Below, piece after piece: positions 1 to 64,000 of a DNA stretch of 64,000 nt. The notes beneath the pieces are model-generated. The model saw only the letters and a program-made list of their open reading frames with translations, was not told where the DNA came from and ran no database searches. This DNA is from Methyloligella sp. GL2 (GTDB lineage: Bacteria > Pseudomonadota > Alphaproteobacteria > Rhizobiales > Methyloligellaceae). Position 1 is the first letter of the stretch; each line of letters starts with the position of its first letter. The stretch spans positions 757,501-821,500 of the forward strand of contig NZ_CP054476.1 in assembly GCF_013341275.1 (NCBI RefSeq). The letters run 5' to 3'. Both the position numbers and the translations under genes were made by a program.

Positions 1-1457
<1,457 letters not shown>

Positions 1458-1663
1458 CTTTCATTGTCAGTGCCTCTCTATTCGTCCTACCGCGCTCTTG
1501 CGCTACTTGAGGACGAACGGATTGCGCTTGTCGCCCCCTGGGGCGAGTTTGAGTGCAATTCGAAATGGAGCAGGCAGTCAGCGCTTCGTGTTTTTCGAGC
1601 CTTTATGGCTTTGAGCACGAAGCGCGTAAGATCAGATTTGGAGAATAACCAGTTCTTCGTCAG

Positions 1664-1779
1664 CCTGGTGGCTATGGCGGAGTGCCCCCACCCGTTCCCA
1701 TCCCGAACACGGCCGTGAAACACTCCAGCGCCGATGGTACTAAGTCTTAAGGCTTGGGAGAGTAGGTCGTCGCCAGGCT
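1664..1779 (+). rRNA. rrf: 5S ribosomal RNA
   Basis: A 116-nt stretch begins cctggtggctatggcgg and ends tcgtcgccaggc, so the termini pair to form the closing helix. The conserved loop segments cccatcccgaac and gatggtac are present. It follows the 23S gene after a spacer of about 200 nt in which no tRNA is seen. Confidence 0.96.
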
Positions 1780-1861
1780 TACCAAGAACTGGAAGCTTCT
1801 CGCCTCTTACGAGGCTTCATCGAGACATCCCCTCTATAATCACGACAGAGACTCTCTCCGA

Positions 1862-1895
1862 CCGCCGCCGGCATCCGCCTGCGGCGGTTTTTTAT
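1862..1895 (+). terminator. Rho-independent terminator of the rRNA operon
   Basis: A CCGCCG / CGGCGG stem closes on a loop of about 11-14 nt and is followed directly by six T residues. It lies about 85 nt after 5S rRNA, the expected place for the end of the rrn transcript. No tRNA is seen between 5S and this hairpin. Confidence 0.8.
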
Positions 1896-2117
1896 TGCCC
1901 GGTTTTCGGTGGCGGACGGGGCGTCGCCCTTCGAGACGGACCTTCGGCCCTCCTCAGGGTGAGGCGTAAGGCGGTGCTTTCAATCCTCATGGTGGAGGAC
2001 AATCGCCTGCGGCGGTGCGTCTTAGAGCCAACGGGTTGCGCGCGCGAGCCCGCCCCGCCATAGTCCGGCGCGACAGCAAATCACCTGACACTGCAAACAG
2101 AAGGGAACGATCACATC

Positions 2118-2660
2118 ATGAGTGAGCGCATCGTTATGAGAGTGGGCGAGAGCCTGGTTGCAGGCCCGCCCATGACGGCGGCCGAGCCGGAAGTGGCGAT
2201 CGGCGAGATGGACGGCCCGATGGGCACGGCCTTCGCCAATCTGCTGGGCGATCAGGTGAAGGGCCATTCTCGCGTTCTGGCGCTGATGAACACCGATATC
2301 ATGGTGCGCCCGCCGACGATCTGCGTCTCCAAGGTCACGGTGAAGGACAACCGCTACACCTCGATCCTGATGGGCACGGTGCAGTATGCGATCGCGCGCG
2401 GCGTGCTGGATAGCGTTGCCTCCGGCGTCATCCCGAAGGAGAAGGCCAACGACCTGGGCATCATCGTTTCGGTCTGGCTCAATCCGGGCATCGTCGATGT
2501 GGAGGATCTGGATCATCAGGCGCTGTTCGAGGTGCACCGCAAGGCGACCGCCCAGGCGATTCAGAAGGCGATGAATTTCGAGCCTTCGATTGACTGGCTG
2601 CTGGAGAACCAGGACAAGGTGGTCCACAAATATTTCGAGAAGGGCCTCAAGGGCGAGTAA
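2118..2660 (+). CDS. Formaldehyde-activating enzyme (Fae) family protein, probable non-canonical paralogue
   Basis: The 180-residue protein aligns over its whole length with the Fae family, which in methylotrophs condenses formaldehyde with tetrahydromethanopterin. Recognisable family segments include the N-terminal RVGESLV, the VSKVTVKD region and a C-terminal helical part. The catalytic-histidine segment of the methylotroph enzymes (V-A-H-I-D) reads E-V-A-I-G here, with Ala27 where the His should be, and no nearby His replaces it. This argues for a Fae2/Fae3-like paralogue or a changed function rather than the main enzyme. It stands alone between the rrn operon and a terminator. The ATG at 2118 follows an agaaggga ribosome-binding site. 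Family assignment is strong; activity is uncertain. Confidence 0.85.
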   Translation: MSERIVMRVGESLVAGPPMTAAEPEVAIGEMDGPMGTAFANLLGDQVKGHSRVLALMNTDIMVRPPTICVSKVTVKDNRYTSILMGTVQYAIARGVLDSVASGVIPKEKANDLGIIVSVWLNPGIVDVEDLDHQALFEVHRKATAQAIQKAMNFEPSIDWLLENQDKVVHKYFEKGLKGE

Positions 2661-2690
2661 ACCAACGCCCTGATTTGGCAGAAGATTTCA

Positions 2691-2726
2691 AACCGCCGTG
2701 GGGCTTGCCTCGCGGCGGTTTTTTTA
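2691..2726. terminator. Hairpin terminator between two convergent genes
   Basis: A CCGCCG / CGGCGG stem is followed by a run of seven T residues on the plus strand. It sits 31 nt after the Fae-like gene and just past the end of the convergent hydrolase gene at 2738. It resembles the rrn terminator stem and probably ends the plus-strand transcript; the stem could also stop the opposite one. Confidence 0.7.
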
Positions 2727-2737
2727 TGGGAGCTCGG

Positions 2738-3448
2738 CTACCAGCCGAAGCTGGATTTCTGGATCTGGCTTGCGGTGGCGCCGACCGGCTGGGCAATGGG
2801 CACGGCGGGCGGCGGTGCTTGAGGCTCTGGGGCGGGGTCGGGCGCCACGGAAGCCCGCATGATCGACGGTGCCGGCTCCTCGGCTTCGGCGAGCGCCGCT
2901 TTCGGCTGCTCCAGCGCTTTCTTCGAGGCAACCGCGGAGATCGGCGGCTCCAGCGGTGGCAGCTGGCGTCCGCCGCCCTTCTTCTTCCTATAGAAGGCAT
3001 TGCCGCCGGCGACGGTGACATAGTCGACATTGCGGTAGGGGATTCGGATCGTCATGGCGTGGAAATACATGGCGTCGCCGACTTGCTTGGAGCGCTTGCC
3101 GGAGAGCACCTCGTCGGCCATCTTTTCCGCCATGACCTTCTCGCGGTCGGCCATCTTGCGGGTCATCACGCCGGGGGCGAATTGCCGGTGCTGGCTGACC
3201 ACGCCGCAGATGGTGTTCGGATAACGGGTCGAATCCACCCGGTTCATCACCACGGTGCCGACGGCGAGAAGCCCGTCCTCGCTGGTGCGGTTGGATTCGA
3301 AATACATCGCCCGGACCAGGCAGTTGCGCTCGCCCGACGCCGTCTCGGTGCCGCTGCCGAAGCCATCGAGGCCCGTACAGCCGCCGAGCAGCGCCCCGGC
3401 GATGCCGATCGCCAGAAAGCCGAAGCGAATTTTTACCGGTCGCGTCAT
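2738..3448 (-). CDS. Cell wall hydrolase, SleB/Hydrolase_2 family lipoprotein
   Basis: The N-terminus is a lipoprotein signal (hydrophobic stretch then LLGGC, lipidated Cys near residue 24), so the protein should be anchored in the envelope. Residues about 40-150 match the SleB-type hydrolase domain: NCLVRAMYFESN with the catalytic-type Glu, then AVGTVVMNRV, then the ICGVVSQHRQFAP region. Members cleave peptidoglycan in spore cortex or cell-wall remodelling. The last 80 residues are rich in Pro and Ala and look unstructured, a likely wall-spanning linker. It is monocistronic and convergent with the Fae-like gene. The family is clear; the exact cleavage specificity is not. Confidence 0.85.
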   Translation of the reverse strand: MTRPVKIRFGFLAIGIAGALLGGCTGLDGFGSGTETASGERNCLVRAMYFESNRTSEDGLLAVGTVVMNRVDSTRYPNTICGVVSQHRQFAPGVMTRKMADREKVMAEKMADEVLSGKRSKQVGDAMYFHAMTIRIPYRNVDYVTVAGGNAFYRKKKGGGRQLPPLEPPISAVASKKALEQPKAALAEAEEPAPSIMRASVAPDPAPEPQAPPPAVPIAQPVGATASQIQKSSFGW

Positions 3449-3610
3449 GCCCCCGTCCGACCCTGCCCCGTGCGATCCAATCCTGTCGTCTTTTTCAGTG
3501 CATGGCGAATGTGTCAGGCCGGAGGCGGCGGCGTCCAGCCTTAGCCCCCATCCGACCTCTTGAAGCGCAGCATATTAAGCGGTCAGGCGTGCTTGGCTAT
3601 AGTCGGGGGC

Positions 3611-4081
3611 ATGGCAAAACAAAGCGCCGGCATTCTGCTTTATCGCGTCCCGGGGCGCGCGGATTCGCTTCAGGTTCTGCTGGTGCATCCGGGCGGGCCT
3701 TACTGGGCGCGTAAGGATGCGGGCGCCTGGTCGATCTCCAAGGGCGAATACGAAGCTAACGAAGAGCCGCTTGCCGCGGCGAAGCGCGAATTCGCCGAGG
3801 AGCTTGGCATCCCAGCGGAGGGGACGTGCGTGCCGCTCGGCGAGATCGCGCAGGCGGGCGGCAAGCATGTCACCGGCTTTGCGCTGGAAGGGGATTTCGA
3901 CCCTGAACGCTTTCGCCCCGGCCTGTTTGAGATGGAATGGCCGCCGAAGAGCGGCCGGCGCCAATCTTTTCCCGAGGTGGACAGGGTGCAGTGGTTCGGG
4001 CTTGCCGAGGCGCGGATGAAGATCAATCCGGCGCAGATCGCGTTCCTGGAGCGCTTGCAGGAGCTTCTCCGCAACGGCTGA
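3611..4081 (+). CDS. NUDIX hydrolase
   Basis: The 156-residue protein has a complete NUDIX box at residues 45-67: Gly45, Glu51, then Arg59-Glu60-Phe-x-Glu63-Glu64-x-Gly-Ile, the set that binds divalent metal in pyrophosphohydrolases acting on nucleoside-diphosphate-linked compounds. The preceding GAWSISKGEY segment resembles NUDIX members annotated as DNA mismatch repair or (di)nucleoside polyphosphate hydrolases. An in-frame upstream ATG exists at 3560, but the ATG at 3611 follows gtcggggg and starts directly with the conserved first strand (SAGILLYR), so it is preferred. The substrate cannot be read from the sequence. Confidence 0.88.
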   Translation: MAKQSAGILLYRVPGRADSLQVLLVHPGGPYWARKDAGAWSISKGEYEANEEPLAAAKREFAEELGIPAEGTCVPLGEIAQAGGKHVTGFALEGDFDPERFRPGLFEMEWPPKSGRRQSFPEVDRVQWFGLAEARMKINPAQIAFLERLQELLRNG

Positions 4082-4171
4082 GCTTCTTGCTCCCGGCTTA
4101 CCCATGCCCGGCGGAAAGGCAGACGCGCCGATACTATAGGCATCGGGGCGGGCACACTTTACGGTAGAAAT

Positions 4172-5275
4172 GTGGGCTGGGGGCGCCGGTTGGCGCCGTA
4201 TCGGGGCTGGGCAATGAGACGATTGCAGGATTCGCCGGCGCGAAATCTGATCCGTATCGGCGGCTTCATCGTGGTGGTGGTTCTATTCTCGACCGCCGGC
4301 TATCTGAAGGCCGGCTGGAGCTTCGAGGATGCCATCTACATGGTGGCCATCACCGTGTTCACCGTCGGCTATGGCGAAGTCCACCCCATCGACACGCCCT
4401 ATTTGCATGGGCTGACCATGCTGACCATGATCCTGGGCTGTACCGGCATGATCTTCTTCACCGGTGCCCTGGCCCAATTCTTCACCATCGGCCAGATCCA
4501 GAAAATCTTCGGGGAGAGACGCGTGCAGACCGAAGTCGAGAAGCTTTCGGGCCACACCATTATCTGCGGTTTCGGCCGTATCGGCATGGCGGTGGCGTTG
4601 GCGTTGAGCGGCGGCGGCGCCGCTTTCGTGATCCTGGAGGAGAATGAGCGGCGTGCGGGCGAAGCGCGCGATGCCGGCTATCTCTGCCTGGAAGGGGATG
4701 CGACCTCAGAATCCCTGCTCGCCGCGGCGGGGATCGAGCGGGCGCATACTCTGGCGACGGTGCTCTCTAACGATGCCGCCAATGTGTTCATCACCTTGAG
4801 TGCGCGCAATCTCAATCCGGATCTGGAGATCATCGCCCGGGGCGATGCGGTGACCACCGAGAGCAAGCTGGTGCATGCGGGCGCCAACAAGGTGGTCATG
4901 CCAACTCATATCGGGGCGGAGCGGATCGCCGAGATTATCCTCTATCCGGAGACCTCGCGGTTCATCCGGGATTCCGACCGCATGCGCGATCTCGACCGCA
5001 CCTTGCGCAATCTCGGTCTGGTGATGGAGGTGGTGGTGGCGCCGGAGGGTGGCGCGCTGACCGGTGTCACCATCGCCGAGGCCGAGCGCCGGGCCAATGG
5101 CGTCTTCTTCGTGGTGCAGCTCAACCGGGCTCATGGCGAGCCGATCACCCAGCCGGACCGGGATTTGCGCATCGAGCCGGGAGACGGGGTGGTGGTGGTC
5201 GGCCGCAGCGCCGAGGCGATCGGGGCGATGTTCTCCGCTCCGGCGCAGATCCGCGCCGGACGCATGCGGATTTAG
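4172..5275 (+). CDS. Potassium channel protein with RCK/TrkA domains
   Basis: Two transmembrane helices (about residues 30-48 and 80-105) flank a pore loop with the potassium selectivity filter TVGYG at residues 64-68. A cytoplasmic RCK-N (TrkA-N) Rossmann domain follows, starting with ICGFGRIG near 131-138, and then an RCK-C domain from about residue 275. This is the MthK/Kch-type layout, in which the cytosolic ring gates K+ flow in response to a ligand. The GTG at 4172 gives the full frame; an in-frame ATG at 4214 would remove 14 residues without touching the first helix and is a reasonable alternative. It stands alone, so the ligand and the physiological trigger are unknown. Confidence 0.88.
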   Translation: MGWGRRLAPYRGWAMRRLQDSPARNLIRIGGFIVVVVLFSTAGYLKAGWSFEDAIYMVAITVFTVGYGEVHPIDTPYLHGLTMLTMILGCTGMIFFTGALAQFFTIGQIQKIFGERRVQTEVEKLSGHTIICGFGRIGMAVALALSGGGAAFVILEENERRAGEARDAGYLCLEGDATSESLLAAAGIERAHTLATVLSNDAANVFITLSARNLNPDLEIIARGDAVTTESKLVHAGANKVVMPTHIGAERIAEIILYPETSRFIRDSDRMRDLDRTLRNLGLVMEVVVAPEGGALTGVTIAEAERRANGVFFVVQLNRAHGEPITQPDRDLRIEPGDGVVVVGRSAEAIGAMFSAPAQIRAGRMRI

Positions 5276-5350
5276 GGCGCCACTCGGGAAAGCGGCGGAA
5301 CGCGATCCGGTTCGAAACGGTTAGGTTGGCATGAGAATGAGGGAGGTCGC

Positions 5351-5974
5351 ATGAGGCATTTGGTTCTCGCCGCCGCCGCTATCGTGCTTGCCGCGATGCC
5401 GTTCGGCGTATGCGCCCAAGACGCCAAGGAGGCGACGGACGACATGCCCAACATCGCCGTAAATATCTTGCCGGCGCCAAAGACGGATGCCGATCTGAAG
5501 CTCTCCTCGACAGCCTTTGAGGATGAGGCACCGATCCCGCCGGAATACACCGCCTATCACGACAATCTTTCCCCGGCGCTCAGCTGGGCGGCCGGACCGG
5601 AGGGCACGAAGAGTTTCGCGCTTCTGGTGGAAGATCCGGATGCGCCGGTGGCCAAGCCCTTCGTGCATTGGGTGGTCTTCAACCTTCCGCCGGATCTGAC
5701 CGGACTGCCGGAGAATGTCGCCAAGGAGGCTAAGCCCGACGCGCTGAAAGGCGGGGTCCAGGGCTATCAGGGGCTCGGCAAAAGCGGCTATTTCGGACCG
5801 CGGCCGCCGGATGCGCCGCCGCATCGCTACTATTTTCAGCTCTTCGCCTTAGACGATACGCTGGATGTGCCGACAGGCGCAGATCGCGATGCGCTGGTTG
5901 CGGCGCTGCGAGGCCATGTGCTCGCCCAGGACGTGCTGATGGGCAGCTATCAGAAGGGAGCCGGCGGCGAATAG
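5351..5974 (+). CDS. YbhB/YbcL-family (PEBP, Raf kinase inhibitor-like) protein, exported
   Basis: The protein starts with a typical Sec signal peptide ending near VCAQ (residue 23) and is therefore predicted to be periplasmic. The mature part has PEBP features: NLSPALSW, then LLVEDPDAPVAKPFVHWVVFNLP with the DPDAP and HW ligand-site signatures, and a GPRPPDAPPHRYYFQLFALD segment. Bacterial members bind small anions or phospholipid head groups; the true ligand is unknown. The ATG at 5351 follows gggaggtcgc. It ends 15 nt before the convergent PAP2 gene. Confidence 0.85.
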   Translation: MRHLVLAAAAIVLAAMPFGVCAQDAKEATDDMPNIAVNILPAPKTDADLKLSSTAFEDEAPIPPEYTAYHDNLSPALSWAAGPEGTKSFALLVEDPDAPVAKPFVHWVVFNLPPDLTGLPENVAKEAKPDALKGGVQGYQGLGKSGYFGPRPPDAPPHRYYFQLFALDDTLDVPTGADRDALVAALRGHVLAQDVLMGSYQKGAGGE

Positions 5975-5988
5975 GTCGGCCGGCTGGA

Positions 5989-6894
5989 CTAGAGCTGGGG
6001 CGGCCGCTTGAAGCGGGCCGCCAACCGGCTGATGCTGTCTGAGCCGCGTTTCGATTGGGTTTGCACCCATTGGCTCGAAGCCGCGCCGGCTTGCGCCAAA
6101 GGCGCCCGCCCCAGGAGCCGCCTGACAGCATTGCGGAGCCATATGGCCACCGAATTGAGCCGGGTATGGAGCGGTCCGCCATCGGCCAGTTCGGTCTCGA
6201 AGCGTTCGAAGACGATCCAATACATGCCGCGCACCACAAGCCCCATGAACACGCCGGCAAACACAACATCGCTGAAGAAATGCCCGCCGCCGGCGATGCG
6301 AACCAGCCCGACGAAAGACCCGACGGCGAGGGCGATCAGCAGCGCCCTGCGGCGGCGGCCTCCCACCACGAAAGCCAGGGCGAAGCCGAGCGCATAGATG
6401 GAGGCGGCCTCGCCGGCGACGAAGGAGCAATTTTTCTCGCATTGATTGGAGCGTTCCAGCGCCGGAGTGAAGTGCTCATTGCCGCCGAATTGCTCGATAT
6501 AGCGGGGGCGAGCGCGGTCCCAATGGTCCTTCAGCAGCGAGTTGGCGATAAGCCCCGGGCCGACGATCAGCACCATGACCAGGCAGAGCCATTGCGGGAA
6601 GCCGAGACCGGAGAGGCGCTTGCGGAAGAAGATCGAGACCAGAAGCCCGATCGAGGCGCAGATCGAGGCAAGCAGGAAGGTGAGTTTGAAGGAATTGCGC
6701 AAGAATGCGCCGAGCCCGGCCGAGCCGGTGAGCCAGAATTCCCGGTCGCCGAGAAAGAACAGCCTGCTGACGGCAATATCGATTTGCGGGAAGCCGACGA
6801 AGATAACGGAAGCGGCGAGCCCGACAGCGAGGGTGAGCAATAGGAAGCTCGGGCCTTGAGCTCCGGGCTCCCGGCTATGCTCCTCACTCCTCAT
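5989..6894 (-). CDS. PAP2-family membrane phosphatase, LpxE/LpxF-like
   Basis: Five to six hydrophobic segments surround the three PAP2 motifs: KDHWDRARPR at about 122-131, CSFVAGEAAS at 156-165 and RIAGGGHFFSDV at 199-210. The family removes phosphate from lipid phosphates on the outer face of the inner membrane; LpxE and LpxF act on lipid A. The middle motif reads A-G-E where most members have S-G-H, so a usually conserved His is Glu here, while the last His is kept. The start overlaps the end of the GT39 gene by 11 nt, so the two are probably one transcript. With the glycosyltransferases next door, lipid A dephosphorylation is the best guess. Confidence 0.8.
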   Translation of the reverse strand: MRSEEHSREPGAQGPSFLLLTLAVGLAASVIFVGFPQIDIAVSRLFFLGDREFWLTGSAGLGAFLRNSFKLTFLLASICASIGLLVSIFFRKRLSGLGFPQWLCLVMVLIVGPGLIANSLLKDHWDRARPRYIEQFGGNEHFTPALERSNQCEKNCSFVAGEAASIYALGFALAFVVGGRRRRALLIALAVGSFVGLVRIAGGGHFFSDVVFAGVFMGLVVRGMYWIVFERFETELADGGPLHTRLNSVAIWLRNAVRRLLGRAPLAQAGAASSQWVQTQSKRGSDSISRLAARFKRPPQL

Positions 6895-8386
6895 CGGCTA
6901 TGCCTTTGAAGTTTTCCAGAGCCTCGAATGTCACGCGCCGCTTACTCTTCGGCCCTGCAGGTATCGTCACGGTTTTTATCTCGCGCACTGTCTCGAAATG
7001 ATCGTCAACGCGATTTCGCGCCCCGCGTAAGGTCACCAGCAGGACCGGTTCGGCATCGGCGCCGCTGAACGGCCGGGTAAGCTCGAAATGGTCGTGAGGC
7101 GGCCCCGGACGGCGCCAAGCCCTTATCGGAACATCGCTTTTGCCTAAGTAATATAGAAGTTCCGTGACGAGCTGCCGATCGTCGGTGACGATGGTGCCAT
7201 ATTCATGCTGGCTAAGAACCTTCCGGGTTTCCTCCCCGAGCTGGCGCCAACCCAACATCCGGGCATAAGGATCGGTCTTTCCGGGGATCAGCCCCTGGTC
7301 GGCCACCACAGGCCCCACGGTGAGCGCCACGAACGCGATGGCGTTGACGGCCAACGTGGCAGCGAAAAGCGCCATGCGCTTGCGCATCAGCATGGTGGCG
7401 ACGACGAGGATTGTCGCGGCCGGAAAGGCCGTGGCGGCCCAATTGGCGTGGGCCCGGGAGAGAAAGGCCAGCACGGTCACCAGCAGCACAATAGGGATCG
7501 AGAAGGACAGCAGCAGCTTGGTTTCCTCGCCGCTTGCCTGGCGGATGGCGCGGATCGCGATCCAGATCAGCATCGGAAACAGCACAGGTCCGAACACGCC
7601 GCATTGGGCGAGAATGAATTCCAGCATGTTGACGGGGTGGACCGGAATGCCGCCGATGCCGGCATTGTCCGCCGTGTGGGAGAAGGTGACCAGCCCGTGC
7701 TGCAGGTTCCAGCCGATGTTGGGGGCGAGGAACAGCAGCGGGATAGCGATCAGCGCGGCGCCCTTCCAATCCTTGAGCAGCCAGCGTCCCCGCGGCTCCA
7801 CGGCGAACCAGATCGCGGCGCAGAGATAGAAATACAGCATGGCGTATTTCGACAGGGCGCCGAGACCGATAGCGACGGCGAGAAGCAGCGCGAAGCTCCA
7901 GTTTCGGTCCTGGATCAGGCGGATGCCGAAATAGAGCGCCGCCGACCAGAAAAATAACAGCGGCACGTCGGTGGAGACGATGTTGGACGAAAACGAGATG
8001 CCGGGCAGGGTGGCGAAGACAATGGCGCTCCAAAACCCGGTGCGGGCGTCGAACAGCTCTCGTGCGGCTAAAAATAGGAAGATGGCACTGCCAGCATGGA
8101 ACAGTGGCGAGGAGAGCCGCACACAGGCTTCGCCGTCGCCGCAAAGGCTGGTGGTGCTCCAGATCGACCAGGCGATCAGCGGCGGCTTGGAGAAATAGCC
8201 GAAGGCCGGCTCTTGCGCCCAGGCCCAATATTGGGCTTCGTCGAAGAACAGATCGGTTTGCGAGAAGCTGAGGGAGAGAATTCGCAAGCCGGTCAGCACT
8301 GCGAGGCTCAAAATGAGCGGAATGTCCCAGCGGCAACGGTCTGACGCCAGAAAACCCCCGTCTCGGTAAATCCCTGCCGTCGACAT
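6884..8386 (-). CDS. Glycosyltransferase family 39 (ArnT/RgtF-like) integral membrane protein
   Basis: A 500-residue protein with about eleven hydrophobic helices. Its first periplasmic loop carries FFDEAQYWAWA (Asp49-Glu50), the GT39/ArnT signature, followed by YFSKPPLIAW. Such enzymes take a sugar from a polyprenyl-phosphate donor in the periplasm and add it to lipid A or core; in rhizobia the Rgt proteins add galacturonic acid. The ATG at 8386, after a gggggcg ribosome-binding site, is preferred over the in-frame ATG at 8434, which would run into the divergent GT2 gene. The gene is followed by the PAP2 gene and faces a GT2 gene of the kind that makes polyprenyl-phosphate sugars. The sugar is not readable. 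Confidence 0.85.
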   Translation of the reverse strand: MSTAGIYRDGGFLASDRCRWDIPLILSLAVLTGLRILSLSFSQTDLFFDEAQYWAWAQEPAFGYFSKPPLIAWSIWSTTSLCGDGEACVRLSSPLFHAGSAIFLFLAARELFDARTGFWSAIVFATLPGISFSSNIVSTDVPLLFFWSAALYFGIRLIQDRNWSFALLLAVAIGLGALSKYAMLYFYLCAAIWFAVEPRGRWLLKDWKGAALIAIPLLFLAPNIGWNLQHGLVTFSHTADNAGIGGIPVHPVNMLEFILAQCGVFGPVLFPMLIWIAIRAIRQASGEETKLLLSFSIPIVLLVTVLAFLSRAHANWAATAFPAATILVVATMLMRKRMALFAATLAVNAIAFVALTVGPVVADQGLIPGKTDPYARMLGWRQLGEETRKVLSQHEYGTIVTDDRQLVTELLYYLGKSDVPIRAWRRPGPPHDHFELTRPFSGADAEPVLLVTLRGARNRVDDHFETVREIKTVTIPAGPKSKRRVTFEALENFKGIADEE

Positions 8387-8466
8387 TCGCCCCCCGATCC
8401 TAGGTGTATGCTGACGCCAAAAATGATATGGCATCGGCCCTCAATCCACGCCCCGAAGGGAGCCCC

Positions 8467-9234
8467 ATGCGGATCAGCGTCGTCATACCGGCCTATAATG
8501 AAGAGGGCAATATTGGCCGTCTTGTGGAAGAGACCTATGCGGCTGTTCCACAAGACGTTCTTGGCGAAGTCATTGTGGTCGACGATGCTAGTGATGACGG
8601 GACCGAGGCTGAAATTCAAGCGCTTCGGCCCAAGTATCCGAATCTGCGCTATCTTCGCCACGAAAGCCGGGCAGGGCAGAGTGCCGCACTGCGTTCAGGC
8701 GCTTATGCCGCAAAGGAGCCGGTGCTCGCCACCATGGATGGGGACGCCCAGAACGACCCCAAAGATATCCCGAAATTGCTGGAAAAGCTGGGCCAGCCGG
8801 GCTCAAACGGGCCGGCGCTGGTCGGCGGGATCCGTACCGAGCGCAAGGATACCGGATCGAAGCGTTTCGCCTCCCGTGCGGCCAATTGGATCCGCGATTC
8901 CATCCTGAAGGACGACTGCCCGGATACCGGCTGTGGAATCAAAGTCTATTGGCGCGACGCGTTTCTGCGCCTGCCTTTTTTCACCAGCATGCACCGTTAT
9001 CTACCTGTCTTATTCCTCACCTATGGCTACTCGGCTGCTTATGCCCCGGTCTCCGATCGGCCGAGGCAAGCCGGGCAGTCGAAGTACACGAATCTGGGGC
9101 GTGCACTGATCGGGCTATACGATCTTTTCGGCGTGACATGGCTGCGCAAGCGGACCATGGTACCGCCGGTTTTTGAAGTGAAGCTGCCGCCCCAGTCTGA
9201 TACAGATGAGGGAACGGCAGGTCAGCGCGACTGA
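8467..9234 (+). CDS. Glycosyltransferase family 2, polyprenyl-phosphate-sugar synthase-like
   Basis: A soluble GT-A fold of 255 residues: RISVVIPAYNEEGNIGRL at the N-terminus (nucleotide-sugar binding), VIVVDDASDDGT, and the metal-binding MDGDAQND. The order matches dolichyl/undecaprenyl-phosphate sugar synthases such as ArnC and RgtE, although no C-terminal transmembrane pair is seen. The ATG at 8467 has gaaggga upstream; an in-frame ATG at 8404 would extend into the promoter region shared with the divergent GT39 gene. It is the first of three plus-strand genes (GT2, LAB_N, PAP2) separated by about 22 and 34 nt, so an operon is likely. It probably supplies the lipid-linked sugar used by the neighbouring GT39. 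Confidence 0.85.
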   Translation: MRISVVIPAYNEEGNIGRLVEETYAAVPQDVLGEVIVVDDASDDGTEAEIQALRPKYPNLRYLRHESRAGQSAALRSGAYAAKEPVLATMDGDAQNDPKDIPKLLEKLGQPGSNGPALVGGIRTERKDTGSKRFASRAANWIRDSILKDDCPDTGCGIKVYWRDAFLRLPFFTSMHRYLPVLFLTYGYSAAYAPVSDRPRQAGQSKYTNLGRALIGLYDLFGVTWLRKRTMVPPVFEVKLPPQSDTDEGTAGQRD

Positions 9235-9256
9235 CGCCGGCTATGGGAATTGAAAC

Positions 9257-9583
9257 GTGACCGCAGCAGAAAGTTGGTTTGCGCACGCCTCGTGGACCGA
9301 GGTGATCTGGCTGGTGGTGGGATTCGCCGCCCAGATGATGTTCGCCATGCGCTTTTTGGTGCAGTGGGTCTATACGGAGCGCGCGCGGCAAAGTGTGGTG
9401 CCGGAGGCGTTCTGGTATTTCAGCCTCGCCGGCGGTTTGATGCTGCTGACCTATGCGATCTACCGGATGGACCCGGTGTTCATCCTCGGCCAGGCCATGG
9501 GGCTGATCGTCTATATCCGCAATCTCTACTTCATCTGGCATCACAAGCGCGCGCCGGAGCACCCGCCGGCGCCGGCCGAGTAG
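9257..9583 (+). CDS. LAB_N domain (lipid A biosynthesis N-terminal) membrane protein
   Basis: A 108-residue protein with three hydrophobic helices that matches the LAB_N family: WLVVGFAAQMMFAMRFLVQW, then a SxxPxxFWYFSLAGGLMLL segment and LIVYIRNLYFI. LAB_N domains occur alone or fused to lipid-A-disaccharide synthase and typically sit beside ArnC/ArnT-like genes, where their role is unproven. Translation starts at a GTG. It lies between the GT2 and PAP2 genes, which supports a lipid A modification operon. Confidence 0.85.
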   Translation: MTAAESWFAHASWTEVIWLVVGFAAQMMFAMRFLVQWVYTERARQSVVPEAFWYFSLAGGLMLLTYAIYRMDPVFILGQAMGLIVYIRNLYFIWHHKRAPEHPPAPAE

Positions 9584-9617
9584 GCTTTAGCACCGCTCCT
9601 GTCGCTCGGAGGCGAGT

Positions 9618-10676
9618 ATGCAGGAGCGCTTGAACCGGAAGCTCCCCGCCTGGGTAGAGCGCATCGTGCATCTGTCGCGCCGCGACAAGCTGGTGCTGAT
9701 CGGGTCCGTCATAGCCTTCGGCATGTTCTTCATCGACCCGGCCGTCTATCGATGGGCGCGGGATCTCGATCCCAATGTGCGGGCGATCTTCAAATTCATC
9801 ACCGATATCGGGAAGTCCGGCTGGGTCCTGATCCTCACCGGCACGCTGGTGATGACCTGCGTAGCGCTGGGCTACCGCGCCAGCCACCGGCGCTTGCGTA
9901 TCGGGCGACTCTATGCCGGGCAGGTGATCGCCTTCATCTTCCTGGCCGTAGCGACGACGGGGATTGCCGCTTCGCTGTTGAAGAACAGCATCGGCCGTGC
10001 ACGGCCGAAGCTATTCGAGCTGGACGGCTCGTTCCATTTCTCGCCTTTCGCTTTCGACTCCGATTTTGCCTCGTTCCCGTCGGGGCATTCGACCACGACC
10101 TTCGCGCTGGCCACGGCGCTGGCGCTGCTAATGCCGCGGATCGCGGTGCCGATCTATGCCGCCGCCGCCTGGATCGCGGCGAGCCGCTTCCTCACCGGCG
10201 CGCATTACGTCTCCGATGTGGTGGCCGGCGCGGCGCTCGGTATCGGCGGAACCTTGCTGCTGCGGGAGGTGATGTGCAGACGGCGCTCTCTGTTCGAGCG
10301 GCGCGCGGAAGGGGCACATCTGCGCGGTCAGCGGCTCGGCGATTGGGTGCTGACCGAGCTTCCCGATGCGGTGATGGCTTGGATACGCAGCGTCGTCGTT
10401 GCGCCGGTCATGGGGCTTTGGCGTGGCGACAAGCAAAAAGACACGCGGCCGCCCCGCGGCGGGGTTTCGCTGCAGGAGCTTGCCGCGGCACCGGAAGGTA
10501 TGGGCGCCTTGTTCGCATCGCCCCATAGCCGGGTTTCCGATCCGATCGAAGCGGATCTTGCGCCGGACGCAACCCCCGGCCCTCTGCCGATGCCGTTTGC
10601 GGCGCACAGGGGCGGCAATGCCGAAGCGTCGGAGCCCTGCCCGCTCGCTGGCGCCGGAACGCCGCCGCAACAGTAA
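9618..10676 (+). CDS. PAP2-family phosphatase with long C-terminal tail
   Basis: Six hydrophobic helices occupy residues 20-220, with all three canonical PAP2 motifs: KNSIGRARPK, FPSGHSTTTF and SRFLTGAHYVSD. Unlike the minus-strand PAP2 protein, the central SGH is intact. The last 130 residues are polar, rich in Pro and Ala, and not typical of the family. Family members dephosphorylate lipid phosphates such as lipid A or undecaprenyl pyrophosphate. As the last gene of the GT2/LAB_N operon, lipid A or carrier-lipid dephosphorylation is likely. Which phosphate each of the two PAP2 proteins removes is open. Confidence 0.85.
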   Translation: MQERLNRKLPAWVERIVHLSRRDKLVLIGSVIAFGMFFIDPAVYRWARDLDPNVRAIFKFITDIGKSGWVLILTGTLVMTCVALGYRASHRRLRIGRLYAGQVIAFIFLAVATTGIAASLLKNSIGRARPKLFELDGSFHFSPFAFDSDFASFPSGHSTTTFALATALALLMPRIAVPIYAAAAWIAASRFLTGAHYVSDVVAGAALGIGGTLLLREVMCRRRSLFERRAEGAHLRGQRLGDWVLTELPDAVMAWIRSVVVAPVMGLWRGDKQKDTRPPRGGVSLQELAAAPEGMGALFASPHSRVSDPIEADLAPDATPGPLPMPFAAHRGGNAEASEPCPLAGAGTPPQQ

Positions 10677-11221
10677 GCCAGCCCGTTTTTTCGCCGAACG
10701 GACCGGGACGAGGGCCGGTCCCGTGTGTTGCACGTTTTTCACAAGCTGCAATCTATGGTCGCATATGACGCATCGCGACCGACCGACGCGCGCGACATCA
10801 CGGCGCGATACATCCCCCAGATGAGACGTTAAAGGTGCAAAAGGCGACGCGCCGAAAGGGAGCCGGCGCGGCCCGAAATAGCGAAAAGATCATGCGGCGG
10901 AGATCTGAATATCGAATGTTGAAACTCACGAAGTTTCGTCTCCTTGAGATTGGTTTTGCCTTGCTCCTCACGATTGCTGCTCTGGTCGTTCTCGGATTCA
11001 GAGTCTGGGCGGGCGAGCCGTTCACGGCGACTCACTTGGCGGAGAATCTTCCGTTGGCCGATGTCGAGCAGGGGCCTTTGAAATAGCAGCCAGGCAATAG
11101 CAGTCAGCCTTGGGGCGAGGGCCTTTCCGTAGCGCCGGGCAGCGCCTGGCGGACGCGGCAACTGCAAGTCATTTTCATTGTAAAAGATAGAACTTGCCAG
11201 GCACGGCGCCGGCGTCTTTAG
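10677..11221. other. Intergenic stretch with one doubtful small reading frame
   Basis: About 545 nt separate the PAP2 gene from the CDF transporter. A weak hairpin (ggaccgg / ccggtcc, no T run) lies near 10700-10724 just after the PAP2 gene. A short frame with one hydrophobic helix is listed separately. Nothing else with a convincing start, conserved motif or RNA structure was seen. Confidence 0.5.
10919..11086 (+). CDS. Possible small single-helix membrane protein
   Basis: A 55-codon frame beginning MLKLTKFRLLEIGF encodes one clear hydrophobic helix (about residues 11-29) followed by a short polar tail. A GTG at 10835 would extend it by 28 basic residues. The ribosome-binding site is weak for both starts. 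It resembles no family I recognise. The alternation of a positively charged N-terminus, helix and acidic tail is protein-like, but chance cannot be excluded in GC-rich DNA. Confidence 0.3.
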   Translation: MKLTKFRLLEIGFALLLTIAALVVLGFRVWAGEPFTATHLAENLPLADVEQGPLK

Positions 11222-12193
11222 GTGCGCCGGACGGCAACGGTTTTAGCGCGGCGAATTTTGCTCAGGATCTTCAGACCCCGGACGGCGGAGACGCTGGCCA
11301 TCGGCAGTATCGTCGTGGCCTTTGTCGTGCTCGCGCTGAAATATCTCGCCTATCTGATGACCGGCAGCGTGGCGCTGTATTCCGACGCGCTGGAGAGCAT
11401 CGTCAATGTCGCCACCGCCGTCACCGCCTTTATCGCGGTGCGGATGAGCGCCATCCCGCCGGACTCCAACCATCATTTCGGACATACCAAGGCGGAATAT
11501 GTCTCCGCCGTCGCGGAGGGCGTGCTGATCGTGTTGGCGGCGTTCTCCATCCTGCGCCACGCCTATTTCGCGTTTCTCGATCCGCAGCCCATCGCCGCGC
11601 CGGTGGAAGGCCTGGCCATCAATGCGGGGGCGAGCGTTCTGAATGCCGGCTGGTGCCTGGTGCTGTTCCGGCGGGGCGGACGGCTGCGGTCCGAAGCGCT
11701 GGTTGCCGACGCCAAGCATCTTCTCACCGATGTGATCACCTCGATCGGCGTGCTGATCGGCGTTGCCGCTGTGGCGTTGTCCGGCATCCTGGTTCTCGAT
11801 CCGCTGATCGCAGGCGTGGTCGCGCTCAATATTCTCTTCATGGGATGGCGCCTGATGCGGGACTCGATTGGCGGTCTGATGGATAAGGCGGCGCCGGAAG
11901 ATGTGATGGAGCGGATCCGCGAGACCATCGCGACCAATGCCGAAGGCGCTATCGAGGCGCATGACGTGCGCTCCCGGCTTGCCGGGCGGGTGACCTTCAT
12001 CGAGTTTCATCTGGTGGTGCCGGGCTCGATGGATGTCGCGGAGAGCCACAGGATCTGCGACCGGATCGAGGCGGCATTGGGCGAGGCTGTGCCGGAGGCC
12101 GCCGTCACCATCCATGTCGAGCCGGAAGAGAAGGCCAAGCATCACGGTGGAGTGCCGATCGTCACCGAGTTGCCGAAGCATCCGCGCCGCTGA
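11222..12193 (+). CDS. Cation diffusion facilitator (CDF) family transporter
   Basis: Six predicted helices in the first 220 residues carry the CDF metal-site motifs: SDALES in helix 2, HHFGHTKAEY before helix 3 and DAKHLLTDVITS in helix 5. The cytosolic C-terminal domain (from about residue 225) has the ferredoxin-like fold pattern ending in VTIHVEPEE. The HHFGHxKAE form is typical of Zn/Fe/Cd-type exporters using proton antiport; metal preference cannot be assigned. It starts at a GTG and is convergent with the ABC-2 exporter operon. Confidence 0.9.
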   Translation: MRRTATVLARRILLRIFRPRTAETLAIGSIVVAFVVLALKYLAYLMTGSVALYSDALESIVNVATAVTAFIAVRMSAIPPDSNHHFGHTKAEYVSAVAEGVLIVLAAFSILRHAYFAFLDPQPIAAPVEGLAINAGASVLNAGWCLVLFRRGGRLRSEALVADAKHLLTDVITSIGVLIGVAAVALSGILVLDPLIAGVVALNILFMGWRLMRDSIGGLMDKAAPEDVMERIRETIATNAEGAIEAHDVRSRLAGRVTFIEFHLVVPGSMDVAESHRICDRIEAALGEAVPEAAVTIHVEPEEKAKHHGGVPIVTELPKHPRR

Positions 12194-12287
12194 GTGAGCG
12201 TTTATTCGGGGCGCGGCTGCGCGAACAGGACGGGTCGGGCCGGCGTGCATATGTGTCGGCAGACGAAATGCGCCGCCGGGCCGCGCC

Positions 12288-13409
12288 TCACGCCATCGTG
12301 GTGATCGAGCGCCGGAAGCGGGCGAGCGAGAGGGCGAACAGCGCCGCGCCGATCCCGATGAGCGCGAGGAATTGCGGCCAGACGATCGAAAATCCGGCAC
12401 CGCGATACAGGATGGCCTGGGCCAGAGACACGAAATGGGTGTTGGGCGCGGCCAGCATGATGGTCTGGACGAATTCGGGCATGCTCTCGCGCGGCGTGGT
12501 TCCGCCAGAGAGCAGCTCCAAGGGCAGCAGCGTCAGGATCAGCAAGAGCCCGAATTGCGGCATCGACCGCGCCAGCGTGGCGAGGAAGATGCCAAGGGAG
12601 GTGGTGGCGAAGAGATGCAGCGCCGCGCCGGTCAGAAAGAGCGGGATGGAGCCTTCGATCGGCACCTGAAGGAAGCCCTGCACGATGAACAGGAGGGCGA
12701 AGGCGCAAGCCACCAGAACCACCAGCCCCATAGACCAGATCTTGCTCAGCATGATCTCCGCCGGGGTCAGCGGCATGACCAAAAGATGCTCGATGGTGCC
12801 GTGCTCGCGCTCGCGGATCAGCGCTGCACCGGTCAGCACGATGGAGAGCAGGGTCACGTTGTTGATGATCTCCATGATGGAGCCGAACCAGGCGTGATTC
12901 AGGGTGGGGTTGAAGCGGGCGCGCAACACGAGATTCACCGGCAGGTCGGTGACCGAGCGGTGGCGGTCGACGAAGGCGGCCGCCTCTTCCTGGATAATGG
13001 TCTGGACGTAGTTGTTGCCGGTGAAGGCCTGGGTCATGCGCGTCGCATCGATATTGAGCTGTATCGTCGGCTGGTCGCCTGCGAGCACATCGTGCTGGAA
13101 TTTCGGCGGGATGCTGAGGGCGAAGGTGTCGAGCCCGGCATCCATGCGCGCATCCATCTCGGAGAGGGTAATGATCCGTGGCCGCGAGAAATAGGGCGGC
13201 TGGAATGCATCGATGATGCGCTCCGAGAGCTGGGAACGGTCCTCGTCGACGACGGCGATGGCTGCGTGGTTGAGCGTCTCGGGCATGCCGGTGGCGGCGG
13301 CGTAGATGGCCAGGGAGAAGGCATAAAAGACGAAGACCATCATCATGCGGTCGCGGAACAGGCTGCGCAGCTCCTTCACGCCGAGACGGAAAATATGAGC
13401 GACCCGCAT
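12288..13409 (-). CDS. ABC-2 type transporter permease (YhhJ-like)
   Basis: A 373-residue permease with an N-terminal helix, a periplasmic domain of about 140 residues (AAIAVVDEDRSQLSERI onward), and five C-terminal helices beginning MEIINNVTLLSIVLTGAALIREREHGT. This is the ABC2_membrane_3/YhhJ layout. The ATG at 13409 lies 2 nt after the stop of the RbbA-like gene, so the two are co-translated. It is the last gene of an exporter operon HlyD - ABC/ABC/permease - permease. The cargo is unknown; related systems export drugs, dyes or envelope molecules. Confidence 0.88.
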   Translation of the reverse strand: MRVAHIFRLGVKELRSLFRDRMMMVFVFYAFSLAIYAAATGMPETLNHAAIAVVDEDRSQLSERIIDAFQPPYFSRPRIITLSEMDARMDAGLDTFALSIPPKFQHDVLAGDQPTIQLNIDATRMTQAFTGNNYVQTIIQEEAAAFVDRHRSVTDLPVNLVLRARFNPTLNHAWFGSIMEIINNVTLLSIVLTGAALIREREHGTIEHLLVMPLTPAEIMLSKIWSMGLVVLVACAFALLFIVQGFLQVPIEGSIPLFLTGAALHLFATTSLGIFLATLARSMPQFGLLLILTLLPLELLSGGTTPRESMPEFVQTIMLAAPNTHFVSLAQAILYRGAGFSIVWPQFLALIGIGAALFALSLARFRRSITTMA

Positions 13410-13411
13410 GA

Positions 13412-16189
13412 TCAGCGCTCCTGCTTGGCGAGAAAGAGGGCAGCGAGGCCGATCAGCACGGGGATGGCGATGACCAGCGGCACGAAGTCGGCCTGCAGAT
13501 CGGAGAAGTCCAGCGCCTTGGAGAAGGTGCCGCGGGTGATGGTCAGGAAATAGGTGGTCGGATAGATCTCGCCGATGAGACGTCCGACGCCCTGTAGGGA
13601 GGAGACCGGATCGATCATGCCGGAGAAATTCACCGCCGGCAGGATGGTCAGGATGGCGGTGCCGAAGATGGCGGCGATCTGGCTGCGGGTGAAGCACGAG
13701 ATCAACAGCCCGAGGGCGGTCGCTGTGCCGACATAGAGCAGGGCGCCGAAGCTCAAGGTCAGGAAGCTCCCCTCCAGCGGAACCTCCAGGATGGTGACCG
13801 CGAAGAAGGTGAGCAGCAGGAAGCTGATCACCGACAGGACGATATAGGGGAATTGCTTGCCGAGCAGGAATTCCAGCCGCGTCGTCGGGGTGACGTAGAA
13901 ATTGATGATCGAGCCGAGCTCCTTCTCGCGCACCACGCTGAGCGCGGCCAGCATCGACGGGATCAGCATCAGCAGCATCGGGATCATCGCCGGGATCATG
14001 GCGACCAGGCTCTTGATATCCGGGTTGTAGCGGTAGCGCGCTTCGATATCGACGGGCGTATCCAGCGCGTCGGCCTGGCCCATCTCGGTCGCCTTGCGCG
14101 ACAGCCAGAGGGAATGCATGCCCTCCACATAGGCCTGGACGGTTTCCGCCCGGGTCGGCATGGCGCCGTCGATCCAGGCGCCGACCGAGACGTCATCGCC
14201 TCGGGCCACGTCGCGGGCGAAATTGGGTGGGATCTCGATCGCCAGGCTGAGCTCGCCGGAGCGCATACGGCGGTCCAATTCGTCATAGCTGGTGATCGGG
14301 TCGTGCTCGTCGAAATAGCGCGAGCCGGCAATGTCGAGAATATAGTCGCGGCTGGTGCCGGTCTCGTCGCGGTCGAGCGCGGCGAAGGAGAGCTCCTCCA
14401 CGTCGAGGCTGATGCCATAGCCGATCACGAACATCAAAATGACGCTGCCGACCAGGGCCATGGTCAGGCGGACTGGATCGCGAAAGAGCTCCAGGGTCTC
14501 GCGGCGGGCATAGCAGTAGAGACGGCGCGGATCGAACAGATTGCGCCAGGATGCTGGTTGCGGCGGGGCCTCTTCCGCCTCGATGAGGGGCTGCAGCGCG
14601 GCCTCGGACTCCGCCTCGACGGTCTCGCCGGTGGCCTCGGCGAGATAGGCGATAAAGGCTTCTTCCAGGTTGGCGGCGCCGCGCTGAGCGATCAGCTCGT
14701 CGGGCGCGCCGGTGACCAGCACCTTGCCTGCGTCCATGAAGGAGATGCGGTCGCATCGCTCCGCTTCGTTCATGAAATGGGTGGAGATAAAGATGGTGAC
14801 GCCGTCGCGGCGGGACAGCTCCACGATGGAGCGCCAAAACGCGTCGCGGGCGATGGGGTCGACGCCGGAGGTCGGCTCATCGAGGATCAGAAGCTCCGGC
14901 CGGTGGATCATCGCCACCGCTAGGGAGAGGCGCTGGCGGTGGCCCAAGGGCAGCGCCGCCGGCAGGCTGTCCATCACGTCTTGCAGATCGAAACGGGCCG
15001 CCATCTCTTCGCTGCGGGATTCGACCTCGTGCTCCGGCACGTCGAACAGCCGGGCGTGCAGCACCAGATTCTGGCGCACGGTGAGTTCGCCATAGAGGGA
15101 GAAGGATTGCGACATGTAGCCGACCCGCCGGCGCATCGCCAAGCTGTCATTGCCGACCGGCTGGCCGAACAGCCAGGCCTTGCCTTCGCTGGCCGGCAGG
15201 AGACCGGTCAGCATCTTCATGGTGGTGGTCTTGCCGCAGCCATTGGAGCCGAGGAAGCCGAAGATCTCACCGCGGGTGATGCGGAAGCTGACATGGTCGA
15301 CGGCGGTGAAATCGCCGAAGCGCTTGGTGAGGTCCTTGGCCTCGATGGCGACCTCTTGGTCGTCGGCACTGCGCGGCGGGATCTCGACGGGTTTGTAAAG
15401 CGCGCGCTCTTCCTCGGGGAGAAGGGCGATGAAGGCCTCCTCGAGCGTGGTGGCGCCGACCTGGGCCATGAGCTGGTCGGGGGTGCCGCAATCGAGGAGC
15501 TTGCCGGCATTCATGGCGATCAGCCATTCGAACTGCCGCGCCTCTTCCATATAGGCGGACGCGACGACGACGCTCATGGCCGGGCGGTCCCCGCGAATGC
15601 GCTCGATCAGCGCCCAGAACTGGCGGCGGGAGAGCGGATCGACGCCGGTGGTTGGCTCATCGAGGATGAGAAGATCGGGGTCGTGGATCAGGGCGCAGCA
15701 CAGGCCGAGCTTCTGCTTCATGCCGCCGGAGAGCTTGCCGGCGGGGCGGTCGCGGAAAGGGGCGAGCCCGGTCGCCTCGGTGAGCAGGGCGATGCGCTTT
15801 TGCCGCTCTTTGCTGCCATGGCCGAACAGGCGGCCGAAGAAGTCGATATTCTCCTCTACCGACAAGGTCTCGTAGAGATTCTTGCCGAGGCCCTGGGGCA
15901 TATAGGCGATGCGCGGACAGGTGACGTTGCGCGCTGCCTGTTTCGACATATCGGCGCCAAGCACATGCACCTGGCCGTCTTGCACGGCGCGAGCGCCGGC
16001 GAGCAGCGACAATAGGCTGGATTTGCCGACGCCGTCGGGGCCGATGAAGCCGACCAGCTTGCCGGCGGGAATATCGACGGTGATGCCGTCGAGGGCCGCT
16101 ACCGTCTTGTAGCGAAGGCTGACATGAGAAAGGCGCGCCACCGCATCCGATGGGCCGGTGGCCGCCGGCTCGGCGACCTTATCAGTCAC
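13412..16189 (-). CDS. RbbA-type double ABC ATPase fused to ABC-2 permease
   Basis: The 925-residue protein contains two ATP-binding cassettes followed by a permease. The first has Walker [10 protein letters not shown], signature [11 protein letters not shown] and [13 protein letters not shown]. The second (from about residue 285) has Walker [10 protein letters not shown], a degenerate signature LPLGHRQRL and [13 protein letters not shown]. The rest (from about 560) is an ABC-2 permease whose periplasmic domain starts [11 protein letters not shown]. coli RbbA (YhiH) has the same order and has also been reported to bind ribosomes, but export is the safer function. The start overlaps the HlyD stop by 8 nt and the permease gene follows 2 nt after, giving a tight three-gene operon. 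Confidence 0.88.
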
Positions 16190-17255
16190 TTGGCAAATTC
16201 ACCTTGAGCTTGTCGGGCCAGGGGGCATTGGGGTCGAGGCGGACATAGGCAACCCCGGGGAGCCCCGTCTTGACGTACTGGATGTATTTTTTCAGGAGCT
16301 CTGGGGCGATGGTCGCCTTGATGCGGAACATCAGCTTCTCCCGCTCCTCGGCGGTCTCGACCGATTTGGGCGTGAATTGCGCCACATCGGCGACATAGGA
16401 GACGGAAGCCGGGATGACGTATTCCGGCGCCACGTCCAGAACCAGATGCACCTCGCTATCCAGCCCGACGCGGCCCGCCTGCAAGGTGGGCAGGAAGAAG
16501 GTCATGTAGACATCGGAAAGATCGACCATGTTGAGCACGGTGCCGCCGGCGCTCAGCACCTCGCCCGGCTCGGCCACGCGGTATTGCACCCGGCCGTCGC
16601 GGGGCGAGGTCAGGGTGCTGTCATCGATATCGGCCTTGATGCGCTGAATGGTGGCGTCTGCCGCATCCAGATCGGCCTTGGCGCCGATGACTTCGGACTT
16701 GGCCGAATTGATGGCCGCCTGCGCTGCGGCGAGATCCGCCTTGGCTGCGCTGAGCGCGGCCTGGGCGGCGCGGAAGCTGGAGGTATCGTCATCCAGCCGC
16801 TGCACGGGCACCGCCTCCTTGGCCACCAGCTCCTTGCTGCGGTCGAGATTCTTTTGCGCGATGTCGAGCTCGGCCTGGCGCTGCGCCACCACCGCGGTGG
16901 CGGCTTCCTGTTCTGCTTGGCGCTGGGTGACCAGTTCCTGGGCGGTCTTGATGCTGATATCGGCGCGTTGGCTGTTGGCTTGCGCTTCGGCAAGCTCGGC
17001 CTCCAGCACCTTGGTATCCATCTTGGCGAGGGGTTGGCCGGCGGTGACGAAATCGCCCTCATGGGCATAGATATCCTCGACCCGGCCGGCGATCTTGGCG
17101 GCGATATCGATCTCGGTGGCCTCGATTCGGCCATTGCCGCTGGCAATGGTATCGGGCAGTCCGGAGGGCCATAGATAAAGCCAAGCCACCCATCCGGCGG
17201 CCCCAATCACGGCGACAACGGCGAGGGCGCGCCAGTAACGTTTCAGATAGTGCAT
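16182..17255 (-). CDS. HlyD-family membrane fusion protein of the exporter
   Basis: One N-terminal transmembrane helix ([15 protein letters not shown]...) is followed by a lipoyl/barrel-sandwich segment ([18 protein letters not shown]), a long Ala/Gln-rich coiled coil at about 85-215, then the second half-motif [21 protein letters not shown] and a beta-barrel. This is the periplasmic adaptor pattern that links an inner-membrane ABC exporter to an outer-membrane channel. The ATG at 17255 follows gggaa and starts right before the helix; an in-frame start at 17336 only adds unlikely residues. It is the first gene of the operon with the RbbA-like and permease genes. No outer-membrane factor is encoded nearby. 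Confidence 0.88.
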
Positions 17256-17479
17256 TGCGGAAATTCCCAGCCTGATCCCGGCGAACGCTAGCACGATCAA
17301 CAGCTGTTGTCTGGCTTCCGGATCGCCGCGCCGCAAGCTTGCCAGCTTAGTTTCAGAATTCTGTTACAAGGCTTGATTGCCGGGGCAAGACCGACTACAT
17401 GTCTCCTCCACGGGCCGGGCGCAATGCACCGGTTGGAGTTCTCAATCTCCTGACGAATCTTTTCGCGATTCGGCCGTGC

Positions 17480-17497
17480 TCTCTTAAATTTAAGAGA
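17480..17497. promoter_or_regulatory. 18-bp perfect palindrome just before tRNA-fMet
   Basis: The sequence tctcttaaa/tttaagaga is perfectly self-complementary and lies 12 nt upstream of the tRNA. It could be part of the tRNA promoter or a protein-binding site. It is too short-looped to be a normal terminator. Confidence 0.4.
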
Positions 17498-17509
17498 TAT
17501 CGATTTTGG

Positions 17510-17588
<79 letters not shown>

Positions 17589-17925
17589 TTTCCTTTCTTG
17601 GTAACTTCGCCAACATCGGCCGGCCTCTAGGTTGGCCGCCCGTCCGCGAGTTACGGCTGGGTGCGTCCATCTGTTCGGGGCGCGCAAGCATATCCTAACC
17701 CCGCGATCGAATTTTCTGATGTGAAATTCGAATCCTTTTACATTGGGCGGCACAGCCGCGTCTTGCTGGCGTGCTTTCGAGGGGCGTTGACCGTTATTGT
17801 AGGTCGCTAGCCTGACCGAATGTTTTTGAGCCGTGAGAGGAATGGCAACGGCATCGACCGATGCGCTCATAGCGGACAGACAAACGTTCGACCGTCCGCT
17901 ATGAGCCGTTGATGTAAGACGAAGC
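17589..17925. other. Non-coding left end of the island
   Basis: No convincing gene is seen in these 337 nt. A minus-strand frame here runs through the tRNA and lacks any recognisable feature. The only structure is a 12-bp perfect inverted repeat (ctcatagcggac at 17866-17877, gtccgctatgag at 17894-17905), 20 nt past the end of the SRPBCC gene, with no T run. Confidence 0.5.
17866..17905. repeat. 12-bp perfect inverted repeat, 16-nt loop
   Basis: Arms ctcatagcggac and gtccgctatgag are exactly complementary. The repeat lies downstream of the minus-strand SRPBCC gene and could end its transcript, although no U-run follows on either strand. It may instead be a remnant of a small repeat element. 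Confidence 0.5.
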
Positions 17926-18402
17926 TTAGTTTTCTGCTTTGGCTACGATGCCGTCCACACCAGCCTCATAGATCCCGGCGACTGTCTTTGTCGCATCGTC
18001 ATCCGATGCGCCTTTTGCCTTGAATGTGCCCGACCAACTCACCATCGAGCCATCGCCCTTGGGGGTTACGCTGATGACAGACTCGTAATCGTCGACGGGC
18101 AGCGGGCCTTTTAGGATCTTGTAAGTGTAATGCATATCCTTGTCGTCGCGAGAAACCAGCTCCTCCTCGATCGTACCTCCACCTTTCAAGCTCAGCGTCC
18201 GTACCTGATGGCCGTCTGCGGTCGATGGAACGCACTTGATGATGGCGGGGTGCCAGGAAGCGATGCCGCAAAAATCCCCGACCGCGGCCCAGGCTTTCTC
18301 AGGCGAAGCGGTTGTCTCCTTGGTGGCTTTTGCATCCAACGCAAGGGCAGACGTAGCCGAACAAGTCAGCAGAACAGTGGCCGCCAAAACAATCTTCTTC
18401 AT
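17926..18402 (-). CDS. Exported SRPBCC-superfamily (polyketide cyclase-like) protein
   Basis: A 158-residue protein with a Sec signal peptide (cleavage near ALA-LDA, residue 22). The remainder has the START/SRPBCC pattern: SPEKAWAAVGDFCGIASWHPAI at the start, LKGGGTIEEELVSRDD in the middle strands and a C-terminal helix IYEAGVDGIVAKAE. Such folds bind hydrophobic ligands. The nearest described periplasmic relatives include MxaD of methanol oxidation, but no mxa genes are near, so that role is not claimed. It is the first gene at the left edge of the island, on its own and divergent from the AraC gene. Confidence 0.7.
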   Translation of the reverse strand: MKKIVLAATVLLTCSATSALALDAKATKETTASPEKAWAAVGDFCGIASWHPAIIKCVPSTADGHQVRTLSLKGGGTIEEELVSRDDKDMHYTYKILKGPLPVDDYESVISVTPKGDGSMVSWSGTFKAKGASDDDATKTVAGIYEAGVDGIVAKAEN

Positions 18403-18602
18403 TTTGCTTCTCTCTCCCTAGTTGCCGTACGAACCGGCTTGAAAAATGCGGAAGACTTAACGTCTCTCACAAACTTATGTTCGCGGTTCTGTGAGCTTTT
18501 TTGCTCCGTAATTGTTGTCTCAACCGCTATTGGCATCTTAACTAAGCCGACTTGCGTTGACTCTCGACAATTGGACGATCAGTTTCGACCAAACGACACG
18601 CA

Positions 18603-19400
18603 ATGGGAATCGGAATGCCGGGACATAAAGATTGGTTGGTAATAGAGGTGCCACCGATCACGGCGCTGCCACGGCCGGTCTTCCTCACTTCGCAATCCAT
18701 CCCGGCGCGTCATCGCTTCCCGCTACACAATCACGTATGGGACCAGCTCACCTACGCGACGGAAGGCTTACTGCAGATAACGGTCGAGGAAGCTTGGTCC
18801 GTTGTTACCCCGCAGCAAGCAATCTGGATCCCAGCCGGCATGCGTCATACGACTGGTGGCCTCAGCGATGCGAGATACAATTCCGTTTACATTGCTGCGG
18901 GAATGGCGTCGCAAATGCCACAACGCTGCGCTTGCCTCACAGTCTCGCCGCTTCTGAGGGCTCTGATCCTGGAATTGGAGGCAATCAGCGACCACAAGGA
19001 ATCGGAAGAGTATGTCGAGCGTATCGACAAGCTCGTCGTTGATCAGCTTCACCGTCTGGATAAGGAGGATTTCTGCCTCCCGTGGCCGAAAAGCGCGATG
19101 CTGCGTACGATTTCGGAAGTCTTATATGAGGCACCTGACGATGCGCGAGGCCTCGACTATTGGGCGGCGGAGCTAGGCGTATCCCCGCGGACCCTGACGC
19201 GTCGCTTCGAGAAAGAGGTAGGGCTCAGCCTGCGTGCCTGGCGCCATCGCTTGCGCCTGTTCCGGGCATTGGAGTGGCTCGGCTCTGGTCGCAACGTCAC
19301 TGGAATTGCACTGGACTTGGGATACGCCTCGACCTCGGCCTTCAGCTACATGTTTCGCAAGGAGATGGGGTGCTCTCCGACCGATTGGCTAAAGCGTTAG
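18603..19400 (+). CDS. AraC-family transcriptional regulator with N-terminal cupin
   Basis: Residues 30-95 form a cupin sensor domain (HRFPLHNHVWDQLTYATEGLL, then IWIPAGMRHT) and residues about 165-262 the double helix-turn-helix of AraC/XylS proteins: LGVSPRTLTRRFEKEVGLSL and VTGIALDLGYASTSAFSYMF. Length (265) is normal for this subfamily, which often controls an adjacent gene. The divergent SRPBCC gene and the downstream TetR/SDR pair are the candidates; none is proven. The start at 18603 follows caatggg; MPGHKDWL five residues later is an alternative. Confidence 0.88.
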   Translation: MGIGMPGHKDWLVIEVPPITALPRPVFLTSQSIPARHRFPLHNHVWDQLTYATEGLLQITVEEAWSVVTPQQAIWIPAGMRHTTGGLSDARYNSVYIAAGMASQMPQRCACLTVSPLLRALILELEAISDHKESEEYVERIDKLVVDQLHRLDKEDFCLPWPKSAMLRTISEVLYEAPDDARGLDYWAAELGVSPRTLTRRFEKEVGLSLRAWRHRLRLFRALEWLGSGRNVTGIALDLGYASTSAFSYMFRKEMGCSPTDWLKR

Positions 19401-19473
19401 CTGGGGGTTGAGGCACCGTCGCTTCGTCGAAAGCGGTGCATTGGAACTCAGGTCGCAACAATGACGGCCCGCA

Positions 19474-20034
19474 TTAAAGATCGACGGCGTCGTTGTGACG
19501 ATGCGCTTCCCGCACCGTCGACTTCGTGCCTAAGGCCAGTGAAGCGGTGGCATCATCAAAGAATGACGGCGCAGACAGAATGCTCGCCGCCAACATCGCG
19601 CCTTCAAGACAAGCCAAGACGTGAGCTGCTTTTTGAGGCGACAACCCACCCGTGACAAGCTTTTCCCGTGCGAGCTGGAAGAAGCGGCGCACCTCCTCCA
19701 AAACCTCTCCCGATAGAGTTGCGGGCGTTGCGCCGAGAGCAACGCAGAGACACATTCTGCCGTCGTGAAGCAGCGAGCGCCGGAAAGATTGGGTCCAGGT
19801 TTCGATTATGTCGTGCCCCTCACCAGTCTCCTGATCGATGGCTAACATAAAGCGGTCGATGTAGCGGCGAGCGACGGCGACGGCCAGACTTTCCTTGGTC
19901 GGGAAGTGGTAATGCACGCTGGAGCTTTTGACGCCGACATCAGCGGCGATCTCGCGAAAGCTGAAGCCATTATATCCCGCAACTCGTATCCGACGCTCCG
20001 CGGCGTCCAATATGGCGGCTGTCGTGTCGCTCAA
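19474..20034 (-). CDS. TetR/AcrR-family repressor of the adjacent SDR gene
   Basis: The N-terminal helix-turn-helix is clear: ILDAAERRIRVAGYNGFSFREIAADVGVKSSSVHYHFPTKESL. The C-terminal ligand domain fits TetR_C proteins of about 190 residues. The TTG at 20034 is chosen because an agagagg ribosome-binding site lies 8-9 nt upstream and because starts further upstream (20043, 20082) would translate the operator palindrome at 20041-20068. The gene is divergent from the SDR gene, and two closely similar palindromes lie between them, the normal sign of an autoregulated repressor that also controls its neighbour. The inducer is unknown. Confidence 0.85.
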   Translation of the reverse strand: MSDTTAAILDAAERRIRVAGYNGFSFREIAADVGVKSSSVHYHFPTKESLAVAVARRYIDRFMLAIDQETGEGHDIIETWTQSFRRSLLHDGRMCLCVALGATPATLSGEVLEEVRRFFQLAREKLVTGGLSPQKAAHVLACLEGAMLAASILSAPSFFDDATASLALGTKSTVREAHRHNDAVDL

Positions 20035-20040
20035 TTTTTT

Positions 20041-20068
20041 CACCTCTCTATCTGTCGATAGATAGGTG
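20041..20068. promoter_or_regulatory. TetR operator 1 (28-bp palindrome)
   Basis: Arms cacctctctatc and gatagataggtg match in 11 of 12 positions around a 4-nt centre. It overlaps the ribosome-binding region of the TetR gene and shares the core CTATC-N4-GATAG with operator 2, 29 nt away. A TTGACT hexamer for the minus-strand promoter lies just upstream, so binding would block TetR transcription. Confidence 0.75.
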
Positions 20069-20096
20069 TTGCCACCAGTCAAGGCAATAGCTAAGA

Positions 20097-20124
20097 CTTC
20101 TCTATCTACCGATAGATAGAGAAG
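20097..20124. promoter_or_regulatory. TetR operator 2 (28-bp palindrome)
   Basis: Arms of 14 nt (cttctctatctacc / gatagatagagaag) are complementary in 13 of 14 positions. It ends at the ribosome-binding site of the SDR gene (start 20136), so a bound TetR dimer would prevent SDR expression. Confidence 0.78.
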
Positions 20125-20135
20125 GGAGATTGTTC

Positions 20136-20903
20136 ATGAGCTTCGAAGGAAAAGTTGTGGCGATTACCGGTGGCAGCTCCGGAATCGGCAAGGAGACGGC
20201 TGCCCGCTTCATCGCAGAAGGCGCAAAGGTTGCTATCAATGGACGTGATCGTGAGAAACTCGAGGCAGCTGCGCATGAGATCGATCCGAGCGGGGAGAAC
20301 GTCGTCATTTCAGTTGGAGACGTTGCCGATCCTCAAACGGGCGAGGCGCTCGTCAATGCGGCTACATCCCGTTTTGGAAGGCTGGATATTTTGGTCAACA
20401 ATGCCGGCGTCTTCTCGCCGAAGTCTTTTTTGGATTTTACGGAGAGCGACTACGACTTCTTCCTCGACACCATCCTCAAGGGGAAGTTTTTCACCGCTCA
20501 GGCCGGTGCCAAGGCCATGAAGGACACAGGCGGTACCATCGTGCAGACCGGGTCGATGTGGGCCATTCAGGCAATTGGAGCAACGCCGTCATCGGCCTAC
20601 TCCGCCGCCAATGCGGGTGTCCATGCCATGGTTCGCAATCTGGCTATCGAGCTGGCACCATTTAAAATCCGCATCAATGCGGTCGCGCCGGCGGTTGTGG
20701 AGACTCCCGCTTTCAAGGTCTTTATGACCGATGAGGAGATCGAAGCGGCCCTGCCGGGCTTGAACGCTTTTCACCCGCTCGGCCGGAATGGCCAGCCCAA
20801 GGACATCGCCGATGCGATCCTGTTCCTCGCTTCCGATCAGGCGTCTTGGATTACAGGCACGGTGCTCTCCGTCGATGGCGGCGTCACCGCTGGACGACAT
20901 TGA
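20136..20903 (+). CDS. Short-chain dehydrogenase/reductase (SDR) with altered active site
   Basis: A classical SDR of 255 residues: TGGSSGIG cofactor loop at about 12-19, NGRD after strand 2 (an Arg suggesting NADP(H)), DVAD, NNAG near 90, and VDGG at the C-terminus. The catalytic Tyr motif reads Y-S-A-A-N instead of Y-x3-K, so the lysine that activates the Tyr is Asn; the upstream Ser (TGS) is present. The codons (tac tcc gcc gcc aat) are unambiguous. Activity may be reduced or altered. The ATG at 20136 has gaaggga upstream. It is controlled by the divergent TetR gene through two palindromic operators. Confidence 0.85.
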   Translation: MSFEGKVVAITGGSSGIGKETAARFIAEGAKVAINGRDREKLEAAAHEIDPSGENVVISVGDVADPQTGEALVNAATSRFGRLDILVNNAGVFSPKSFLDFTESDYDFFLDTILKGKFFTAQAGAKAMKDTGGTIVQTGSMWAIQAIGATPSSAYSAANAGVHAMVRNLAIELAPFKIRINAVAPAVVETPAFKVFMTDEEIEAALPGLNAFHPLGRNGQPKDIADAILFLASDQASWITGTVLSVDGGVTAGRH

Positions 20904-21098
20904 GCGAAGAGCGTCGCTGAAACCGGTCGCCGCTCCGTTGGTATTGATATTGGAAACCAGCGGAGCGGTTGCTCGGCAAGCCATCTAAAAATTTGGCTTT
21001 TGTGAGTGGATGGTCAGTTTAGCGCGCAGAGCTATGCCCCGCATTCGATCTTCGCGACGCCGTTGGACTGGGAACACGTTATGAGGGGCCTGGAGGAC

Positions 21099-21593
21099 CT
21101 AGTTTCCAGAGACGCCTAGCGCTAGGAGGAATTGTGCCAGAGCGAAGACTGAATGCGCCACGATCACGTATGCAATCATGAGAGCGGGATTGGGGGTCTT
21201 CCGTGCGAAGAGCCCGCCGCCTAGTCCCGGCATAAGTATCATGAGGCCGGCGAGACTGCTGACTACGACGCCGATCATAAAGACAGGAAAAACGGTGGGC
21301 GCCGCGATATAGCCGATGCCCCAGAAAAGCGGAAGCATTGCCGCGTAGGCCAAACCGACCAGGTAGTGGAAGATCCATCCGATTGTCCACTCCTCCATGG
21401 AAGCCGGCGTTTCGTTGTCTGTATCCAGCACAAGGTTGCCGTGCGGTATGCCTAGAAGCCAGCGTCCGACCATGCCCCAGTGTGTGCCGGGGAACCCCGC
21501 GAATTTGTCCAGGAGCAGGGCCCAGAGGTCCAGCGCGATCGTCGAACCTATGCCGACGATGAGTGTAAATTCGATGAGCTGAGAGAGCATCAT
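21099..21593 (-). CDS. DUF2938 family membrane protein
   Basis: A 164-residue protein with four hydrophobic helices. It matches DUF2938 by ALDLWALLLDKFAGFPGTHWGMVGRWLLG near the start, IGWIFHYLVGLAYA in the middle and MPGLGGGLFARKTPNP before the last helix. The family has no known function. It stands alone inside the island, convergent with the SDR gene and followed on the same strand, 191 nt upstream, by the OsmC/thioredoxin block. Confidence 0.8.
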   Translation of the reverse strand: MMLSQLIEFTLIVGIGSTIALDLWALLLDKFAGFPGTHWGMVGRWLLGIPHGNLVLDTDNETPASMEEWTIGWIFHYLVGLAYAAMLPLFWGIGYIAAPTVFPVFMIGVVVSSLAGLMILMPGLGGGLFARKTPNPALMIAYVIVAHSVFALAQFLLALGVSGN

Positions 21594-21784
21594 GATAGGT
21601 TAATCATTCCCGCCACGTGACGCCCCGGGAACGGTAATCTGAAGGGGCGGTGAGGATAGGTCTCTCGTGAGAATCGGTACAATAAACTTTGTTGTCGAGC
21701 GAAACTCAGTTCGAAAATGAATGATGAAGAGAGACCGATAGAATCGCCCCGGGCTTCTGGGCTCGGCTACTGGGAGCAGTGGCT

Positions 21785-22225
21785 TTAGGCGGCCGCGATG
21801 GCGACTGCCGGTACCACTTCAATGTCCACATCGGCCTTCCTTGCCAGGTTGCCGACGACGCAGACCTTGTCAGCGGATGCGATGGCAGCCTCGCCGGCCA
21901 TCTGGTCGGCTTCGCTCGAACCCGCTTTGAGCGTCACATGCGCTGTATGACGGATCGAGAAAGACTTGTCGTCGGCAACGGCCTCGGTCGTGACCGATAG
22001 TGTCTCGACGGGCACTTTCTTGTTCTCAGTGATCGCTCGCAAAGTCGCCAGGAAGCATGCGGCCGTAGCCGAGGTGAATAGCTCCTTGGGATTCGCGCCA
22101 GCGCCACTGCCGCCGAGGTCTGCGGGAATGCCGATTTCGACCTCGAACTTCTCTCCCGCAATCTGTCCCTTGCCCTTAAAGCCGCCATCCCAGGCGGAAT
22201 TCAGCTTGATATTGGTTTTGGACAT
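21785..22225 (-). CDS. OsmC/Ohr-family peroxiredoxin-like protein
   Basis: A 146-residue OsmC-fold protein. It has the two redox cysteines of the family: one in the helix segment LFTSATAACFLATL (near residue 57) and one in ASADKVCVVGNLARKADVDIEV (near 122). The family reduces organic hydroperoxides using dithiol donors. It is the last gene in a minus-strand row behind thioredoxin and thioredoxin reductase, which fits a thiol-dependent peroxide-defence cassette. No signal peptide is present. Confidence 0.88.
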   Translation of the reverse strand: MSKTNIKLNSAWDGGFKGKGQIAGEKFEVEIGIPADLGGSGAGANPKELFTSATAACFLATLRAITENKKVPVETLSVTTEAVADDKSFSIRHTAHVTLKAGSSEADQMAGEAAIASADKVCVVGNLARKADVDIEVVPAVAIAAA

Positions 22226-22308
22226 GTCGTCCTCCCTTGTTGAGGTCGCATGCGGGGTCTCCGACGCGCCTTCTCATCTGCTTGATTGTTTGGAGAATGT
22301 TTCGGTGT

Positions 22309-22632
22309 TCAGACCGCGTTGTTCACGGCGTCGACGTAACGCGCCTTGGCGTGCAGGCCGATGATCGTGTCCAGGGGCTTGCCGTCCTTGAACACCAGGA
22401 CAGTGGGAACGCTACGGATGCCGAAAGCACCAGCAATTTCCGGAGCCTTGTCAATGTCGACTTCGGCGAAGCTAGCGCGTTCGCCCAATTCGCCCGCGAC
22501 TTCATCGTATATTGGTTCCAGTGCGATGCAGGGGCGGCACCAAGTCGCCCAGAAACGCAGGACTTTGACTTGCTCCTCTCTCTGCATGAACGCATCGAAA
22601 TTGCTGGTATCGAGGCTTTTGACATCAGCCAT
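22309..22632 (-). CDS. Thioredoxin, WCRPC active site
   Basis: A compact 107-residue thioredoxin without signal peptide. The active site is WATWCRPC, in place of the usual WCGPC, and the cis-Pro loop is SVPTVLVF. An Arg next to the first Cys is uncommon and should shift the redox potential. It lies 29 nt downstream of the thioredoxin reductase start-to-stop block and upstream of the OsmC gene, so electron flow reductase - thioredoxin - OsmC is likely. The chromosomal housekeeping trxA is probably elsewhere. Confidence 0.9.
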   Translation of the reverse strand: MADVKSLDTSNFDAFMQREEQVKVLRFWATWCRPCIALEPIYDEVAGELGERASFAEVDIDKAPEIAGAFGIRSVPTVLVFKDGKPLDTIIGLHAKARYVDAVNNAV

Positions 22633-22661
22633 GTCGGGATCTCCTTAGCTTGGTTTTTTGG

Positions 22662-23633
22662 TCAGGCCGAAGCGCTTTGCGCGTTGCCGGCCGTTGCTTC
22701 GAGGGCAAGGCTCACGAGGTAGCGGTCAGCCTCCAGAGCCGCCATGCAGCCCTGGCCCGCGGCTGTCACCGCCTGGCGAAATTGATCGTCGGCGACGTCG
22801 CCAGCCGCGAAGACACCCGGTACGGCAGTCGCGGTGCTGTTCGGAGCGGTGTCGAGATAGCCGCCGTCGTTGGTCGGCAACTGCCCGGCAAAGACCTCAG
22901 TCGCCGGGCTATGCCCGATCGCAATGAAGACACCGTCGGTTGCGATCTTTCGAACGGCGCCGTCCCGGGTGTCGCGTAAGACGACCCCGGTCACGCCACG
23001 GGGGGCTTCGGTGCCAACGATCTCCGCAATCTCGGCATTCCAGATGACCTCGAGCTTTGGGTGGGCGAGCAGACGATCTTGCATCACCTTCTCGGCTCTC
23101 AGCCTGTCGCGTCGATGAACGAGAATGACTTTGTCTGCGATGCCAGCGAGGAAAAGGGCTTCCTCCACGGCCGTGTTGCCGCCCCCGACCACAACGACAG
23201 TGCGGTTACGGTAGAAGAAACCGTCGCAGGTCGCGCAGGCTGAGACGCCGAACCCCTGGAACTTCGCCTCCGACGGCAGGTCTAACCACTTCGCCTTAGC
23301 CCCTGTGGCAATAATCAGTGCGTCGGCGGTATATTCCCTGCCGCTATCCCCCGTAAGGCGAAATGGGCGCTGGGAGAGCGCGACCCGGGTCACAAGATCG
23401 GTCACGACCTCCGTCCCCATGCGCTTTGCTTGCTCCTGCATCTGCTCCATGAGCCAGGGGCCCTGGATTGGGTCGGCATAGCCCGGGTAGTTTTCCACAT
23501 CGGTGGTGATCGTTAGCTGACCGCCGGGCTCCATGCCTGTCAGCAGGAGAGGGGCCAGTCCGGCGCGGGCTGCGTAGATAGCTGCCGTCCAACCAGCGGG
23601 TCCTGATCCGAGAATGATGAGGTTTCGATACAT
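22662..23633 (-). CDS. trxB: Thioredoxin reductase (NADPH)
   Basis: A 323-residue flavoprotein: FAD-binding LIILGSGPAGWTAAIYAARAG at the N-terminus, the redox motif CATCDGFF (about 134-141), the NADPH-binding VVVVGGGNTAVEEAL and the terminal FAD motif VPGVFAAGDVADDQFRQAVTAAGQGC. All functional motifs are intact. The ATG at 23633 with an aaggt ribosome-binding site is preferred over the in-frame ATG at 23663. It leads the thioredoxin/OsmC row and is divergent from a LysR regulator that likely controls it. Confidence 0.93.
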   Translation of the reverse strand: MYRNLIILGSGPAGWTAAIYAARAGLAPLLLTGMEPGGQLTITTDVENYPGYADPIQGPWLMEQMQEQAKRMGTEVVTDLVTRVALSQRPFRLTGDSGREYTADALIIATGAKAKWLDLPSEAKFQGFGVSACATCDGFFYRNRTVVVVGGGNTAVEEALFLAGIADKVILVHRRDRLRAEKVMQDRLLAHPKLEVIWNAEIAEIVGTEAPRGVTGVVLRDTRDGAVRKIATDGVFIAIGHSPATEVFAGQLPTNDGGYLDTAPNSTATAVPGVFAAGDVADDQFRQAVTAAGQGCMAALEADRYLVSLALEATAGNAQSASA

Positions 23634-23708
23634 GACCTTGCCTTTTGTCGCTAAGGCAGTCATATATTCCGCGAGGGCGTGTAATTAAGTTCTAATATGA
23701 AATCTGTT

Positions 23709-23729
23709 TTAATTCGGAAAACGAATTAA
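23709..23729. promoter_or_regulatory. Inverted repeat between trxB and lysR genes
   Basis: Perfect 8-bp arms ttaattcg / cgaattaa flank gaaaa. It lies 10 nt before the LysR start and about 75 nt before trxB, the usual position of an autoregulatory LysR-type site containing the T-N11-A pattern. Confidence 0.6.
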
Positions 23730-23738
23730 TTTAACGCT

Positions 23739-24638
23739 ATGGAAATCAAACAACTGCGCTGTTTCGCCCACGTCGCTGAAACGCTGAATTTCAACCGTGC
23801 CGCCGACAGGCTGAACATGTCGCAGCCGGTGGTGACCAAAACCGTCGCTCAACTGGAGCACAAGCTTGGGGTGAAGCTTTTCGAGCGCACGACGCGGCGC
23901 GTGTCGTTGACACCTGCCGGGGTGGTGCTGCGGCGCGAGGTTGAGGGGTTGTTGGCCCATCTCGATAAAGTCCAGCGTGCGGTGCGGCATGAGATCGGCG
24001 CGGACAGCGGACGGTTCGCGATTGGGGTTACGCCGCTGGCGATGCAGACCGTCTTCCCGCAGGTCATCCGGGGGTTCCGCGAGGCATATCCCGAAATTGA
24101 TGTCACGATCCGGGAGTTCACGACGGAGGCCCAGGTCAAGGCGTTGTTGGCGGCGGAGATCGACGTGGGCTTTCTGCTTGCACCCGCCACGGCGGCGGAG
24201 CTTGAGGTGAAAGTGATCCACGAGGAGGTGATGCGTCTCGCTATCCCGTCGGATCATCCGCATCTGCGACAGTTAAACGATAGCTCAATACCGCTTTCTG
24301 CTTTTGCAGGCGATACATTCATCATCCCGCCAAGGTCCCAAAATCCCGGCGTGCATGACGAGATCATCCGCGCCTGCGCTGTTTCGGGTTTTCGCCCCCG
24401 GGTACAGGAGTGTCATGAAAACCAGAGCTGTCTTTCTCTGGTCGAGGCCGGAATCGGGGTGAGCTTCGTGATGAACCAGATCGATTGCGTGGCGCGAGGT
24501 GACGTGCATATCGTCGATCTCGAAGCGCCGGCGCCGGTGCTTAGTATCGCGTTGGCCTGGCGAAGCGATGACCCGCTGCCGTTTCTGGAAAAAATCCGTT
24601 CCCTTGCATTCGGTATGGATTTGACGGCGGAGGCATAG
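23739..24638 (+). CDS. LysR-family transcriptional regulator
   Basis: Residues 1-60 are the LysR winged helix-turn-helix (MEIKQLRCFAHVAETLNFNRAA, LNMSQPVVTKTVAQLEHKLG, LFERTTRRVSLTPAG), followed by a linker helix and the two-lobed effector domain (from about 92, FAIGVTPLAMQTVFPQVIRGF). Length 299 is standard. Two Cys lie in the effector domain (near residues 207 and 227), so redox sensing as in OxyR is conceivable, but the spacing does not match OxyR. It is divergent from trxB with an inverted repeat between them, and is the last gene of the island. Confidence 0.9.
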   Translation: MEIKQLRCFAHVAETLNFNRAADRLNMSQPVVTKTVAQLEHKLGVKLFERTTRRVSLTPAGVVLRREVEGLLAHLDKVQRAVRHEIGADSGRFAIGVTPLAMQTVFPQVIRGFREAYPEIDVTIREFTTEAQVKALLAAEIDVGFLLAPATAAELEVKVIHEEVMRLAIPSDHPHLRQLNDSSIPLSAFAGDTFIIPPRSQNPGVHDEIIRACAVSGFRPRVQECHENQSCLSLVEAGIGVSFVMNQIDCVARGDVHIVDLEAPAPVLSIALAWRSDDPLPFLEKIRSLAFGMDLTAEA

Positions 24639-24973
24639 CCTCCTTGGTCGCTATCGACGGCAAGCGCTAGCACATCATCTAGCACAAAGATTTCCTCATC
24701 CTAAAATTATTGTTGTATATCAATAAATTATATCACAGGCCGTTCGCCTCATAACCTGAAGGTCGTAGGTTCAAATCCTACCCCCGCAACCAATCTTCCC
24801 AACCATATTAGGCATTGGGTCGGCCGCCGTTTAATCCGGCCGCTGTTTGGTCGCGGCGCGGCCGGGGGGCTGAAGCCCGATTGTTGTCAGTTCCCGCGCG
24901 CGACGACAGCCAGAATGAGCCTTTAGACAGAGCCTTGGACTGAGCCTTGGACCGAGCCTTGGCGATCCTCCGC
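24639..24973. other. Right end of island and spacer, no gene
   Basis: The 335 nt hold an AT-rich stretch (about 24690-24735), then the tRNA-fMet fragment, then ordinary GC-rich spacer. Between 24914 and 24962 there are four head-to-tail copies of a 12-bp unit based on gagccttggact. No reading frame here looks like a gene. Confidence 0.6.
24748..24794 (+). repeat. Right attachment repeat (attR), 3' fragment of tRNA-fMet
   Basis: Identical over 47 nt to 17542-17588. It lacks the acceptor 5' strand and D arm and therefore cannot be a functional tRNA. It is the displaced original 3' end of the tRNA gene. Confidence 0.85.
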
Positions 24974-26248
24974 TTAGAACTCGGTCAGGCCGCGGGGATT
25001 GGCCGATGGAGCGGGTTTCGTCTCAGTGGGGCGGCCGCTCATCCAAGGCGGATAGATGAAGCGCTCGGTGTTGTAGGGCTCCGGCGCGATCATCGCCAAC
25101 GGCGCTCTGAAGTCGTGGATCTGGTAGAAGATATGCGGCATGCCCAGCGAGGGGTCGGGCGTCAGCACCGGATAGGGGACGACGGCCTGCCAATCGGGAT
25201 GATAGCGGATGGTGCCGTGCACGGTGCGGTAGATCATGCCTCTGAGGGCAAACGCCACTTTCCTGTTCTGCTCGAAATCGCCCGGCGCGCCGGAGCCGCC
25301 GGCCATCGCCGCGCCGACGGCGTAGTGATGCAGGTTGCTATAGGACTGGCAGCCGATGGTCGGCGTCGAGCCATCGCCGAACCTGGCCTTGTAGCGGGTC
25401 TCGAAGCGTTTCCCCATTTCGTCGCGGAGCAGGCCGATGATCGAGGAGACGATGACGCCGACGCTCGCCTCCTGGGCGATATCGGCGAAGGTCCGGTGGA
25501 CCGCGCCGTATTGCAGATAGACCAGGCAGTCCATCGGGTTTTCCACGAATTGGCGTTGGAAATGCGCCAGATCGCCGGCGTAGAAATGGGTGTTGGCGAA
25601 AACGGCCGGATCGGTCGCCCGGACCTCCTCGATGACGTCGCGCCACTGGCTGGTCGGGGTCTGCACGATCTTCGGCCCGAAGCAGACCTGCCATCCATAG
25701 CTGGCCGCGGCCTTGGCCATCGAGTTGGAGATCACGATGCTGTAGGGCGTCGATCCGGAGACGATGGCGATGCGGTTGGATTTCGGGGTCCATTGCCCGC
25801 TATCCCGGAGCCAGGAGAGGAATTTGATCAGGCCGGGGCCATACCAATAGTCGGCCGGATCGGCCATGAAACAGCCGAAATACCGGTCTGGATCGCTCAT
25901 CACCGTATCGTGGTGCTGGAGCAGCGTATTGGCGTGGACATAGATGATGCCGGCATCGGCGATCGGCTCGTATTCGGAGTTCTGCGCGCCGATATTGTAG
26001 CCGTTGACGATGGCGTGGACCTTGTGCTTCTCGATCAGGAGCCGGGCTGCGGAAACGACCTCCTTCGCGGTCTGCCGGCAGGTATCGACGAAGAAGGGTT
26101 TGATCGGGCGGCCGAGCAGCCCGCCGCGCGCGTTGAGCTCTTCGCAGGCCAGAATGATGCCGTTGCGGAACTCGGCGCCGTCGGCGGCCGAAGGTCCGGT
26201 AAGGGGCACCATGCTGCCGATGGGCACGAATTCGGAACTGTCGTCCAC
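24974..26248 (-). CDS. Amide/urea-type periplasmic-binding-fold protein without signal peptide (probable cytosolic sensor)
   Basis: The 424-residue protein matches the type I periplasmic-binding family of AmiC, UrtA and FmdD: VPIGSMVPLTGPSAADGAEFRNGIILACEELNARGGLLGRPI at the start, then the two lobes to about residue 370. It begins MDDSSEFVPIG, directly at the first strand, with no signal peptide or lipobox, so it should stay in the cytoplasm. AmiC of Pseudomonas is a precedent: a binding-protein fold used as an intracellular amide sensor. It is the last gene of the minus-strand operon response regulator - kinase - this protein (56-nt gap after the kinase). I infer that it feeds amide binding to the kinase. 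Confidence 0.82.
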   Translation of the reverse strand: MDDSSEFVPIGSMVPLTGPSAADGAEFRNGIILACEELNARGGLLGRPIKPFFVDTCRQTAKEVVSAARLLIEKHKVHAIVNGYNIGAQNSEYEPIADAGIIYVHANTLLQHHDTVMSDPDRYFGCFMADPADYWYGPGLIKFLSWLRDSGQWTPKSNRIAIVSGSTPYSIVISNSMAKAAASYGWQVCFGPKIVQTPTSQWRDVIEEVRATDPAVFANTHFYAGDLAHFQRQFVENPMDCLVYLQYGAVHRTFADIAQEASVGVIVSSIIGLLRDEMGKRFETRYKARFGDGSTPTIGCQSYSNLHHYAVGAAMAGGSGAPGDFEQNRKVAFALRGMIYRTVHGTIRYHPDWQAVVPYPVLTPDPSLGMPHIFYQIHDFRAPLAMIAPEPYNTERFIYPPWMSGRPTETKPAPSANPRGLTEF

Positions 26249-26304
26249 GTCGATTATCCCTCAGTTGAAAATGCGCGACCGGTGCTTCTGCCGCTGTGAC
26301 AGGC

Positions 26305-27867
26305 TCAAGGACCCATCGTCTGTTTTAGAAAGTCCGGCTCGAAGAGAAGATTGTGCATCAGCACCCGCAGGCGCGGCGGGCTGACCGGCTTGACCAGAAC
26401 CGGGATACCGGCCTTCTGGATGTTGCTGATCACCTTCGGCTCTGCGTCTGCGGTGACGACCATGGCGGGCATTTCAGGATCGTCGACGAGGTCGCGGACC
26501 GCTTCGATTGCCTCAAGGCCGGTTCGGGTCTGCAGATTGTAATCGGCGATGATCAGCTCCGGGGTGACCAATCCTTCCGAGACCAGCCGTATCGCCTCGT
26601 CCTTGTTGGGCGCGGGGTGCACGTCGATGCCCCAGCGGCGCAACAGCTGGGCCATGGATTCGCGCAAGATCTCGTCATCCTCGATGAGCAAGACCGGCGT
26701 TCCGGCGAATTCGCCGCCGACGGCTTCGCTGACATCGGCGGCGGGGCCGATATCGCTGTGCCAGATATTGCCGAGCGGCACCCAGACCGAGAAGATCGAT
26801 CCCTTGTCCGGCCGGGAGCGCACGCCGATCGGATGTTCGAGAAGGTCGGCCAGGCGTTTCACGATATTGAGGCCGAGGCCGAGCCCCTTCCTCTGCTTCC
26901 GGCTGTCGTCGGTGACGCGGTAGAACTCGTCGAAGACGCGGGTACAATCCTCTTCGCTAATGCCGCGGCCGGTATCGACCACCTCGATGCGCAAGCCCCG
27001 CCCCTCTTTTCGGCAGCCGACAAGCACGCCGCCAACTTCGGTGAAGCGGATGGCGTTGGCGACGAAATTGCTCAGGATCCGCTCCAGCAGCGCGCGGTCG
27101 GTCGACACCGTCTTATGGGGGGTGACGAATCTGAGGTCGATCCCCTTCTCCTGGGCCTGATGATCGAATTGTATCTGGATGCGCTCGAACAGCTCCGAAA
27201 GCTGGAACGAGGTGATGCGCGGCTGAATCCGGCCGGCATCGAGCTGGCCGATCTGCAAAAGTGCGCCGAGGAGGTCCTCCATGATGGAGGCGGACACGCC
27301 CATGGCATGGAGAATTTCGCGACGCTGCTCCTCATCCTGCTCCTGCAGGCAGTTGTAGATCAGGATCTTCAGCGAGGCGAGCGGTTGGCGCAGGTCGTGA
27401 TTGGCAGCCCGCAGAAAGCGCGATTTGGCTTCGTCGGTGGCTTCCGCGGCTTCCTTGGCTTCGCGCAGCTCCCGCTCGTTGCGCTTGACTGCGGTGACGT
27501 CGGTGAAGGTGACCGCCATGCCGTCGGCGCGGGTTGGCCGCTGCGCGACATGCATGGTGTTGCCGGTCGCGAATTGGAAGTCGGAATCGCTGAGGGTCCC
27601 GAAGTCGCCGATCTTGTCGTGCGCCCATTGTTCGGGATCGCCGGGAACCACCCATTCTTGCGAATGGGCGACGGCCGCGACGTAATCCTCATAGCGCATG
27701 CCAAGAGAGACGGGCAGGGCGCAGCTGCGATGGAAGCCTTCGTTGATGTAGACGAGTTTGCGATCGGACGACCAGATCAGAATGCCTGTATCGAGGACGT
27801 CGAGTCCTTCCCAAACGGCGTCCAGCTCAGATTCGCCTTCCGCAGCCTGAGCCGGCGCGTCAGCCAT
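26305..27867 (-). CDS. Soluble hybrid histidine kinase (PAS-HisKA-HATPase-REC)
   Basis: The protein has no transmembrane segment. Domains in order: PAS-like (LDTGILIWSSDRKLVYINEGF, about 25-130), a short coiled coil, HisKA with phospho-acceptor His in ANHDLRQPL (about 155-165), HATPase with N-box NFVANAIRFTE, G1 VVDTGRGI and G2 GLGLGLNIV, and a C-terminal receiver with phospho-accepting Asp in LIIADYNLQTRTG and a conserved Lys in VLVKPVSPP. The ATG at 27867 overlaps the regulator stop by 8 nt, so they are co-translated. Because the kinase is cytosolic, it must read an internal signal, plausibly through the binding protein encoded next. Confidence 0.9.
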   Translation of the reverse strand: MADAPAQAAEGESELDAVWEGLDVLDTGILIWSSDRKLVYINEGFHRSCALPVSLGMRYEDYVAAVAHSQEWVVPGDPEQWAHDKIGDFGTLSDSDFQFATGNTMHVAQRPTRADGMAVTFTDVTAVKRNERELREAKEAAEATDEAKSRFLRAANHDLRQPLASLKILIYNCLQEQDEEQRREILHAMGVSASIMEDLLGALLQIGQLDAGRIQPRITSFQLSELFERIQIQFDHQAQEKGIDLRFVTPHKTVSTDRALLERILSNFVANAIRFTEVGGVLVGCRKEGRGLRIEVVDTGRGISEEDCTRVFDEFYRVTDDSRKQRKGLGLGLNIVKRLADLLEHPIGVRSRPDKGSIFSVWVPLGNIWHSDIGPAADVSEAVGGEFAGTPVLLIEDDEILRESMAQLLRRWGIDVHPAPNKDEAIRLVSEGLVTPELIIADYNLQTRTGLEAIEAVRDLVDDPEMPAMVVTADAEPKVISNIQKAGIPVLVKPVSPPRLRVLMHNLLFEPDFLKQTMGP

Positions 27868-28522
27868 TGGCAGCACTAGCGGCGCTGCCGAAATGCGTCA
27901 CAGCGTAGTGCACAGCGCTCGTCCGGTCGGGGAGGTTCAATTTCTTCATCGCGTTGCCGAGATGGATACGCACGGTCTGACTGCTGAGGCCGAGCTCTTC
28001 GGCGATATTCTTCACCGACGATCCGCTGCCGAGCAGAACCAGCACATCGCGCTCCCGGCTGGTGAGACTGCTTAAGTCTCGCTCTTCGGAAGTCGCATTC
28101 TTGGGGCGCTCCGCAGGCGCCGAAGAGCGCTCGATGATGCGGCGCGGGAAGGAGACTTCTCCGGCCAGCACGCGCTCCAGCGCCCGCACGATCTCGGGCC
28201 CGGCGGCCGATTTCGGGATATAGCCGATGGCGCCTTGCTCGACCGACCGGATGACGTGCTCGACATCTTCATGCACCGAGACGACCACCACCGGAATGTT
28301 GGGGTACTTCGCCCGAAGCGCATGCAGGCCGCCGAGCTCCTCCGAACCGGGCATGACGAGGTCCAGCAAGATCAAGCTGGTGTCGGGGTGCTCCGCCAGG
28401 AGCTCCATAAGCTCGCCGAAACTCTCGGCTTCGTAAATCTCAAGCTCCTGCTCCAGCCTGCGCATAATCTGCTTGAGAGACTGTCGGACCACCCAATGGT
28501 CGTCTCCGATAATGACCTTCAT
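27860..28522 (-). CDS. NarL/FixJ (LuxR-type) response regulator
   Basis: Residues 1-120 are a receiver domain with acidic pair GDDH, phospho-accepting Asp in LILLDLVMPG and Lys in GYIPKSA. Residues 150-210 are a LuxR helix-turn-helix: LTSRERDVLVLLGSGSSVKNIAEELGLSSQTVRIHLGNAMKKL. It is the first gene of the regulator-kinase-binding protein operon. Its most likely target is the divergent amide transporter promoter 0.4 kb away, where a CTAGA-N7-TCTAG palindrome lies; the same palindrome precedes the porin gene at 39.4 kb. The DNA-site link is inference. Confidence 0.9.
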   Translation of the reverse strand: MKVIIGDDHWVVRQSLKQIMRRLEQELEIYEAESFGELMELLAEHPDTSLILLDLVMPGSEELGGLHALRAKYPNIPVVVVSVHEDVEHVIRSVEQGAIGYIPKSAAGPEIVRALERVLAGEVSFPRRIIERSSAPAERPKNATSEERDLSSLTSRERDVLVLLGSGSSVKNIAEELGLSSQTVRIHLGNAMKKLNLPDRTSAVHYAVTHFGSAASAANG

Positions 28523-29015
28523 TCTGGAACGTTAGCTCCCTTCGCGTCGGCAGCGCGTGCGTCTAGAAGTGCCATGCCGGCGCGGCTGATTGATTCTCTA
28601 TATCCGCTGGGGGATTTCGTTCACATATGGTCATAGTTCGTGACCGATTCCAAGCAGGAGGAATGATAAATAACATCTTTTAGTTGCACGAAAGATGCTG
28701 GGCCACCCCGCTCTAGAGGATCTGCTGCGCGCTCTCGGGCTGCCGGATCGTCAGGTGGATCGTTAACAGATCCTTTCTAAGTCGCTCATTTGCCCGATAA
28801 ATTTGCGCAATGCACGTGAAAAAAACGCCAAGCGCACACGCTTTCGGCATTTGCGGCACTCTCCGATAAAAATTTTCGGCTGGCGCAGAAAAGGCATTGA
28901 CGGCCTCCCTGCAATTCGCTCAAGTGTCTAGACGTTAATTCTAGTTCACTCACCGAATATCTAGCGTTGTGTGTCTAAGAGGCATGCGCGCTTCGCCATC
29001 AGGGGGATCGTATCA
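28523..29015. other. Long divergent regulatory region
   Basis: This 490-nt gap separates the two-component operon from the amide transporter. No gene was found in it. It contains five CTAG tetramers (28563, 28713, 28928, 28941 and 28961); the last three are clustered 55-90 nt before the transporter start and include the palindrome listed separately. A weak TTGACG hexamer lies at about 28898. The large size suggests control from a distance. Confidence 0.55.
28928..28944. promoter_or_regulatory. CTAGA-N7-TCTAG palindrome upstream of amide transporter
   Basis: The 17-bp element CTAGA-CGTTAAT-TCTAG is repeated in form at 39359-39375 before the TorF porin gene. A further CTAG follows at 28961. 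It ends 71 nt before the transporter start codon. Candidate binding site of the LuxR-type regulator encoded at 27860-28522. Confidence 0.6.
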
Positions 29016-30323
29016 ATGGACTTTACCCGCCGAAAACTCCTCAAGACGACGCTCGCTGCTTCTGCCGCATTTTCAGCGCCGCATCTCTGGCTCCCGGCTT
29101 CGAAGGAAGCCTGGGGCGCGACGGTGAAGAAGGGCGAGCCGATCAAGGTCGGGCTTCTCTTCTCGCTTACCGGCGCGCTCGCCGTACCGGAGGAAGACTC
29201 CACGCTGGTGCTGCAATACGCCTTCGACGAGATCAACAAGAACGGCGGCATCAACGGCGTGCCGGTCGAGCCGGTGATCGTCGACGCCAAGTCGGACTTC
29301 AACGTCTACACCGAGAAGGCCAAGGAGCTGATCATCCGCGACAAGGTCATCGCGCTGTTCGGCTGCTACACCTCGGCGAGCCGCAAGGCGATCCTGCCGA
29401 CCGTGATGCAGCGCAATCATCTGCTCTACTACCCGACCTGCTACGAGGGCGCCGAGTGCACGCAGAACGCCATCTGCACCGGTCCGCTTGCCAATCAGCA
29501 TTCCAAGGACCTGATTCCCTTCATGGTGAAGAACTTCGGCAAGAAGGTCTTCTTCGTCGGGTCCAACTATGTCTGGCCGAAAGAGTCGAACAAGAACGCC
29601 AAGATCTGGCTGGAGGAGGCCGGCGGCGAGCTGCTCGGCGAAGAGTATGTCCCGCTCGGCAGCTCCGAGTTCGGTCCGGTGTTCAATAAGATCCGCGACA
29701 CCCAGCCGGACTTCATCTTCTCGACGGTCGTCGGCGCATCCGACATCGCCTTCCACAAGCAGTTCAAGCAGGAAGGCTTCAAGGTGGACAAGATGCCGAT
29801 CGCATCGCTCACCACGGGCGAGATCGAGACCCGCGCCATGGGGCCGGAATTCGGTGCCGGCCACTTCCTCTCCGCGCCTTACTTCCAGAGCCTCGACAAC
29901 CCGACCAACCACAAATTCGTCGAGGGCTTCCTGTCGAGCAAATACGGCAAGAACGGCGTGACCCACTACAACATGGAGGAGACCTATCTCTCCGCCTATG
30001 TGTTCAAATACGGCTTCGAGAAAGCCGTCGCGGCGGTCGGGGTCGAGAACGTCACGCCACGCATCATCCGCGATCATTCCGGCGGTGTCCGGGTGGAGGA
30101 CAATGTCTCGCCGGAAGGCTTGGTCTGGATCGACGAGGACAACTTCAACACCTGGCTGAAGCCGAAGATCGGTCAGTGCCAGGGCGATGGCACCTTCAAG
30201 GTTCTGAAGGCGTCCGAAGGCCAGGTCCAGCCGCTTCCCTTCTCGATCTATCCCGACTCGGGCACCTGCACCAAGGACGGGCTGAAGGCGCCTGACGGCA
30301 AGATCCGCACCAACGTCATCTGA
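29016..30323 (+). CDS. Urea/short-chain amide ABC transporter substrate-binding protein (UrtA/FmdD-like)
   Basis: The 435-residue precursor starts with a twin-arginine signal (FTRRKLLKTTLAASAAF), suggesting Tat export. The mature protein is a type I binding protein: IKVGLLFSLTGALAVPEEDSTLVLQYAFDEINKNGGINGVPV, then GCYTSASRKAILPTVMQRNHLLYYPTCYEG, a segment characteristic of UrtA/FmdD/AmiC-type proteins. The ATG at 29016 is preceded by aggggga. It opens a five-gene operon with two permeases and two ATPases leading directly to dimethylformamidase, so N-formyl or short amides are likelier ligands than urea. A strong hairpin follows the gene. Confidence 0.9.
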   Translation: MDFTRRKLLKTTLAASAAFSAPHLWLPASKEAWGATVKKGEPIKVGLLFSLTGALAVPEEDSTLVLQYAFDEINKNGGINGVPVEPVIVDAKSDFNVYTEKAKELIIRDKVIALFGCYTSASRKAILPTVMQRNHLLYYPTCYEGAECTQNAICTGPLANQHSKDLIPFMVKNFGKKVFFVGSNYVWPKESNKNAKIWLEEAGGELLGEEYVPLGSSEFGPVFNKIRDTQPDFIFSTVVGASDIAFHKQFKQEGFKVDKMPIASLTTGEIETRAMGPEFGAGHFLSAPYFQSLDNPTNHKFVEGFLSSKYGKNGVTHYNMEETYLSAYVFKYGFEKAVAAVGVENVTPRIIRDHSGGVRVEDNVSPEGLVWIDEDNFNTWLKPKIGQCQGDGTFKVLKASEGQVQPLPFSIYPDSGTCTKDGLKAPDGKIRTNVI

Positions 30324-30330
30324 CGCAAAA

Positions 30331-30364
30331 CCGGGCCCGCGTTGTCACGGTGGCGCGGGCCCGG
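30331..30364 (+). promoter_or_regulatory. Stem-loop between binding-protein and permease genes
   Basis: Perfect 11-bp arms ccgggcccgcg / cgcgggcccgg flank 12 nt. No T run follows. In ABC operons such a hairpin protects the upstream mRNA, giving more binding protein than permease; that role is inferred. Confidence 0.65.
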
Positions 30365-30461
30365 CTCCCGACTGAAACGAATTTGAAAAGTGCAAGGCGC
30401 GCCGTCGTTGCGGCGGGCGAAGGGCCGATTGCGGCTCCAAGCACGGGGGACCTTACGGATT

Positions 30462-31337
30462 ATGGATCTCGGGACGCTCGCGAACGCTCTCATCCTCGGC
30501 GTCAGCATTGCCAGCATCTGGCTTGTTGCGGCGCTGGGGCTGACGGTTATCTACGGCACTGCCGGCGTGATCAACATGGCGCATGGCGAGCTGATCATGC
30601 TCGGCGCCTACAGCACCTATATGCTGCAGGTCTATCTCGGCGTTCCCTATCTCATCTGTATCCCGGCCTCGTTCGTGATCGTGGCGCTGGTTGGGCTTCT
30701 GCTCGAGCGCGGGCTCATCCGCTATCTCTACAATCGGCCGCTCGACACACTGCTGGCCACCTGCGGCGTGTCGCTGGTGCTGATGCAGAGCGTGCGGCTG
30801 ATCTTCGGCAGCGATCCGAAATACATCTCCGTGCCGGAAATCTTCTCCAGCAATATCGCGCTCGGCTCGGTCTCCATCTCCACCTTCCGCGTCATCATCT
30901 TGGCGGTCACGGCGCTGCTGGTCTTCGGGCTGTGGTTCTTGTTCTACAAGACGCGCTTCGGCGTGCAGGTCCGCGCCGTGATGCAGAACAAGGAGATGGC
31001 CGCCTCGTTCGGCATCAATGCCGGCCGCGTCTACATGCTGACCTTCTCGCTCGGGGCGGGGCTTGCCGGCGTCGCCGGCTCGCTGTTCGGCGTGCTGGCC
31101 ATCGTGCTGCCGACCATGGGCGCGAGCTACGTGGTGCAGTCCTTCCTGATGGTGGTGGTCGGCGGCGGTTCGCTTGCCGGCAGCGTCGCGGCGAGTGCCG
31201 CGACCGGGGAGATGCAATCCGTGCTGGCATCGTTCACCAACGCCACCTTGGCCCGCTTCATCATCTTCGTGCTGATCGTCGTGTTCCTCCGCTTCCGGCC
31301 GCAAGGGCTGTTCGCGCAAGGCGGGGTGAGGCGATGA
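30462..31337 (+). CDS. Branched-chain/urea-type ABC transporter permease (UrtB-like)
   Basis: A 291-residue permease of the LivH/UrtB family with about eight helices. Diagnostic segments are IYGTAGVINMAHGELIMLGAY in the second and third helices, RAVMQNKEMAASFGINA (the coupling EAA-like loop) and VVGGGSLAGSV. The ATG at 30462 (RBS gggga) begins MDLGTLANALILG, directly at the first helix; an upstream in-frame start at 30390 would add basic residues. It forms the membrane channel with the next permease. Confidence 0.92.
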   Translation: MDLGTLANALILGVSIASIWLVAALGLTVIYGTAGVINMAHGELIMLGAYSTYMLQVYLGVPYLICIPASFVIVALVGLLLERGLIRYLYNRPLDTLLATCGVSLVLMQSVRLIFGSDPKYISVPEIFSSNIALGSVSISTFRVIILAVTALLVFGLWFLFYKTRFGVQVRAVMQNKEMAASFGINAGRVYMLTFSLGAGLAGVAGSLFGVLAIVLPTMGASYVVQSFLMVVVGGGSLAGSVAASAATGEMQSVLASFTNATLARFIIFVLIVVFLRFRPQGLFAQGGVRR

Positions 31338-31377
31338 GCGCGGTCAGCAAGCGGCAAGCGAAACGGGGCTGGTAATC

Positions 31378-32481
31378 ATGGGCAATATCTATCACGACAA
31401 GAAGCTGCAATGGCTCGCCTATGCGGTGTTCTTCGCCGCCATCGGTATCGTGCCGCTATTCGTCGGCGACGCCTTTCTGCTCAACCAGCTCGCGACCTAC
31501 GGCATCTACGCGATGTTGGCTCTGTCGATCAGCTTGTGCTGGGGCTTTGGCGGCATCCTCAATCTCGGCCAGGGCATTTCCTTCGGCCTTGGCGCCTACG
31601 GCATGGCGATGACCATGCAGATGCAGACCCAGACGGACTCCAACCCGATCCCGCCCTTCATGCTGAACAACAGCCTGGAGCATCTGCCGTGGTTCTGGGA
31701 GCCGTTCTCCAGCACGGCGGGCGGGCTGATCTTCGCGGTCGCGGTGCCGACATTCTTCTGCGCGGTGTTCGGCAGCATCATGTTCCGGGCGCGCGTCTCC
31801 GGTGTGTTCTTCACCATCATGACGCTGGCTATGCTGTCGGCATTCTACACCATCATCCTCGATCAGCAGGCCTATACCGGCGGTGCCAACGGCTTGACGC
31901 CGCCGGCCTCGCTGCAGATCGGCAGCTTCGAGATCGATCCCTATAGCGCCACCGCCTACTGGATCGTCTTCGCCCTTCTATGCGTTGCCACGGTGCTGGC
32001 GAAGCTCCTCACCCAGAGCTCGTTCGGGCTGGTGACCCAGGCGATCCGCGACGATGCCGAACGGGTGCGCTTCCTCGGCTATAACGTCGCCGGCTACGAG
32101 ACCGCGATCTACACCATCTCCGGCATGATCGCCGCCATCGCCGGCTGCTGCTGGGTGATGCTGGTGCAGTATGTGTCGCCGGCTCAGCTCGATGTCAGCC
32201 TCAGCCTTTCCATGGTGATCTGGGCGGCGATCGGCGGACGCAACTCGCTGCTCTGGGCGATGATCGGCGCCTTCCTCATCCAGGGCGGCCAGAGCTATCT
32301 CGGCGACCAGTTTCTTTCGACCTGGCTTCTGCTTCTCGGCGGCTTCTTCATCGTCGTGGTGCGGTTCCTGCCGAACGGCCTGGCAAGCCTCGCCGAGGCG
32401 GGGCTCGGCTGGCTGAGCGCACGGCTTCCGTCGAAGTCGGGCCGGGCCATCGAATCCGTGACGGCAGAGGAGGGGGCATAA
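31378..32481 (+). CDS. Branched-chain/urea-type ABC transporter permease (UrtC-like)
   Basis: A 367-residue LivM/UrtC-family permease with about ten helices. Family features are LALSISLCWGFGGILNLGQGISFGLGAYGMAM, the coupling loop FGLVTQAIRDDAERVRFLGYN and WAAIGGRNSLLWAMIGAFL. It is 40 nt after the first permease. The UrtC-like extension between helices 3 and 4 (residues about 82-115) is present, which separates it from ordinary LivM. The stop is 2 nt before the next ATPase start. Confidence 0.92.
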   Translation: MGNIYHDKKLQWLAYAVFFAAIGIVPLFVGDAFLLNQLATYGIYAMLALSISLCWGFGGILNLGQGISFGLGAYGMAMTMQMQTQTDSNPIPPFMLNNSLEHLPWFWEPFSSTAGGLIFAVAVPTFFCAVFGSIMFRARVSGVFFTIMTLAMLSAFYTIILDQQAYTGGANGLTPPASLQIGSFEIDPYSATAYWIVFALLCVATVLAKLLTQSSFGLVTQAIRDDAERVRFLGYNVAGYETAIYTISGMIAAIAGCCWVMLVQYVSPAQLDVSLSLSMVIWAAIGGRNSLLWAMIGAFLIQGGQSYLGDQFLSTWLLLLGGFFIVVVRFLPNGLASLAEAGLGWLSARLPSKSGRAIESVTAEEGA

Positions 32482-32483
32482 AG

Positions 32484-33233
32484 ATGTCGGGACTTCTCGA
32501 AATCCAGCATCTGTCGAAGAGCTTCGATACGGTCCAGGTGATCAACGACTTCAGCATGGAAGTCACCGAGGGCACGATCTGCTGCCTGGTCGGTCCCAAC
32601 GGCGCCGGCAAGACCACGACGATCGATCTGATCACCGGGCGGGTGAAGCCGACTTCGGGCAAGATCCTGTTCGCCGGCAACGACATCACCGGCCAGGACG
32701 AGCATGTCACGGCGCGAGCCGGGATCGGTCGCAAGTTCCAGGTGCCGGCCGTGCTGCGCGACATGACGGTGCGGCAAAATCTGGAGGTCGCCTATAGCCG
32801 GCAGACCAATCCCTTCACCAACCTGTTCACCTTTCACCCGAGCGGGCTGAAGCAGAAGTTCGACGAGATTGCGACGCTGGCCGGGCTGACGCACCGGCTC
32901 GAAGAGTTCGCGGGCAATCTCTCGCATGGCGAAACGCAATGGCTGGAGATCGGCATGGTGCTGATGCAGGAGCCGCGGCTCTTGCTGATGGACGAGCCGA
33001 TTGCCGGCATGACCGAAGCCGAGATCGAAAAGACCACCAGCATCTTCAAGGATCTGCGCAAGAGCGCGACGTTGGTCGTGGTGGAGCACGATATGGGCTT
33101 CGTGCGCGAGATCGCCGATGTGGTGACGGTGATGCATATGGGTTCGCTGCTGGCGCAAGGCGACATCGCCGCAATCGAAGCGGATGCGCGCGTGCGCGAC
33201 GTCTATCTCGGCGAGGAGGAGGAAGCGGCATGA
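32484..33233 (+). CDS. ABC transporter ATP-binding protein (UrtD-like)
   Basis: A 249-residue LivG/UrtD-type ATPase: Walker A GPNGAGKT, Q-loop in GIGRKFQVPAVL (the UrtD form), signature LSHGETQWLEIG in place of LSGG, Walker B LLLMDEP and a switch His in VVEHDMGFV. The signature LSHGE-Q-LEIG is typical of UrtD. The stop overlaps the start of the next ATPase (ATGA). Confidence 0.93.
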   Translation: MSGLLEIQHLSKSFDTVQVINDFSMEVTEGTICCLVGPNGAGKTTTIDLITGRVKPTSGKILFAGNDITGQDEHVTARAGIGRKFQVPAVLRDMTVRQNLEVAYSRQTNPFTNLFTFHPSGLKQKFDEIATLAGLTHRLEEFAGNLSHGETQWLEIGMVLMQEPRLLLMDEPIAGMTEAEIEKTTSIFKDLRKSATLVVVEHDMGFVREIADVVTVMHMGSLLAQGDIAAIEADARVRDVYLGEEEEAA

Positions 33234-33934
33234 GCGCGTTGCTGCAGCTGGAAAACGTCACGTCCTATTACGGCGCGACGCCGATCCTCAGGGACTTTTC
33301 CTTCGAGCTTAAGAAGGGGCAATGCGTCTGCGTGCTCGGCCGCAACGGCGTCGGCAAGACCACCTTGATGCGCACCATCATGGGGCTGACCGACAAATCG
33401 ACCGGCGCGATCACGATGGACGGCGCCGAGATCGGCAACAAGCCGACCTATGTGCGGGCGACTTACGGGCTCGGCTACGTGCCTCAGGGGCGCGGCATTC
33501 TTTCGGATTTCACGGTGCGCGAGAACATCCTGCTGGGCACCTTCGCGCGCAAGGATCACGCCGCCGGTATCCCGGAGCTTTGCCTGAAGATCTTTCCCTA
33601 TTTGCGGGAGAATCTCGACCGGCGCGCCGGGCTTCTTTCCGGCGGGCAGAAGCAGCAGCTCGCCGTGGCGCGCGCGCTCGCCGTCGATCCGCAAGTGTTG
33701 CTGCTGGACGAGCCGACCGAAGGCATCCAGCCCAACATCGTGCACGAGATCGGCGAGATCCTGCAGATGCTGAACAAGGAGCTCGGCATCAGCCTGATCC
33801 TGACCGAGCAGCATATCAAGGTCGCGCGCAAGCTCGGCGACGCCTTCGTCATGGTCGATAACGGCCGGGTGGTGGCAAGCGGGCCGATCGCGGAAATGAC
33901 CGACGAACTCGTCGAGCAACATATGACGATCTAA
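33230..33934 (+). CDS. ABC transporter ATP-binding protein (UrtE-like)
   Basis: A 234-residue LivF/UrtE-type ATPase: Walker A GRNGVGKT, GYVPQGRGIL, signature LSGGQKQQLAVA, Walker B VLLLDEPTEGIQP and switch His in LTEQHIKV. The PTEGIQP wording is usual for UrtE. It is the last transporter gene; dimethylformamidase small subunit follows after 87 nt, so the uptake genes and the enzyme may be co-transcribed. Confidence 0.93.
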   Translation: MSALLQLENVTSYYGATPILRDFSFELKKGQCVCVLGRNGVGKTTLMRTIMGLTDKSTGAITMDGAEIGNKPTYVRATYGLGYVPQGRGILSDFTVRENILLGTFARKDHAAGIPELCLKIFPYLRENLDRRAGLLSGGQKQQLAVARALAVDPQVLLLDEPTEGIQPNIVHEIGEILQMLNKELGISLILTEQHIKVARKLGDAFVMVDNGRVVASGPIAEMTDELVEQHMTI

Positions 33935-34021
33935 CGGTTTGGGAACGATAGTCGGCGCCCCCATCCGCGGCGCGCCGAACGATCGAGTGAGGAAGTGAAT
34001 CAGCAACCAACGGAGCGAAAC

Positions 34022-34462
34022 ATGATTCCAATTCCGAAGAAGGGCACGCCGGAGCGTGAGGAACTCATTCGGCTGCACAGGGAGTGCGTCGACTCCATGA
34101 AGGGCGTCGCTGGGTTCTCGGTGCTGAAATGCGAGACGCCGGGCGACACCACCGTGGTGACTGGCGGCGTGCACGAGTATCCGACGCTCCGCCGGGTCCT
34201 GATGCGCATGCGCGGCGAGTCGCCGGCGGGCAAGCTCATCACCATCTGCACCAAGGTGGACAAGGAATGGCGCATCGGCCGCCTGTCGGGCATCCGCGGC
34301 GTGCCGCCGGAGTTCGTCAACGACAAGGTCTACACCGATGAGCAGGAGATCCAGCACGACATCTTCCTGATGCGCCTGGACGAGCTGCCGGAGACGGCGG
34401 GCATGCCGGAGAATTTCGAAGAAGGCTGGAAGCACCGCGACGACAACTGGCCGGTGACCTGA
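34022..34462 (+). CDS. dmfA1: N,N-dimethylformamidase, small (alpha) subunit
   Basis: A 146-residue protein that I recognise as the small subunit of N,N-dimethylformamidase by its size, the internal WRIGRLSGIRGVPPEFVNDKVYTDEQEIQHDIFLMRLDELP stretch and its position directly before the large subunit. The holoenzyme hydrolyses dimethylformamide to formate and dimethylamine; the small subunit has no catalytic metal. The ATG at 34022 has cggagcg upstream; a GTG at 33995 is a weaker alternative. It is slightly longer than the roughly 132-residue subunit described in Alcaligenes. It lies between the transporter and the large-subunit gene. Confidence 0.85.
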   Translation: MIPIPKKGTPEREELIRLHRECVDSMKGVAGFSVLKCETPGDTTVVTGGVHEYPTLRRVLMRMRGESPAGKLITICTKVDKEWRIGRLSGIRGVPPEFVNDKVYTDEQEIQHDIFLMRLDELPETAGMPENFEEGWKHRDDNWPVT

Positions 34463-34596
34463 GCCTGACCGCTCCGGGCTAGGGGGCGTCCGCCCCCGGC
34501 TTCAACGAAACCATCGATTCTTGCCGCGTCTTCGAGACCCTGAGGACGCGAACGGCGGAGCTTTGCTCCACGTGCATTGAGAAACTGGAGACTACT

Positions 34597-36999
34597 ATGT
34601 GTGCCATGAGGCTGACCGGATACGCCGATAAGTTCGGCGTTCACCCCGGCGAGAAGATCAAGTTCTACGTCAATTGCGACGGCCCTTCGGAGTTCAAGGC
34701 CGAGGTCGTGCAGATGATCCACGGCGACACCAATCCGCGCGGGCCCGGCTATATCGAGCGGCCGATGGATACGGCGGCGAACGGCGTCTACAAGGGCCGC
34801 AAGCAGATCATTCACAGCGGCTCCTACGGCTTTGTCGAGGATGCGCCGCAGTTCCACGTCGACAGCTTCACGCTGCAGTGCTGGATCTGGCCGACCACGC
34901 CGAAGACCCATCCGCGCTATTGGAAGCACGGCGCGCAAGGGCTGGTGACCAAATGGATGGACGGCAAGGGCTATGGCCTCTTCATCAACGAAGAGGGCTG
35001 CGTCGAGCTGCGCATCAACGAGCACAAGATCAGCACCGGCGTGCCGATCCGCGATCATGCCTGGCACTTCATCGCCGCCAGCTTCGATGCGGAGACCGGC
35101 GAGGTGGTGCTGTATCACGAGCCGCAGATCGTCTATGCGCTGGATCCGGTGATCGAGCCGGTGAAGACCACGGTGGACACCACCATTGCCCATACCGCCG
35201 CACCGACGGCGCTCGGCGCTTATGTGGAGAAGATCGACGGCAACGATGCGCTGGCCCAGTCTTCGCTGCCGGCCGGCGTCTGGTTTGCCGGCAAGTATAA
35301 CGGCAAGATCGACAGCCCGCGCATCTGCAACAAAGCCCTCAACCGGTTCGAGATCGAGCAGATGAAGGGCGGTGCCCAGCCCGGCCTGACCGAGCGGCGC
35401 AATTCCGGTCCGACCGGCGCGCTGTCGGAGGTGATCGTTGCGGCCTGGGATTTCTGGGACGGCATCGACACCATCGCCGCCAAGGATAACGGCCCGTATG
35501 GCTTCGACGCGCAGCTGGTCAATTGCCCGACCCGCGCGCTGACCGGCTACAATTGGTCCGGCCAGAATTTCGACTGGAAGTTCGCCACCAAGGAATACGG
35601 CGCCATCCACTTCCATGACGACGATGTCGACAATGCCCGCTGGCAGGTCGACGTCGAATGGGATGTGCCGGCAGAAGGCATCAAGAGCCGCTTCTACGCG
35701 CTGAAGCTCACCACCGAAGACGGCGATGAGGACTACATTCCGTTCTGGGTGGTGCCGGAGATCGGCAAGGAGCAATCGAAGATCGCGGTGATGGTGCCGA
35801 CCATCAGCTACATGGCCTATGCCAACGAGCATGTGGCGTGTAACGCGGGCGGCGCGGAGCTGTTTGTCTACCGCGTGCCGATCATGCAGCAGCAGAACAT
35901 GTTCCTGGCCGAGCACCGGGAATATGGCGGCTCGATCTACGACACGCATACCGACGGCTCGGGCATCTGCCTGTCCTCGCGTCTGCGTCCGATCCTCAGC
36001 ATCCGGCCGAAATACGATCACTTCCTGGCGCAGGCGCCGTGGCAGTATCCCGCCGACCTCCACCTGATCTATTGGCTGGAGACGATGGGCTACGAATACG
36101 ACGTCATCACCGATGAGGACGTGACCTATGAAGGCCTGGCCCGGCTGGAGAACTACAACGTCATCATCACCGGCTCGCATCCGGAGCATAATTCCGGCAC
36201 CCAGCTCGACGCTCTGCACAACTACACGCAGCGCGGCGGACGCCTGATGTATATGGGCGCGGATGCCTGGTACTGGGTGCATTCCTACCACCCGGCCTAC
36301 GAGTCCGAAGGGCGCGGTGTGCTCACCGAGATGCGGCGCTGCGAATCCGGCATCCGCACTTGGCGCGCAGAGCCTGGCGAGTATTACCACCAGGGCACCG
36401 GTGAGCTCGGCGGCATGTGGCGCTTCCGCGGCCGCTCGCTCTACTCGGTCGCCGGTGTGGGCATGACCAATGAAGGCTTCGACGTCTCGACCTATTACAG
36501 CCGGACGCCGGATAGTCTCGACCCGCGGGTCGCCTGGGCCTTCGAGGGTATCGATTATGACGAGCCGATCGGCAATTTCGGCCTGGTGGGCGGCGGCTGC
36601 GCCGGCCTGGAGCTCGATATCGTCGACGTCACGCTGGGCTCGCCGCCGCACACGCTTGCGGTTGCGACCTCGGCCGGCCGCCATACCGAAGCCTATCTGT
36701 TGGTGATGGAAGATTTCGGCTTCAACCAGCAGGGCTTGGACGGCACCACCCATCCGCGTGTGCGTGGCGACATCGCCTTCCACGAGACGCCGAATGGCGG
36801 CGGTTGCTTCGCCTTCTCGTCGATCGCGTTCTGCGGCTCGCTTCCCTGGAACGAGGGCAAGAACAACGTCTCGACCCTGGTGGGCAATGTGCTCGACCGC
36901 TTCATGCAGGACGGCCCGCTGCCGGCGGCGCCGGCCGAGGCGATCAAGCATCGCGGACGGGCGGATTACGACACGCCGGAGCCTGCCACGCAGGCCTAA
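34597..36999 (+). CDS. dmfA2: N,N-dimethylformamidase, large (beta) subunit
   Basis: The 800-residue protein matches the dimethylformamidase large subunit: an N-terminal beta domain (TGYADKFGVHPGEKIKFYVNCDGP), a laminin-G/concanavalin-like domain (about 85-250, FTLQCWIWPTTPK... YGLFINEEG), and a C-terminal catalytic domain with a Rossmann-like core (NYNVIITGSHPEHNSG). The published structure reports a mononuclear iron bound by two Tyr and one Glu; by eye the candidates here are Tyr408 (SYMAY), Tyr448 (GGSIY) and Glu530 (SHPEH). It is about 40 residues longer than the described enzyme. It releases dimethylamine and formate, and sits downstream of an amide importer. Confidence 0.88.
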   Translation: MCAMRLTGYADKFGVHPGEKIKFYVNCDGPSEFKAEVVQMIHGDTNPRGPGYIERPMDTAANGVYKGRKQIIHSGSYGFVEDAPQFHVDSFTLQCWIWPTTPKTHPRYWKHGAQGLVTKWMDGKGYGLFINEEGCVELRINEHKISTGVPIRDHAWHFIAASFDAETGEVVLYHEPQIVYALDPVIEPVKTTVDTTIAHTAAPTALGAYVEKIDGNDALAQSSLPAGVWFAGKYNGKIDSPRICNKALNRFEIEQMKGGAQPGLTERRNSGPTGALSEVIVAAWDFWDGIDTIAAKDNGPYGFDAQLVNCPTRALTGYNWSGQNFDWKFATKEYGAIHFHDDDVDNARWQVDVEWDVPAEGIKSRFYALKLTTEDGDEDYIPFWVVPEIGKEQSKIAVMVPTISYMAYANEHVACNAGGAELFVYRVPIMQQQNMFLAEHREYGGSIYDTHTDGSGICLSSRLRPILSIRPKYDHFLAQAPWQYPADLHLIYWLETMGYEYDVITDEDVTYEGLARLENYNVIITGSHPEHNSGTQLDALHNYTQRGGRLMYMGADAWYWVHSYHPAYESEGRGVLTEMRRCESGIRTWRAEPGEYYHQGTGELGGMWRFRGRSLYSVAGVGMTNEGFDVSTYYSRTPDSLDPRVAWAFEGIDYDEPIGNFGLVGGGCAGLELDIVDVTLGSPPHTLAVATSAGRHTEAYLLVMEDFGFNQQGLDGTTHPRVRGDIAFHETPNGGGCFAFSSIAFCGSLPWNEGKNNVSTLVGNVLDRFMQDGPLPAAPAEAIKHRGRADYDTPEPATQA

Positions 37000-37164
37000 G
37001 GCTTAGGCGCATTTGTGGTGTCCGCGGGCTTGGCCGCGGGCACCTGCCCCTCCCAGCCGCAGCAAATGCGCCATGGTGCGGGCGGCCTTGCTTAAAGAGC
37101 CATCTAAGCAGCCGCCCGTGCCGCCGGGAGATCGAATGGAACTGTCAGACGAAGGGTTTGCTCG

Positions 37165-38259
37165 ATGCTTCATCGCCCCGATTTCGGCTTTCAGGCGGAA
37201 GGCCACGACCTTTGCAGCGCGAGCTTTTACGCCGAGGCGCTTGACGGTCTCGGCGAGGCCAGCGTTTTACCGCCGGTGGTGTTCCGCTCGCTGCGCTTCA
37301 GCCTGCTCGAGGACGAGACGATCTGGACCCGCGACTGGGTCGCGATCGGTTGCGGCCACGAAATCCCGGGCGAAGGCGATCTGCTGCCTTTCACCGTCGG
37401 CAATCACGGCATTCATGTGCAGCGCGCCGGCTCCGGGCTGACCGGGCGCTTCAACAAGGCCCAGCATGGCGGCTGCCGCGCGATCCCGCTGCAATGCCAG
37501 ACCGGCAAGAAGACCAAATGCTCTTTCACTTCTTGCGGCTATAGCCGCGACCGCAGCGCGATCTCCGCCGGCGAGCTGGGCGATGCCACGCCGGCCATGG
37601 AGCAGTATCTCGGAGTCCAGCCGGAGCGGCTGCTTCCGGTTCATGCTGCGAGCCTCGGGCCGCTGATCTTCGTCAATCTCGATGTCGCGCCGGCGACAGA
37701 CGAACCGGCCTTTTCGGGTCTCGAACGCGCCGGCGGATTCTTCCAGACCAGCATGCAATGCATTGCCTCGGGCTGGCTGGAGTTCGCCGCCAACTGGAAG
37801 CTGCTCGGTCAGCATCTTTGCGACGGCAAGCCGGTCTCGGAAGACGAGGAGCAGGACTGGCTCCTCGCCGAAAGCTTCATTGCGGGCAAGCCGGCGGAGG
37901 TTGCTTGGTTGTTTCCCAATCTGGTTTTGATGCAGGCGGCGGGCGAGACCTGCGCCATCGTCCTGCAGCACACCGCGCTCGGCCAGACGCTCTGCCGCTA
38001 TTTCGTCTTCGGCGACGTGCGGGACGGAAGCTCGGCCTTCTGGACCGGCGAGATCGAGCGGCGCGCGGCCAAGGCGTGTGCCGACCACCAGGAGACGGTG
38101 CGCTGGGGCACCAATTTCCGCTCCGAGACGATCGGCGCTCCGCTTCCGCGGCAGTCCGATCCGCTTGGGCTTTGGATGCAGCGCATGGTGGCGCGCCGGG
38201 TCATGCAGACGCCGAGCGCGCCATTCTCCCAACCGCTTTATCAGCACGCCAGAGGTTGA
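37165..38259 (+). CDS. Rieske oxygenase-like protein lacking Rieske and iron ligands
   Basis: The 364-residue protein follows the Rieske non-haem oxygenase alpha-subunit pattern: WVAIGCGHEIPGEGDLLPF, GIHVQRAGSGLTGRFN, then LLPVHAASLGPLIFVNLD and NWKLLGQHLCDG. Ligands are missing. C-x-H-R-G is replaced by A-Q-H101-G-G-C104, and C-P-Y-H-G-W by F-T-S-C124-G-Y. Instead four Cys occur as C104-x6-C111-x7-C119-x4-C124. The His-x4-His iron site that should follow NWK (residues 210-212) is also gone. The frame is intact and codon use is like its neighbours, so it is not a pseudogene. It starts 165 nt after dmfA2. Function unknown; it may be a metal-binding or scaffold partner of dimethylformamidase. 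Confidence 0.7.
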   Translation: MLHRPDFGFQAEGHDLCSASFYAEALDGLGEASVLPPVVFRSLRFSLLEDETIWTRDWVAIGCGHEIPGEGDLLPFTVGNHGIHVQRAGSGLTGRFNKAQHGGCRAIPLQCQTGKKTKCSFTSCGYSRDRSAISAGELGDATPAMEQYLGVQPERLLPVHAASLGPLIFVNLDVAPATDEPAFSGLERAGGFFQTSMQCIASGWLEFAANWKLLGQHLCDGKPVSEDEEQDWLLAESFIAGKPAEVAWLFPNLVLMQAAGETCAIVLQHTALGQTLCRYFVFGDVRDGSSAFWTGEIERRAAKACADHQETVRWGTNFRSETIGAPLPRQSDPLGLWMQRMVARRVMQTPSAPFSQPLYQHARG

Positions 38260-38264
38260 CCGAA

Positions 38265-38963
38265 ATGCTCTCACTCAATCTGAAGATCGACGAGAATTCC
38301 GCGCTAGCCGGCGCCGTCCGCGCCTATGAGAAGGGCGCGTTCGAGACCGCGTTTGCCTTGTTCTCCGGGCTTGCCGAAGGAGGCGATGCAGACGCCAAGG
38401 CCTGGCTTGCGGCGATGTACGCCAATGGCGACGGGGTGGAGACCTCGCTGGCGAAGGCGCGCGCGCTGTACCGCGAAGCCGCCGAGGCCGGGAACGTTCT
38501 GGCGCAGACCAATCTCGGCGCCATGCTGGCCATGGGGCAGGGAGGAACGGCGGACGAAGCCGAAGGCGCGCGCTGGCTGACCCGGGCCGCCGAGCAGGGC
38601 GATCTCTTCGCGCAATATAATCTGGCGACGCTTCTTTCCAAAGGAGACGGCATTGCCGCCGATCCGGAGTGCGCCGCCAAATGGTATCGGGCGGCGGCGG
38701 AGGCCGGGCATTACCCGTCTCAAGCGCGGCTCGGCTATCTCTACACGAACGGGATCGGGGTGGAGAAGGACCGGGTCGAAGCCTTCGTCTGGCTTTCGCT
38801 CGCCGCTCAACACGGCGTCGGCACGGCGCTGAATGCGCTGGAGGCCATCGTCTCGCAGATGTCGGCCGAGGAAAAGGGCCGCGGCGCGGAGCTGGTCGCG
38901 GCCTGGCGGTCGCGCACGTCGGAGATTTCCCGTCATGCCCGCCTGCAGCCGGATCCGGCATGA
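38265..38963 (+). CDS. Sel1-repeat (TPR-like) protein
   Basis: A 232-residue protein without signal peptide. It contains about five Sel1-like repeats with the pattern A-x2-G-x4-A-x2-L-G-x-(L/M)-Y: DADAKAWLAAMYANGDGVE, NVLAQTNLGAMLAMGQGG, DLFAQYNLATLLSKGDGI and HYPSQARLGYLYTNGIGVEK. Such repeats act as protein-interaction scaffolds. The ATG at 38265 lies 5 nt after the Rieske-like stop and the stop overlaps the next start, so the three genes are co-translated. Its place in the dimethylformamidase operon suggests an assembly role, which is inference. Confidence 0.8.
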   Translation: MLSLNLKIDENSALAGAVRAYEKGAFETAFALFSGLAEGGDADAKAWLAAMYANGDGVETSLAKARALYREAAEAGNVLAQTNLGAMLAMGQGGTADEAEGARWLTRAAEQGDLFAQYNLATLLSKGDGIAADPECAAKWYRAAAEAGHYPSQARLGYLYTNGIGVEKDRVEAFVWLSLAAQHGVGTALNALEAIVSQMSAEEKGRGAELVAAWRSRTSEISRHARLQPDPA

Positions 38964-39283
38964 GCTCGTCCGTTTTCAGCCCGCAGCAAATCAAGTTCGA
39001 GTTCCTCAGCTACATCAAGGAATTTGGGGCCCTGCCGGAGGAATGGCGGGTGGGCTGCGCGGCGGACGCGCAAGAGGCGATGTTCGGTCGGAACGGCGTC
39101 GACCGGGAGCGGGATATCTGGCTGTGGAAGCCTGCGCTCTCGGCTAAGGCCGCCGCCATCGTCTATCGCTATCTGACCGAGCAAATGCATGTGCCGAGCG
39201 CCGAGGATGAGTGCCAAGGATCGCAAATATTTCTCTATAGACGGACGCCAAAAAACGCCGCGGGAAATGGCGCAACTGGCTGA
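38960..39283 (+). CDS. Small protein of unknown function in the dmf operon
   Basis: A 107-residue protein, start ATGA-overlapped with the Sel1 gene stop. It begins MSSSVFSPQQIKFEFLSYIKEFG and has Trp-rich middle segments (LPEEWRVGCAADAQEAMF, RERDIWLWKPALS). No transmembrane helix, signal peptide or known motif is seen. The coupled start and protein-like composition support it as a real gene. I do not recognise a family. Confidence 0.65.
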   Translation: MSSSVFSPQQIKFEFLSYIKEFGALPEEWRVGCAADAQEAMFGRNGVDRERDIWLWKPALSAKAAAIVYRYLTEQMHVPSAEDECQGSQIFLYRRTPKNAAGNGATG

Positions 39284-39358
39284 TTATGCCTGTAAATTAC
39301 GCATCTGTGACGGATAGGCAACGCGCCTCTTAAACAGAGCTTTCTCTACTCTTTTTAG

Positions 39359-39375
39359 CTAGATAAAATATCTAG
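39359..39375. promoter_or_regulatory. CTAGA-N7-TCTAG palindrome upstream of porin gene
   Basis: CTAGA-TAAAATA-TCTAG is a 17-bp palindrome with 7-bp perfect arms (CTAGATA / TATCTAG). It ends 49 nt before the porin start and matches the form of the site at 28928-28944 before the amide transporter. A further CTAG follows at 39383. Confidence 0.62.
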
Positions 39376-39424
39376 AGTCACCCTAGAGTTATCGCGTAAG
39401 TTCAAACTCCAGGGGGATAAAAAT

Positions 39425-40222
39425 ATGTCTTCGATGAAGCTGTCGCTGGCGACGGGATTGTTGGCGATGACCATCGCCGTCTCGTCTGCCCATGCGGAGG
39501 ATGTGGAGCAGTCGCTCGACTCGACGTCGTGGCCGGTGGATATCCTGGTCGGGACCAAGTTCACCACCGACTACAATCTGCGAAGCGTCTCGCAGACGCA
39601 GGGTAATCCGGCTGTGCAGAGCTATGCCGAGATCAATCTCGATAACGGTCTTTATGCCGGTTTCTGGGCCTCGAATGTCGATTTCGAGGGGACCGATCCG
39701 TATGCCGAGTTCGACTATTATGGCGGTCTTCGCCATAGCTTCGACAAGCTGACGCTGGATGGCGGTTACGTCTATATCGATTATATCGGCGAGAATCCGG
39801 GCCCCGAGCTCGATTTCTGGAAGATCTACGGCATCGGCAAATACGCGCTTTCCGACGACATCACGATCGGTGCCAACCTATTCTGGACGAGCTCGTTCAT
39901 CGGCTATAACGGCATTGACGGCACTCATTCGTCGGCCTTCGCCAGTGTGGCCTTGCCGCAGTTCGGCCTGCCGGAGAGCGTCGGGACTTATCTGTCCGGC
40001 GAGATCGGCCGGCAATGGGTGAGCGACGATTTCGCACCCGATTACACCTATTGGAATGCCGGCGTCGGCTTCACCTACAAGGCGGCGACGCTTGACCTTC
40101 GCTACACCGGATCCGACCTGAGCGAGGCCGGCTGCGCCGCGTTCATCGGGCAGCGGGATTCCTGCGGCAACCGCTTCGTTGCCAGCATCTCCTTCGACAC
40201 GTCTTTCGATCAGCTGCGTTAA
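39425..40222 (+). CDS. TorF-family outer-membrane porin
   Basis: A 265-residue precursor with a Sec signal peptide (ATGLLAMTIAVSSAHA, cleavage near residue 22). The mature part alternates aromatic and polar residues in beta-strands and matches the TorF/Gcw_chp family: VGTKFTTDYNLRSVSQTQGNPAVQSYAEINLDNGLYAGFWASNVDF at the start and FVASISFD with a terminal aromatic-poor strand. Family members are small outer-membrane barrels. In Methylophilus an outer-membrane porin (FmdC) is encoded with the amide ABC system FmdDEF, so an amide-uptake role fits here, supported by the shared upstream palindrome. The RBS is aggggga. Confidence 0.82.
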   Translation: MSSMKLSLATGLLAMTIAVSSAHAEDVEQSLDSTSWPVDILVGTKFTTDYNLRSVSQTQGNPAVQSYAEINLDNGLYAGFWASNVDFEGTDPYAEFDYYGGLRHSFDKLTLDGGYVYIDYIGENPGPELDFWKIYGIGKYALSDDITIGANLFWTSSFIGYNGIDGTHSSAFASVALPQFGLPESVGTYLSGEIGRQWVSDDFAPDYTYWNAGVGFTYKAATLDLRYTGSDLSEAGCAAFIGQRDSCGNRFVASISFDTSFDQLR

Positions 40223-40573
40223 GCGCAGACTCGCCAGATGTCCCTGAGGGCTCTAGCCGGGTGATTGCGGATCTTCCCATCCGTGCATCCGGCTAGAGCC
40301 GCCCATTCGGCACTACGACGATTTCGGATAGACGCCGCGCCCTTGCAGGGTCTCCAGCATCTGGTTCTTGTCCTGGCTGACGTCGTCCTGCCCCCTGTCG
40401 TATCCGGCAGGCCGGTTCGTGACCATGGCGGCGAGCGCTCCGATGGCGCGCGTTCCGCGATCCGCTTCCGCGCAAGCGTTGGCTGGATAGATTCTTTCTC
40501 TTCTCAGGACAGGTTTTTGTGAGACGGGGCGACATGCAAGGCTTGTCGCATCGAGGCGATCACGGAGTGGGCG
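40223..40573. other. Spacer between porin and aldoxime dehydratase genes
   Basis: The only structure is a 12-bp perfect inverted repeat, ggctctagccgg at 40249-40260 and ccggctagagcc at 40289-40300, with a 28-nt loop and no T run. Open frames on both strands from 40265 to 40535 have no usable starts or recognisable features, so no gene is called. Confidence 0.5.
40249..40300. repeat. 12-bp inverted repeat after the porin gene
   Basis: Arms are perfectly complementary and each contains CTAG. It starts 27 nt past the porin stop, as a transcript-end hairpin would, but lacks a T run on both strands. Confidence 0.5.
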
Positions 40574-41629
40574 ATGAAGGGCGAACCCAAGCTGCGGATG
40601 CCGGAAAACTGGACGCCGCCGGTTCCCTCCTACAGTTCACGCGTCGTGCCGGAGGAGGGCCATCTGGTCATCCTCTATCTGGGGGCGCAGGCTCGGTCAC
40701 AAGACGTCTCTCGCGCCGCATTCTTAGAGATTTCCAGCTTTTTCGACGATGTGGACGACAGCCCGTATTGGCTGGATCGGGCCGCCTATTGCTCCGCCTC
40801 CGGGTATTGGGAGCACATCGTCATCGCTTATTTCGTGAGCGTCGAAGCCTTCGAGGCCTGGGTCACGGCGAGCGGGTTCGGAACTTGGTGGGCGGACAGC
40901 GCCCGGCTGAGCCAGGATGCCGGTCTCTGGCAGGAGCGCCTGGTGCTCTCGGGCGATCGTATCGAAGCGCTTCATTCTTCTCCTAATAAGGATGCGCATT
41001 CCCATGGCGGCGAGATCGTCGGTCCGATCCGGCATCATGCGTATTGGGGCGGCATGCGCGACCGGCTCCAGGTATCCCGCCACGATCACCTCGAAAGCGC
41101 GGTGACGGGGTATCCCGAACGGGGGGAGGTGGAGTCATACGGCCGGCGCGTCGTCGTGCCGGTGCCGCAGAACCTCGCGATAATCCGTTCGGGTCAGGAC
41201 AGGCGGTTCGCATCTGTCGAAGAGCGTGCGCTTTACGACGAGATCGTGCGCGGCAATCTGCTCAAAGGCATGGCGTATCTGGAAGAGCGTGGCAGCGAAG
41301 TCGGGTGCTTTGCCTGCCGGTACGTCACCGAAATCGACGCATCCGGCCAAGAGACGGACCGCAATTTCGGCCATTGTCTGTTTCGCAGCCTCGAAGACCT
41401 GGAGAATTGGGCGAAATCGCATCCGACCCATCTGGCCATATTCGGCAGCTTCTTTGAGCTTCAGAAGCGCTGCGACAACGATATGACGCTGCGCTTCTAC
41501 CACGAGGTCGGGGTCACCCCCGCATCGGGACTGCATTTCGAATACGTCAATTGCCATCCCGAAACCGGGCTTCTGGGATATTTTTGCCCCGGAGGCCGTC
41601 ACGCATTTTTCCAAAAGCCAGGAGCATGA
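40574..41629 (+). CDS. oxd: Aldoxime dehydratase (phenylacetaldoxime dehydratase family)
   Basis: A 351-residue haem lyase that dehydrates aldoximes to nitriles. Aligned with characterised Oxd proteins it has [10 protein letters not shown] (conserved active-site Arg), LAIIRSGQD (active-site Ser), NFGHC with the haem-ligand His at residue 267, SHPTH at 282-286 with the distal catalytic His, and the terminal [13 protein letters not shown]. All key residues are present. The start follows ggagtgggcg. The nitrilase gene begins 4 nt after the stop, so the pair forms the aldoxime-nitrile pathway: aldoxime to nitrile to acid plus ammonia. Confidence 0.9.
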
Positions 41630-41633
41630 GTGC

Positions 41634-42677
41634 ATGAAGAAGATCAAGGCGGCGGCGGTACAGGCGGCCCCGGTTTTTCTCGATCTGAACGGGTCGATCG
41701 ATAAGGCAGAGAAATATGTCGAGGAGGCTGCGGCGAACGGGGCGGATCTCGTCGCCTTTCCGGAAACCTGGCTTCCAGGCTTCCCGTTCTTTATCTGGTT
41801 GGGAACGCCGCGGGAAAGTCTCGCTTATTTCCCGCGCTATCACGCCAACAGCATGGAAGTGAATTCGCCGGAGATGCGCCGGCTGCAATCGATCGCGGCC
41901 AAAAACAAGGTCACGCTCGTCATGGGCTTTTCCGAGCGCGATGGCGGGAGCCGGTATATGGCCCAGGTGATCATCGGACCCGATGGCGAAATCCTTCTGA
42001 CCCGGCGTAAGCTTAAACCCACCCATGTGGAGCGGACCATCTTCGGAGAAGGCGACGGCTCCGATCTTCGAGTCGTGGATGCCGAATTTGGGCGTTTGGG
42101 CGCCCTCAATTGCTGGGAACACGTACAGCCGTTGATGAAGATGGCGATGTATGCCCAGCATGAGGAAGTGCATGTCGCCGGCTGGCCGAGCCTTTGCGTC
42201 GGACGCGACGTCGCTTATGCCTTGGGCCCGGAAGTGAACAATGCGGCCAGCCAGATTTATGCGGTCGAGGGCGGGTGCTACGTGCTTGCTCCCTGTGCCG
42301 TCGTCTCTCAGGAGATGTTCGACATCATGTGCGACACGCCGGAAAAAGCCCACGTGCTCAATCCGTATGGCAGCAAGCCGGGCGGCGGTTTCACCATGAT
42401 TTACGGTCCGGATGGCCGTGAGATGTGCGACCCGTTGCCGGAAGACCAGGAAGGCATTCTGTACGCTGATCTCGATCCCGAAACGCTTATTCTCGCCAAG
42501 GCGGCCGCCGATCCGGTCGGTCATTATGCGCGCGCCGATGCGGTTAGGCTTGTCGTCAATCGCAAGAAGCGCGTCGTGATGGAGGAGATCGATAACGAGG
42601 ATCGTCGTGCAAAGCCTGCCGGGAGCGGGCAGCAAGACGATGGCGAAGAAGATATCGTCGAATTCAGCGTCCAGTAG
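41634..42677 (+). CDS. Nitrilase
   Basis: A 347-residue nitrilase with the full catalytic set: Glu in [13 protein letters not shown], Lys in [10 protein letters not shown] and Cys in [13 protein letters not shown]. The CWEH form and the length are those of true nitrilases rather than amidases, giving a carboxylic acid and ammonia. The last 30 residues ([20 protein letters not shown]) are charged and unstructured, typical of spiral nitrilase tails. The RBS ggag lies within the end of the oxd gene, 4 nt apart, so the two are translationally coupled. The substrate class (arylacetonitrile or aliphatic) is not fixed by sequence. Confidence 0.92.
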
Positions 42678-42801
42678 CTCCAGCCCTAGCGAGGGAGACC
42701 TGCGCCGGGCTTTATCGAGACTGGAGCGGCTCATTGCGTTTCCCGCCGTTCGGCGGCGGGGAACCATGAGCGGATCACCTGTTGTACACTCCGTCCTATG
42801 A
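42640..42801 (+). CDS. Possible small Ser-rich protein overlapping nitrilase end
   Basis: A 53-codon frame starting inside the nitrilase gene encodes [20 protein letters not shown], then the helical [16 protein letters not shown] and a short tail. gggag lies about 15 nt upstream. No homology recognised. The helical segment lies beyond the nitrilase stop, where it is not a shadow, but the evidence is thin. Confidence 0.22.
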
Positions 42802-42811
42802 GGAAGAGATT

Positions 42812-42840
42812 GCCTGCGTGGGCGTGAAGTCCACGCAGGC
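42812..42840. terminator. Possible bidirectional hairpin between convergent genes
   Basis: Perfect 10-bp arms gcctgcgtgg / ccacgcaggc with a 9-nt loop lie between the nitrilase gene and the convergent hydrolase gene (stop at 42873). No T run follows on either strand, so termination is plausible but not certain. Confidence 0.45.
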
Positions 42841-42872
42841 CAGGCTGAAAGCGCTGGGAAAAATCCTAGGCG

Positions 42873-43877
42873 CTAAAGCGAATCCCGCCGCAGCGGCGTG
42901 GTGGAGCAATGGATTCCGCCGCCATTCTTATGCATGGCGGAATAGGGGATCGTCTTCCAGGTGACGCCGTGTTTGGCGAGCCGGTCGAGGGTGCGGTTGG
43001 AGGCGCCCTCGGGCATCAGAAGCCTGCCGGGCGCAACGGCCAGCCCGTTGACGATCCAAGGATCGTCGGCCGGGTCGATCTCGATCAGATGGATGCCGCG
43101 CGCCTTCAGCTCCTCCAGGAAGGAATAGGGTAGGCCGAACGGGTTCACCAAGGCGAGATCCTTGTCGACCATCAGGAAGGAGACGTCGATATGGATGTCG
43201 TATCCGGTGAGGTCGACGATCAGCAGGTCCACACCCTGGCGCTTCAGCACCTCGCCGACCTGCTCGGCGCCTTCCCGATTGACGCGGACGCCGACGCCGA
43301 TCGCCGCCGTCTTCTCGTCGATCCAGGTGAAGCTTCCGCCTTCCATGACGCCTGTGCCGGAGACGGTGCGCAGGATCGGAATGCCGATATTGGCGAGCGT
43401 CCGGGTGATGGGCAGCTCCTCGCCCCGGCGGATGCGCGCGCCCATACGGCAGACGATGGCGCCGCCCTTCACCATGATCAGCGGATCGCGCGTGTAGCAG
43501 AATTTGAGGCGGTTGCGCTCCACGCCCTCCACATGGAAGACCTCGATGCCTTCGTCCTTGAGGGCTTGGACCAGCCCGTCATGCTGGGCCTGCATCGCCG
43601 CAATGTCGGGGAGGGTGTCGCTCTGGAAATACCATCCGGTTTCGGGATCGCCGAAGGAGCCGATTTCGGGGATGCGCTTGTCGGCGCTGACGATCTCCAT
43701 CTCCGGGCCGGGGCGGTGCACCAGGATGCTCCTGATGCGTCCGACATCGTTGTCGATGCCCCAAAGATTGCCCCAATTCGCCAGCTGTTCGCTCTCGTCC
43801 TCGAAGGGCGGCGAGGCGGGGGCGGCAAATTTCTTGATGGTCTGGGTGTAGACCCAGTGAGGATTATTAGTCGTCAT
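42873..43877 (-). CDS. Arginine deiminase/DDAH-superfamily (amidinotransferase-fold) hydrolase
   Basis: A 334-residue member of the guanidine-modifying superfamily. It has FCYTRDPLIMVKGGAIVCRMGARIRRGEE (typical TRDP-x-RMG-R-x-E), MEGGSFTWID, the catalytic His in GYDIHIDVSFLMVD and the catalytic Cys in GGGIHCSTTPLRRD at the C-terminus. The pattern is closest to dimethylarginine dimethylaminohydrolases and deiminases acting on small guanidines. Dimethylarginine cleavage would release dimethylamine, the same product as dimethylformamidase nearby, but the substrate is not proven. It runs opposite to the nitrilase and in the same direction as the TetR gene upstream. Confidence 0.78.
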   Translation of the reverse strand: MTTNNPHWVYTQTIKKFAAPASPPFEDESEQLANWGNLWGIDNDVGRIRSILVHRPGPEMEIVSADKRIPEIGSFGDPETGWYFQSDTLPDIAAMQAQHDGLVQALKDEGIEVFHVEGVERNRLKFCYTRDPLIMVKGGAIVCRMGARIRRGEELPITRTLANIGIPILRTVSGTGVMEGGSFTWIDEKTAAIGVGVRVNREGAEQVGEVLKRQGVDLLIVDLTGYDIHIDVSFLMVDKDLALVNPFGLPYSFLEELKARGIHLIEIDPADDPWIVNGLAVAPGRLLMPEGASNRTLDRLAKHGVTWKTIPYSAMHKNGGGIHCSTTPLRRDSL

Positions 43878-43980
43878 CCCCTAACTCCCGGTTTGACTCT
43901 TCAGTTGTATCTGTCGGCCGCGTGAACTTGCGGCCGTGACCTTGCTCGCGACGGGCCTTCGCCGCTCTTGCGAACGGTTG

Positions 43981-44598
43981 CTAAGGCACGCGAATGAGAT
44001 CTGCGATGAGGCGGTTCTGCGCATCGACATGCGCCTTGAGCTCATCCAGCGACAATGTCTCGTCCTTGGCGAATTCGATGAACCGCATGTTGAGATTGTT
44101 GAACAGAACCTCGCCGATAAGCATCGGGTCGACGGCGCCGGAGACCAGCGTCTTCTGCTGCAGGATCTCGATCAGCCTGACGATCTGTTGGGCCAAGCGG
44201 CGGTCGAGATCGGTGTAGAGCTTCGAGGCCGTCGTCTCCGGCTGCTGAATCGAAATGGCCATCGCCGTGCGCCACATCTCCTTGGAGAGATAGACCAGCG
44301 AATGGTCGTAATACTGATGCACCAGGCGGCGGAGAGCCTCCTCGGCGTTCTGCGGCGGATCGGCGAGCAGCGCTTCGCCCGCGGAGAGGACCTCGGCGAC
44401 CTCCATCGCCACCACGGCCACCAGTAGATCGCCCTTATTCTCGTAGTAGTTATACAGCGTGCCGGCGCTCACATTCGCCAGGGCGGCGATGTCCTCCATC
44501 CGGACGCTGCTATAGCCGCGCGCGCGGAACAATTGCGCCGCCGACTCCACGATACGGCGGTCCGTATCCGCCTTCTTACGTGCTCTCAATCCCGTCAT
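43981..44598 (-). CDS. TetR/AcrR-family regulator
   Basis: A 205-residue regulator. The helix-turn-helix is RIVESAAQLFRARGYSSVRMEDIAALANVSAGTLYNYYENKGDLL; the C-terminal domain is a typical ligand pocket. It lies between the DDAH-like gene (103 nt downstream, same strand) and the divergent binding-protein gene of a polyamine-type ABC transporter. One or both are its likely targets. No clear operator palindrome was found in the 137-nt divergent spacer. Confidence 0.88.
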   Translation of the reverse strand: MTGLRARKKADTDRRIVESAAQLFRARGYSSVRMEDIAALANVSAGTLYNYYENKGDLLVAVVAMEVAEVLSAGEALLADPPQNAEEALRRLVHQYYDHSLVYLSKEMWRTAMAISIQQPETTASKLYTDLDRRLAQQIVRLIEILQQKTLVSGAVDPMLIGEVLFNNLNMRFIEFAKDETLSLDELKAHVDAQNRLIADLIRVP

Positions 44599-44735
44599 TC
44601 TTCACCGAACACTTTGCGACGAAAGGGTTATTGACATAAAAATGAATCTATTCAATCTTTTTCTCAGGGCACTGACGAGAGTGTCACACCCGCTAGATTC
44701 ACCCCGCCTGACCGCCTTCCAGAGGATACAGATTT

Positions 44736-45815
44736 ATGATTTCGCGCTCACTTGGAACGTCGCTCCGCCGCTTGCTGCTTTCTACCGCTTTCGCCACCTG
44801 GGCGTTCAGTCCTTCGCCCGTCTTGGCCGCGGAGGAGCTGAATGCGCTGGTCTGGTGCGACCACACCGATGCGGCGCTGATCGAGCCCTTCGAGAAGGCC
44901 AACAACGTCAAGGTCAACCTCAAGGAATATGAAGGCACAGGCGCGGGCCTTTCCATCATCGAGCAATCGCAGCCGGGCGATTGGGACGTGCTGGTGGTCG
45001 ACGGTGTCGACGTCAAGCGCGTTGCAGATATGGGCATTCTCGGCGAACTGCCCGCCGATATCGTGCCGACATCCGACATCTTCCCCGAAGTCGTGATGGC
45101 GGAGAACAACAGCAAGGACGGCAAGATCTACGCCGTCACCGAGAAGTTCGGCTACAACACGATCTCCTACAATAAGGACAAGGTCGATCCGGCCGATATG
45201 GAGGATCTCTCGATCTTCTGGTCCGACAAATACAAGGGCCGCATCGCTCTCTACGACTATTACATTCCGATGATCGGTCTGACCGGGCTCGCCCTGGACA
45301 AGAAGACCGCCGACCTCACCGAGGACGATCTGCCGGCCATCAAGGAGAAGCTGTTCGAGATGAAGGCGGTGGCCCGTCAGGTGAGCGACGTCGTGGCCTC
45401 GCAGACCGCGCTGGTCGGCGGCGAGGTGGACATCATCCTCGGCGGCGGCGAGTGGGTGACCGCCAGCCTTGCCAAGGAGCGGCCGGAATTCGACTGGACC
45501 GTCCCGAAGCAGGGCGCGGTGCGCTGGACCCAGTCGATCGGCGTGTTCGCGGATTCGGAGAAGAAGGATCTGGCGCAAAAGTTCGTGCAGTACATTCTCA
45601 GCCCTGAAGGCCAGGCCCGGCTCGCCACGTCGTCCTGCTATTGGGGCATGCCGGCGAACTCCAAGGCGGGTGAGCATCTCGACGAGCAGCAGAAGGCTGC
45701 GCTGCGCTGGGACGAACAGCCCGAATATCTGAAAAACACGCAGCTTTATCCCGTGGTCGACGCCAAGATGGACGCCGCCATGCAGGATGTCTGGACGGAG
45801 ATGCTGCAGCACTAG
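44736..45815 (+). CDS. Polyamine-type ABC transporter substrate-binding protein (PotD/F-like)
   Basis: A 359-residue precursor with a Sec signal peptide (STAFATWAFSPSPVLAA). The mature protein is a type II binding protein of the PotD/PotF group: LNALVWCDHTDAALIEPFEKANNVKVNLKEY, IEQSQPGDWDVLVVDGVDVKRVADMGIL, and the domain-swap region KFGYNTISYNKDKV. It heads an operon with two permeases, an ATPase and an MBL-fold hydrolase. The C-terminus is intact. The ligand could be a polyamine or another small cation; this is not decided by the sequence. Confidence 0.88.
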   Translation: MISRSLGTSLRRLLLSTAFATWAFSPSPVLAAEELNALVWCDHTDAALIEPFEKANNVKVNLKEYEGTGAGLSIIEQSQPGDWDVLVVDGVDVKRVADMGILGELPADIVPTSDIFPEVVMAENNSKDGKIYAVTEKFGYNTISYNKDKVDPADMEDLSIFWSDKYKGRIALYDYYIPMIGLTGLALDKKTADLTEDDLPAIKEKLFEMKAVARQVSDVVASQTALVGGEVDIILGGGEWVTASLAKERPEFDWTVPKQGAVRWTQSIGVFADSEKKDLAQKFVQYILSPEGQARLATSSCYWGMPANSKAGEHLDEQQKAALRWDEQPEYLKNTQLYPVVDAKMDAAMQDVWTEMLQH

Positions 45816-45860
45816 GGGCGCCCCTCTTGCTGTTACGCGTCATCGACCGCGTCGATTTCA

Positions 45861-45882
45861 GGGCCCGCCGATTGGCGGGCCC
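45861..45882 (+). promoter_or_regulatory. Stem-loop between binding-protein and permease genes
   Basis: Perfect 9-bp arms gggcccgcc / ggcgggccc with a 4-nt loop, 45 nt after the binding-protein stop. No long T run follows. It probably raises the ratio of binding protein to permease by protecting the 3' end of the first message. Confidence 0.6.
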
Positions 45883-45919
45883 CCTTCGTTCCCCCGCAAA
45901 CGAACCGGAGCTGGGTTGA

Positions 45920-46783
45920 ATGAGCACACTCACCCATGAACGCGCCGAACGCCGGAAAGCGTGGGGATTCGTGCTGCCGGCGCTGCTGTGGACTTTCGCC
46001 TTCTTCGTCGTGCCGTTCATCTATATGGCGGCGGTCAGCCTGTGGACGCGGCAGGGGCGGGAGACCATCCATAGCTGGACGCTGGACAACTATCTGAACT
46101 TCTTCGGCAAGCCGCATCTGCTGCAGGCGCTGTTCAATTCTCTCGAGGTGACGGTGATCGTCACCGTGATCTCGGTCATCCTCGCCTATCCTCTGGCATG
46201 GATCATCGCCGAACGCGTGCCGCGCCGGTTTCAGCGGCTCGCCTTGGTCCTGAGCATTCTGCCGTTCTGGACCTCCTATGTGATCCGCTCCTATTCCTGG
46301 CTGCTGGTGCTTTCCGATAGCGGCCCGGTGAACCAGGCGCTGGTCTGGACCGGGGTGATCGACACGCCGCTCGCCTTGAGCGCCACGCGCACGGCGACGG
46401 TGATCGGCTTCGTGCATTTCTTCGTCATGCTGCTGACGCTGACGATCTACGCCAATCTGGTGCAGCTCTCGCCCAATTACCGCCGCGCCGCCGCCGATCT
46501 CGGGGCAGGCGGCCTGCAGACCTTCTGGCACATCATTCTGCCGCTGACGCTGCCGGGCATCATGGTGGGTGCGTTCCTCACCTTCGTGCTGTGCATCGGC
46601 GACTACATCACGCCACAGATTCTCGGCGGCAATAACGAGTTGCTGCTGCCGCAGGTGATCATGCTGCAGTTGGGGCGTACCGCGAATTTCCCGATGGCCG
46701 CGGCGCTCTCGCTGGTGCTGATGGCGGTGGTTACGATCGCCTATCTGCTCTGCGCGCGCTGGCTGAAGATCGAGAGAGCCTGA
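45920..46783 (+). CDS. Polyamine-type ABC transporter permease (PotB/H-like)
   Basis: A 287-residue permease with six helices. The coupling motif YRRAAADLGAGGLQTFWHIILPLTLPGIMVG is the EAA loop of the PotB/PotH family. It starts at an ATG after ctgggttga. The stop is 4 nt before the second permease. Confidence 0.92.
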   Translation: MSTLTHERAERRKAWGFVLPALLWTFAFFVVPFIYMAAVSLWTRQGRETIHSWTLDNYLNFFGKPHLLQALFNSLEVTVIVTVISVILAYPLAWIIAERVPRRFQRLALVLSILPFWTSYVIRSYSWLLVLSDSGPVNQALVWTGVIDTPLALSATRTATVIGFVHFFVMLLTLTIYANLVQLSPNYRRAAADLGAGGLQTFWHIILPLTLPGIMVGAFLTFVLCIGDYITPQILGGNNELLLPQVIMLQLGRTANFPMAAALSLVLMAVVTIAYLLCARWLKIERA

Positions 46784-46787
46784 GGCC

Positions 46788-47576
46788 ATGAAAGCTCTGC
46801 GAACCATCCTCTCGATCGCCTATGCGGGCGCGATCTACGTCTTCATCTTCCTGCCCGTGGTCGTGCTGGTGCTGTTCTCGTTCCAGGACGGACGGCTGCC
46901 GGTGCCGCCGCTGCAGGGCGTGACGCTGCATTGGTATGGCGAGATCTTCAGCGACTCCCGGCTGATGTCGGCGCTGGCGAACTCGGTGCTGGTCGCTGTG
47001 GTGTCCTCCGGCATTTCCTGTCTGCTCGGCTTCCTCGCCGCATACGGTCTTGCGCGCTACACCTTGCCGGCGGCGCGGCTGCAACGGGCACTGATCATCG
47101 CGCCGATGACGGTGAGCACGCTGATCATCGGCCTCGGGCTGCTGTCGCTCTTCGGTGCGCTCGGCATTTTCCGGAGCCTGTGGACGGTCGGGATCGGCCA
47201 TGTCGTGATCAACCTGCCGCTATGCTTTGCCATCATCTACGGCTCGATGGGCGCGCATCAGGTCAATGTGGAGCGCGCCGCCCGCGATCTCGGGGCGGGC
47301 GAATGGCAGGTCATGCTGCTGGTCACCGTGCCGATGCTGATGCCCTCCATCCTGGCCGCCTTCTTCTTGGCCCTCACCTTCAGTTGGGACGAATTCATCA
47401 TCGCTTTTCTGCTTTCGCGTTTCGACGTCACCTTGCCGGTTGAGATCTGGAGCATGCTGCGCTCGGGCCTCAACCCGAAGACGAACGCCATCGGTAGCGT
47501 CGTCTTCCTGGTTTCCATCCTGCTCCTGCTGGTCATGGAGCTTCTGGTGTTCAGAAAGCCTCGGAGGGCCTCATGA
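46788..47576 (+). CDS. Polyamine-type ABC transporter permease (PotC/I-like)
   Basis: A 262-residue permease with six helices and coupling motif VERAARDLGAGEWQVMLLVTVPMLMPSILAAFF, followed by the FSWDEFIIAFLLSRF segment common to PotC/PotI. It overlaps the next gene by 4 nt (ATGA). Confidence 0.92.
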   Translation: MKALRTILSIAYAGAIYVFIFLPVVVLVLFSFQDGRLPVPPLQGVTLHWYGEIFSDSRLMSALANSVLVAVVSSGISCLLGFLAAYGLARYTLPAARLQRALIIAPMTVSTLIIGLGLLSLFGALGIFRSLWTVGIGHVVINLPLCFAIIYGSMGAHQVNVERAARDLGAGEWQVMLLVTVPMLMPSILAAFFLALTFSWDEFIIAFLLSRFDVTLPVEIWSMLRSGLNPKTNAIGSVVFLVSILLLLVMELLVFRKPRRAS

Positions 47577-48670
47577 CCGCAGACGTATCGATCAGAAATG
47601 CCACCAAGAGCTTCGGCACGTTCAAGGCGCTGGACGATCTGTCCCTGGATATCGCGGCGGGCGAATTCATCGTCCTGCTCGGCCCCTCGGGCTGCGGGAA
47701 GACGACGCTGCTTTCCATCCTTGGCGGGTTTCTGGAGCCGACGAGCGGAAGCGTCTTCATCGGCGGACGGGACATGACCCATGTGGCGCCGGCAAAACGC
47801 CCGACGACGACGATGTTCCAGGATTACGCGCTGTTTCCCCATATGACGCTGGCCGCCAATGTCGGTTTCGGCCTGCGCATGCGCGGCATGGGGCGGGGCA
47901 GCCGCGACGAGAAAGCGCGCGGCTATCTCGATCTCGTCGGGCTGGGGCAGGATGCACGGAAGAAGCCGCACGAGCTTTCCGGCGGTCAGCGCCAGCGGGT
48001 CGCGCTGGCGCGCGCGCTTGCGGTCGATCCGGATGTGCTGCTGCTCGACGAGCCGCTCGGCGCGCTGGATCTGAAGCTTCGCCGCCAGATGCAGGACGAG
48101 CTCAAGGTGATCCAGAAGCGCGTCGGCACCACCTTCATCCACGTCACCCACGACCAGGAGGAGGCGATGGCGATCGCCGACCGCATCGTGGTGATGAATC
48201 GCGGGCGGATCGAGGATTCCGGTTCGCCATCGGAAGTCTATATGCGGCCGCGCTCGCATTTCTCGGCGAGCTTCATGGGCGAGGCCAATTTCGTTCATGC
48301 TACGGTCGCCGATGTGGCGGCCGACGAGGTTACGGTGGAGACGGCGTTGGGCCGGATGCGCCTGCCGAAGCAATCCTTCCCGGACGGGGCTGCCGCAAGC
48401 GGCGGCGACGTCACCTTGTGCATCCGTCCGGAGCATTTCCGGGACGATGCGGCGCAGGGGCGCTCAATTCACATCGGAGAGGCCCGGGTGAGCGATGTCG
48501 CCTTCTTCGGCACCCATCACGGCTGCAGCTGCGTGATCGAGGGCGGCCCGGACACGGTGTTCAAGGCGCATCTGCCGCAAACCTCCGATCCGCGTCCCGG
48601 CTCGACCATCAGCCTCGACGTCAATGCAGACCATATCGTCATTCTCGCCGCTGAGCCGAAAGGAGACTAA
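47573..48670 (+). CDS. Polyamine-type ABC transporter ATP-binding protein (PotA/G-like)
   Basis: A 365-residue ATPase: Walker A GPSGCGKTT, Q-loop MFQDYALFPH, signature [12 protein letters not shown], Walker B VLLLDEPLGALD, switch His VTHDQ, and a C-terminal TOBE domain (from about residue 285). This is the usual domain order for PotA-like and other CUT1/MOI-type importer ATPases. It sits 3 nt before the MBL-fold gene, so all five genes appear to be one operon. Confidence 0.93.
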   Translation: MTADVSIRNATKSFGTFKALDDLSLDIAAGEFIVLLGPSGCGKTTLLSILGGFLEPTSGSVFIGGRDMTHVAPAKRPTTTMFQDYALFPHMTLAANVGFGLRMRGMGRGSRDEKARGYLDLVGLGQDARKKPHELSGGQRQRVALARALAVDPDVLLLDEPLGALDLKLRRQMQDELKVIQKRVGTTFIHVTHDQEEAMAIADRIVVMNRGRIEDSGSPSEVYMRPRSHFSASFMGEANFVHATVADVAADEVTVETALGRMRLPKQSFPDGAAASGGDVTLCIRPEHFRDDAAQGRSIHIGEARVSDVAFFGTHHGCSCVIEGGPDTVFKAHLPQTSDPRPGSTISLDVNADHIVILAAEPKGD

Positions 48671-48673
48671 GCC

Positions 48674-49408
48674 ATGCGTATAAAGCCCGAAGATTGGTAC
48701 AGCCTCCGCAAGATCGGCGACGACATCACCTTCATCGAGGAGCCCTTCATCAAGGAGTTCTTCCGCTGCAATATCTGGCATGTGCGCGGGCGCGACCGCG
48801 ACATGCTGGTGGATAGCGGCATGGGCGTCGTCTCGCTGACCGAATGGGTGCCGCTGGTCACCGAACGCCCGCTTCTCGCCGTGGCGAGCCATACGCATTT
48901 CGACCATATCGGCTGCCATCACGAATTCGAGCACAGGGCGGTGCATGGGGCGGAGGCCGATATCCTGGCGCAGCCGACGCGGGCGAATACGCTTGCCGAT
49001 CCTTACGTGACCGACGAGATCTTCGATGCGCTGCCGCCGGAGCCGTATTGCTCCACGTCCTATAACGTCGAAGGCGCGACGGCGACGCGGGTGCTTGCCG
49101 ATGGCGATGTGATCGATCTCGGCGACCGTCATTTCGAAGTGATTCATACGCCCGGACATTCGCCGGGCGGCATCGCGCTCTACGAGAAGAAGACGCAGAT
49201 CCTGTTTTCCGGCGACATCCTCTATGACGGGCCGCTGATCGAGGACACCTATCACGCCGATGCGGCGGACTATTTGCGCTCGATGGAGCGTCTGCTGGAA
49301 TTGCCGGTCAGCCAGGTGCATGGCGGGCATTTCGGGAGCTTTGGCCAGGATCGCTACCGCGAGCTGATCTCCGGCTGGCTCGACGAGAAGCAACGCGCCG
49401 CCAAGTAG
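48674..49408 (+). CDS. MBL-fold metallohydrolase
   Basis: A 244-residue beta-lactamase-fold hydrolase. The metal ligands are visible: HTHFDHIGCHHEFE, VIHTPGHSPGGIALY, then SGDILYDGP and VHGGHFGSFG. It is like glyoxalase-II/lactonase members that use two zinc ions. It begins 3 nt after the ATPase gene and is probably the intracellular enzyme acting on what the polyamine-type transporter imports. The substrate is not known. Confidence 0.88.
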   Translation: MRIKPEDWYSLRKIGDDITFIEEPFIKEFFRCNIWHVRGRDRDMLVDSGMGVVSLTEWVPLVTERPLLAVASHTHFDHIGCHHEFEHRAVHGAEADILAQPTRANTLADPYVTDEIFDALPPEPYCSTSYNVEGATATRVLADGDVIDLGDRHFEVIHTPGHSPGGIALYEKKTQILFSGDILYDGPLIEDTYHADAADYLRSMERLLELPVSQVHGGHFGSFGQDRYRELISGWLDEKQRAAK

Positions 49409-49543
49409 CGGCGTGCGAGCCGGTTGTGGGGGCAAGCGCCCGCGACCGGCATGCTCCCTGCTGCAACAAATCTTAACAATCTGCCGCGGCAGCAACCGTG
49501 CAGACCGTGCTAAATAGCGCCGGTTGTGCACGGAGGACGATCA

Positions 49544-50296
49544 TTGCTTGACGCCAAGTCCAGCTCGGCTGTTCTGGAAAAGCCGAAGATCTTAATCGTC
49601 GAAGACGACACTCAGCTCGCACAAATGCTTCAGGACAGCTTGGTGGAGCATGGGATGAGCGTCGCGCTAGCGTATCGCGGAACGGATATCGATCCAAAGA
49701 ACGGCGCCGCGGAGTTCGATCTTGTGGTTCTCGACGTCATGCTGCCCGGCGAGGACGGTTTCAGCATTTGCCGCCGGCTGCGGGATTCCAGCAATATCCC
49801 GATCCTGATGCTCACCTCCGTGGGCGGCGAGGTGGACCGCATCGTGGGGCTGGAGATCGGCGCGGACGATTACGTCACCAAGCCGTTCGTCTTGCGGGAG
49901 CTGATCGCGCGCATCAAAGCGCTGCTCAGACGCTCCTCCTCGGCGCCGCACCGCAAGGGCCATCAGCGCCAGGCGCGGCTCAGGTTCGAGGGCTGGACCA
50001 TCGACCCCATCCGCCGGCAGGTCCGCGACCCGAGCAATGCCAGGGTGGCGATGACCACCCACGAGTTCGATCTCCTGCTCGCCTTCTGCCGCAATCCGGG
50101 GCGGGTTCTCACCCGCGAGCAGCTTCTCGGTGTCACCCATGCCGGACTTGCCGGGCCGATCGAGCGCAGCGTCGACGTCCATGTCAGCCGGTTGAGACAG
50201 AAGATCGAAAAGGATCCCAAAGACCCCAGCCTGATCCAGACGGTTCGGCTCGGCGGCTATATGTTCGCCGCCACGGTCGAAGAGCTCCATGCTTAG
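49544..50296 (+). CDS. OmpR-family response regulator
   Basis: The receiver domain (about 12-125) has the acidic pair EDD, phospho-accepting Asp in LVVLDVMLPGEDG and Lys in VTKPFVLRELI. The C-terminal winged helix (about 145-235) shows the OmpR pattern: TTHEFDLLLAFCRNPGRVLTREQLL and SVDVHVSRLRQKIE. The TTG at 49544 is chosen because ggaggacga lies just upstream; a GTG at 49526 would precede that ribosome-binding site. It overlaps the kinase gene by 8 nt. Confidence 0.92.
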   Translation: MLDAKSSSAVLEKPKILIVEDDTQLAQMLQDSLVEHGMSVALAYRGTDIDPKNGAAEFDLVVLDVMLPGEDGFSICRRLRDSSNIPILMLTSVGGEVDRIVGLEIGADDYVTKPFVLRELIARIKALLRRSSSAPHRKGHQRQARLRFEGWTIDPIRRQVRDPSNARVAMTTHEFDLLLAFCRNPGRVLTREQLLGVTHAGLAGPIERSVDVHVSRLRQKIEKDPKDPSLIQTVRLGGYMFAATVEELHA

Positions 50297-51602
50297 GCGT
50301 CTTCAATGGGCACCGAAGACAATCCGGGGCCAGATTACGATCGTCATCCTGCTTGCGCTCCTGACCGTCATCGTCTTGGGGCGGGCGCTGGAGCGCTGGG
50401 CGAAGGACGACTATCTGGTTCCCGATCTGGAAAGGATCGCCGAGCGCGCCGATACCATGGCGCTGCTGATGCGCCATGCCTCGCCGGCGGAGCGCGAGAC
50501 CTTGATTACCCATGCCGAGGAGGCCGGGTGGCGGGTTTCGCTTGCACCGCCCTCGAAGGCGAATGCGTTCACGACATCGTCGACGGATATTCTGGGGAGG
50601 GCCATCGAGTGGCTGTTCCCGCCCGATAGCCCGCCGCCCATCGGCGGCTGGCGAACCTATCTGGATGGCGAGCGGGTCATTGCGGTGAAGGTCGACGCGC
50701 GGACCATCCTGATCCTATCGGGCTTCCCGGATTCGATCCTGACCAGCTCGGTGCTCGGACAGGGGTCGTATTATTTCGTCGCCCTTGTCGTCCTGATCCT
50801 GTTCTTCTTCATCTTCGCCATCCGGACGATCACCGAGCCGATCAAGCGGATCTCCGAGGCGGCGGCCGAGGCGGATATCAAGGACAGGGGTGCGATCTTC
50901 GCCGAGCGCGGAACCGTCGAGATCGTGGCGCTGGCCCATGCGCTGAACGGTATGCGCAACCGCATCAGCATCATGGCGGATGCCCGCACGCGGATGCTGC
51001 GGGGCATTGGACACGATCTGCGGACGCCGCTCACCCGGCTTCGGGTGCGTGCCGAACGGATGGAGGAGGGGGCGCTGCGGGAATCGCTTCTCTCCGACGT
51101 CGATCATATCGATCGCCTGATCGCGGAGAGCCTCAACTATCTGCGCAACGAGTTCGCCAACGAGGATGTCGAGCGGGTCGATGTCGCGAGCATTCTGCAG
51201 ACGGTGTGCAACGATTTCGCCGATATCGGGCATTCCGTCTCCTATTCGGGACCGGCGAAATTCGTGGCGGCGTGCCGGCCGCTCTCGCTCACAAGGGCGG
51301 TGACCAATCTTTGCGATAACGGGGTGAAGTTCGCGGAGACTGTCGAGGTGCGGCTCGAGTCCTGCGGCAACGGGTTTGCGATTTCGGTGGCCGACGATGG
51401 GCCCGGCATTCCCCCGGCCTTGCGCGAACGCGTCTTCGAGCCGTTCTTCAAATGCGATCCATCGCGGACGGACGGAAATTCCGGCTTCGGCCTCGGACTT
51501 TCGATCGTCCAGGACATCGCCCATTCGCATCGCGGCAGGCTGAAACTGCTGTCCCGCGCGCCGCACGGGCTTATCGCCCGTATCGAGATCCCCGGAAGCT
51601 AG
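50289..51602 (+). CDS. Sensor histidine kinase (EnvZ-type)
   Basis: A 437-residue membrane kinase. It has a transmembrane helix at about 15-35, a periplasmic domain of about 120 residues, a second helix near 155-178 (SYYFVALVVLILFFFIF), a HAMP segment (ITEPIKRISEAAAEA), HisKA with GIGHDLRTPLTRLR, N-box LTRAVTNLCDNGVKF, and G boxes DDGPGIP and FGLGLSIV. It signals to the overlapping OmpR-type regulator. The stop overlaps by 4 nt the stop of the convergent MipA gene, so this locus has no spacer between opposite genes. The signal is unknown; envelope stress is a fair guess given MipA. Confidence 0.92.
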   Translation: MLRRLQWAPKTIRGQITIVILLALLTVIVLGRALERWAKDDYLVPDLERIAERADTMALLMRHASPAERETLITHAEEAGWRVSLAPPSKANAFTTSSTDILGRAIEWLFPPDSPPPIGGWRTYLDGERVIAVKVDARTILILSGFPDSILTSSVLGQGSYYFVALVVLILFFFIFAIRTITEPIKRISEAAAEADIKDRGAIFAERGTVEIVALAHALNGMRNRISIMADARTRMLRGIGHDLRTPLTRLRVRAERMEEGALRESLLSDVDHIDRLIAESLNYLRNEFANEDVERVDVASILQTVCNDFADIGHSVSYSGPAKFVAACRPLSLTRAVTNLCDNGVKFAETVEVRLESCGNGFAISVADDGPGIPPALRERVFEPFFKCDPSRTDGNSGFGLGLSIVQDIAHSHRGRLKLLSRAPHGLIARIEIPGS

Positions 51603-52441
51603 AAGCGATATCCGAGCAGTAGCATCGTCTTGGACTGGAACTCTTCCTGGACGATCGGGCTGTCTGCCGCATCGCCCGTCAGGACGCTAAACTTCTGCTC
51701 GCCGCGAAGAAGCCATTTCTCGTTGATCAGCCAGGTCGCCGAGACGGCCGCATCGACGCTCTTGATGCCGGCTTCGGGTTTGTATTCGGCATATCCGGAA
51801 TTTGCCGACTGCTTCCGGTCGACGCCGAAATAGGACTCCATGTATTTGTCGTCGGCGAATGTTGCGCCGGCCTCCGCGCCCAGAATGACGCGCTCCGAAA
51901 CCGGCCGCTGCACCGAAATGCCGGCGCTGGCGAGGAGGCCTTCGCCGCCGCCGACGATTTGTTCGACCGACAGGAAGAGGCCAACGGGCCCGACATCCAT
52001 GGTGGCGCGGCCGCCAATGCCGACGCCCCAATCGATGTCGCCCATGCCGCGCAAGGCCTTGGAATCGTCCTCGTCGCGGCCGCTCTTATAATGAGCCGAG
52101 AAATCGAAATGGAACGGGCCGTTCTCATAGGCCGTAACACCGGCGCCGGTCGGGTCGACATTCAGAAAGTCGAAGAACTGGAGCGAGACGAAGGGAACCG
52201 CCTGAAACTCATATTCGTCGGCGCCCTCGTATTTCGGCTTATACATCACGCCGGATCCGACGATGACGTCCCAATCGTGGAGCTTTTGCCGGATCGGCCC
52301 CCGGGTGGTTTTCGGCACTACCGTCTCGGTCGGGGTTACGAGACCGCCTGCGGACGCCACACCGGGAAGCGCGAGCGGAAGGGTAAAGGCGAGGCATGGC
52401 AGCAGAAGCCGCAAAGCGGATTTGTCGACGTGGGGGGACAT
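51599..52441 (-). CDS. MipA/OmpV-family outer-membrane protein
   Basis: A 280-residue precursor with a Sec signal peptide (LAFTLPLALPGVASA). The mature part is beta-strand rich and matches MipA/OmpV: DWDVIVGSGVMYKPKYEGADEYEFQAVPFVSLQFFDFL at the start, repeated antiparallel strands, and the terminal SKTMLLLGYRF with the aromatic C-terminus needed for barrel insertion. MipA proteins scaffold peptidoglycan machinery at the outer membrane or, in OmpV relatives, act as barrel proteins. It is convergent with the kinase gene, whose pair probably controls it. Confidence 0.87.
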   Translation of the reverse strand: MSPHVDKSALRLLLPCLAFTLPLALPGVASAGGLVTPTETVVPKTTRGPIRQKLHDWDVIVGSGVMYKPKYEGADEYEFQAVPFVSLQFFDFLNVDPTGAGVTAYENGPFHFDFSAHYKSGRDEDDSKALRGMGDIDWGVGIGGRATMDVGPVGLFLSVEQIVGGGEGLLASAGISVQRPVSERVILGAEAGATFADDKYMESYFGVDRKQSANSGYAEYKPEAGIKSVDAAVSATWLINEKWLLRGEQKFSVLTGDAADSPIVQEEFQSKTMLLLGYRF

Positions 52442-52640
52442 GCGATCTCCGAGAATTCTGACGTTTCCCGAGCTGGTCCGGGACGCGATGACGTGCCCTC
52501 ATGCTTGCCATATCCGCCGATGGCGTCGTGTTTGATATTGTTAAGAAATGTTGCGGCGACCAGTTGTGGGAACGATGCGGCTCCCGCTCGCTTCTGCCGA
52601 ATGCGCCGCCGGATGCGCCAGGCGCAACCGAGACGCCTGT

Positions 52641-53831
52641 TTATGATGCCGCTTGGCGCGGCGCAGGAGCTTGTCCCCGCTGCAGAAAGGTGGCGAGGCC
52701 GGCCAAAGCGGTGAGTGCCAGCGCCAATAGCAACGCCGAGGAGTAATCTCCGGCTTGCTCGAAGAGCAGGGCCGACATCCAAGGCCCGATAAGGCCGGCC
52801 AGCCCGTAGCCGATGGACAGCCGACCGTAGATCGGGCCGATGGAGGCGGCGCCGAAGCGCTCGGCAATGACCTGGGGCATGATGGATGCAGCGCCGCCGA
52901 GCACCATGCCGACCGCACCGGTGGCAGCCAGCGCCCAGGCGGGAGTTTCGGCGAAAAGGGCGGCGCTCAAGCCGAACGCCAAGAGGCCGAAGCAAAGCCT
53001 CAAGGTCGGAACCGAGGAGAGCTTCTGCACCAAGACGCCGCCGATCAGCGAACCGGCGATGTAGGTGGTGTTCAGGATCATCGGCCCCCACGCCAGATGG
53101 CTTTGCGCCACGCCGCTTTCGGCCAGGATCGCGGTGGAATGGGCGACGAAGGTCAGGCCCGGATAGCACAGCGCGAAGAACAGGAAGCCGAGAAGCAGCA
53201 GCGGGCCGAGCGGCTGTGGCGCGGTGTCCAAGGCGTCGGGCGCTTCATCGCCTTCGTCGGCGATCCTTCCCGTGCCGGAAACGATCAGGCTGACAATCGC
53301 GCCGATTATGAGAAGAGCGATGCCGATGCCGATCAGCACCGCGCGCACGCCCGCCGTCTCGATCAGCTGCGGCAGGAAGGCGGAGATCGCCACGCCGCTG
53401 ATGGCGAAGCTCGCCGTGGTCACCCCGATGGAGATGCCGCGCTTTGCTTCCGGCATGTCGGAGGCGAGCGCCAAAGCGAGGCCATATCCGGATCCGCAGC
53501 CAAGTCCGAACAGCACCGCATAGCCGATCAACAGCGCCGGGTAGGTGAAGACCGCACCGGCGAACAGGAAACCGCCGCCTGCGAGGGCGAAGCTGAAGAC
53601 GGCAAAACCGACCCGGCCGAAGCGGTGCAGCAGGGAATGGTGGATCACCATGCCCAGGGTGAACAAGCTGAGCGCGATGGCGGGGGCGAGGCTCAGCGCG
53701 GCGCGGGATACGCCGAGCGCCTCCTCCAAAGGCAGCAGGAAGAGGCTCCAGATATAGAGCACGCCCATTGCCGCCATGGTGAGCACGGCGCCAGATAAAA
53801 GCTCGATCGGTCGAAACAACTCAGCCCCCAA
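52641..53831 (-). CDS. MFS transporter (OFA/UhpC-like, 12 helices)
   Basis: A 396-residue protein with 12 predicted helices and a polar central loop (about 190-215). The first half has YIWSLFLLPLEEALGVSRAALSLAP and LFGLGCGSGYGLALALASDMPEAKRGISIG. The FGLGCGxGYGLA motif and MPEAKRG loop are typical of oxalate/formate-antiporter-type MFS proteins. Formate export would suit dimethylformamidase and other formate-releasing reactions, but substrate is not proven. It is monocistronic. Confidence 0.85.
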   Translation of the reverse strand: MGAELFRPIELLSGAVLTMAAMGVLYIWSLFLLPLEEALGVSRAALSLAPAIALSLFTLGMVIHHSLLHRFGRVGFAVFSFALAGGGFLFAGAVFTYPALLIGYAVLFGLGCGSGYGLALALASDMPEAKRGISIGVTTASFAISGVAISAFLPQLIETAGVRAVLIGIGIALLIIGAIVSLIVSGTGRIADEGDEAPDALDTAPQPLGPLLLLGFLFFALCYPGLTFVAHSTAILAESGVAQSHLAWGPMILNTTYIAGSLIGGVLVQKLSSVPTLRLCFGLLAFGLSAALFAETPAWALAATGAVGMVLGGAASIMPQVIAERFGAASIGPIYGRLSIGYGLAGLIGPWMSALLFEQAGDYSSALLLALALTALAGLATFLQRGQAPAPRQAAS

Positions 53832-54009
53832 AGGCTACGCCAGCCCAAGGCCACGCGCGCTGCCGGAATAGATTATCTGCGATAGCCTAGCGCAGGCTCG
53901 ACCGCCGATAGGGGATTGCGCGAGGGGGTAAATGGTCGCGTTAGATGCGACCCGCGCCAGCCGCGGTGGGGGACCGGGCTGACGCAGTGTCGTTTGCGTC
54001 GGGGTGTGG

Positions 54010-55374
54010 CTACCAATCCACCTGGGCGCGCATGGCCACGCCGGTGATGTCCGCGCCGTCATTGACGCCGCCGTCGATCTCCGACTGGGCGACGTTGAGC
54101 ATCAGCCTGGTGTGATTGGTGAGGTACCAGTTGAGGCCGATCAGCCAGGTATCCTGCTCGCCGCATTCGAGGCAGCCGCCCTCGGAGAGGTCGATGACGT
54201 CGTAGCGGCCCGCAATCTGCCAAGCGCCCCAGCCGCCGTCATTGACCGGGTTCTTCACCTTCACGCGACCGAACACGCCTTCCTTGTAGGGGCGGGTCTC
54301 GCCGGTGAGGAAGTAGCTGGTATCGACATACCAGCCGTCATAGGTGGGGTCGGAGGCGAAGCTCGGCGCGTCCACCTTGTTCTGCATATACTCGCTCTGC
54401 ACCGAGAACGGCCCCCAGACGCCGGCAAATTCCAAACCCCAAAGCGTATCGCTCTCGCCGATATTGCCGGTGTCGACGAAGCGGTCGGTGAGATGGAAAT
54501 CGTCCGCCCGCTGGCGATAGCTGTAAGGGGTCAGATCCCCGGCATTGCGATGACGGACGCTGGCACCTAGATGCAGCACCTTATCGTCGGTCAGCACCGG
54601 CGCGATGGTGGCGCGGGCCGCGAAGGTGCCGCCCTCGTCGGGAGCGCCGTCGTCCACATTGGCGCCGTATAGGCCGGCGCCGAGGGTCCAGCGTTCGCGC
54701 TTCATGTCGGCGCCGATGCCGATCTGGCGCTGAAGGCCGAAGGCATCGGTGATCGCGGCGCGCTCCATGAAGGTGATGTAGTTGGAGCTGGTGAGCTCCT
54801 CGAGGGAGTTATAGGTCTTGAAGTGGCCGATGGTGATGTCCGCGGGCAGGGCCGTATAGCGAAGATAGGCGTCGTCGACCTCCGCCCCATCGGCGAAGTT
54901 CATCTCGAAGCGGTATTTGAAATCTCCGAACATGACACCGTCGACGCCGAGCCGCGCCTGACGAAGCTCGGTGGCGTTGATGTCCGGTGCGCCGGTGATA
55001 GGTCCGTCCTGATCGACATTGGCGTAATCGGTCAAGACACGGCCGCGGACCTTGAATTGGAAGTCGCCATCCTTGCTGGTGATCTGCGGCGCGCCTTTCC
55101 ATTTCACCGTGTAGTCGGGCTCAGGCGCAGGCGCCGGTGCGGCGGTAGAAAGCCTGGCCGTATTCTGTGCCGAGCGTGCATTGGCATTGGCGCGGGCGGC
55201 CTCCGCTTCGGCCGCTGCGACCTTTCTTTGCAGCTCCTGAAGCTGCGCCTGCATGGCTTCGATCTGGGCCTGCAGCTCGGCTGCCGTCTGGGCTTCGGCA
55301 TGGCGCGGAAGTCCGGAGGCGAGCAGCATAAACCCGAGCCCTGCGGCCAGGTAAGTTTTTGAAAATGCCCCCAT
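54010..55374 (-). CDS. OprO/OprP-family anion-selective porin
   Basis: A 454-residue precursor: signal peptide ending HAEAQ, then a coiled coil of about 55 residues (AAELQAQIEAMQAQLQELQRKVAAAEAEAAR), then a beta-barrel with DFQFKVRGRVLTDYANVDQDGP and closing TGVAMRAQVDW. This matches the phosphate/pyrophosphate-selective porin family, which supplies anions under starvation. Its promoter region has the same 25-bp palindrome as the sulfate transporter gene 5.9 kb away, so the anion is more likely sulfate or an organosulfur compound than phosphate. Confidence 0.87.
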   Translation of the reverse strand: MGAFSKTYLAAGLGFMLLASGLPRHAEAQTAAELQAQIEAMQAQLQELQRKVAAAEAEAARANANARSAQNTARLSTAAPAPAPEPDYTVKWKGAPQITSKDGDFQFKVRGRVLTDYANVDQDGPITGAPDINATELRQARLGVDGVMFGDFKYRFEMNFADGAEVDDAYLRYTALPADITIGHFKTYNSLEELTSSNYITFMERAAITDAFGLQRQIGIGADMKRERWTLGAGLYGANVDDGAPDEGGTFAARATIAPVLTDDKVLHLGASVRHRNAGDLTPYSYRQRADDFHLTDRFVDTGNIGESDTLWGLEFAGVWGPFSVQSEYMQNKVDAPSFASDPTYDGWYVDTSYFLTGETRPYKEGVFGRVKVKNPVNDGGWGAWQIAGRYDVIDLSEGGCLECGEQDTWLIGLNWYLTNHTRLMLNVAQSEIDGGVNDGADITGVAMRAQVDW

Positions 55375-55402
55375 TTTTTGTCTCCTGCTAGGGTTGATAT
55401 AA

Positions 55403-55427
55403 AAACACTACTTGATCAGTAGAGTTT
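55403..55427. promoter_or_regulatory. 25-bp palindrome, candidate Rrf2 operator (porin copy)
   Basis: AAACACTAC-TTGATCA-GTAGAGTTT: arms match in 8 of 9 positions. It lies 28 nt upstream of the porin start. Its arms are identical to those at 61287-61311 before sbp, and the flank ACAAG is shared as well. On the minus strand a TTGTAA-N16-TAGTGT promoter overlaps it, so binding would block transcription. Confidence 0.72.
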
Positions 55428-55516
55428 TACAAGACTTGGATTTTTCTTTCTTTTGCCGGATCGGAAAACGGAATTCCGTGCGCTGCGATTGCGGCGGTCA
55501 AAGTTGTTCGGCTCGC

Positions 55517-57256
55517 TCAAAAGAAGGCCAAGTGGAGTGCCAGGATGGCGGCCCCTCCCGAAAGCAGAACAAGCGGCAGGCCGAGGCGTGGAAACGTCGT
55601 GAAGCGATAGCCGGCGACACTCATCACCAGCGCATTGTTGTGGTGGCCGAAGGGGGCCAAGAAATCCAAAGAGACGCCGACGGCGATGGCCAGGAGATAG
55701 GGCTCCGGCGCGAGACCGGCCCCTTCGGCAACGGCGATGGCGATGGGCGCCAGGGCGATGGCGGAAGAGACATTGTTGACGAAGGGCGTCAGCGCCACGG
55801 CGCAGAACAGCATGCAGGCGAGCAGCACGGTCGGATGGTTCGGTCCGACGAAGCCGATCACCGCCTCCGCCGACGCATTGGCCAGCCCGGTCGTTGCGAC
55901 CGCCTCGCCGATGGGGATCATGGCCGCCAGCATCAGCAGGATCGGCCAGTTGAGATCGGCGACGAGATTGCGCAAATCGGCGGCGCCCGCTAGGGCGAGG
56001 ACGAGAACCGCACCGCCGAATGCGATTTGCGGCGGCAGCAGATTGGCCGCGGCCAAAGCCACGGCGGCGGCAAAGACGCTTAAGGCGAGCCAGCCTTGAG
56101 TTTCGCCTGGGCCAAAACTTTGTGGCGCCAGGGAAAGACAGTCGGTCTCGTCTAGCGCGGCGGCAATGGCGTCCGGCTCGCCCCGGAGCAGCAGGATGTC
56201 GCTTGGCCGGATCTGCAGATCGGCCAGGCGGCCCTCGATACGCTGCTGGCGGGTGGAGAGGGCGATGATCTCGATATCGCGGCTGAGGAAGGCTTCGATC
56301 GTATTGGCGGTCGAGCCGACGATCATGCTCTGGGGCAGCACGATCGCCTCGGTGTAACCCGCGCCGCGTGCAATGTCGGTTCCGGCGATCTCGACTTCGC
56401 CGTCCCCGCTGAGCCGCTCGATCTCCGAAGACGGTGCCTCGACGATAAGGATGTCGCCTGACTCAAGCAGCGCTTCGCCGGGCTTGGCGAAGATGCGGCG
56501 GCCGTCGCGGATATGGCCGAACACCTCGCCCTCTAGCCAATCGCCCATCATGCTCACCGGGCTTCCCTTCAGGCTGGAGCCGGCGGGAATACGAAGCTCG
56601 GTGACGAAGCGGCGTGTCCGTTCCGGCGCTTGCTCTTTGCTGCCACCGCCATGACCGAGCAGCTTCGGCGCGGCGAGGACCAGAAAGGCAAGGCCGATCA
56701 AGGTGGCGGGGAGGCCCGCGATCGCAATATCGAAAAAACCGAGCGGCTGGCCGGTGGCGGATTGCTCGAAATTGGAGACCACCAGGTTCGCTGGCGTGCC
56801 GATCACCGAGCAGGTGCCGCCGAGCAGTGTGGCGAAGGAGAGCGGCATCAGGATCCGCGCCGGTGTGGTTCCGGCGGAGCGGCACAGCACCAGCGCGACG
56901 GGCAGCCAAAGCGCGAGCGCGCCGATATTGTTGATGAAGACCGAGGTGAGCGCGCCTAAGCCGCAGACCAGGATCAGCACTTGCCGCTCGGTTTGGGCGA
57001 TGGCGGCGAGGCGCCGCGTGAGACCTTGCATCAGATGCGAGCGCGACAGCACCCGCGTTAGGATCAAAAGCTCGGCGAGGGTGATGACCGCGGGGTTGGC
57101 GAAACCGCCAAAGGCGCTGCCGAACGGCACCAGGCCGAGCAGCAACGCGGCGGCAAGACCGCCGAGCGCCACGAGCTCGATGCGGAACCGGTCGAGCGCG
57201 AAAAGCACCAGCAGCCCGACCAAAAGCAGCAGTAACACAATCTGAGGTGACGTCAT
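55517..57256 (-). CDS. SLC13-family permease with two RCK-C (TrkA-C) domains
   Basis: A 579-residue protein. Helices at both ends surround a central soluble region with two TrkA-C domains (about 205-290 and 295-370, RIPAGSSLKGSPVSM... FGHIRDGRRIFAKPGEALLESGDILIVEAP). Membrane motifs include INNIGALALWLPVAL and FVNNVSSAIALAPIAIAVAEGAGLAPEPYLLAIAVGVSLDFLAPFGHHNNALV, the paired SNT-like sites of the SLC13/DASS group. Such proteins are sulfate or dicarboxylate importers, and the TrkA-C form is common in sulfur-related loci. It sits directly downstream of the sulfate transporter operon (69 nt after cysA). Confidence 0.87.
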   Translation of the reverse strand: MTSPQIVLLLLLVGLLVLFALDRFRIELVALGGLAAALLLGLVPFGSAFGGFANPAVITLAELLILTRVLSRSHLMQGLTRRLAAIAQTERQVLILVCGLGALTSVFINNIGALALWLPVALVLCRSAGTTPARILMPLSFATLLGGTCSVIGTPANLVVSNFEQSATGQPLGFFDIAIAGLPATLIGLAFLVLAAPKLLGHGGGSKEQAPERTRRFVTELRIPAGSSLKGSPVSMMGDWLEGEVFGHIRDGRRIFAKPGEALLESGDILIVEAPSSEIERLSGDGEVEIAGTDIARGAGYTEAIVLPQSMIVGSTANTIEAFLSRDIEIIALSTRQQRIEGRLADLQIRPSDILLLRGEPDAIAAALDETDCLSLAPQSFGPGETQGWLALSVFAAAVALAAANLLPPQIAFGGAVLVLALAGAADLRNLVADLNWPILLMLAAMIPIGEAVATTGLANASAEAVIGFVGPNHPTVLLACMLFCAVALTPFVNNVSSAIALAPIAIAVAEGAGLAPEPYLLAIAVGVSLDFLAPFGHHNNALVMSVAGYRFTTFPRLGLPLVLLSGGAAILALHLAFF

Positions 57257-57325
57257 CCCCGCCGCGTTCCGTCAAAGGGCCAGCCTCGCCGGTGACGGCG
57301 CGCCGTTCTTGGCGTCCCTTTGGCT

Positions 57326-58450
57326 CTAAGCGTCCGCTCCGCCGCGCGACGCATCGGCATAAAGACGCCAGCGCCGCGGAAGCACCGACACCGGATCGCC
57401 GGAATTGAGCACGGATTCGGCAATAATCTCAATCTCGAAGCGCCCGATGCCGGGAACGGCGATCTCGGCGAAGCGGGAACGGCCGCTCCGGCGCAAGCTC
57501 TCCACAATGCCTTCGATCGCGCCGGTGCCGGCCTCGACAAGCTCGACCTCGTGCGGGCGGAAATAGAGCGAGGCGGCGCCTTCGGCGGTGTCGCCCGGAT
57601 CGATGGCAAGCGGCACGCCGTCGAGCAGCACCTCGCCGGATTTGACGTTGACGGGCAGCACGCTGGATTCGCCGATAAAGGAGAAGACGAAGGGCGAGTT
57701 CGGCGCATCGTAGATTTCGTCCGGCGTGCCGGCCTGCTCGATCCGGCCCTGGCTCATCACCACGACGCGGTCGGCCAGCTCCATCGCCTCCTCCTGATCG
57801 TGGGTGACGAACAGGGTGGTGTGGCCGGTCGTGTCGTGGATCTCGCGCAGCCAGCGGCGCAGTTCCTTGCGAACCTTGGCATCGAGGGCGCCGAAGGGTT
57901 CGTCGAGCAGCAGAATGCGCGGCTCGGTGGCGAGCGCCCGGGCGAAAGCGACGCGCTGGCGCTGACCGCCGGAGAGCTGGGTGGGGTAGCGGCGGCCGAG
58001 GCCGGAAAGCTGCACCAGCTCGAGCAGCTCTTCGGCCCGCTTGCGGATGGCGGCGGCGCTGGGCCGGCGGAAGAAGGGCCGCACCTTGAGGCCGAAGCCG
58101 ATATTGTCGAGCACGCGCATATGGCGGAACAGGGCGTAGTTCTGGAACACGAAGCCGATATTGCGCTGCTGCACGGTCAGCGCCGAGGCATCGTCCTGAT
58201 CGAACAGGATGCGGCCGGTATTGGGGAATTCCAGCCCGGCGATGATGCGCAGCAGCGTGGTCTTGCCCGAGCCGGATGGGCCGAGCAGGGCGACCAGCTC
58301 GCCGCCTTCGATCTTCAGCGAGGTTTCGTGCAAGGCGGCCGCGGCACCGAATGTCTTCGATACGCGGTCGATGGTGAGGTCGACGGAATCGCTCCAGCCG
58401 CGCGCTTCCGTAGCGCGGGGTTCGTTTGCGGATCTTACAAGCGCGTCCAT
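57326..58450 (-). CDS. cysA: Sulfate/thiosulfate ABC transporter ATP-binding protein
   Basis: A 374-residue ATPase with Walker [11 protein letters not shown]-loop [11 protein letters not shown], signature [12 protein letters not shown], Walker [13 protein letters not shown], switch His VTHDQ and a C-terminal TOBE-like domain carrying [10 protein letters not shown]. The [11 protein letters not shown] and YFRPHEVE segments are characteristic of CysA. It is the last gene of the operon sbp - cysT - cysW - cysA on the minus strand. Confidence 0.93.
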
Positions 58451-58459
58451 AGCGGCCTC

Positions 58460-59377
58460 CTAGTGGCGGCGGGTGCCCGCGATCTGGTCGGCGTAAAGCC
58501 ACTCCAGCACGAGCTTGACGATGAGGGTGAGAAGCGCGAGCAGCGCGAGAAGCGAGGCCACAGCGAAGGCGGCGGCGAAGTTGTACTCGTTGTAGAGAAT
58601 CTCGACATGCAGCGGCATGGTGTTGGTCTCGCCGCGGATATGACCGGAGACCACCGAGACGGCGCCGAACTCGCCCATGGCGCGGGCGTTGCAGAGGATC
58701 ACGCCGTAGAGCAGCGCCCAGCGGATATTGGGCAAGGTGACGTGCCAGAAGGTGCGCCAGCCGCTGGCGCCCAGGGTGAGGGCGGCTTCCTCCTCCGCAG
58801 TGCCTTGTTCCTGCATCAGCGGGATCAGCTCTCGGGCGATGAAGGGGAAGGTGACGAAGATGGTCGCTAGCACGATGCCGGGCAGGGCGAAGACGATCTC
58901 GATGCCGTGCTCGCGCAAGAACGGGCCGAGCACGCTTTGGGCGCCGAACAGCAGGATATAGATCAGGCCGGAGATCACCGGCGAGATCGAGAAGGGCAGA
59001 TCGATCAGCGTGTTCAGCAGGCTCTTGCCGCGGAACTCGTATTTGGCGATGGCCCATGAGGCGGCGATGCCGAAGACCAGATTGGCCGGAACGGCGATGC
59101 CGGCGGCCAGCAAAGTGAGCTTGATGGCGGCGACGGCGTCGGGCTCCGAGACCGCCTCCCAATAGGCCCCGAACCCGGCGCGGAAGGCCTCCGCGAACAC
59201 CGCTCCCAGCGGCAGCAGCACGAAGAGAGCGAGGAAGCCGATCGCGATGGCGATCAGCGTCCAGCGGGTTGCGGCCTTCTCGCCCGTGGCGCTCGTCTTG
59301 GAGTGTGCAGGCGGCAGAAGCGGCGCGATGGCGGCCTCGCCGAGCGGCGGTGTGCTAGCCAAATTCGCGTTAGCCAT
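58460..59377 (-). CDS. cysW: Sulfate ABC transporter permease CysW
   Basis: A 305-residue permease. The coupling loop EEEAALTLGASGWRTFWHVTLPNIRWALLYG and IDLPFSISPVISGLIYILLFG are CysW hallmarks, as is the NARAMGEFGAVSVVSGHIRGETNTMPLHVEILYNEY stretch. It overlaps the end of cysT by 8 nt. The 45-residue hydrophilic N-terminus is longer than usual for CysW. Confidence 0.94.
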   Translation of the reverse strand: MANANLASTPPLGEAAIAPLLPPAHSKTSATGEKAATRWTLIAIAIGFLALFVLLPLGAVFAEAFRAGFGAYWEAVSEPDAVAAIKLTLLAAGIAVPANLVFGIAASWAIAKYEFRGKSLLNTLIDLPFSISPVISGLIYILLFGAQSVLGPFLREHGIEIVFALPGIVLATIFVTFPFIARELIPLMQEQGTAEEEAALTLGASGWRTFWHVTLPNIRWALLYGVILCNARAMGEFGAVSVVSGHIRGETNTMPLHVEILYNEYNFAAAFAVASLLALLALLTLIVKLVLEWLYADQIAGTRRH

Positions 59378-60227
59378 GGGTGAACCTCCGGCGCTGCCAG
59401 AGCTGGATCAGGTGGATGAGAAGCAGCAGCGAGAAGGAGATCATCAACATCGCCGCGCCGATGGCGGTGGCGCCGGCATAGTTGAACTCCTCCAGCCGGA
59501 TGGTGATCAGCAGCGGGGCAATCTCCGAGACGTAAGGGATGTTGCCGGCGATGAAGATTACCGAGCCGTATTCGCCGACGGCGCGGGCCAGCGCCAGAGT
59601 GAAGCCGGTGAGGATGGCTGGCATAAGCGCCGGCAGGATGACCGAGCGCAAGGTGCGGAAGCGACTTGCGCCGAGGGTCGCGGCGGCTTCCTCCAGCTCC
59701 TTGTCGAGATCCTCCAGCACCGGCTGCACCGTGCGCACGACGAAAGGCAGGCCGATGAAGATCAGGGCGATAACGATGCCGAGCGGCGTATAGGCCACCT
59801 TGATGCCGAGGGGCGCGAGCAGCCCGCCGATGGGGCCGTTCGGCGCATAGAGCGCGGTGAGCGCGATACCGGCCACGGCGGTGGGCAAAGCAAAGGGCAA
59901 ATCGACCAGCGCATCGAACAGGCGCCTGCCGGGAAAATCATAGCGCACGAAAGCCCAGGCGATGATCAGCCCGAACACGGCGTTCACGCTGGCGGCGAAC
60001 AGGGCGGCGAGGAAGCTGAGGCGCAGCGCGGCGAGGGTGCGCGGCTCCAGCATGATGTCCCAGAAGCCGGACCAGCCGAGGCTGGCGGCATTGAGCAGCA
60101 GCGCTGCCAGAGGCAGCAGCACGATGAGGCCGAGATAGGTGAGGCTGAAACCGAGCGCCAACCCGAAACCGGGGATGACGCTCGGCTCCTTCCATCGCCA
60201 CCTGCCGGCCGAAGCGGCAAGTGTCAT
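59370..60227 (-). CDS. cysT: Sulfate ABC transporter permease CysT (CysU)
   Basis: A 285-residue permease with DLPFALPTAVAGIALTALY, the coupling loop LEEAAATLGASRFRTLRSVILPALMPAILTG and AVGEYGSVIFIAGN, all typical of CysT/CysU. It pairs with CysW to form the membrane pore. The start is 3 nt after the binding-protein stop. Confidence 0.94.
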   Translation of the reverse strand: MTLAASAGRWRWKEPSVIPGFGLALGFSLTYLGLIVLLPLAALLLNAASLGWSGFWDIMLEPRTLAALRLSFLAALFAASVNAVFGLIIAWAFVRYDFPGRRLFDALVDLPFALPTAVAGIALTALYAPNGPIGGLLAPLGIKVAYTPLGIVIALIFIGLPFVVRTVQPVLEDLDKELEEAAATLGASRFRTLRSVILPALMPAILTGFTLALARAVGEYGSVIFIAGNIPYVSEIAPLLITIRLEEFNYAGATAIGAAMLMISFSLLLLIHLIQLWQRRRFTHG

Positions 60228-60230
60228 GGT

Positions 60231-61259
60231 CTAGCTGCCCTTCTTGTAGATCTGGTCGAAGATGCCGCCATCGGCGAAGAAGCGCGGCTGCGCCTCTTTC
60301 CAGCCGCCGAAGCTGTCGATCCCGACAAGCTCAAGATCGGGGAAGCGCTTCAGATCGGCCGCGTCCGCCAGCTCCGGCTTGGCGGGGCGGTAATAGTTCT
60401 TGGCCGCCAGCTCCTGGCCCTGCTTACTGTACAGAAATTCCAGATAGGCCTCCGCCACCTTGCGGGTGCCGTGGGCGTCGACATTGCCGTCGACCAGGGC
60501 GACCGGGGGCTCCGCCTTGATGGAGAGGGTGGGCACGACGATCTCGAATTGGTCGGGGCCGAGCTCCTGCAGCGCCAGGAAGGCCTCGTTCTCCCAGGCG
60601 AGCAGCACGTCGCCGATGCCGCGCTGGACGAAGGTGGTGGTGGCGCCGCGGGCGCCGGTATCGAGCACGGGTACGTTTTGATAGAGCTTGGCGACATAAT
60701 CGCGCGCGGCCTGCTCGTTACCGCCGGCCTTCTCCGCATAGGCCCAGGCGGCGAGGAAGTTCCAGCGCGCGCCGCCGGAGGTTTTCGGGTTGGGGGTGAT
60801 GACCTCGACGCCGTCCTTGGTCAGGTCCGGCCAATCCTTGATCGCCTTCGGATTGCCTTTGCGGACCAGGAACACGATGGTCGAGGTGTAGGGCGCGCTG
60901 TTATCGGGGAGGCGCTTGCGCCAATCGGCGTCGATCTTGCCGGTTCTCTCGGCGATGGCGTCGATATCGGCTTCTAGAGCCAGGGTCACGACATCGGCCT
61001 GCAGCCCGTCGATCACCGCGCGGGCCTGCTTGCCCGAGCCGCCATGGGACTGGCGGATGCGCACATCCTCGCCGGTCTCCTGTTTCCAGTGCTCGGCGAA
61101 GGCTTGGTTGAAGGTCTTATAGAGCTCCCGCGTCGGGTCGTAGGAGACGTTGAGGAGCGTGGTCTGGGCGCTGGCGAGGCCGGTGCCGAAACCGGTGAAG
61201 GCGATGACCGCGGTGGCGGCCAAGATGGTTCGCAATCGTCTGGTTCGAAGCTTGGTCAT
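60231..61259 (-). CDS. Sulfate-binding protein (Sbp/CysP)
   Basis: A 342-residue precursor with a Sec signal peptide ([16 protein letters not shown]). Sulfate-binding signatures include [50 protein letters not shown] and [17 protein letters not shown]. The ATG at 61259 (RBS ggaga) is preferred over an in-frame start at 61292, which would lie within the operator palindrome. First gene of the operon; the operator lies 28 nt upstream. Whether it prefers sulfate (Sbp) or thiosulfate (CysP) is not decided. Confidence 0.93.
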
Positions 61260-61286
61260 GATCGTGTCTCCGTGTTGAAGGAGATT

Positions 61287-61311
61287 AAACACTACAAGTT
61301 TAGTAGAGTTT
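61287..61311. promoter_or_regulatory. 25-bp palindrome, candidate Rrf2 operator (sulfate operon copy)
   Basis: AAACACTAC-AAGTTTA-GTAGAGTTT: the arms are identical to those of the porin copy (55403-55427); only the 7-nt centre differs. It lies 28 nt before the sbp start, and a TTGTGA-N16-TAGTGT promoter on the minus strand overlaps it. Confidence 0.75.
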
Positions 61312-61412
61312 CACAAGTCAGCCAAATGCCAAATTCGCGCGGCGGCATGCGCGCGCGAATGCGCCGTTTCCGGCGGCTTGAGAAAAATCGTTTCGGGGAA
61401 AGGGTGGGCCGC

Positions 61413-61868
61413 TTACGCGGATTTCGCTTCCGTCTCGCTTAGATCGCCGACCTCGGCAAGGCCCGGCTTCTGCATCGCTTCGGCGATGGTGACGCGATCC
61501 AGCACGTCGCGGGCGGATTCGGCGACGCGGGCGAAAACCCGGCGGATCTCGCAGGTTTTCTCGTCCCTGCAATCGTTGCAGGGCTTATACGCGGTGCGGC
61601 TGAGGCAGGGGAGCGGGGCGATCGGTCCGTCGATGATGCGCAGCACCCGGCCGAAGGTGATCTGGTCGGCCGGCATGTGCAGCTCATAGCCGCCGGAGCG
61701 GCCGCGCCGGCTCGAGACAAGCCCCTGATATTTCAGGTCGAGAAGGATCTGCTCCAGAAATTTGCGCGGAATCTTCTGCTCCTCGGCAATCTCCCCAATG
61801 GTGGGGGATTTGCCTTCGGCGAGGGCGAGCAGCGCGCGCAACGCATATCGGGCTTTCTGAGAGATCAT
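61413..61868 (-). CDS. Rrf2-family transcriptional regulator, probable sulfur-assimilation repressor
   Basis: A 151-residue Rrf2 protein: MISQKARYALRALLALAEGK at the start, the winged helix GEIAEEQKIPRKFLEQILLDLKYQGLVSSRRGRSGGYEL, then a cysteine cluster C-x8-C-x2-C-x5-C (about 88-107) that could bind an Fe-S cluster, although the spacing is not that of IscR. It is encoded directly upstream of the sulfate operon and is the natural candidate to bind the shared 25-bp palindromes. A related Rrf2 protein, CymR, controls cysteine metabolism in Firmicutes. The link to the operator is inference. Confidence 0.85.
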   Translation of the reverse strand: MISQKARYALRALLALAEGKSPTIGEIAEEQKIPRKFLEQILLDLKYQGLVSSRRGRSGGYELHMPADQITFGRVLRIIDGPIAPLPCLSRTAYKPCNDCRDEKTCEIRRVFARVAESARDVLDRVTIAEAMQKPGLAEVGDLSETEAKSA

Positions 61869-62023
61869 TATCTCTATCTAGTTACTCGTGTAAGCGGCGG
61901 CACACAAGACCTCGTGGGGCAAAATGACTTGGCGGGCGGCGCTACATCACGGTACGCCAGCTTTGTCTTTTCGGCGGAGCGTCGCCCGCTTAGGGTACGC
62001 CCACAACTCCCGAGGGCTTTCTC

Positions 62024-62854
62024 TTGCAGCTTCTTTATGCGCATAGCCAGCTTGTCTGGCTCGTCGTCGCGTTGCTGGGCGGCGGCTTGGTCACCGGCTT
62101 CCTCGCCGGGCTGCTAGGCATCGGCGGCGGCGGCATTCTGGTACCGGTGCTGTTCGAGGTCTTCGGCTTTCTCGATACGCCCGACGATATCCGCATGCAG
62201 ATGGTGCTCGGCACCTCGTTCGCGGTGATCGTGCCGACGGCGCTCCGCTCGTTTCTCTCGCACCGGAAGCGGGGTGCGGTGGACGAGAAGGCGCTGATCC
62301 GTCTCGGCCCCTTCGTGGTGGCCGGTGTGCTTGCCGGCATCGGGCTCGTCTCGGTGGTCTCCGGCGCGTTTCTGACCTGGGTCTGGGTGGTGTTCGGCGG
62401 GCTGCTCGGCTTCAAGATGATCTTGGGACGGGAGGATTGGCGCATCGCCGACGATCTTCCTTCCAGCCGGATCATGGAGGGGATCGGCTTTGTCATCGGG
62501 CTGCTCTCGACGCTGATGAGCATCGGCGGCGGCATGTTCCTGGTCAGCCTGTTCACGCTGTGCGGCTGGTCGATCCGGAAATCGGTGGCGACATCGAGCG
62601 GGTTCGGGCCGCTGATCGCGGTGCCGGGGCTGCTCGGCTATATCTGGGCCGGTTGGGGCAATCCGGATCTGCCGCCCTATTCGCTGGGCTATGTCAGCCT
62701 TTTGGGTGCGGCGTTGATTATCCCGTTGAGCGTGCTTGCCGCGCCGTTCGGCGTGCACGTCGCCCACAGCATCTCCAAGCGCAAGCTGGAGCTGGCCTTC
62801 GGGATTTTCCTGCTGCTGGTCTCGCTGCGGCTGCTGATCTCGGTTCTGCCCTGA
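62024..62854 (+). CDS. Sulfite exporter TauE/SafE family permease
   Basis: A 276-residue protein with about eight helices in two halves. It shows the two TauE/SafE repeats: GFLAGLLGIGGGGILVPVL and GLLSTLMSIGGGMFLVSLF, each ending in the conserved glycine turn. Members export sulfite, sulfonates or other organic anions. The start is TTG at 62024 with cgaggg upstream. It is divergent from the Rrf2 gene, in keeping with a sulfur role, but no copy of the palindrome lies before it. Confidence 0.85.
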   Translation: MQLLYAHSQLVWLVVALLGGGLVTGFLAGLLGIGGGGILVPVLFEVFGFLDTPDDIRMQMVLGTSFAVIVPTALRSFLSHRKRGAVDEKALIRLGPFVVAGVLAGIGLVSVVSGAFLTWVWVVFGGLLGFKMILGREDWRIADDLPSSRIMEGIGFVIGLLSTLMSIGGGMFLVSLFTLCGWSIRKSVATSSGFGPLIAVPGLLGYIWAGWGNPDLPPYSLGYVSLLGAALIIPLSVLAAPFGVHVAHSISKRKLELAFGIFLLLVSLRLLISVLP

Positions 62855-62879
62855 GCGCGGACGCGACGAGCAGCAGCGC

Positions 62880-63680
62880 TTAGCCCGCTTTGCGCCGCAG
62901 CCAGATGGCGCGGGCGGTGACCACCAGCGTGACCACCACGATCATCACCACGGAGATGGCAGCGACCGCCGGATCGACATTGTCGCGCAAGCCCGTCCAC
63001 ATGCGCCGGGGCAGGGTGATGGCGTCGATGGAGGTGACGAACAGCGTCACGTTGATCTCGTCCCAGGACAGCACGAAGCAGAGGAAGAAGGCGCTGATCA
63101 CACCGAAGCGGATATTGGGCAGGATGATGCGGAAGATGCGCGTCGTGACGCTCGCCCCCATGGAGCGGGCGGCAAGGTCCAGCTTCCTGTCGAGCTGGGC
63201 GAGGGCGACCATCAGGATCACCACGGCAAAGGGCACGACCATTACCGCATGCGCCACCGCCACGCCGGCCCAGGTGTCGTAGCCGACGACGTCGTTCACC
63301 TGGCTCATCTCGTTGAGGAAGAAATAGAAGGTCAGGGCAGAGACCACGGGCGGCGCCACCATGGGCAGCAGCACGAAGCCGGTCATCAGCCCGCCGCGGC
63401 GCGGCTGCATCATCCACAGCCCCAAGGTGAAGAGCAAAGCGAGCAGGGTGGCGAGCGCGGCGGCGGCGGCGCCGACCTGCGCCGAAAGCAGGATGCTGTG
63501 CCACCATTCGGGGGCGAGCAGGCTCTGGTAATGGCGGAAGGACCACTCGTCCTCGGGCAGCGAGATATAGCGCTTCGGCGTGAAGCTGACCGGGAAGACG
63601 GCGATCAGCGGCAGCAGCATGAACAGGCAGGCGAGCGCTGCCAGGATGGTGGCGATGGGGCCGGGCCGGGTGCGCATCAT
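62880..63680 (-). CDS. Polyamine-type ABC transporter permease (PotC-like)
   Basis: A 266-residue permease with six helices. The coupling loop DLAARSMGASVTTRIFRIILPNIRFGVISAFF and SWDEINVTLFVTSIDAITLPRRMW are typical of PotC-type permeases. The ATG at 63680 overlaps the stop of the upstream permease (ATGA), so an earlier in-frame start at 63773 is not needed. It is convergent with TauE. Confidence 0.9.
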   Translation of the reverse strand: MMRTRPGPIATILAALACLFMLLPLIAVFPVSFTPKRYISLPEDEWSFRHYQSLLAPEWWHSILLSAQVGAAAAALATLLALLFTLGLWMMQPRRGGLMTGFVLLPMVAPPVVSALTFYFFLNEMSQVNDVVGYDTWAGVAVAHAVMVVPFAVVILMVALAQLDRKLDLAARSMGASVTTRIFRIILPNIRFGVISAFFLCFVLSWDEINVTLFVTSIDAITLPRRMWTGLRDNVDPAVAAISVVMIVVVTLVVTARAIWLRRKAG

Positions 63681-64000
63681 TTCACCATATCCTCGGTGCG
63701 CCGGATGATGATCACCAGCAGTCCGCCGACCAGCAGCATCAGCAAGACCGAGATGGCGGCGGCGAGGCCCCAATCGGGGATCTGGAATATGCGCAGATAG
63801 ATCAGCTCGGCGAGCATCACAGAGCGGCCGCCGCCGAGCAGCGCCGGGGTAATGTAGAAGCCGAAGGACAGCACGAAGACCAGCAGCGCGGCGCCGACCA
63901 CGCCATGCAGCGTCATCGGCACGAAGATCTGCCAGAAGATGCGAAGCCGCGAGGCGCCCATGCCGCGGGCGGCCATCAGCACCCGCTCATCCACCGCGCG
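63677..64000 (-). CDS. Polyamine-type ABC transporter permease (PotB-like), 5' part outside window
   Basis: Only the C-terminal 105 or so residues are present. They carry the coupling motif DERVLMAARGMGASRLRIFWQIFVPMTLHGVVGA, then FYITPALLGGG and IPDWGLAAAISVLLML, typical of PotB/PotH permeases. The frame is open to the window edge, so the start lies beyond 64000. It is the upstream partner of the PotC-like gene. Confidence 0.9.
   Translation of the reverse strand, partial: RAVDERVLMAARGMGASRLRIFWQIFVPMTLHGVVGAALLVFVLSFGFYITPALLGGGRSVMLAELIYLRIFQIPDWGLAAAISVLLMLLVGGLLVIIIRRTEDMVK

Follow-up and report, generated by a model that had tools for sequence, protein, structure and literature searches.

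LuxP-LuxQ and TorT-TorS are systems in which exported binding proteins feed membrane kinases. Around ten cases of periplasmic binding proteins that stimulate kinases have been characterised, and in BctC-BctE it is a transport-type binding protein that stimulates a histidine kinase, binding protein and sensor domain both being periplasmic and the kinase lying in the membrane (PMC9602780). AmiC-AmiR and NasS-NasT are established cytosolic binding-fold sensors, in which AmiC and NasS each work directly on an ANTAR partner of REC type; NasS, whose ligand is nitrate, is a relative of the exported NrtA without export signal, and its system has no kinase (PMC3795266). AmiC of Pseudomonas senses amides, and in the three plasmid regions that we read its relatives adjoin a urea-type ABC transporter and an amidase. 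NosP of Pseudomonas is a co-cistronic cytosolic modulator of NahK, structure models underlie the proposal that YiaY (ErcA) acts on PP_2683 (ErcS), and ErdR is named among the regulators in this network (PMC12997753); the NahK/ErcS-type kinases are soluble according to the text of that paper, but membrane-located by prediction in its table. DmfR, a LuxR-family protein, activates the dimethylformamidase (DMFase) genes dmfA1A2 on plasmid pAMI2 (PMC4543880). Among the open-access papers listed as matches, no title or abstract opening reported a cytosolic binding protein together with a kinase.

The locus considered here belongs to a 64,000-nucleotide stretch of the Methyloligella sp. GL2 genome (the window) and encodes a response regulator (RR), a hybrid histidine kinase (HK) and a binding protein (BP), found as three ORFs exactly where the initial annotation had placed them, all on the minus strand (Table 1). 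Its description of an operon facing an amide transporter operon with an exported binding protein of its own also stood, and the facing operon is of an amide-type ABC/DMFase kind. The HK gene start overlaps the end of the RR gene (27876 vs. 27860), and BP starts with GTG 56 bp past the HK stop. Like NosP-NahK and the proposed YiaY-PP_2683 pair, the trio combines a hybrid kinase closest to the NahK/ErcS models with a co-encoded cytosolic partner, although the partners described in PMC12997753 are NO-binding or alcohol-dehydrogenase-like and have other targets. With AmiC it shares a cytosolic protein of type-I binding fold, with NasS the kinship to exported proteins, and with BctC-BctE the link between a transport-type binding protein and a histidine kinase; unlike in AmiC-AmiR and NasS-NasT, the operon neighbours of BP are HK and a GerE-bearing RR, with no adjoining ANTAR partner, and BP lies outside the Peripla_BP_5 group of AmiC as well as outside the NrtA type. 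DmfR likewise controls a DMFase operon, but the LuxR-family gene before dmfA1 on pAMI2 (344 aa, presumably dmfR) stands without an annotated kinase or binding protein in the 14 kb read, where annotation is incomplete.

Table 1. Features of the trio, the facing operon and the second gene cluster, in window coordinates.
Feature	Position	Strand	Basis
BP, 424 aa, signal-less protein of periplasmic binding fold	24974..26248	-	ORF and Pfam
HK, soluble hybrid kinase PAS_7-HisKA-HATPase_c-REC, 523 aa	26305..27876	-	ORF and Pfam
RR, NarL/ErdR-like response regulator (REC and GerE HTH), 220 aa	27860..28522	-	ORF and Pfam
Putative operator CTAGACGTTAATTCTAG, CTAGA-N7-TCTAG, 17 bp	28928..28944	.	Palindrome counts across loci and genome
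Exported UrtA-like binding protein, twin-arginine	28971..30323	+	Peripla_BP_5 374.7 bits; UrtA model 329.7 bits, below cut-off 492.75
UrtB-like permease	30462..31337	+	TIGR03409 308.4 bits, above cut-off
UrtC-like permease	31378..32481	+	TIGR03408 327.1 bits, above cut-off
UrtD-like ATPase	32484..33233	+	ORF, operon position, conservation
UrtE-like ATPase	33230..33934	+	Frame within ORF 32939-33934, conservation
DmfA1-like small subunit, dimethylformamidase-type enzyme	33995..34462	+	Position before DmfA2; 60% identity to corresponding pAMI5 gene
DmfA2-like large subunit	34597..36999	+	PF20254 (DMFA2_C) 286.4 bits
Second exact palindrome copy CTAGATAAAATATCTAG	39359..39375	.	Genome scan
Gcw_chp protein	39425..40222	+	PF09694 60.5 bits; 50 bp after second palindrome copy
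Member of the haem-containing (aldoxime) dehydratase family, possibly part of the regulon	40574..41629	+	PF13816 251.8 bits
Nitrilase-superfamily hydrolase, possible regulon member	41634..42677	+	PF00795 191.9 bits

The initial annotation had taken BP for an AmiC/UrtA/FmdD protein without a signal peptide. The missing signal was confirmed, as an in-frame stop four codons (GIID) before the GTG makes an upstream start with a signal peptide impossible, but the family assignment fails by sequence: the nearest solved relative is 3h5l, a binding protein of R. pomeroyi (46% identity), the UrtA model gave 22 bits against a cut-off of 492.75, and no AmiC chain was among the sequence matches to solved structures at E 0.001. 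Pfam assigned BP to Peripla_BP_6 (91.6 bits vs. a cut-off of 31.7); Peripla_BP_5 matched only in part, at 38.5 bits and across some 75 of its 363 positions. The predicted structure (pLDDT 89.5) has a complete type-I binding fold, which aligned with 3h5l at Z 57.8 (rmsd 1.9, 397 residues) and with AmiC, matched by fold, at Z 36. BP and 3h5l are thus of the same sequence family and fold, although 3h5l was deposited as an ABC transporter component. The UrtA/AmiC-like protein of the locus is the exported one of the facing operon, whose solved-structure matches include AmiC and which has a conserved start Met at 29016 and a twin-arginine signal (MDFTRRKLLKTT).

Exported transport proteins occur among the close relatives of BP (43-55% identity), and those that belong to transport operons have signals of twin-arginine type. 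In some relatives the frame stays open far upstream (520 codons in L039, 134 in L044, 128 in L060); these stretches run across the site of the HK gene, out of frame with it. When ten relatives were checked codon by codon, the nearest upstream start lay 3-10 codons before the match in eight; in L060 and L039 the match opens at GTG, with no upstream start in the former and, in the latter, sole upstream starts at least 445 codons away inside the HK gene. A signal flagged by a crude rule in L066 was discarded, the only upstream start being six codons before the fold. BP is probably an intracellular ligand sensor.

Pfam domains of HK are PAS_7, HisKA, HATPase_c and Response_reg. Its solubility, claimed previously, was supported by hydropathy, which detected no membrane helix (highest 19-residue mean 1.32, in the DHp region) and gave no sign of a periplasmic sensor domain; over the 40 kinase rows screened, some of them duplicate or cut copies, the highest mean was at most 1.78. 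The best of 98 NCBIfam matches was NF041832 (339 bits, curated cut-off 400), spanning the whole 370-position model (HisKA-HATPase-REC block), so that by profile comparison HK appears closest to the NahK/ErcS models, with scores below their cut-offs. The trio had been proposed as a new kind of two-component input, but a soluble kinase with a separate sensor has more precedent than this implied, given that a co-encoded cytosolic sensor (NosP) has already been described for this kinase group. In the predicted HK structure (pLDDT 78.5), PAS-like strands (31-126) are followed by a long helix (128-178); its domain arrangement was left out of the argument because of the pTM of 0.39. H160 and D445 were invariant in 16 trio kinases, and the PAS domain was far more variable between loci than the rest of the protein. 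RR, labelled a LuxR-type regulator in the initial annotation, does have the GerE HTH, but is a full response regulator (Response_reg and GerE) whose top NCBIfam match is ErdR (NF041830, 135.5 bits, below the cut-off of 390); since it carries a receiver domain, the output of the trio is two-component.

Loci with close BP relatives were drawn from a collection of 84,980 species, in a scan that reaches close relatives only. The order RR-HK-BP on one strand was kept in 25 of the 29 loci, as the earlier reading required of relatives, and this recurrence is more than chance; the other four have an exported BP and no HK. BP directly follows HK in all 25 trios, although three or more arrangements of the target operons occur among these loci, and in one locus (L043) the HK match falls into two overlapping pieces, a possible frame break. 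In a tree of 59 BP rows the 25 HK-linked rows formed a single clade (SH-aLRT 99), and the HK label requires one change. The 28 rows without export signal either have HK directly upstream (25) or are natural fusions of the BP fold to a GerE HTH (3), while none of the 31 exported rows has an HK. Most simply, one exported transport protein would have lost its export signal and joined a kinase.

A comparable pairing was found on the Paracoccus plasmid pAMI5, where a signal-less binding protein, a soluble HisKA_3 kinase and an RR face a DMFase 71% identical to that of the window. Its binding protein matched solved structures of a urea-binding protein (8tg1, 6.8e-68) and AmiC (1.1e-60), but an AmiC-like assignment from these PDB matches was rejected, as a tree of 31 rows grouped it with ten exported UrtA-like proteins of DMFase clusters (support 100), apart from 15 AmiC-like rows; the pAMI5 branch is long and its exact place unsure, and one AmiC-like row (L094) is cut short. 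The pAMI5 pairing would, on this placement, be separate from the lineage of the window trio. Besides the window's own, one relative of the pAMI5 protein was found in 337 genomes of the class (E 1e-110) and, within one family, 11 of 21 genomes had relatives at E 1e-100; all are exported transport proteins, so the pAMI5 pairing is known from one plasmid only. The survey of AmiC-family partners gave 17 matches in 13 of 398 genomes, two of which, L121 and L122, are exported proteins and were left out. An AmiR-like neighbour was present in 14 of the 15 remaining loci, with none found in L118, and no relative of HK or of the pAMI5 kinase adjoined the AmiC-like protein in any of the 15. A trio of RR, kinase and binding protein on Aminobacter pANY103d was set aside, having a classical hydrophobic signal on the binding protein and a membrane-type kinase (2CSK_N).

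In the facing operon the DmfA1-like gene had no match in Pfam or NCBIfam, and the DmfA2-like protein shares 38% identity with DmfA2 of pAMI2 and 71% with its paralogue on pAMI5. A DMFase active site comprises Tyr399, Tyr440, Glu521, Asn547 and Glu657; counting along the alignment ourselves, we found the two Tyr and the two Glu conserved and an Asp in place of Asn547. According to PMC4543880, no link to the use of dimethylformamide (DMF) was found for the pAMI5 relative. Formamide or DMF may be the ligand of BP, but in view of the Asp in place of Asn547 and of the pAMI5 relative without a DMF link it is perhaps a compound other than DMF.

The putative operator is centred 80 bp upstream of the start codon that is conserved in the transport operon. 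In counts made on the same sequences in which the palindrome had first been spotted by eye, CTAGA-N7-TCTAG was exact in 14 of 26 trio loci and present with at most one mismatch in 19 (anywhere in the fetched stretch), and it was absent from seven even at one mismatch. A spacer of 7 gave 21 matches, including one duplicate record of the window, vs. 0-2 at each other spacer from 0 to 20. CTAG was rarer than in shuffles in 3 of 21 intergenic regions (L045, L056, L062); one exact copy (L014/L103) sits within an HK gene and another (L058) in a locus without the trio. The GL2 genome holds two exact copies, both within the window, and five one-mismatch sites, of which one inspected in a paralogous region (L102) lay at an ORF end and was not counted; a control of other composition, the pattern read backwards, was commoner (73 sites vs. 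7 for the palindrome, one mismatch allowed). The palindromic form was informative, unlike the single pattern TCTAGACGTT, with three matches in the window at up to one mismatch vs. 1.35 expected. We infer that RR binds the palindrome and controls amide uptake and hydrolysis.

We consider it reasonably probable that the trio is a two-component switch in which BP serves as an intracellular Venus-flytrap ligand sensor of HK, with RR acting through the palindrome. BP, ancestrally an exported ABC binding protein, would remain in the cytosol and bind an internalised small amide or related nitrogen compound, and, depending on whether it is open or closed, would tilt the soluble NahK-like kinase towards autokinase or phosphatase activity, much as NosP modulates NahK. 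The effect would probably be exerted through the PAS domain and the helix that follows it. HK would then set the phosphorylation of RR, directly or via its own REC and an Hpt, and RR would bind CTAGA-N7-TCTAG to control the divergent operon of transporter and DMFase genes, joined in the case of this genome by the aldoxime dehydratase/nitrilase cluster. It weighs against this reading that the most familiar cytosolic sensors of this fold, the AmiC-like proteins, have ANTAR proteins and not kinases as their targets. The contact between BP and HK is inferred from genomic linkage; the direction of its effect, the phosphotransfer route and the ligand are proposals as well.

This linkage as the support for contact, together with a PAS domain far more variable between loci than the rest of HK, as a ligand domain may be, would also suit a kinase that senses alone through PAS_7. 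BP would then be a cytosolic helper that has no contact with HK and serves to buffer or carry the ligand or to dampen signalling. We regard this as rather unlikely, as BP stays directly behind HK in all 25 trios despite the differing target operons, and nothing evident would keep the gene of a mere ligand buffer next to that of a kinase. Somewhat less likely still is an action of BP on RR or another partner instead of HK, in the way that AmiC works on AmiR, a REC-ANTAR protein: the direct action of AmiC and NasS on REC-type ANTAR partners (PMC3795266), the REC domain of RR and the fusions that place the BP fold beside a LuxR-type HTH speak for it, but in the 25 trios the gene next to BP is that of HK and not that of RR, BP falls outside the AmiC-like proteins in sequence, and the accessory sensor described for this kinase group targets the kinase (PMC12997753). 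That BP is an ordinary transport binding protein, its signal missed or its export achieved by another route, is highly improbable; its close relatives are such proteins, but the upstream stop leaves no room for a signal, signal loss is common to the kinase-linked rows of the tree, and the transporter is served by a separate exported binding protein.

With BP as the sensing subunit of HK, the trio would exemplify a new class of two-component input, to which we give slightly better than an even chance: a signal-less ABC binding protein that acts inside the cell on a soluble kinase and reports how much substrate is present in the cytosol, not how much is outside. Such a class would have had two or more origins, each next to one and the same enzyme family: methylotrophs and other alphaproteobacteria combine a NahK-like HisKA kinase with a 3h5l-type protein, and pAMI5 combines a HisKA_3 kinase with a relative of the binding protein that serves the DMFase transporter. 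Binding proteins are so far known to stimulate kinases in the periplasm (PMC9602780) and cytosolic binding-fold sensors to use ANTAR proteins (PMC3795266), and the two would be brought together in a soluble kinase that works with a cytosolic binding protein. If so, the system would be membrane-free and purifiable, with ligand, sensor, kinase, regulator and operator all reconstitutable, and would offer a modular amide biosensor. In the BP tree, the conversion of a transport protein into an intracellular sensor would be seen cleanly and could be compared with sister proteins that serve transport.

Open reading frames and domain matches agree with the response regulator (RR), hybrid kinase (HK) and binding-fold protein (BP) of the initial annotation; the three genes are encoded in this order (see the table). 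They lie head-to-head with a divergent operon for an exported UrtA-like binding protein, UrtB and UrtC (both above NCBIfam cut-offs), two more ABC genes and a two-subunit enzyme, the large chain of which is a dimethylformamidase (DMFase)-family protein. The facing binding protein begins MDFTRRKLLKTT, a twin-arginine signal, which bears out its proposed export. An in-frame stop lies four codons upstream of the GTG start of BP, so that BP indeed has no signal peptide and is almost certainly cytosolic. By hydropathy the kinase likewise has no membrane helix: the highest 19-residue mean among HK and its relatives (40 rows, duplicate and cut copies included) was 1.78, not near membrane level.

Features of the trio and its surroundings (window coordinates)
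Feature	Position	Strand	Description
RR	28522..27860	minus	receiver + GerE; top NCBIfam match ErdR, 135.5 bits (cut-off 390)
HK	27876..26305	minus	PAS_7-HisKA-HATPase_c-REC (Pfam)
BP	26248..24974	minus	Peripla_BP_6 (Pfam)
Palindrome, first copy	28928..28944		CTAGA-N7-TCTAG
Palindrome, second copy	39359..39375		CTAGA-N7-TCTAG
tRNA-Met	17510..17586
Direct repeat, first copy	17535..17593		59 nt
Direct repeat, second copy	24741..24799		59 nt

Relatives of BP were searched in 84,980 genomes with six of its peptide patterns, a scan that detects close relatives only, and 29 loci were found. In 25 of them RR, HK and BP are arranged as in the window, all on one strand, so the gene order is conserved as the initial annotation required, and each of these 25 has a DmfA2-like gene (DMFase large subunit) inside the fetched stretch; the remaining four (L057-L059, L061) are operons for transport, in which BP is of the exported type and HK is absent. 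The hosts include Hyphomicrobium, Methylopila, Ancylobacter, Xanthobacter, Methylobacterium, Hansschlegelia, Methylocella, Beijerinckia, Rhodobacterales and others, and the trio is also plasmid-borne (Aminobacter niigataensis DMFA1 p1, Ensifer adhaerens pB). In Methylobacterium, DmfA1A2 faces the trio and the transporter is on the opposite side, and in four loci (L052-L055) the trio is opposite a different binding protein with ABC genes. A class-wide draw of 337 genomes gave 12 more BP matches at E 1e-80, all with an export-type N-terminus (10 by rule, two by eye) and 11 with UrtD/E-like neighbours; no HK match was found within their 1.5-kb flanks. At E 1e-30, BP relatives were absent from the 11 other genomes drawn from the window's own family, which fits a horizontal gain.

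The 59-nt direct repeat (93%), with copies 7.2 kb apart, copies the 3' end of tRNA-Met, and its core has only these two genome copies (≤ 3 mismatches allowed). The repeats are att-like boundaries of a small island that adjoins the BP gene and has the lowest G+C of the window (58–59%). In L062 (4414-6174), a flotillin-domain gene lies between the trio and a DMFase paralogue; for marine FArhodopsin clusters, too, a flotillin is named together with a DMFase, a LuxR protein and a hybrid kinase (PMC10308929).

Intergenic regions of the trio are rich in CTAG (95 in 21 regions, after removing 7 of 28 as near-copies, vs. 36.5 in shuffles), with three regions (L045, L056, L062) below their own shuffles. 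A putative operator, CTAGA-N7-TCTAG, had 21 matches at spacer 7, one of which (L082) repeats the site of the window itself, vs. 0–2 at each other spacer from 0 to 20. Counted anywhere in the stretch, it is exact in 14 of 26 trio loci, within one mismatch in 19 and missing from seven with one mismatch allowed. Ten of the 21 intergenic regions contain 11 sites, where 300 shuffles gave a mean of 0.01 and a maximum of 1; this figure is flattering because the motif was spotted in these same sequences, and more can be learnt from the spacer control and from the count over the genome. In the Methyloligella genome (3.23 Mb) there are two exact copies, which both lie inside the window, and four at the other spacers (0–20) pooled; a backward-read control pattern of other composition is commoner (255 and 73 sites in two counts). 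Exact copies lie 32–43 nt upstream of the extrapolated start of the transporter binding protein (nine records), 134–149 nt upstream of DmfA1, the DMFase small subunit (five), and 335–366 nt upstream of RR (three); against this pattern, one copy lies within the HK gene of L014/L103 and one in the trio-less L058. The second window copy is 50 bp upstream of a Gcw_chp gene; genes for an aldoxime dehydratase and a nitrilase-family protein come next. Hansschlegelia quercus (L042, 17251-17301) has a third copy 50 nt upstream of an ORF that, judged by its motif, reads like an amidase; urease-like genes (named by eye) are nearby.

The AlphaFold model of BP is a complete and confident binding fold (pLDDT 89.5), nearest to 3h5l, an R. 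pomeroyi ABC binding protein (Z 57.8, rmsd 1.9 over 397 residues); AmiC and UrtA also match by fold (Z about 35–36). In a BP-family tree of 59 rows from 52 sequences (window and 51 loci, hand-picked to omit near-duplicates), all 25 kinase-linked rows form one clade (SH-aLRT 99) amid exported transport proteins, with one label change for HK and three for the signal. Loss of export from a transport protein would be the simplest reading and no proof, because the root is a midpoint. L066 was classed as exported by a crude rule, but the position of its start codon shows that it is not. A separate clade of three proteins (L022, L027, L031; 608–747 aa) has the BP fold fused to a GerE HTH with no signal peptide seen, a one-component intracellular use of this fold. 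Polysaccharide-deacetylase-like genes adjoin the L022 and L031 fusions, and an asparaginase-like gene that of L022 (all named by eye). The Methyloligella genome also encodes another DMFase-like large subunit (34%), accompanied by an ABC operon (L102, 620-8361), where a twin-arginine-type binding protein is 28% identical to BP; no RR or HK matches were found in the 17 kb read there.

A second pairing is found on Paracoccus aminophilus pAMI5 (L063, 7892-11308). Its binding protein (406 aa, Peripla_BP_5) lacks a signal peptide and is encoded ahead of a PAS-HisKA_3 kinase, also soluble, and of a NarL-type RR; these genes are opposite dmfA1A2 (DMFase 71% identical to the window's) and an AmiS/UreI gene. 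A 31-row tree places this protein with exported DMFase-cluster binding proteins, including the window's (support 100; best identity 51%), and apart from AmiC-like proteins, 14 of 15 of which have an ANTAR partner. As its binding protein and kinase families differ from those of the trio, this pairing, seen on one plasmid, arose separately. On pAMI2 (L065, 6096-6359), a PLSDB "beta-lactamase" is part of an IS3-family transposase and probably a false prediction.

In a comparison of 14 sensors and 5 transporters, BP shares 116 identical positions with its close exported relatives and differs by type at 32, so its ligand is probably still a similar small molecule. That this is dimethylformamide (DMF) itself seems unlikely: the window's DMFase keeps the iron ligands (counted on the alignment) but has Asp for the catalytic Asn547, and for pAMI5, the nearest studied relative, no link to DMF use was found (PMC4543880). 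Given that an aldoxime dehydratase and a nitrilase also follow a copy of the palindrome, the ligand is no less likely to be some other amide or a related nitrogen compound.

Binding-fold proteins working as cytosolic sensors are described for NasS and AmiC (PMC3795266). The soluble hybrid kinase NahK is modulated by NosP, a cytosolic protein encoded in the same operon, and YiaY is proposed to act on PP_2683 (PMC12997753). NosP-NahK, which belongs to the kinase group nearest to HK, is the closest parallel in logic; the trio reads as if a binding protein had taken the place of NosP, where BP would modulate the NahK-like HK. Of the initial annotation's reading, which is supported in part, the missing export signal, the soluble kinase and the conserved order stand, and the BP-HK contact stays inferred; we consider direct modulation of HK by BP somewhat favoured. 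The trio very probably works as a single signalling unit that controls the divergent operon, and it is a new variant in that it joins two known kinds of parts.

Follow-up and report, generated by a model that had tools for sequence, protein, structure and literature searches.

The enzyme family concerned here is represented by parDMFase (PDB 6lvb), the dimethylformamidase encoded by dmfA1A2 of plasmid pAMI2, in which the small subunit sits at the active-site entrance and the loss of Asn547 abolishes activity on dimethylformamide (DMF), the N547A variant being inactive (PMC7686228). Recombinant parDMFase obtained from E. coli equals the native enzyme in activity (PMC7686228). Paracoccus aminophilus cured of pAMI2 is unable to use DMF, and for the dmfA1A2 locus which this organism carries on pAMI5 no link to the use of DMF was found; the report in question noted dmfA1A2 alone and none of the adjoining genes (PMC4543880). 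Among Rieske proteins, the oxygenases CntA (carnitine monooxygenase) and GbcA (glycine betaine monooxygenase) are the nearest points of reference. PetA of Thermochromatium tepidum, an electron carrier of the bc1 complex which possesses all four ligands and is distant in sequence from the protein described below, offers a solved Rieske pocket whose ligands are C124, H126, C152 and H155, with C129 and S157 contacting the cluster site (PMC10492824). This pocket was found to hold a single zinc ion via its two cysteines (PMC10492824).

The window, i.e. the whole stretch of 64,000 nucleotides of Methyloligella sp. GL2 that was analysed, harbours genes of this amidohydrolase family followed by a gene for a remodelled Rieske-oxygenase-like protein, here designated RSK. 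The features in question are, in window coordinates:

24974 to 28522, minus strand: divergent regulatory module of an AmiC/UrtA-like sensor, a hybrid histidine kinase and a LuxR-type response regulator
28971 to 33934, plus strand: UrtABCDE-like ABC transporter of the urea/short-chain-amide type
33995 to 34462, plus strand: DmfA1-like small subunit, clade-specific insert with invariant C31 and C46; C85 is invariant as well
34597 to 36999, plus strand: DmfA2-like large subunit, retains Y408, Y448 and E530 as iron ligands; D556 and H531 clade-specific
37000 to 37164, plus strand: gap between dmfA2 and RSK, strong hairpin, no U-run
37165 to 38259, plus strand: RSK, remodelled Rieske-oxygenase-like protein of 364 residues (sequence, alignment, model, PDB matches)
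37405 to 37416, plus strand: H81-x2-H84 of RSK, invariant histidines on the strand preceding the tip and possible further ligands (alignment; also in pAMI5)
37447 to 37554, plus strand: rebuilt Rieske tip of RSK, residues 95 to 130, with H101, C104, C111, C119 and C124 invariant (alignment, ligand mapping)
38265 to 38963, plus strand: Sel1-repeat protein of 232 residues
38960 to 39283, plus strand: ORF107, a small conserved protein whose start overlaps the Sel1 stop

The gap of 5 nt between RSK and the Sel1 gene supports the co-translation of the two which the first-pass annotation had proposed, and the Sel1 gene in turn overlaps the next reading frame in an ATGA. A Sel1 gene is present in every RSK locus examined except that of pAMI5, and across homologous loci Sel1 and ORF107 follow RSK in either order; ORF107 was undetected in L018, whose contig ends there, and, on a first pass, in the short locus L071. 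ORF107 gives a confident alpha/beta model, for which neither a Pfam match nor a meaningful PHROGs match nor a PDB fold match was obtained. The Urt-like transporter lies upstream in most homologous loci. These loci belong to members of the alpha-, beta- and gammaproteobacteria, many of which are methylotrophs. In the window, the intergenic stretch of 165 nt that separates dmfA2 from RSK forms very stable hairpins (about -83 kcal/mol), and similarly stable gaps are present in most, not all, homologous loci; where present, such a hairpin could lower the expression of RSK relative to the enzyme. The pAMI5 locus (JCM7686_pAMI5p063-064) belongs to the same clade, with a DmfA2 which is 71% identical to that of the window, and shows the order dmfA1-dmfA2-RSK-ORF107-AmiS/UreI together with a divergent sensor module like that of the window. 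It differs from the window in that no Sel1 gene was found and an AmiS/UreI transporter is present. Neither among the conserved neighbours tracked nor among the genes annotated beside the pAMI5 RSK was a reductase or ferredoxin found; such partners may lie elsewhere in the genomes. No phage record matched, a viral structure search returned just weak matches to two unnamed proteins, and in the literature searched no paper on this gene set was found apart from the pAMI5 remark, nor any determination of metal content, complex formation or activity. Beside the conserved operon, and outside it, a gene for a haem aldoxime dehydratase is directly followed by one for a Nit6803-like nitrilase (40574 to 42677), an aldoxime-nitrile degradation pair, and near the operon lies on the minus strand (42873 to 43877) a gene for an enzyme of the amidinotransferase fold resembling arginine deiminase or dimethylargininase.

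As the first-pass annotation had stated, the RSK gene is intact, its start codon position and length agreeing with those of close homologues, and the protein is related over its whole length to the alpha subunits of Rieske oxygenases. PDB sequences of such subunits are matched at 8e-5 by phmmer and at 5.8e-14 by a profile of 50 family sequences. The AlphaFold model (mean pLDDT 87.8, pTM 0.90) finds its best Foldseek match over the whole chain in CntA (E 3.4e-15), with further Rieske oxygenases matching as well. The RSK of the window has no Pfam match at E 0.1, and its best NCBIfam model, glycine betaine monooxygenase GbcA, is reached at 1.2e-10, far under its cut-off; the homologue L041, however, exceeds the gathering score of Ring_hydroxyl_A (PF00848). 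Model, Foldseek matches and this Pfam score together reveal the alpha-subunit fold with both its Rieske and its catalytic domain. A search of the own genome for an RSK paralogue found none. The most divergent copy, that of pAMI5 (11872 to 12852 of locus L100), bears the misleading annotation "biphenyl 2,3-dioxygenase".

The ancestral metal sites have fared differently from what the first-pass annotation had assumed, namely that both were missing and a four-cysteine pattern had been gained. For ligand mapping, 16 members of the RSK family were aligned with 25 genuine oxygenases taken from related genomes, and a separate comparison was made with PDB chains. In all 16 the mononuclear-iron motif E-x2-Y-H-x4-H, which follows NWK, is absent, while NWK itself is kept. 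The Rieske motif C-x-H...C-x2-H, in contrast, reads A-x-H...C-x2-T. Since C119 aligns without gaps with the second Rieske cysteine and H101 with the first Rieske histidine, two of the four ligands are retained; the first cysteine is replaced by A99 (valine in pAMI5) and the second histidine by T122. Three of the four cysteines of the pattern C104-x6-C111-x7-C119-x4-C124, i.e. C104, C111 and C124, are thus new relative to Rieske oxygenases, and C119 is ancestral. With CntA and GbcA, RSK hence shares the whole-length fold, the positions of H101 and C119 and the NWK motif; it differs from them by the loss of two Rieske ligands and of the mononuclear-iron ligands, by three new invariant cysteines and by being tied to a hydrolase, with no reductase partner among its conserved neighbours. 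Another assignment, with C124 at the position of the second Rieske histidine and F121 at that of the second cysteine, was rejected as the ungapped alignments with the 25 oxygenases and the PDB chains put C119 at the cysteine position.

All four cysteines are invariant in the 74 rows of the RSK alignment (71 distinct proteins, lowest pairwise identity 31%) and in the pAMI5 copy, and so are H81, H84 and H101; a scatter of the cysteines among homologues, which would have spoken against a common site, was not seen. Judged from this alignment, the conservation of the four cysteines is far beyond chance. Residues 95 to 130 contain not a single gap in the 74 rows and are better conserved than any other part of RSK, with a mean column conservation of 90% compared to 32 to 69% in other regions. 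The former catalytic segment (residues 176 to 245) ranges among the lowest, at 32 to 40%, which suggests that the tip, and not oxygenase chemistry, carries the function of RSK. By motif spacing, C124, H126, C152 and H155 of PetA correspond to A99, H101, C119 and T122 of RSK, and C129 and S157 to C104 and C124. C104, C119, C124 and H101 are therefore expected to converge in space, as their equivalents in the solved Rieske protein all contact the cluster site. C111 sits on the connecting loop, and the model is weak at residues 101 to 150 (pLDDT about 60 to 74). The presence of H101 and C119 at old ligand positions indicates that the ancestral pocket was remodelled and that no fresh four-cysteine site arose.

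The genomic linkage of RSK is strict. All 73 homologues found by means of the RSK sequence itself, 69 of them from one scan of public genomes and four from whole-genome searches, lie directly downstream of dmfA1-dmfA2. Conversely, RSK adjoins every DmfA2 that is at least 71% identical to that of the window (100 loci, duplicates included), and each of the 25 genomes retrieved by a DmfA2 search at this level possesses it. It is absent from all 45 loci whose DmfA2 is at most 43% identical, genuine dimethylformamidases being among them, and in a whole-genome search of a sample of 385 genomes of the class it was found in five of 64 genomes bearing a DmfA2. In the DmfA2 tree, the RSK-bearing enzymes occupy one side of a single branch (SH-aLRT 100), indicating a single origin; the other side includes the pAMI2 dimethylformamidase and a DmfA2 relative on plasmid pLVM1 of Methylobacterium DM1. 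In everything searched, RSK occurs only, and always, beside this DmfA2 clade, which makes it probable that it is a private helper or an extra subunit of that enzyme. With identities to the window of 38 to 67% for RSK and of 71 to 91% for DmfA2, RSK evolves much faster than its partner. The genome of the window contains two further, adjacent DmfA2 paralogues (loci L144 and L147, C1:2732805-2737892), which are 36 to 37% identical and have no RSK beside them.

The partner DmfA2 is about 37% identical to genuine dimethylformamidases and belongs to the pAMI5 clade, so that the term dimethylformamidase operon, used in the first-pass annotation, holds as a family-level label and no further. Its two tyrosine and one glutamate iron ligands are invariant in 75 of 75 DmfA2 sequences of the clade and the same in both clades; the parDMFase ligands Y399, Y440 and E521 as well as H519 and E657 all have their equivalents in the RSK-linked enzymes. 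In contrast, the position of Asn547 of parDMFase is occupied by aspartate in 75 of 75 RSK-linked sequences and by asparagine in 40 of 43 others, and the residue following the glutamate ligand, Tyr522 in parDMFase, is histidine in all 75 and tyrosine in all 43 others. The DmfA1 insert (residues 31 to 56) with its invariant C31 and C46 is likewise confined to the clade, as it is absent from the small subunits of pAMI2 (parDMFase), DM1 and the other loci lacking RSK that were compared. DMF is probably not the substrate of the RSK-linked DmfA1-DmfA2: that the strain cured of pAMI2 fails on DMF and that the pAMI5 locus is unlinked to its use both suggest that the RSK operon does not serve DMF utilisation. 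From the relatives of the transporter and the sensor (Urt/AmiC-like, and AmiS/UreI at pAMI5), the substrate is probably a small compound of the amide or urea type that differs from DMF.

We consider it about an even chance (0.5) that RSK is a former Rieske oxygenase alpha subunit turned into a dedicated accessory protein of this one clade of DmfA1-DmfA2-type iron amidohydrolases, helping to assemble their metal centre. According to this proposal, the alpha subunit, its catalytic iron ligands lost, would have given up oxygenase chemistry, and the old Rieske pocket would offer a site for zinc, iron or an iron-sulphur cluster, formed by C104, C119, C124 and H101, perhaps with C111. Together with the Sel1 protein and ORF107, RSK may then load or assemble the metal centre of the enzyme, the surroundings of which differ in the RSK-linked clade by D556, H531 and the two-cysteine insert of the small subunit. 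A need for such a helper is not obvious, since parDMFase matures in E. coli and the iron ligands are identical in both clades. It also speaks against the proposal that some loci lack the hairpin gap from which a lower expression of RSK would be expected. A general dimethylformamidase maturation factor does not fit, given that the characterised enzyme works from E. coli and that no RSK lies beside pAMI2 dmfA1A2. The suggestion of the first-pass annotation that an oxygenase was repurposed, acquired a new metal site and aids its neighbour is plausible but unproven: the invariant cysteines and the obligate linkage to a DmfA clade speak for it, while the site is remodelled rather than new and the name dimethylformamidase fits the enzyme at family level.

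Second in rank, and less likely than the accessory role, is a permanent third subunit in which a structural metal site, e.g. zinc in place of the cluster, shapes the substrate channel or the oligomer; we regard this as a tentative alternative. NirD, a Rieske-fold subunit of nitrite reductase without cluster ligands, would be a precedent. The strict one-to-one pairing of RSK with this enzyme clade would suit such a subunit, as would the insert confined to the small subunits of the clade; in parDMFase the small subunit is located at the active-site entrance (PMC7686228). The much faster evolution of RSK compared to DmfA2 and the stable-hairpin gaps which part the two genes in most loci are, however, more like an accessory protein than a stoichiometric subunit. 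Both readings draw on linkage, conservation and homology. More speculative, and in our view rather doubtful, is a role of the tip as a donor which passes a metal or cluster to the cysteine insert of DmfA1, where a second metal site would arise and with it a new substrate range.

It is improbable that RSK carries a redox-active or oxygen-sensitive [2Fe-2S] cluster, ligated by four cysteines or by three cysteines and one histidine, and acts as an electron carrier or sensor. The four cysteines and at least one histidine are indeed invariant in an ancestral [2Fe-2S] pocket, but the partner enzyme belongs to a hydrolytic family and neither a reductase nor a ferredoxin is found among the conserved neighbours. 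We have still less confidence in RSK having remained an enzyme which converts the same substrate by means of a new catalytic metal bound at the rebuilt tip: H81, H84, H101 and the four cysteines could form a catalytic site, yet conservation is poor in the region of the ancestral substrate pocket (0.32 to 0.40) and an electron donor gene is lacking among the conserved neighbours. That RSK is a decaying, functionless pseudo-oxygenase, as the loss of ligands at both ancestral metal sites might suggest, is scarcely credible in view of 38 invariant positions in the 50-sequence alignment, of intact reading frames in all 73 relatives and of the fact that alpha-, beta- and gammaproteobacteria alike have strictly kept it together with one enzyme clade.

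The labels given to these proteins in public databases, ring-hydroxylating dioxygenase for RSK and dimethylformamidase for its partner, are probably both wrong or too specific. By the diagnostic residues, a widespread and as yet uncharacterised clade, common among methylotrophs, can be told apart from genuine DMF degraders. If confirmed, the accessory role would make RSK a case in which a hydrolase has recruited the scaffold of a Rieske oxygenase as its accessory metalloprotein.
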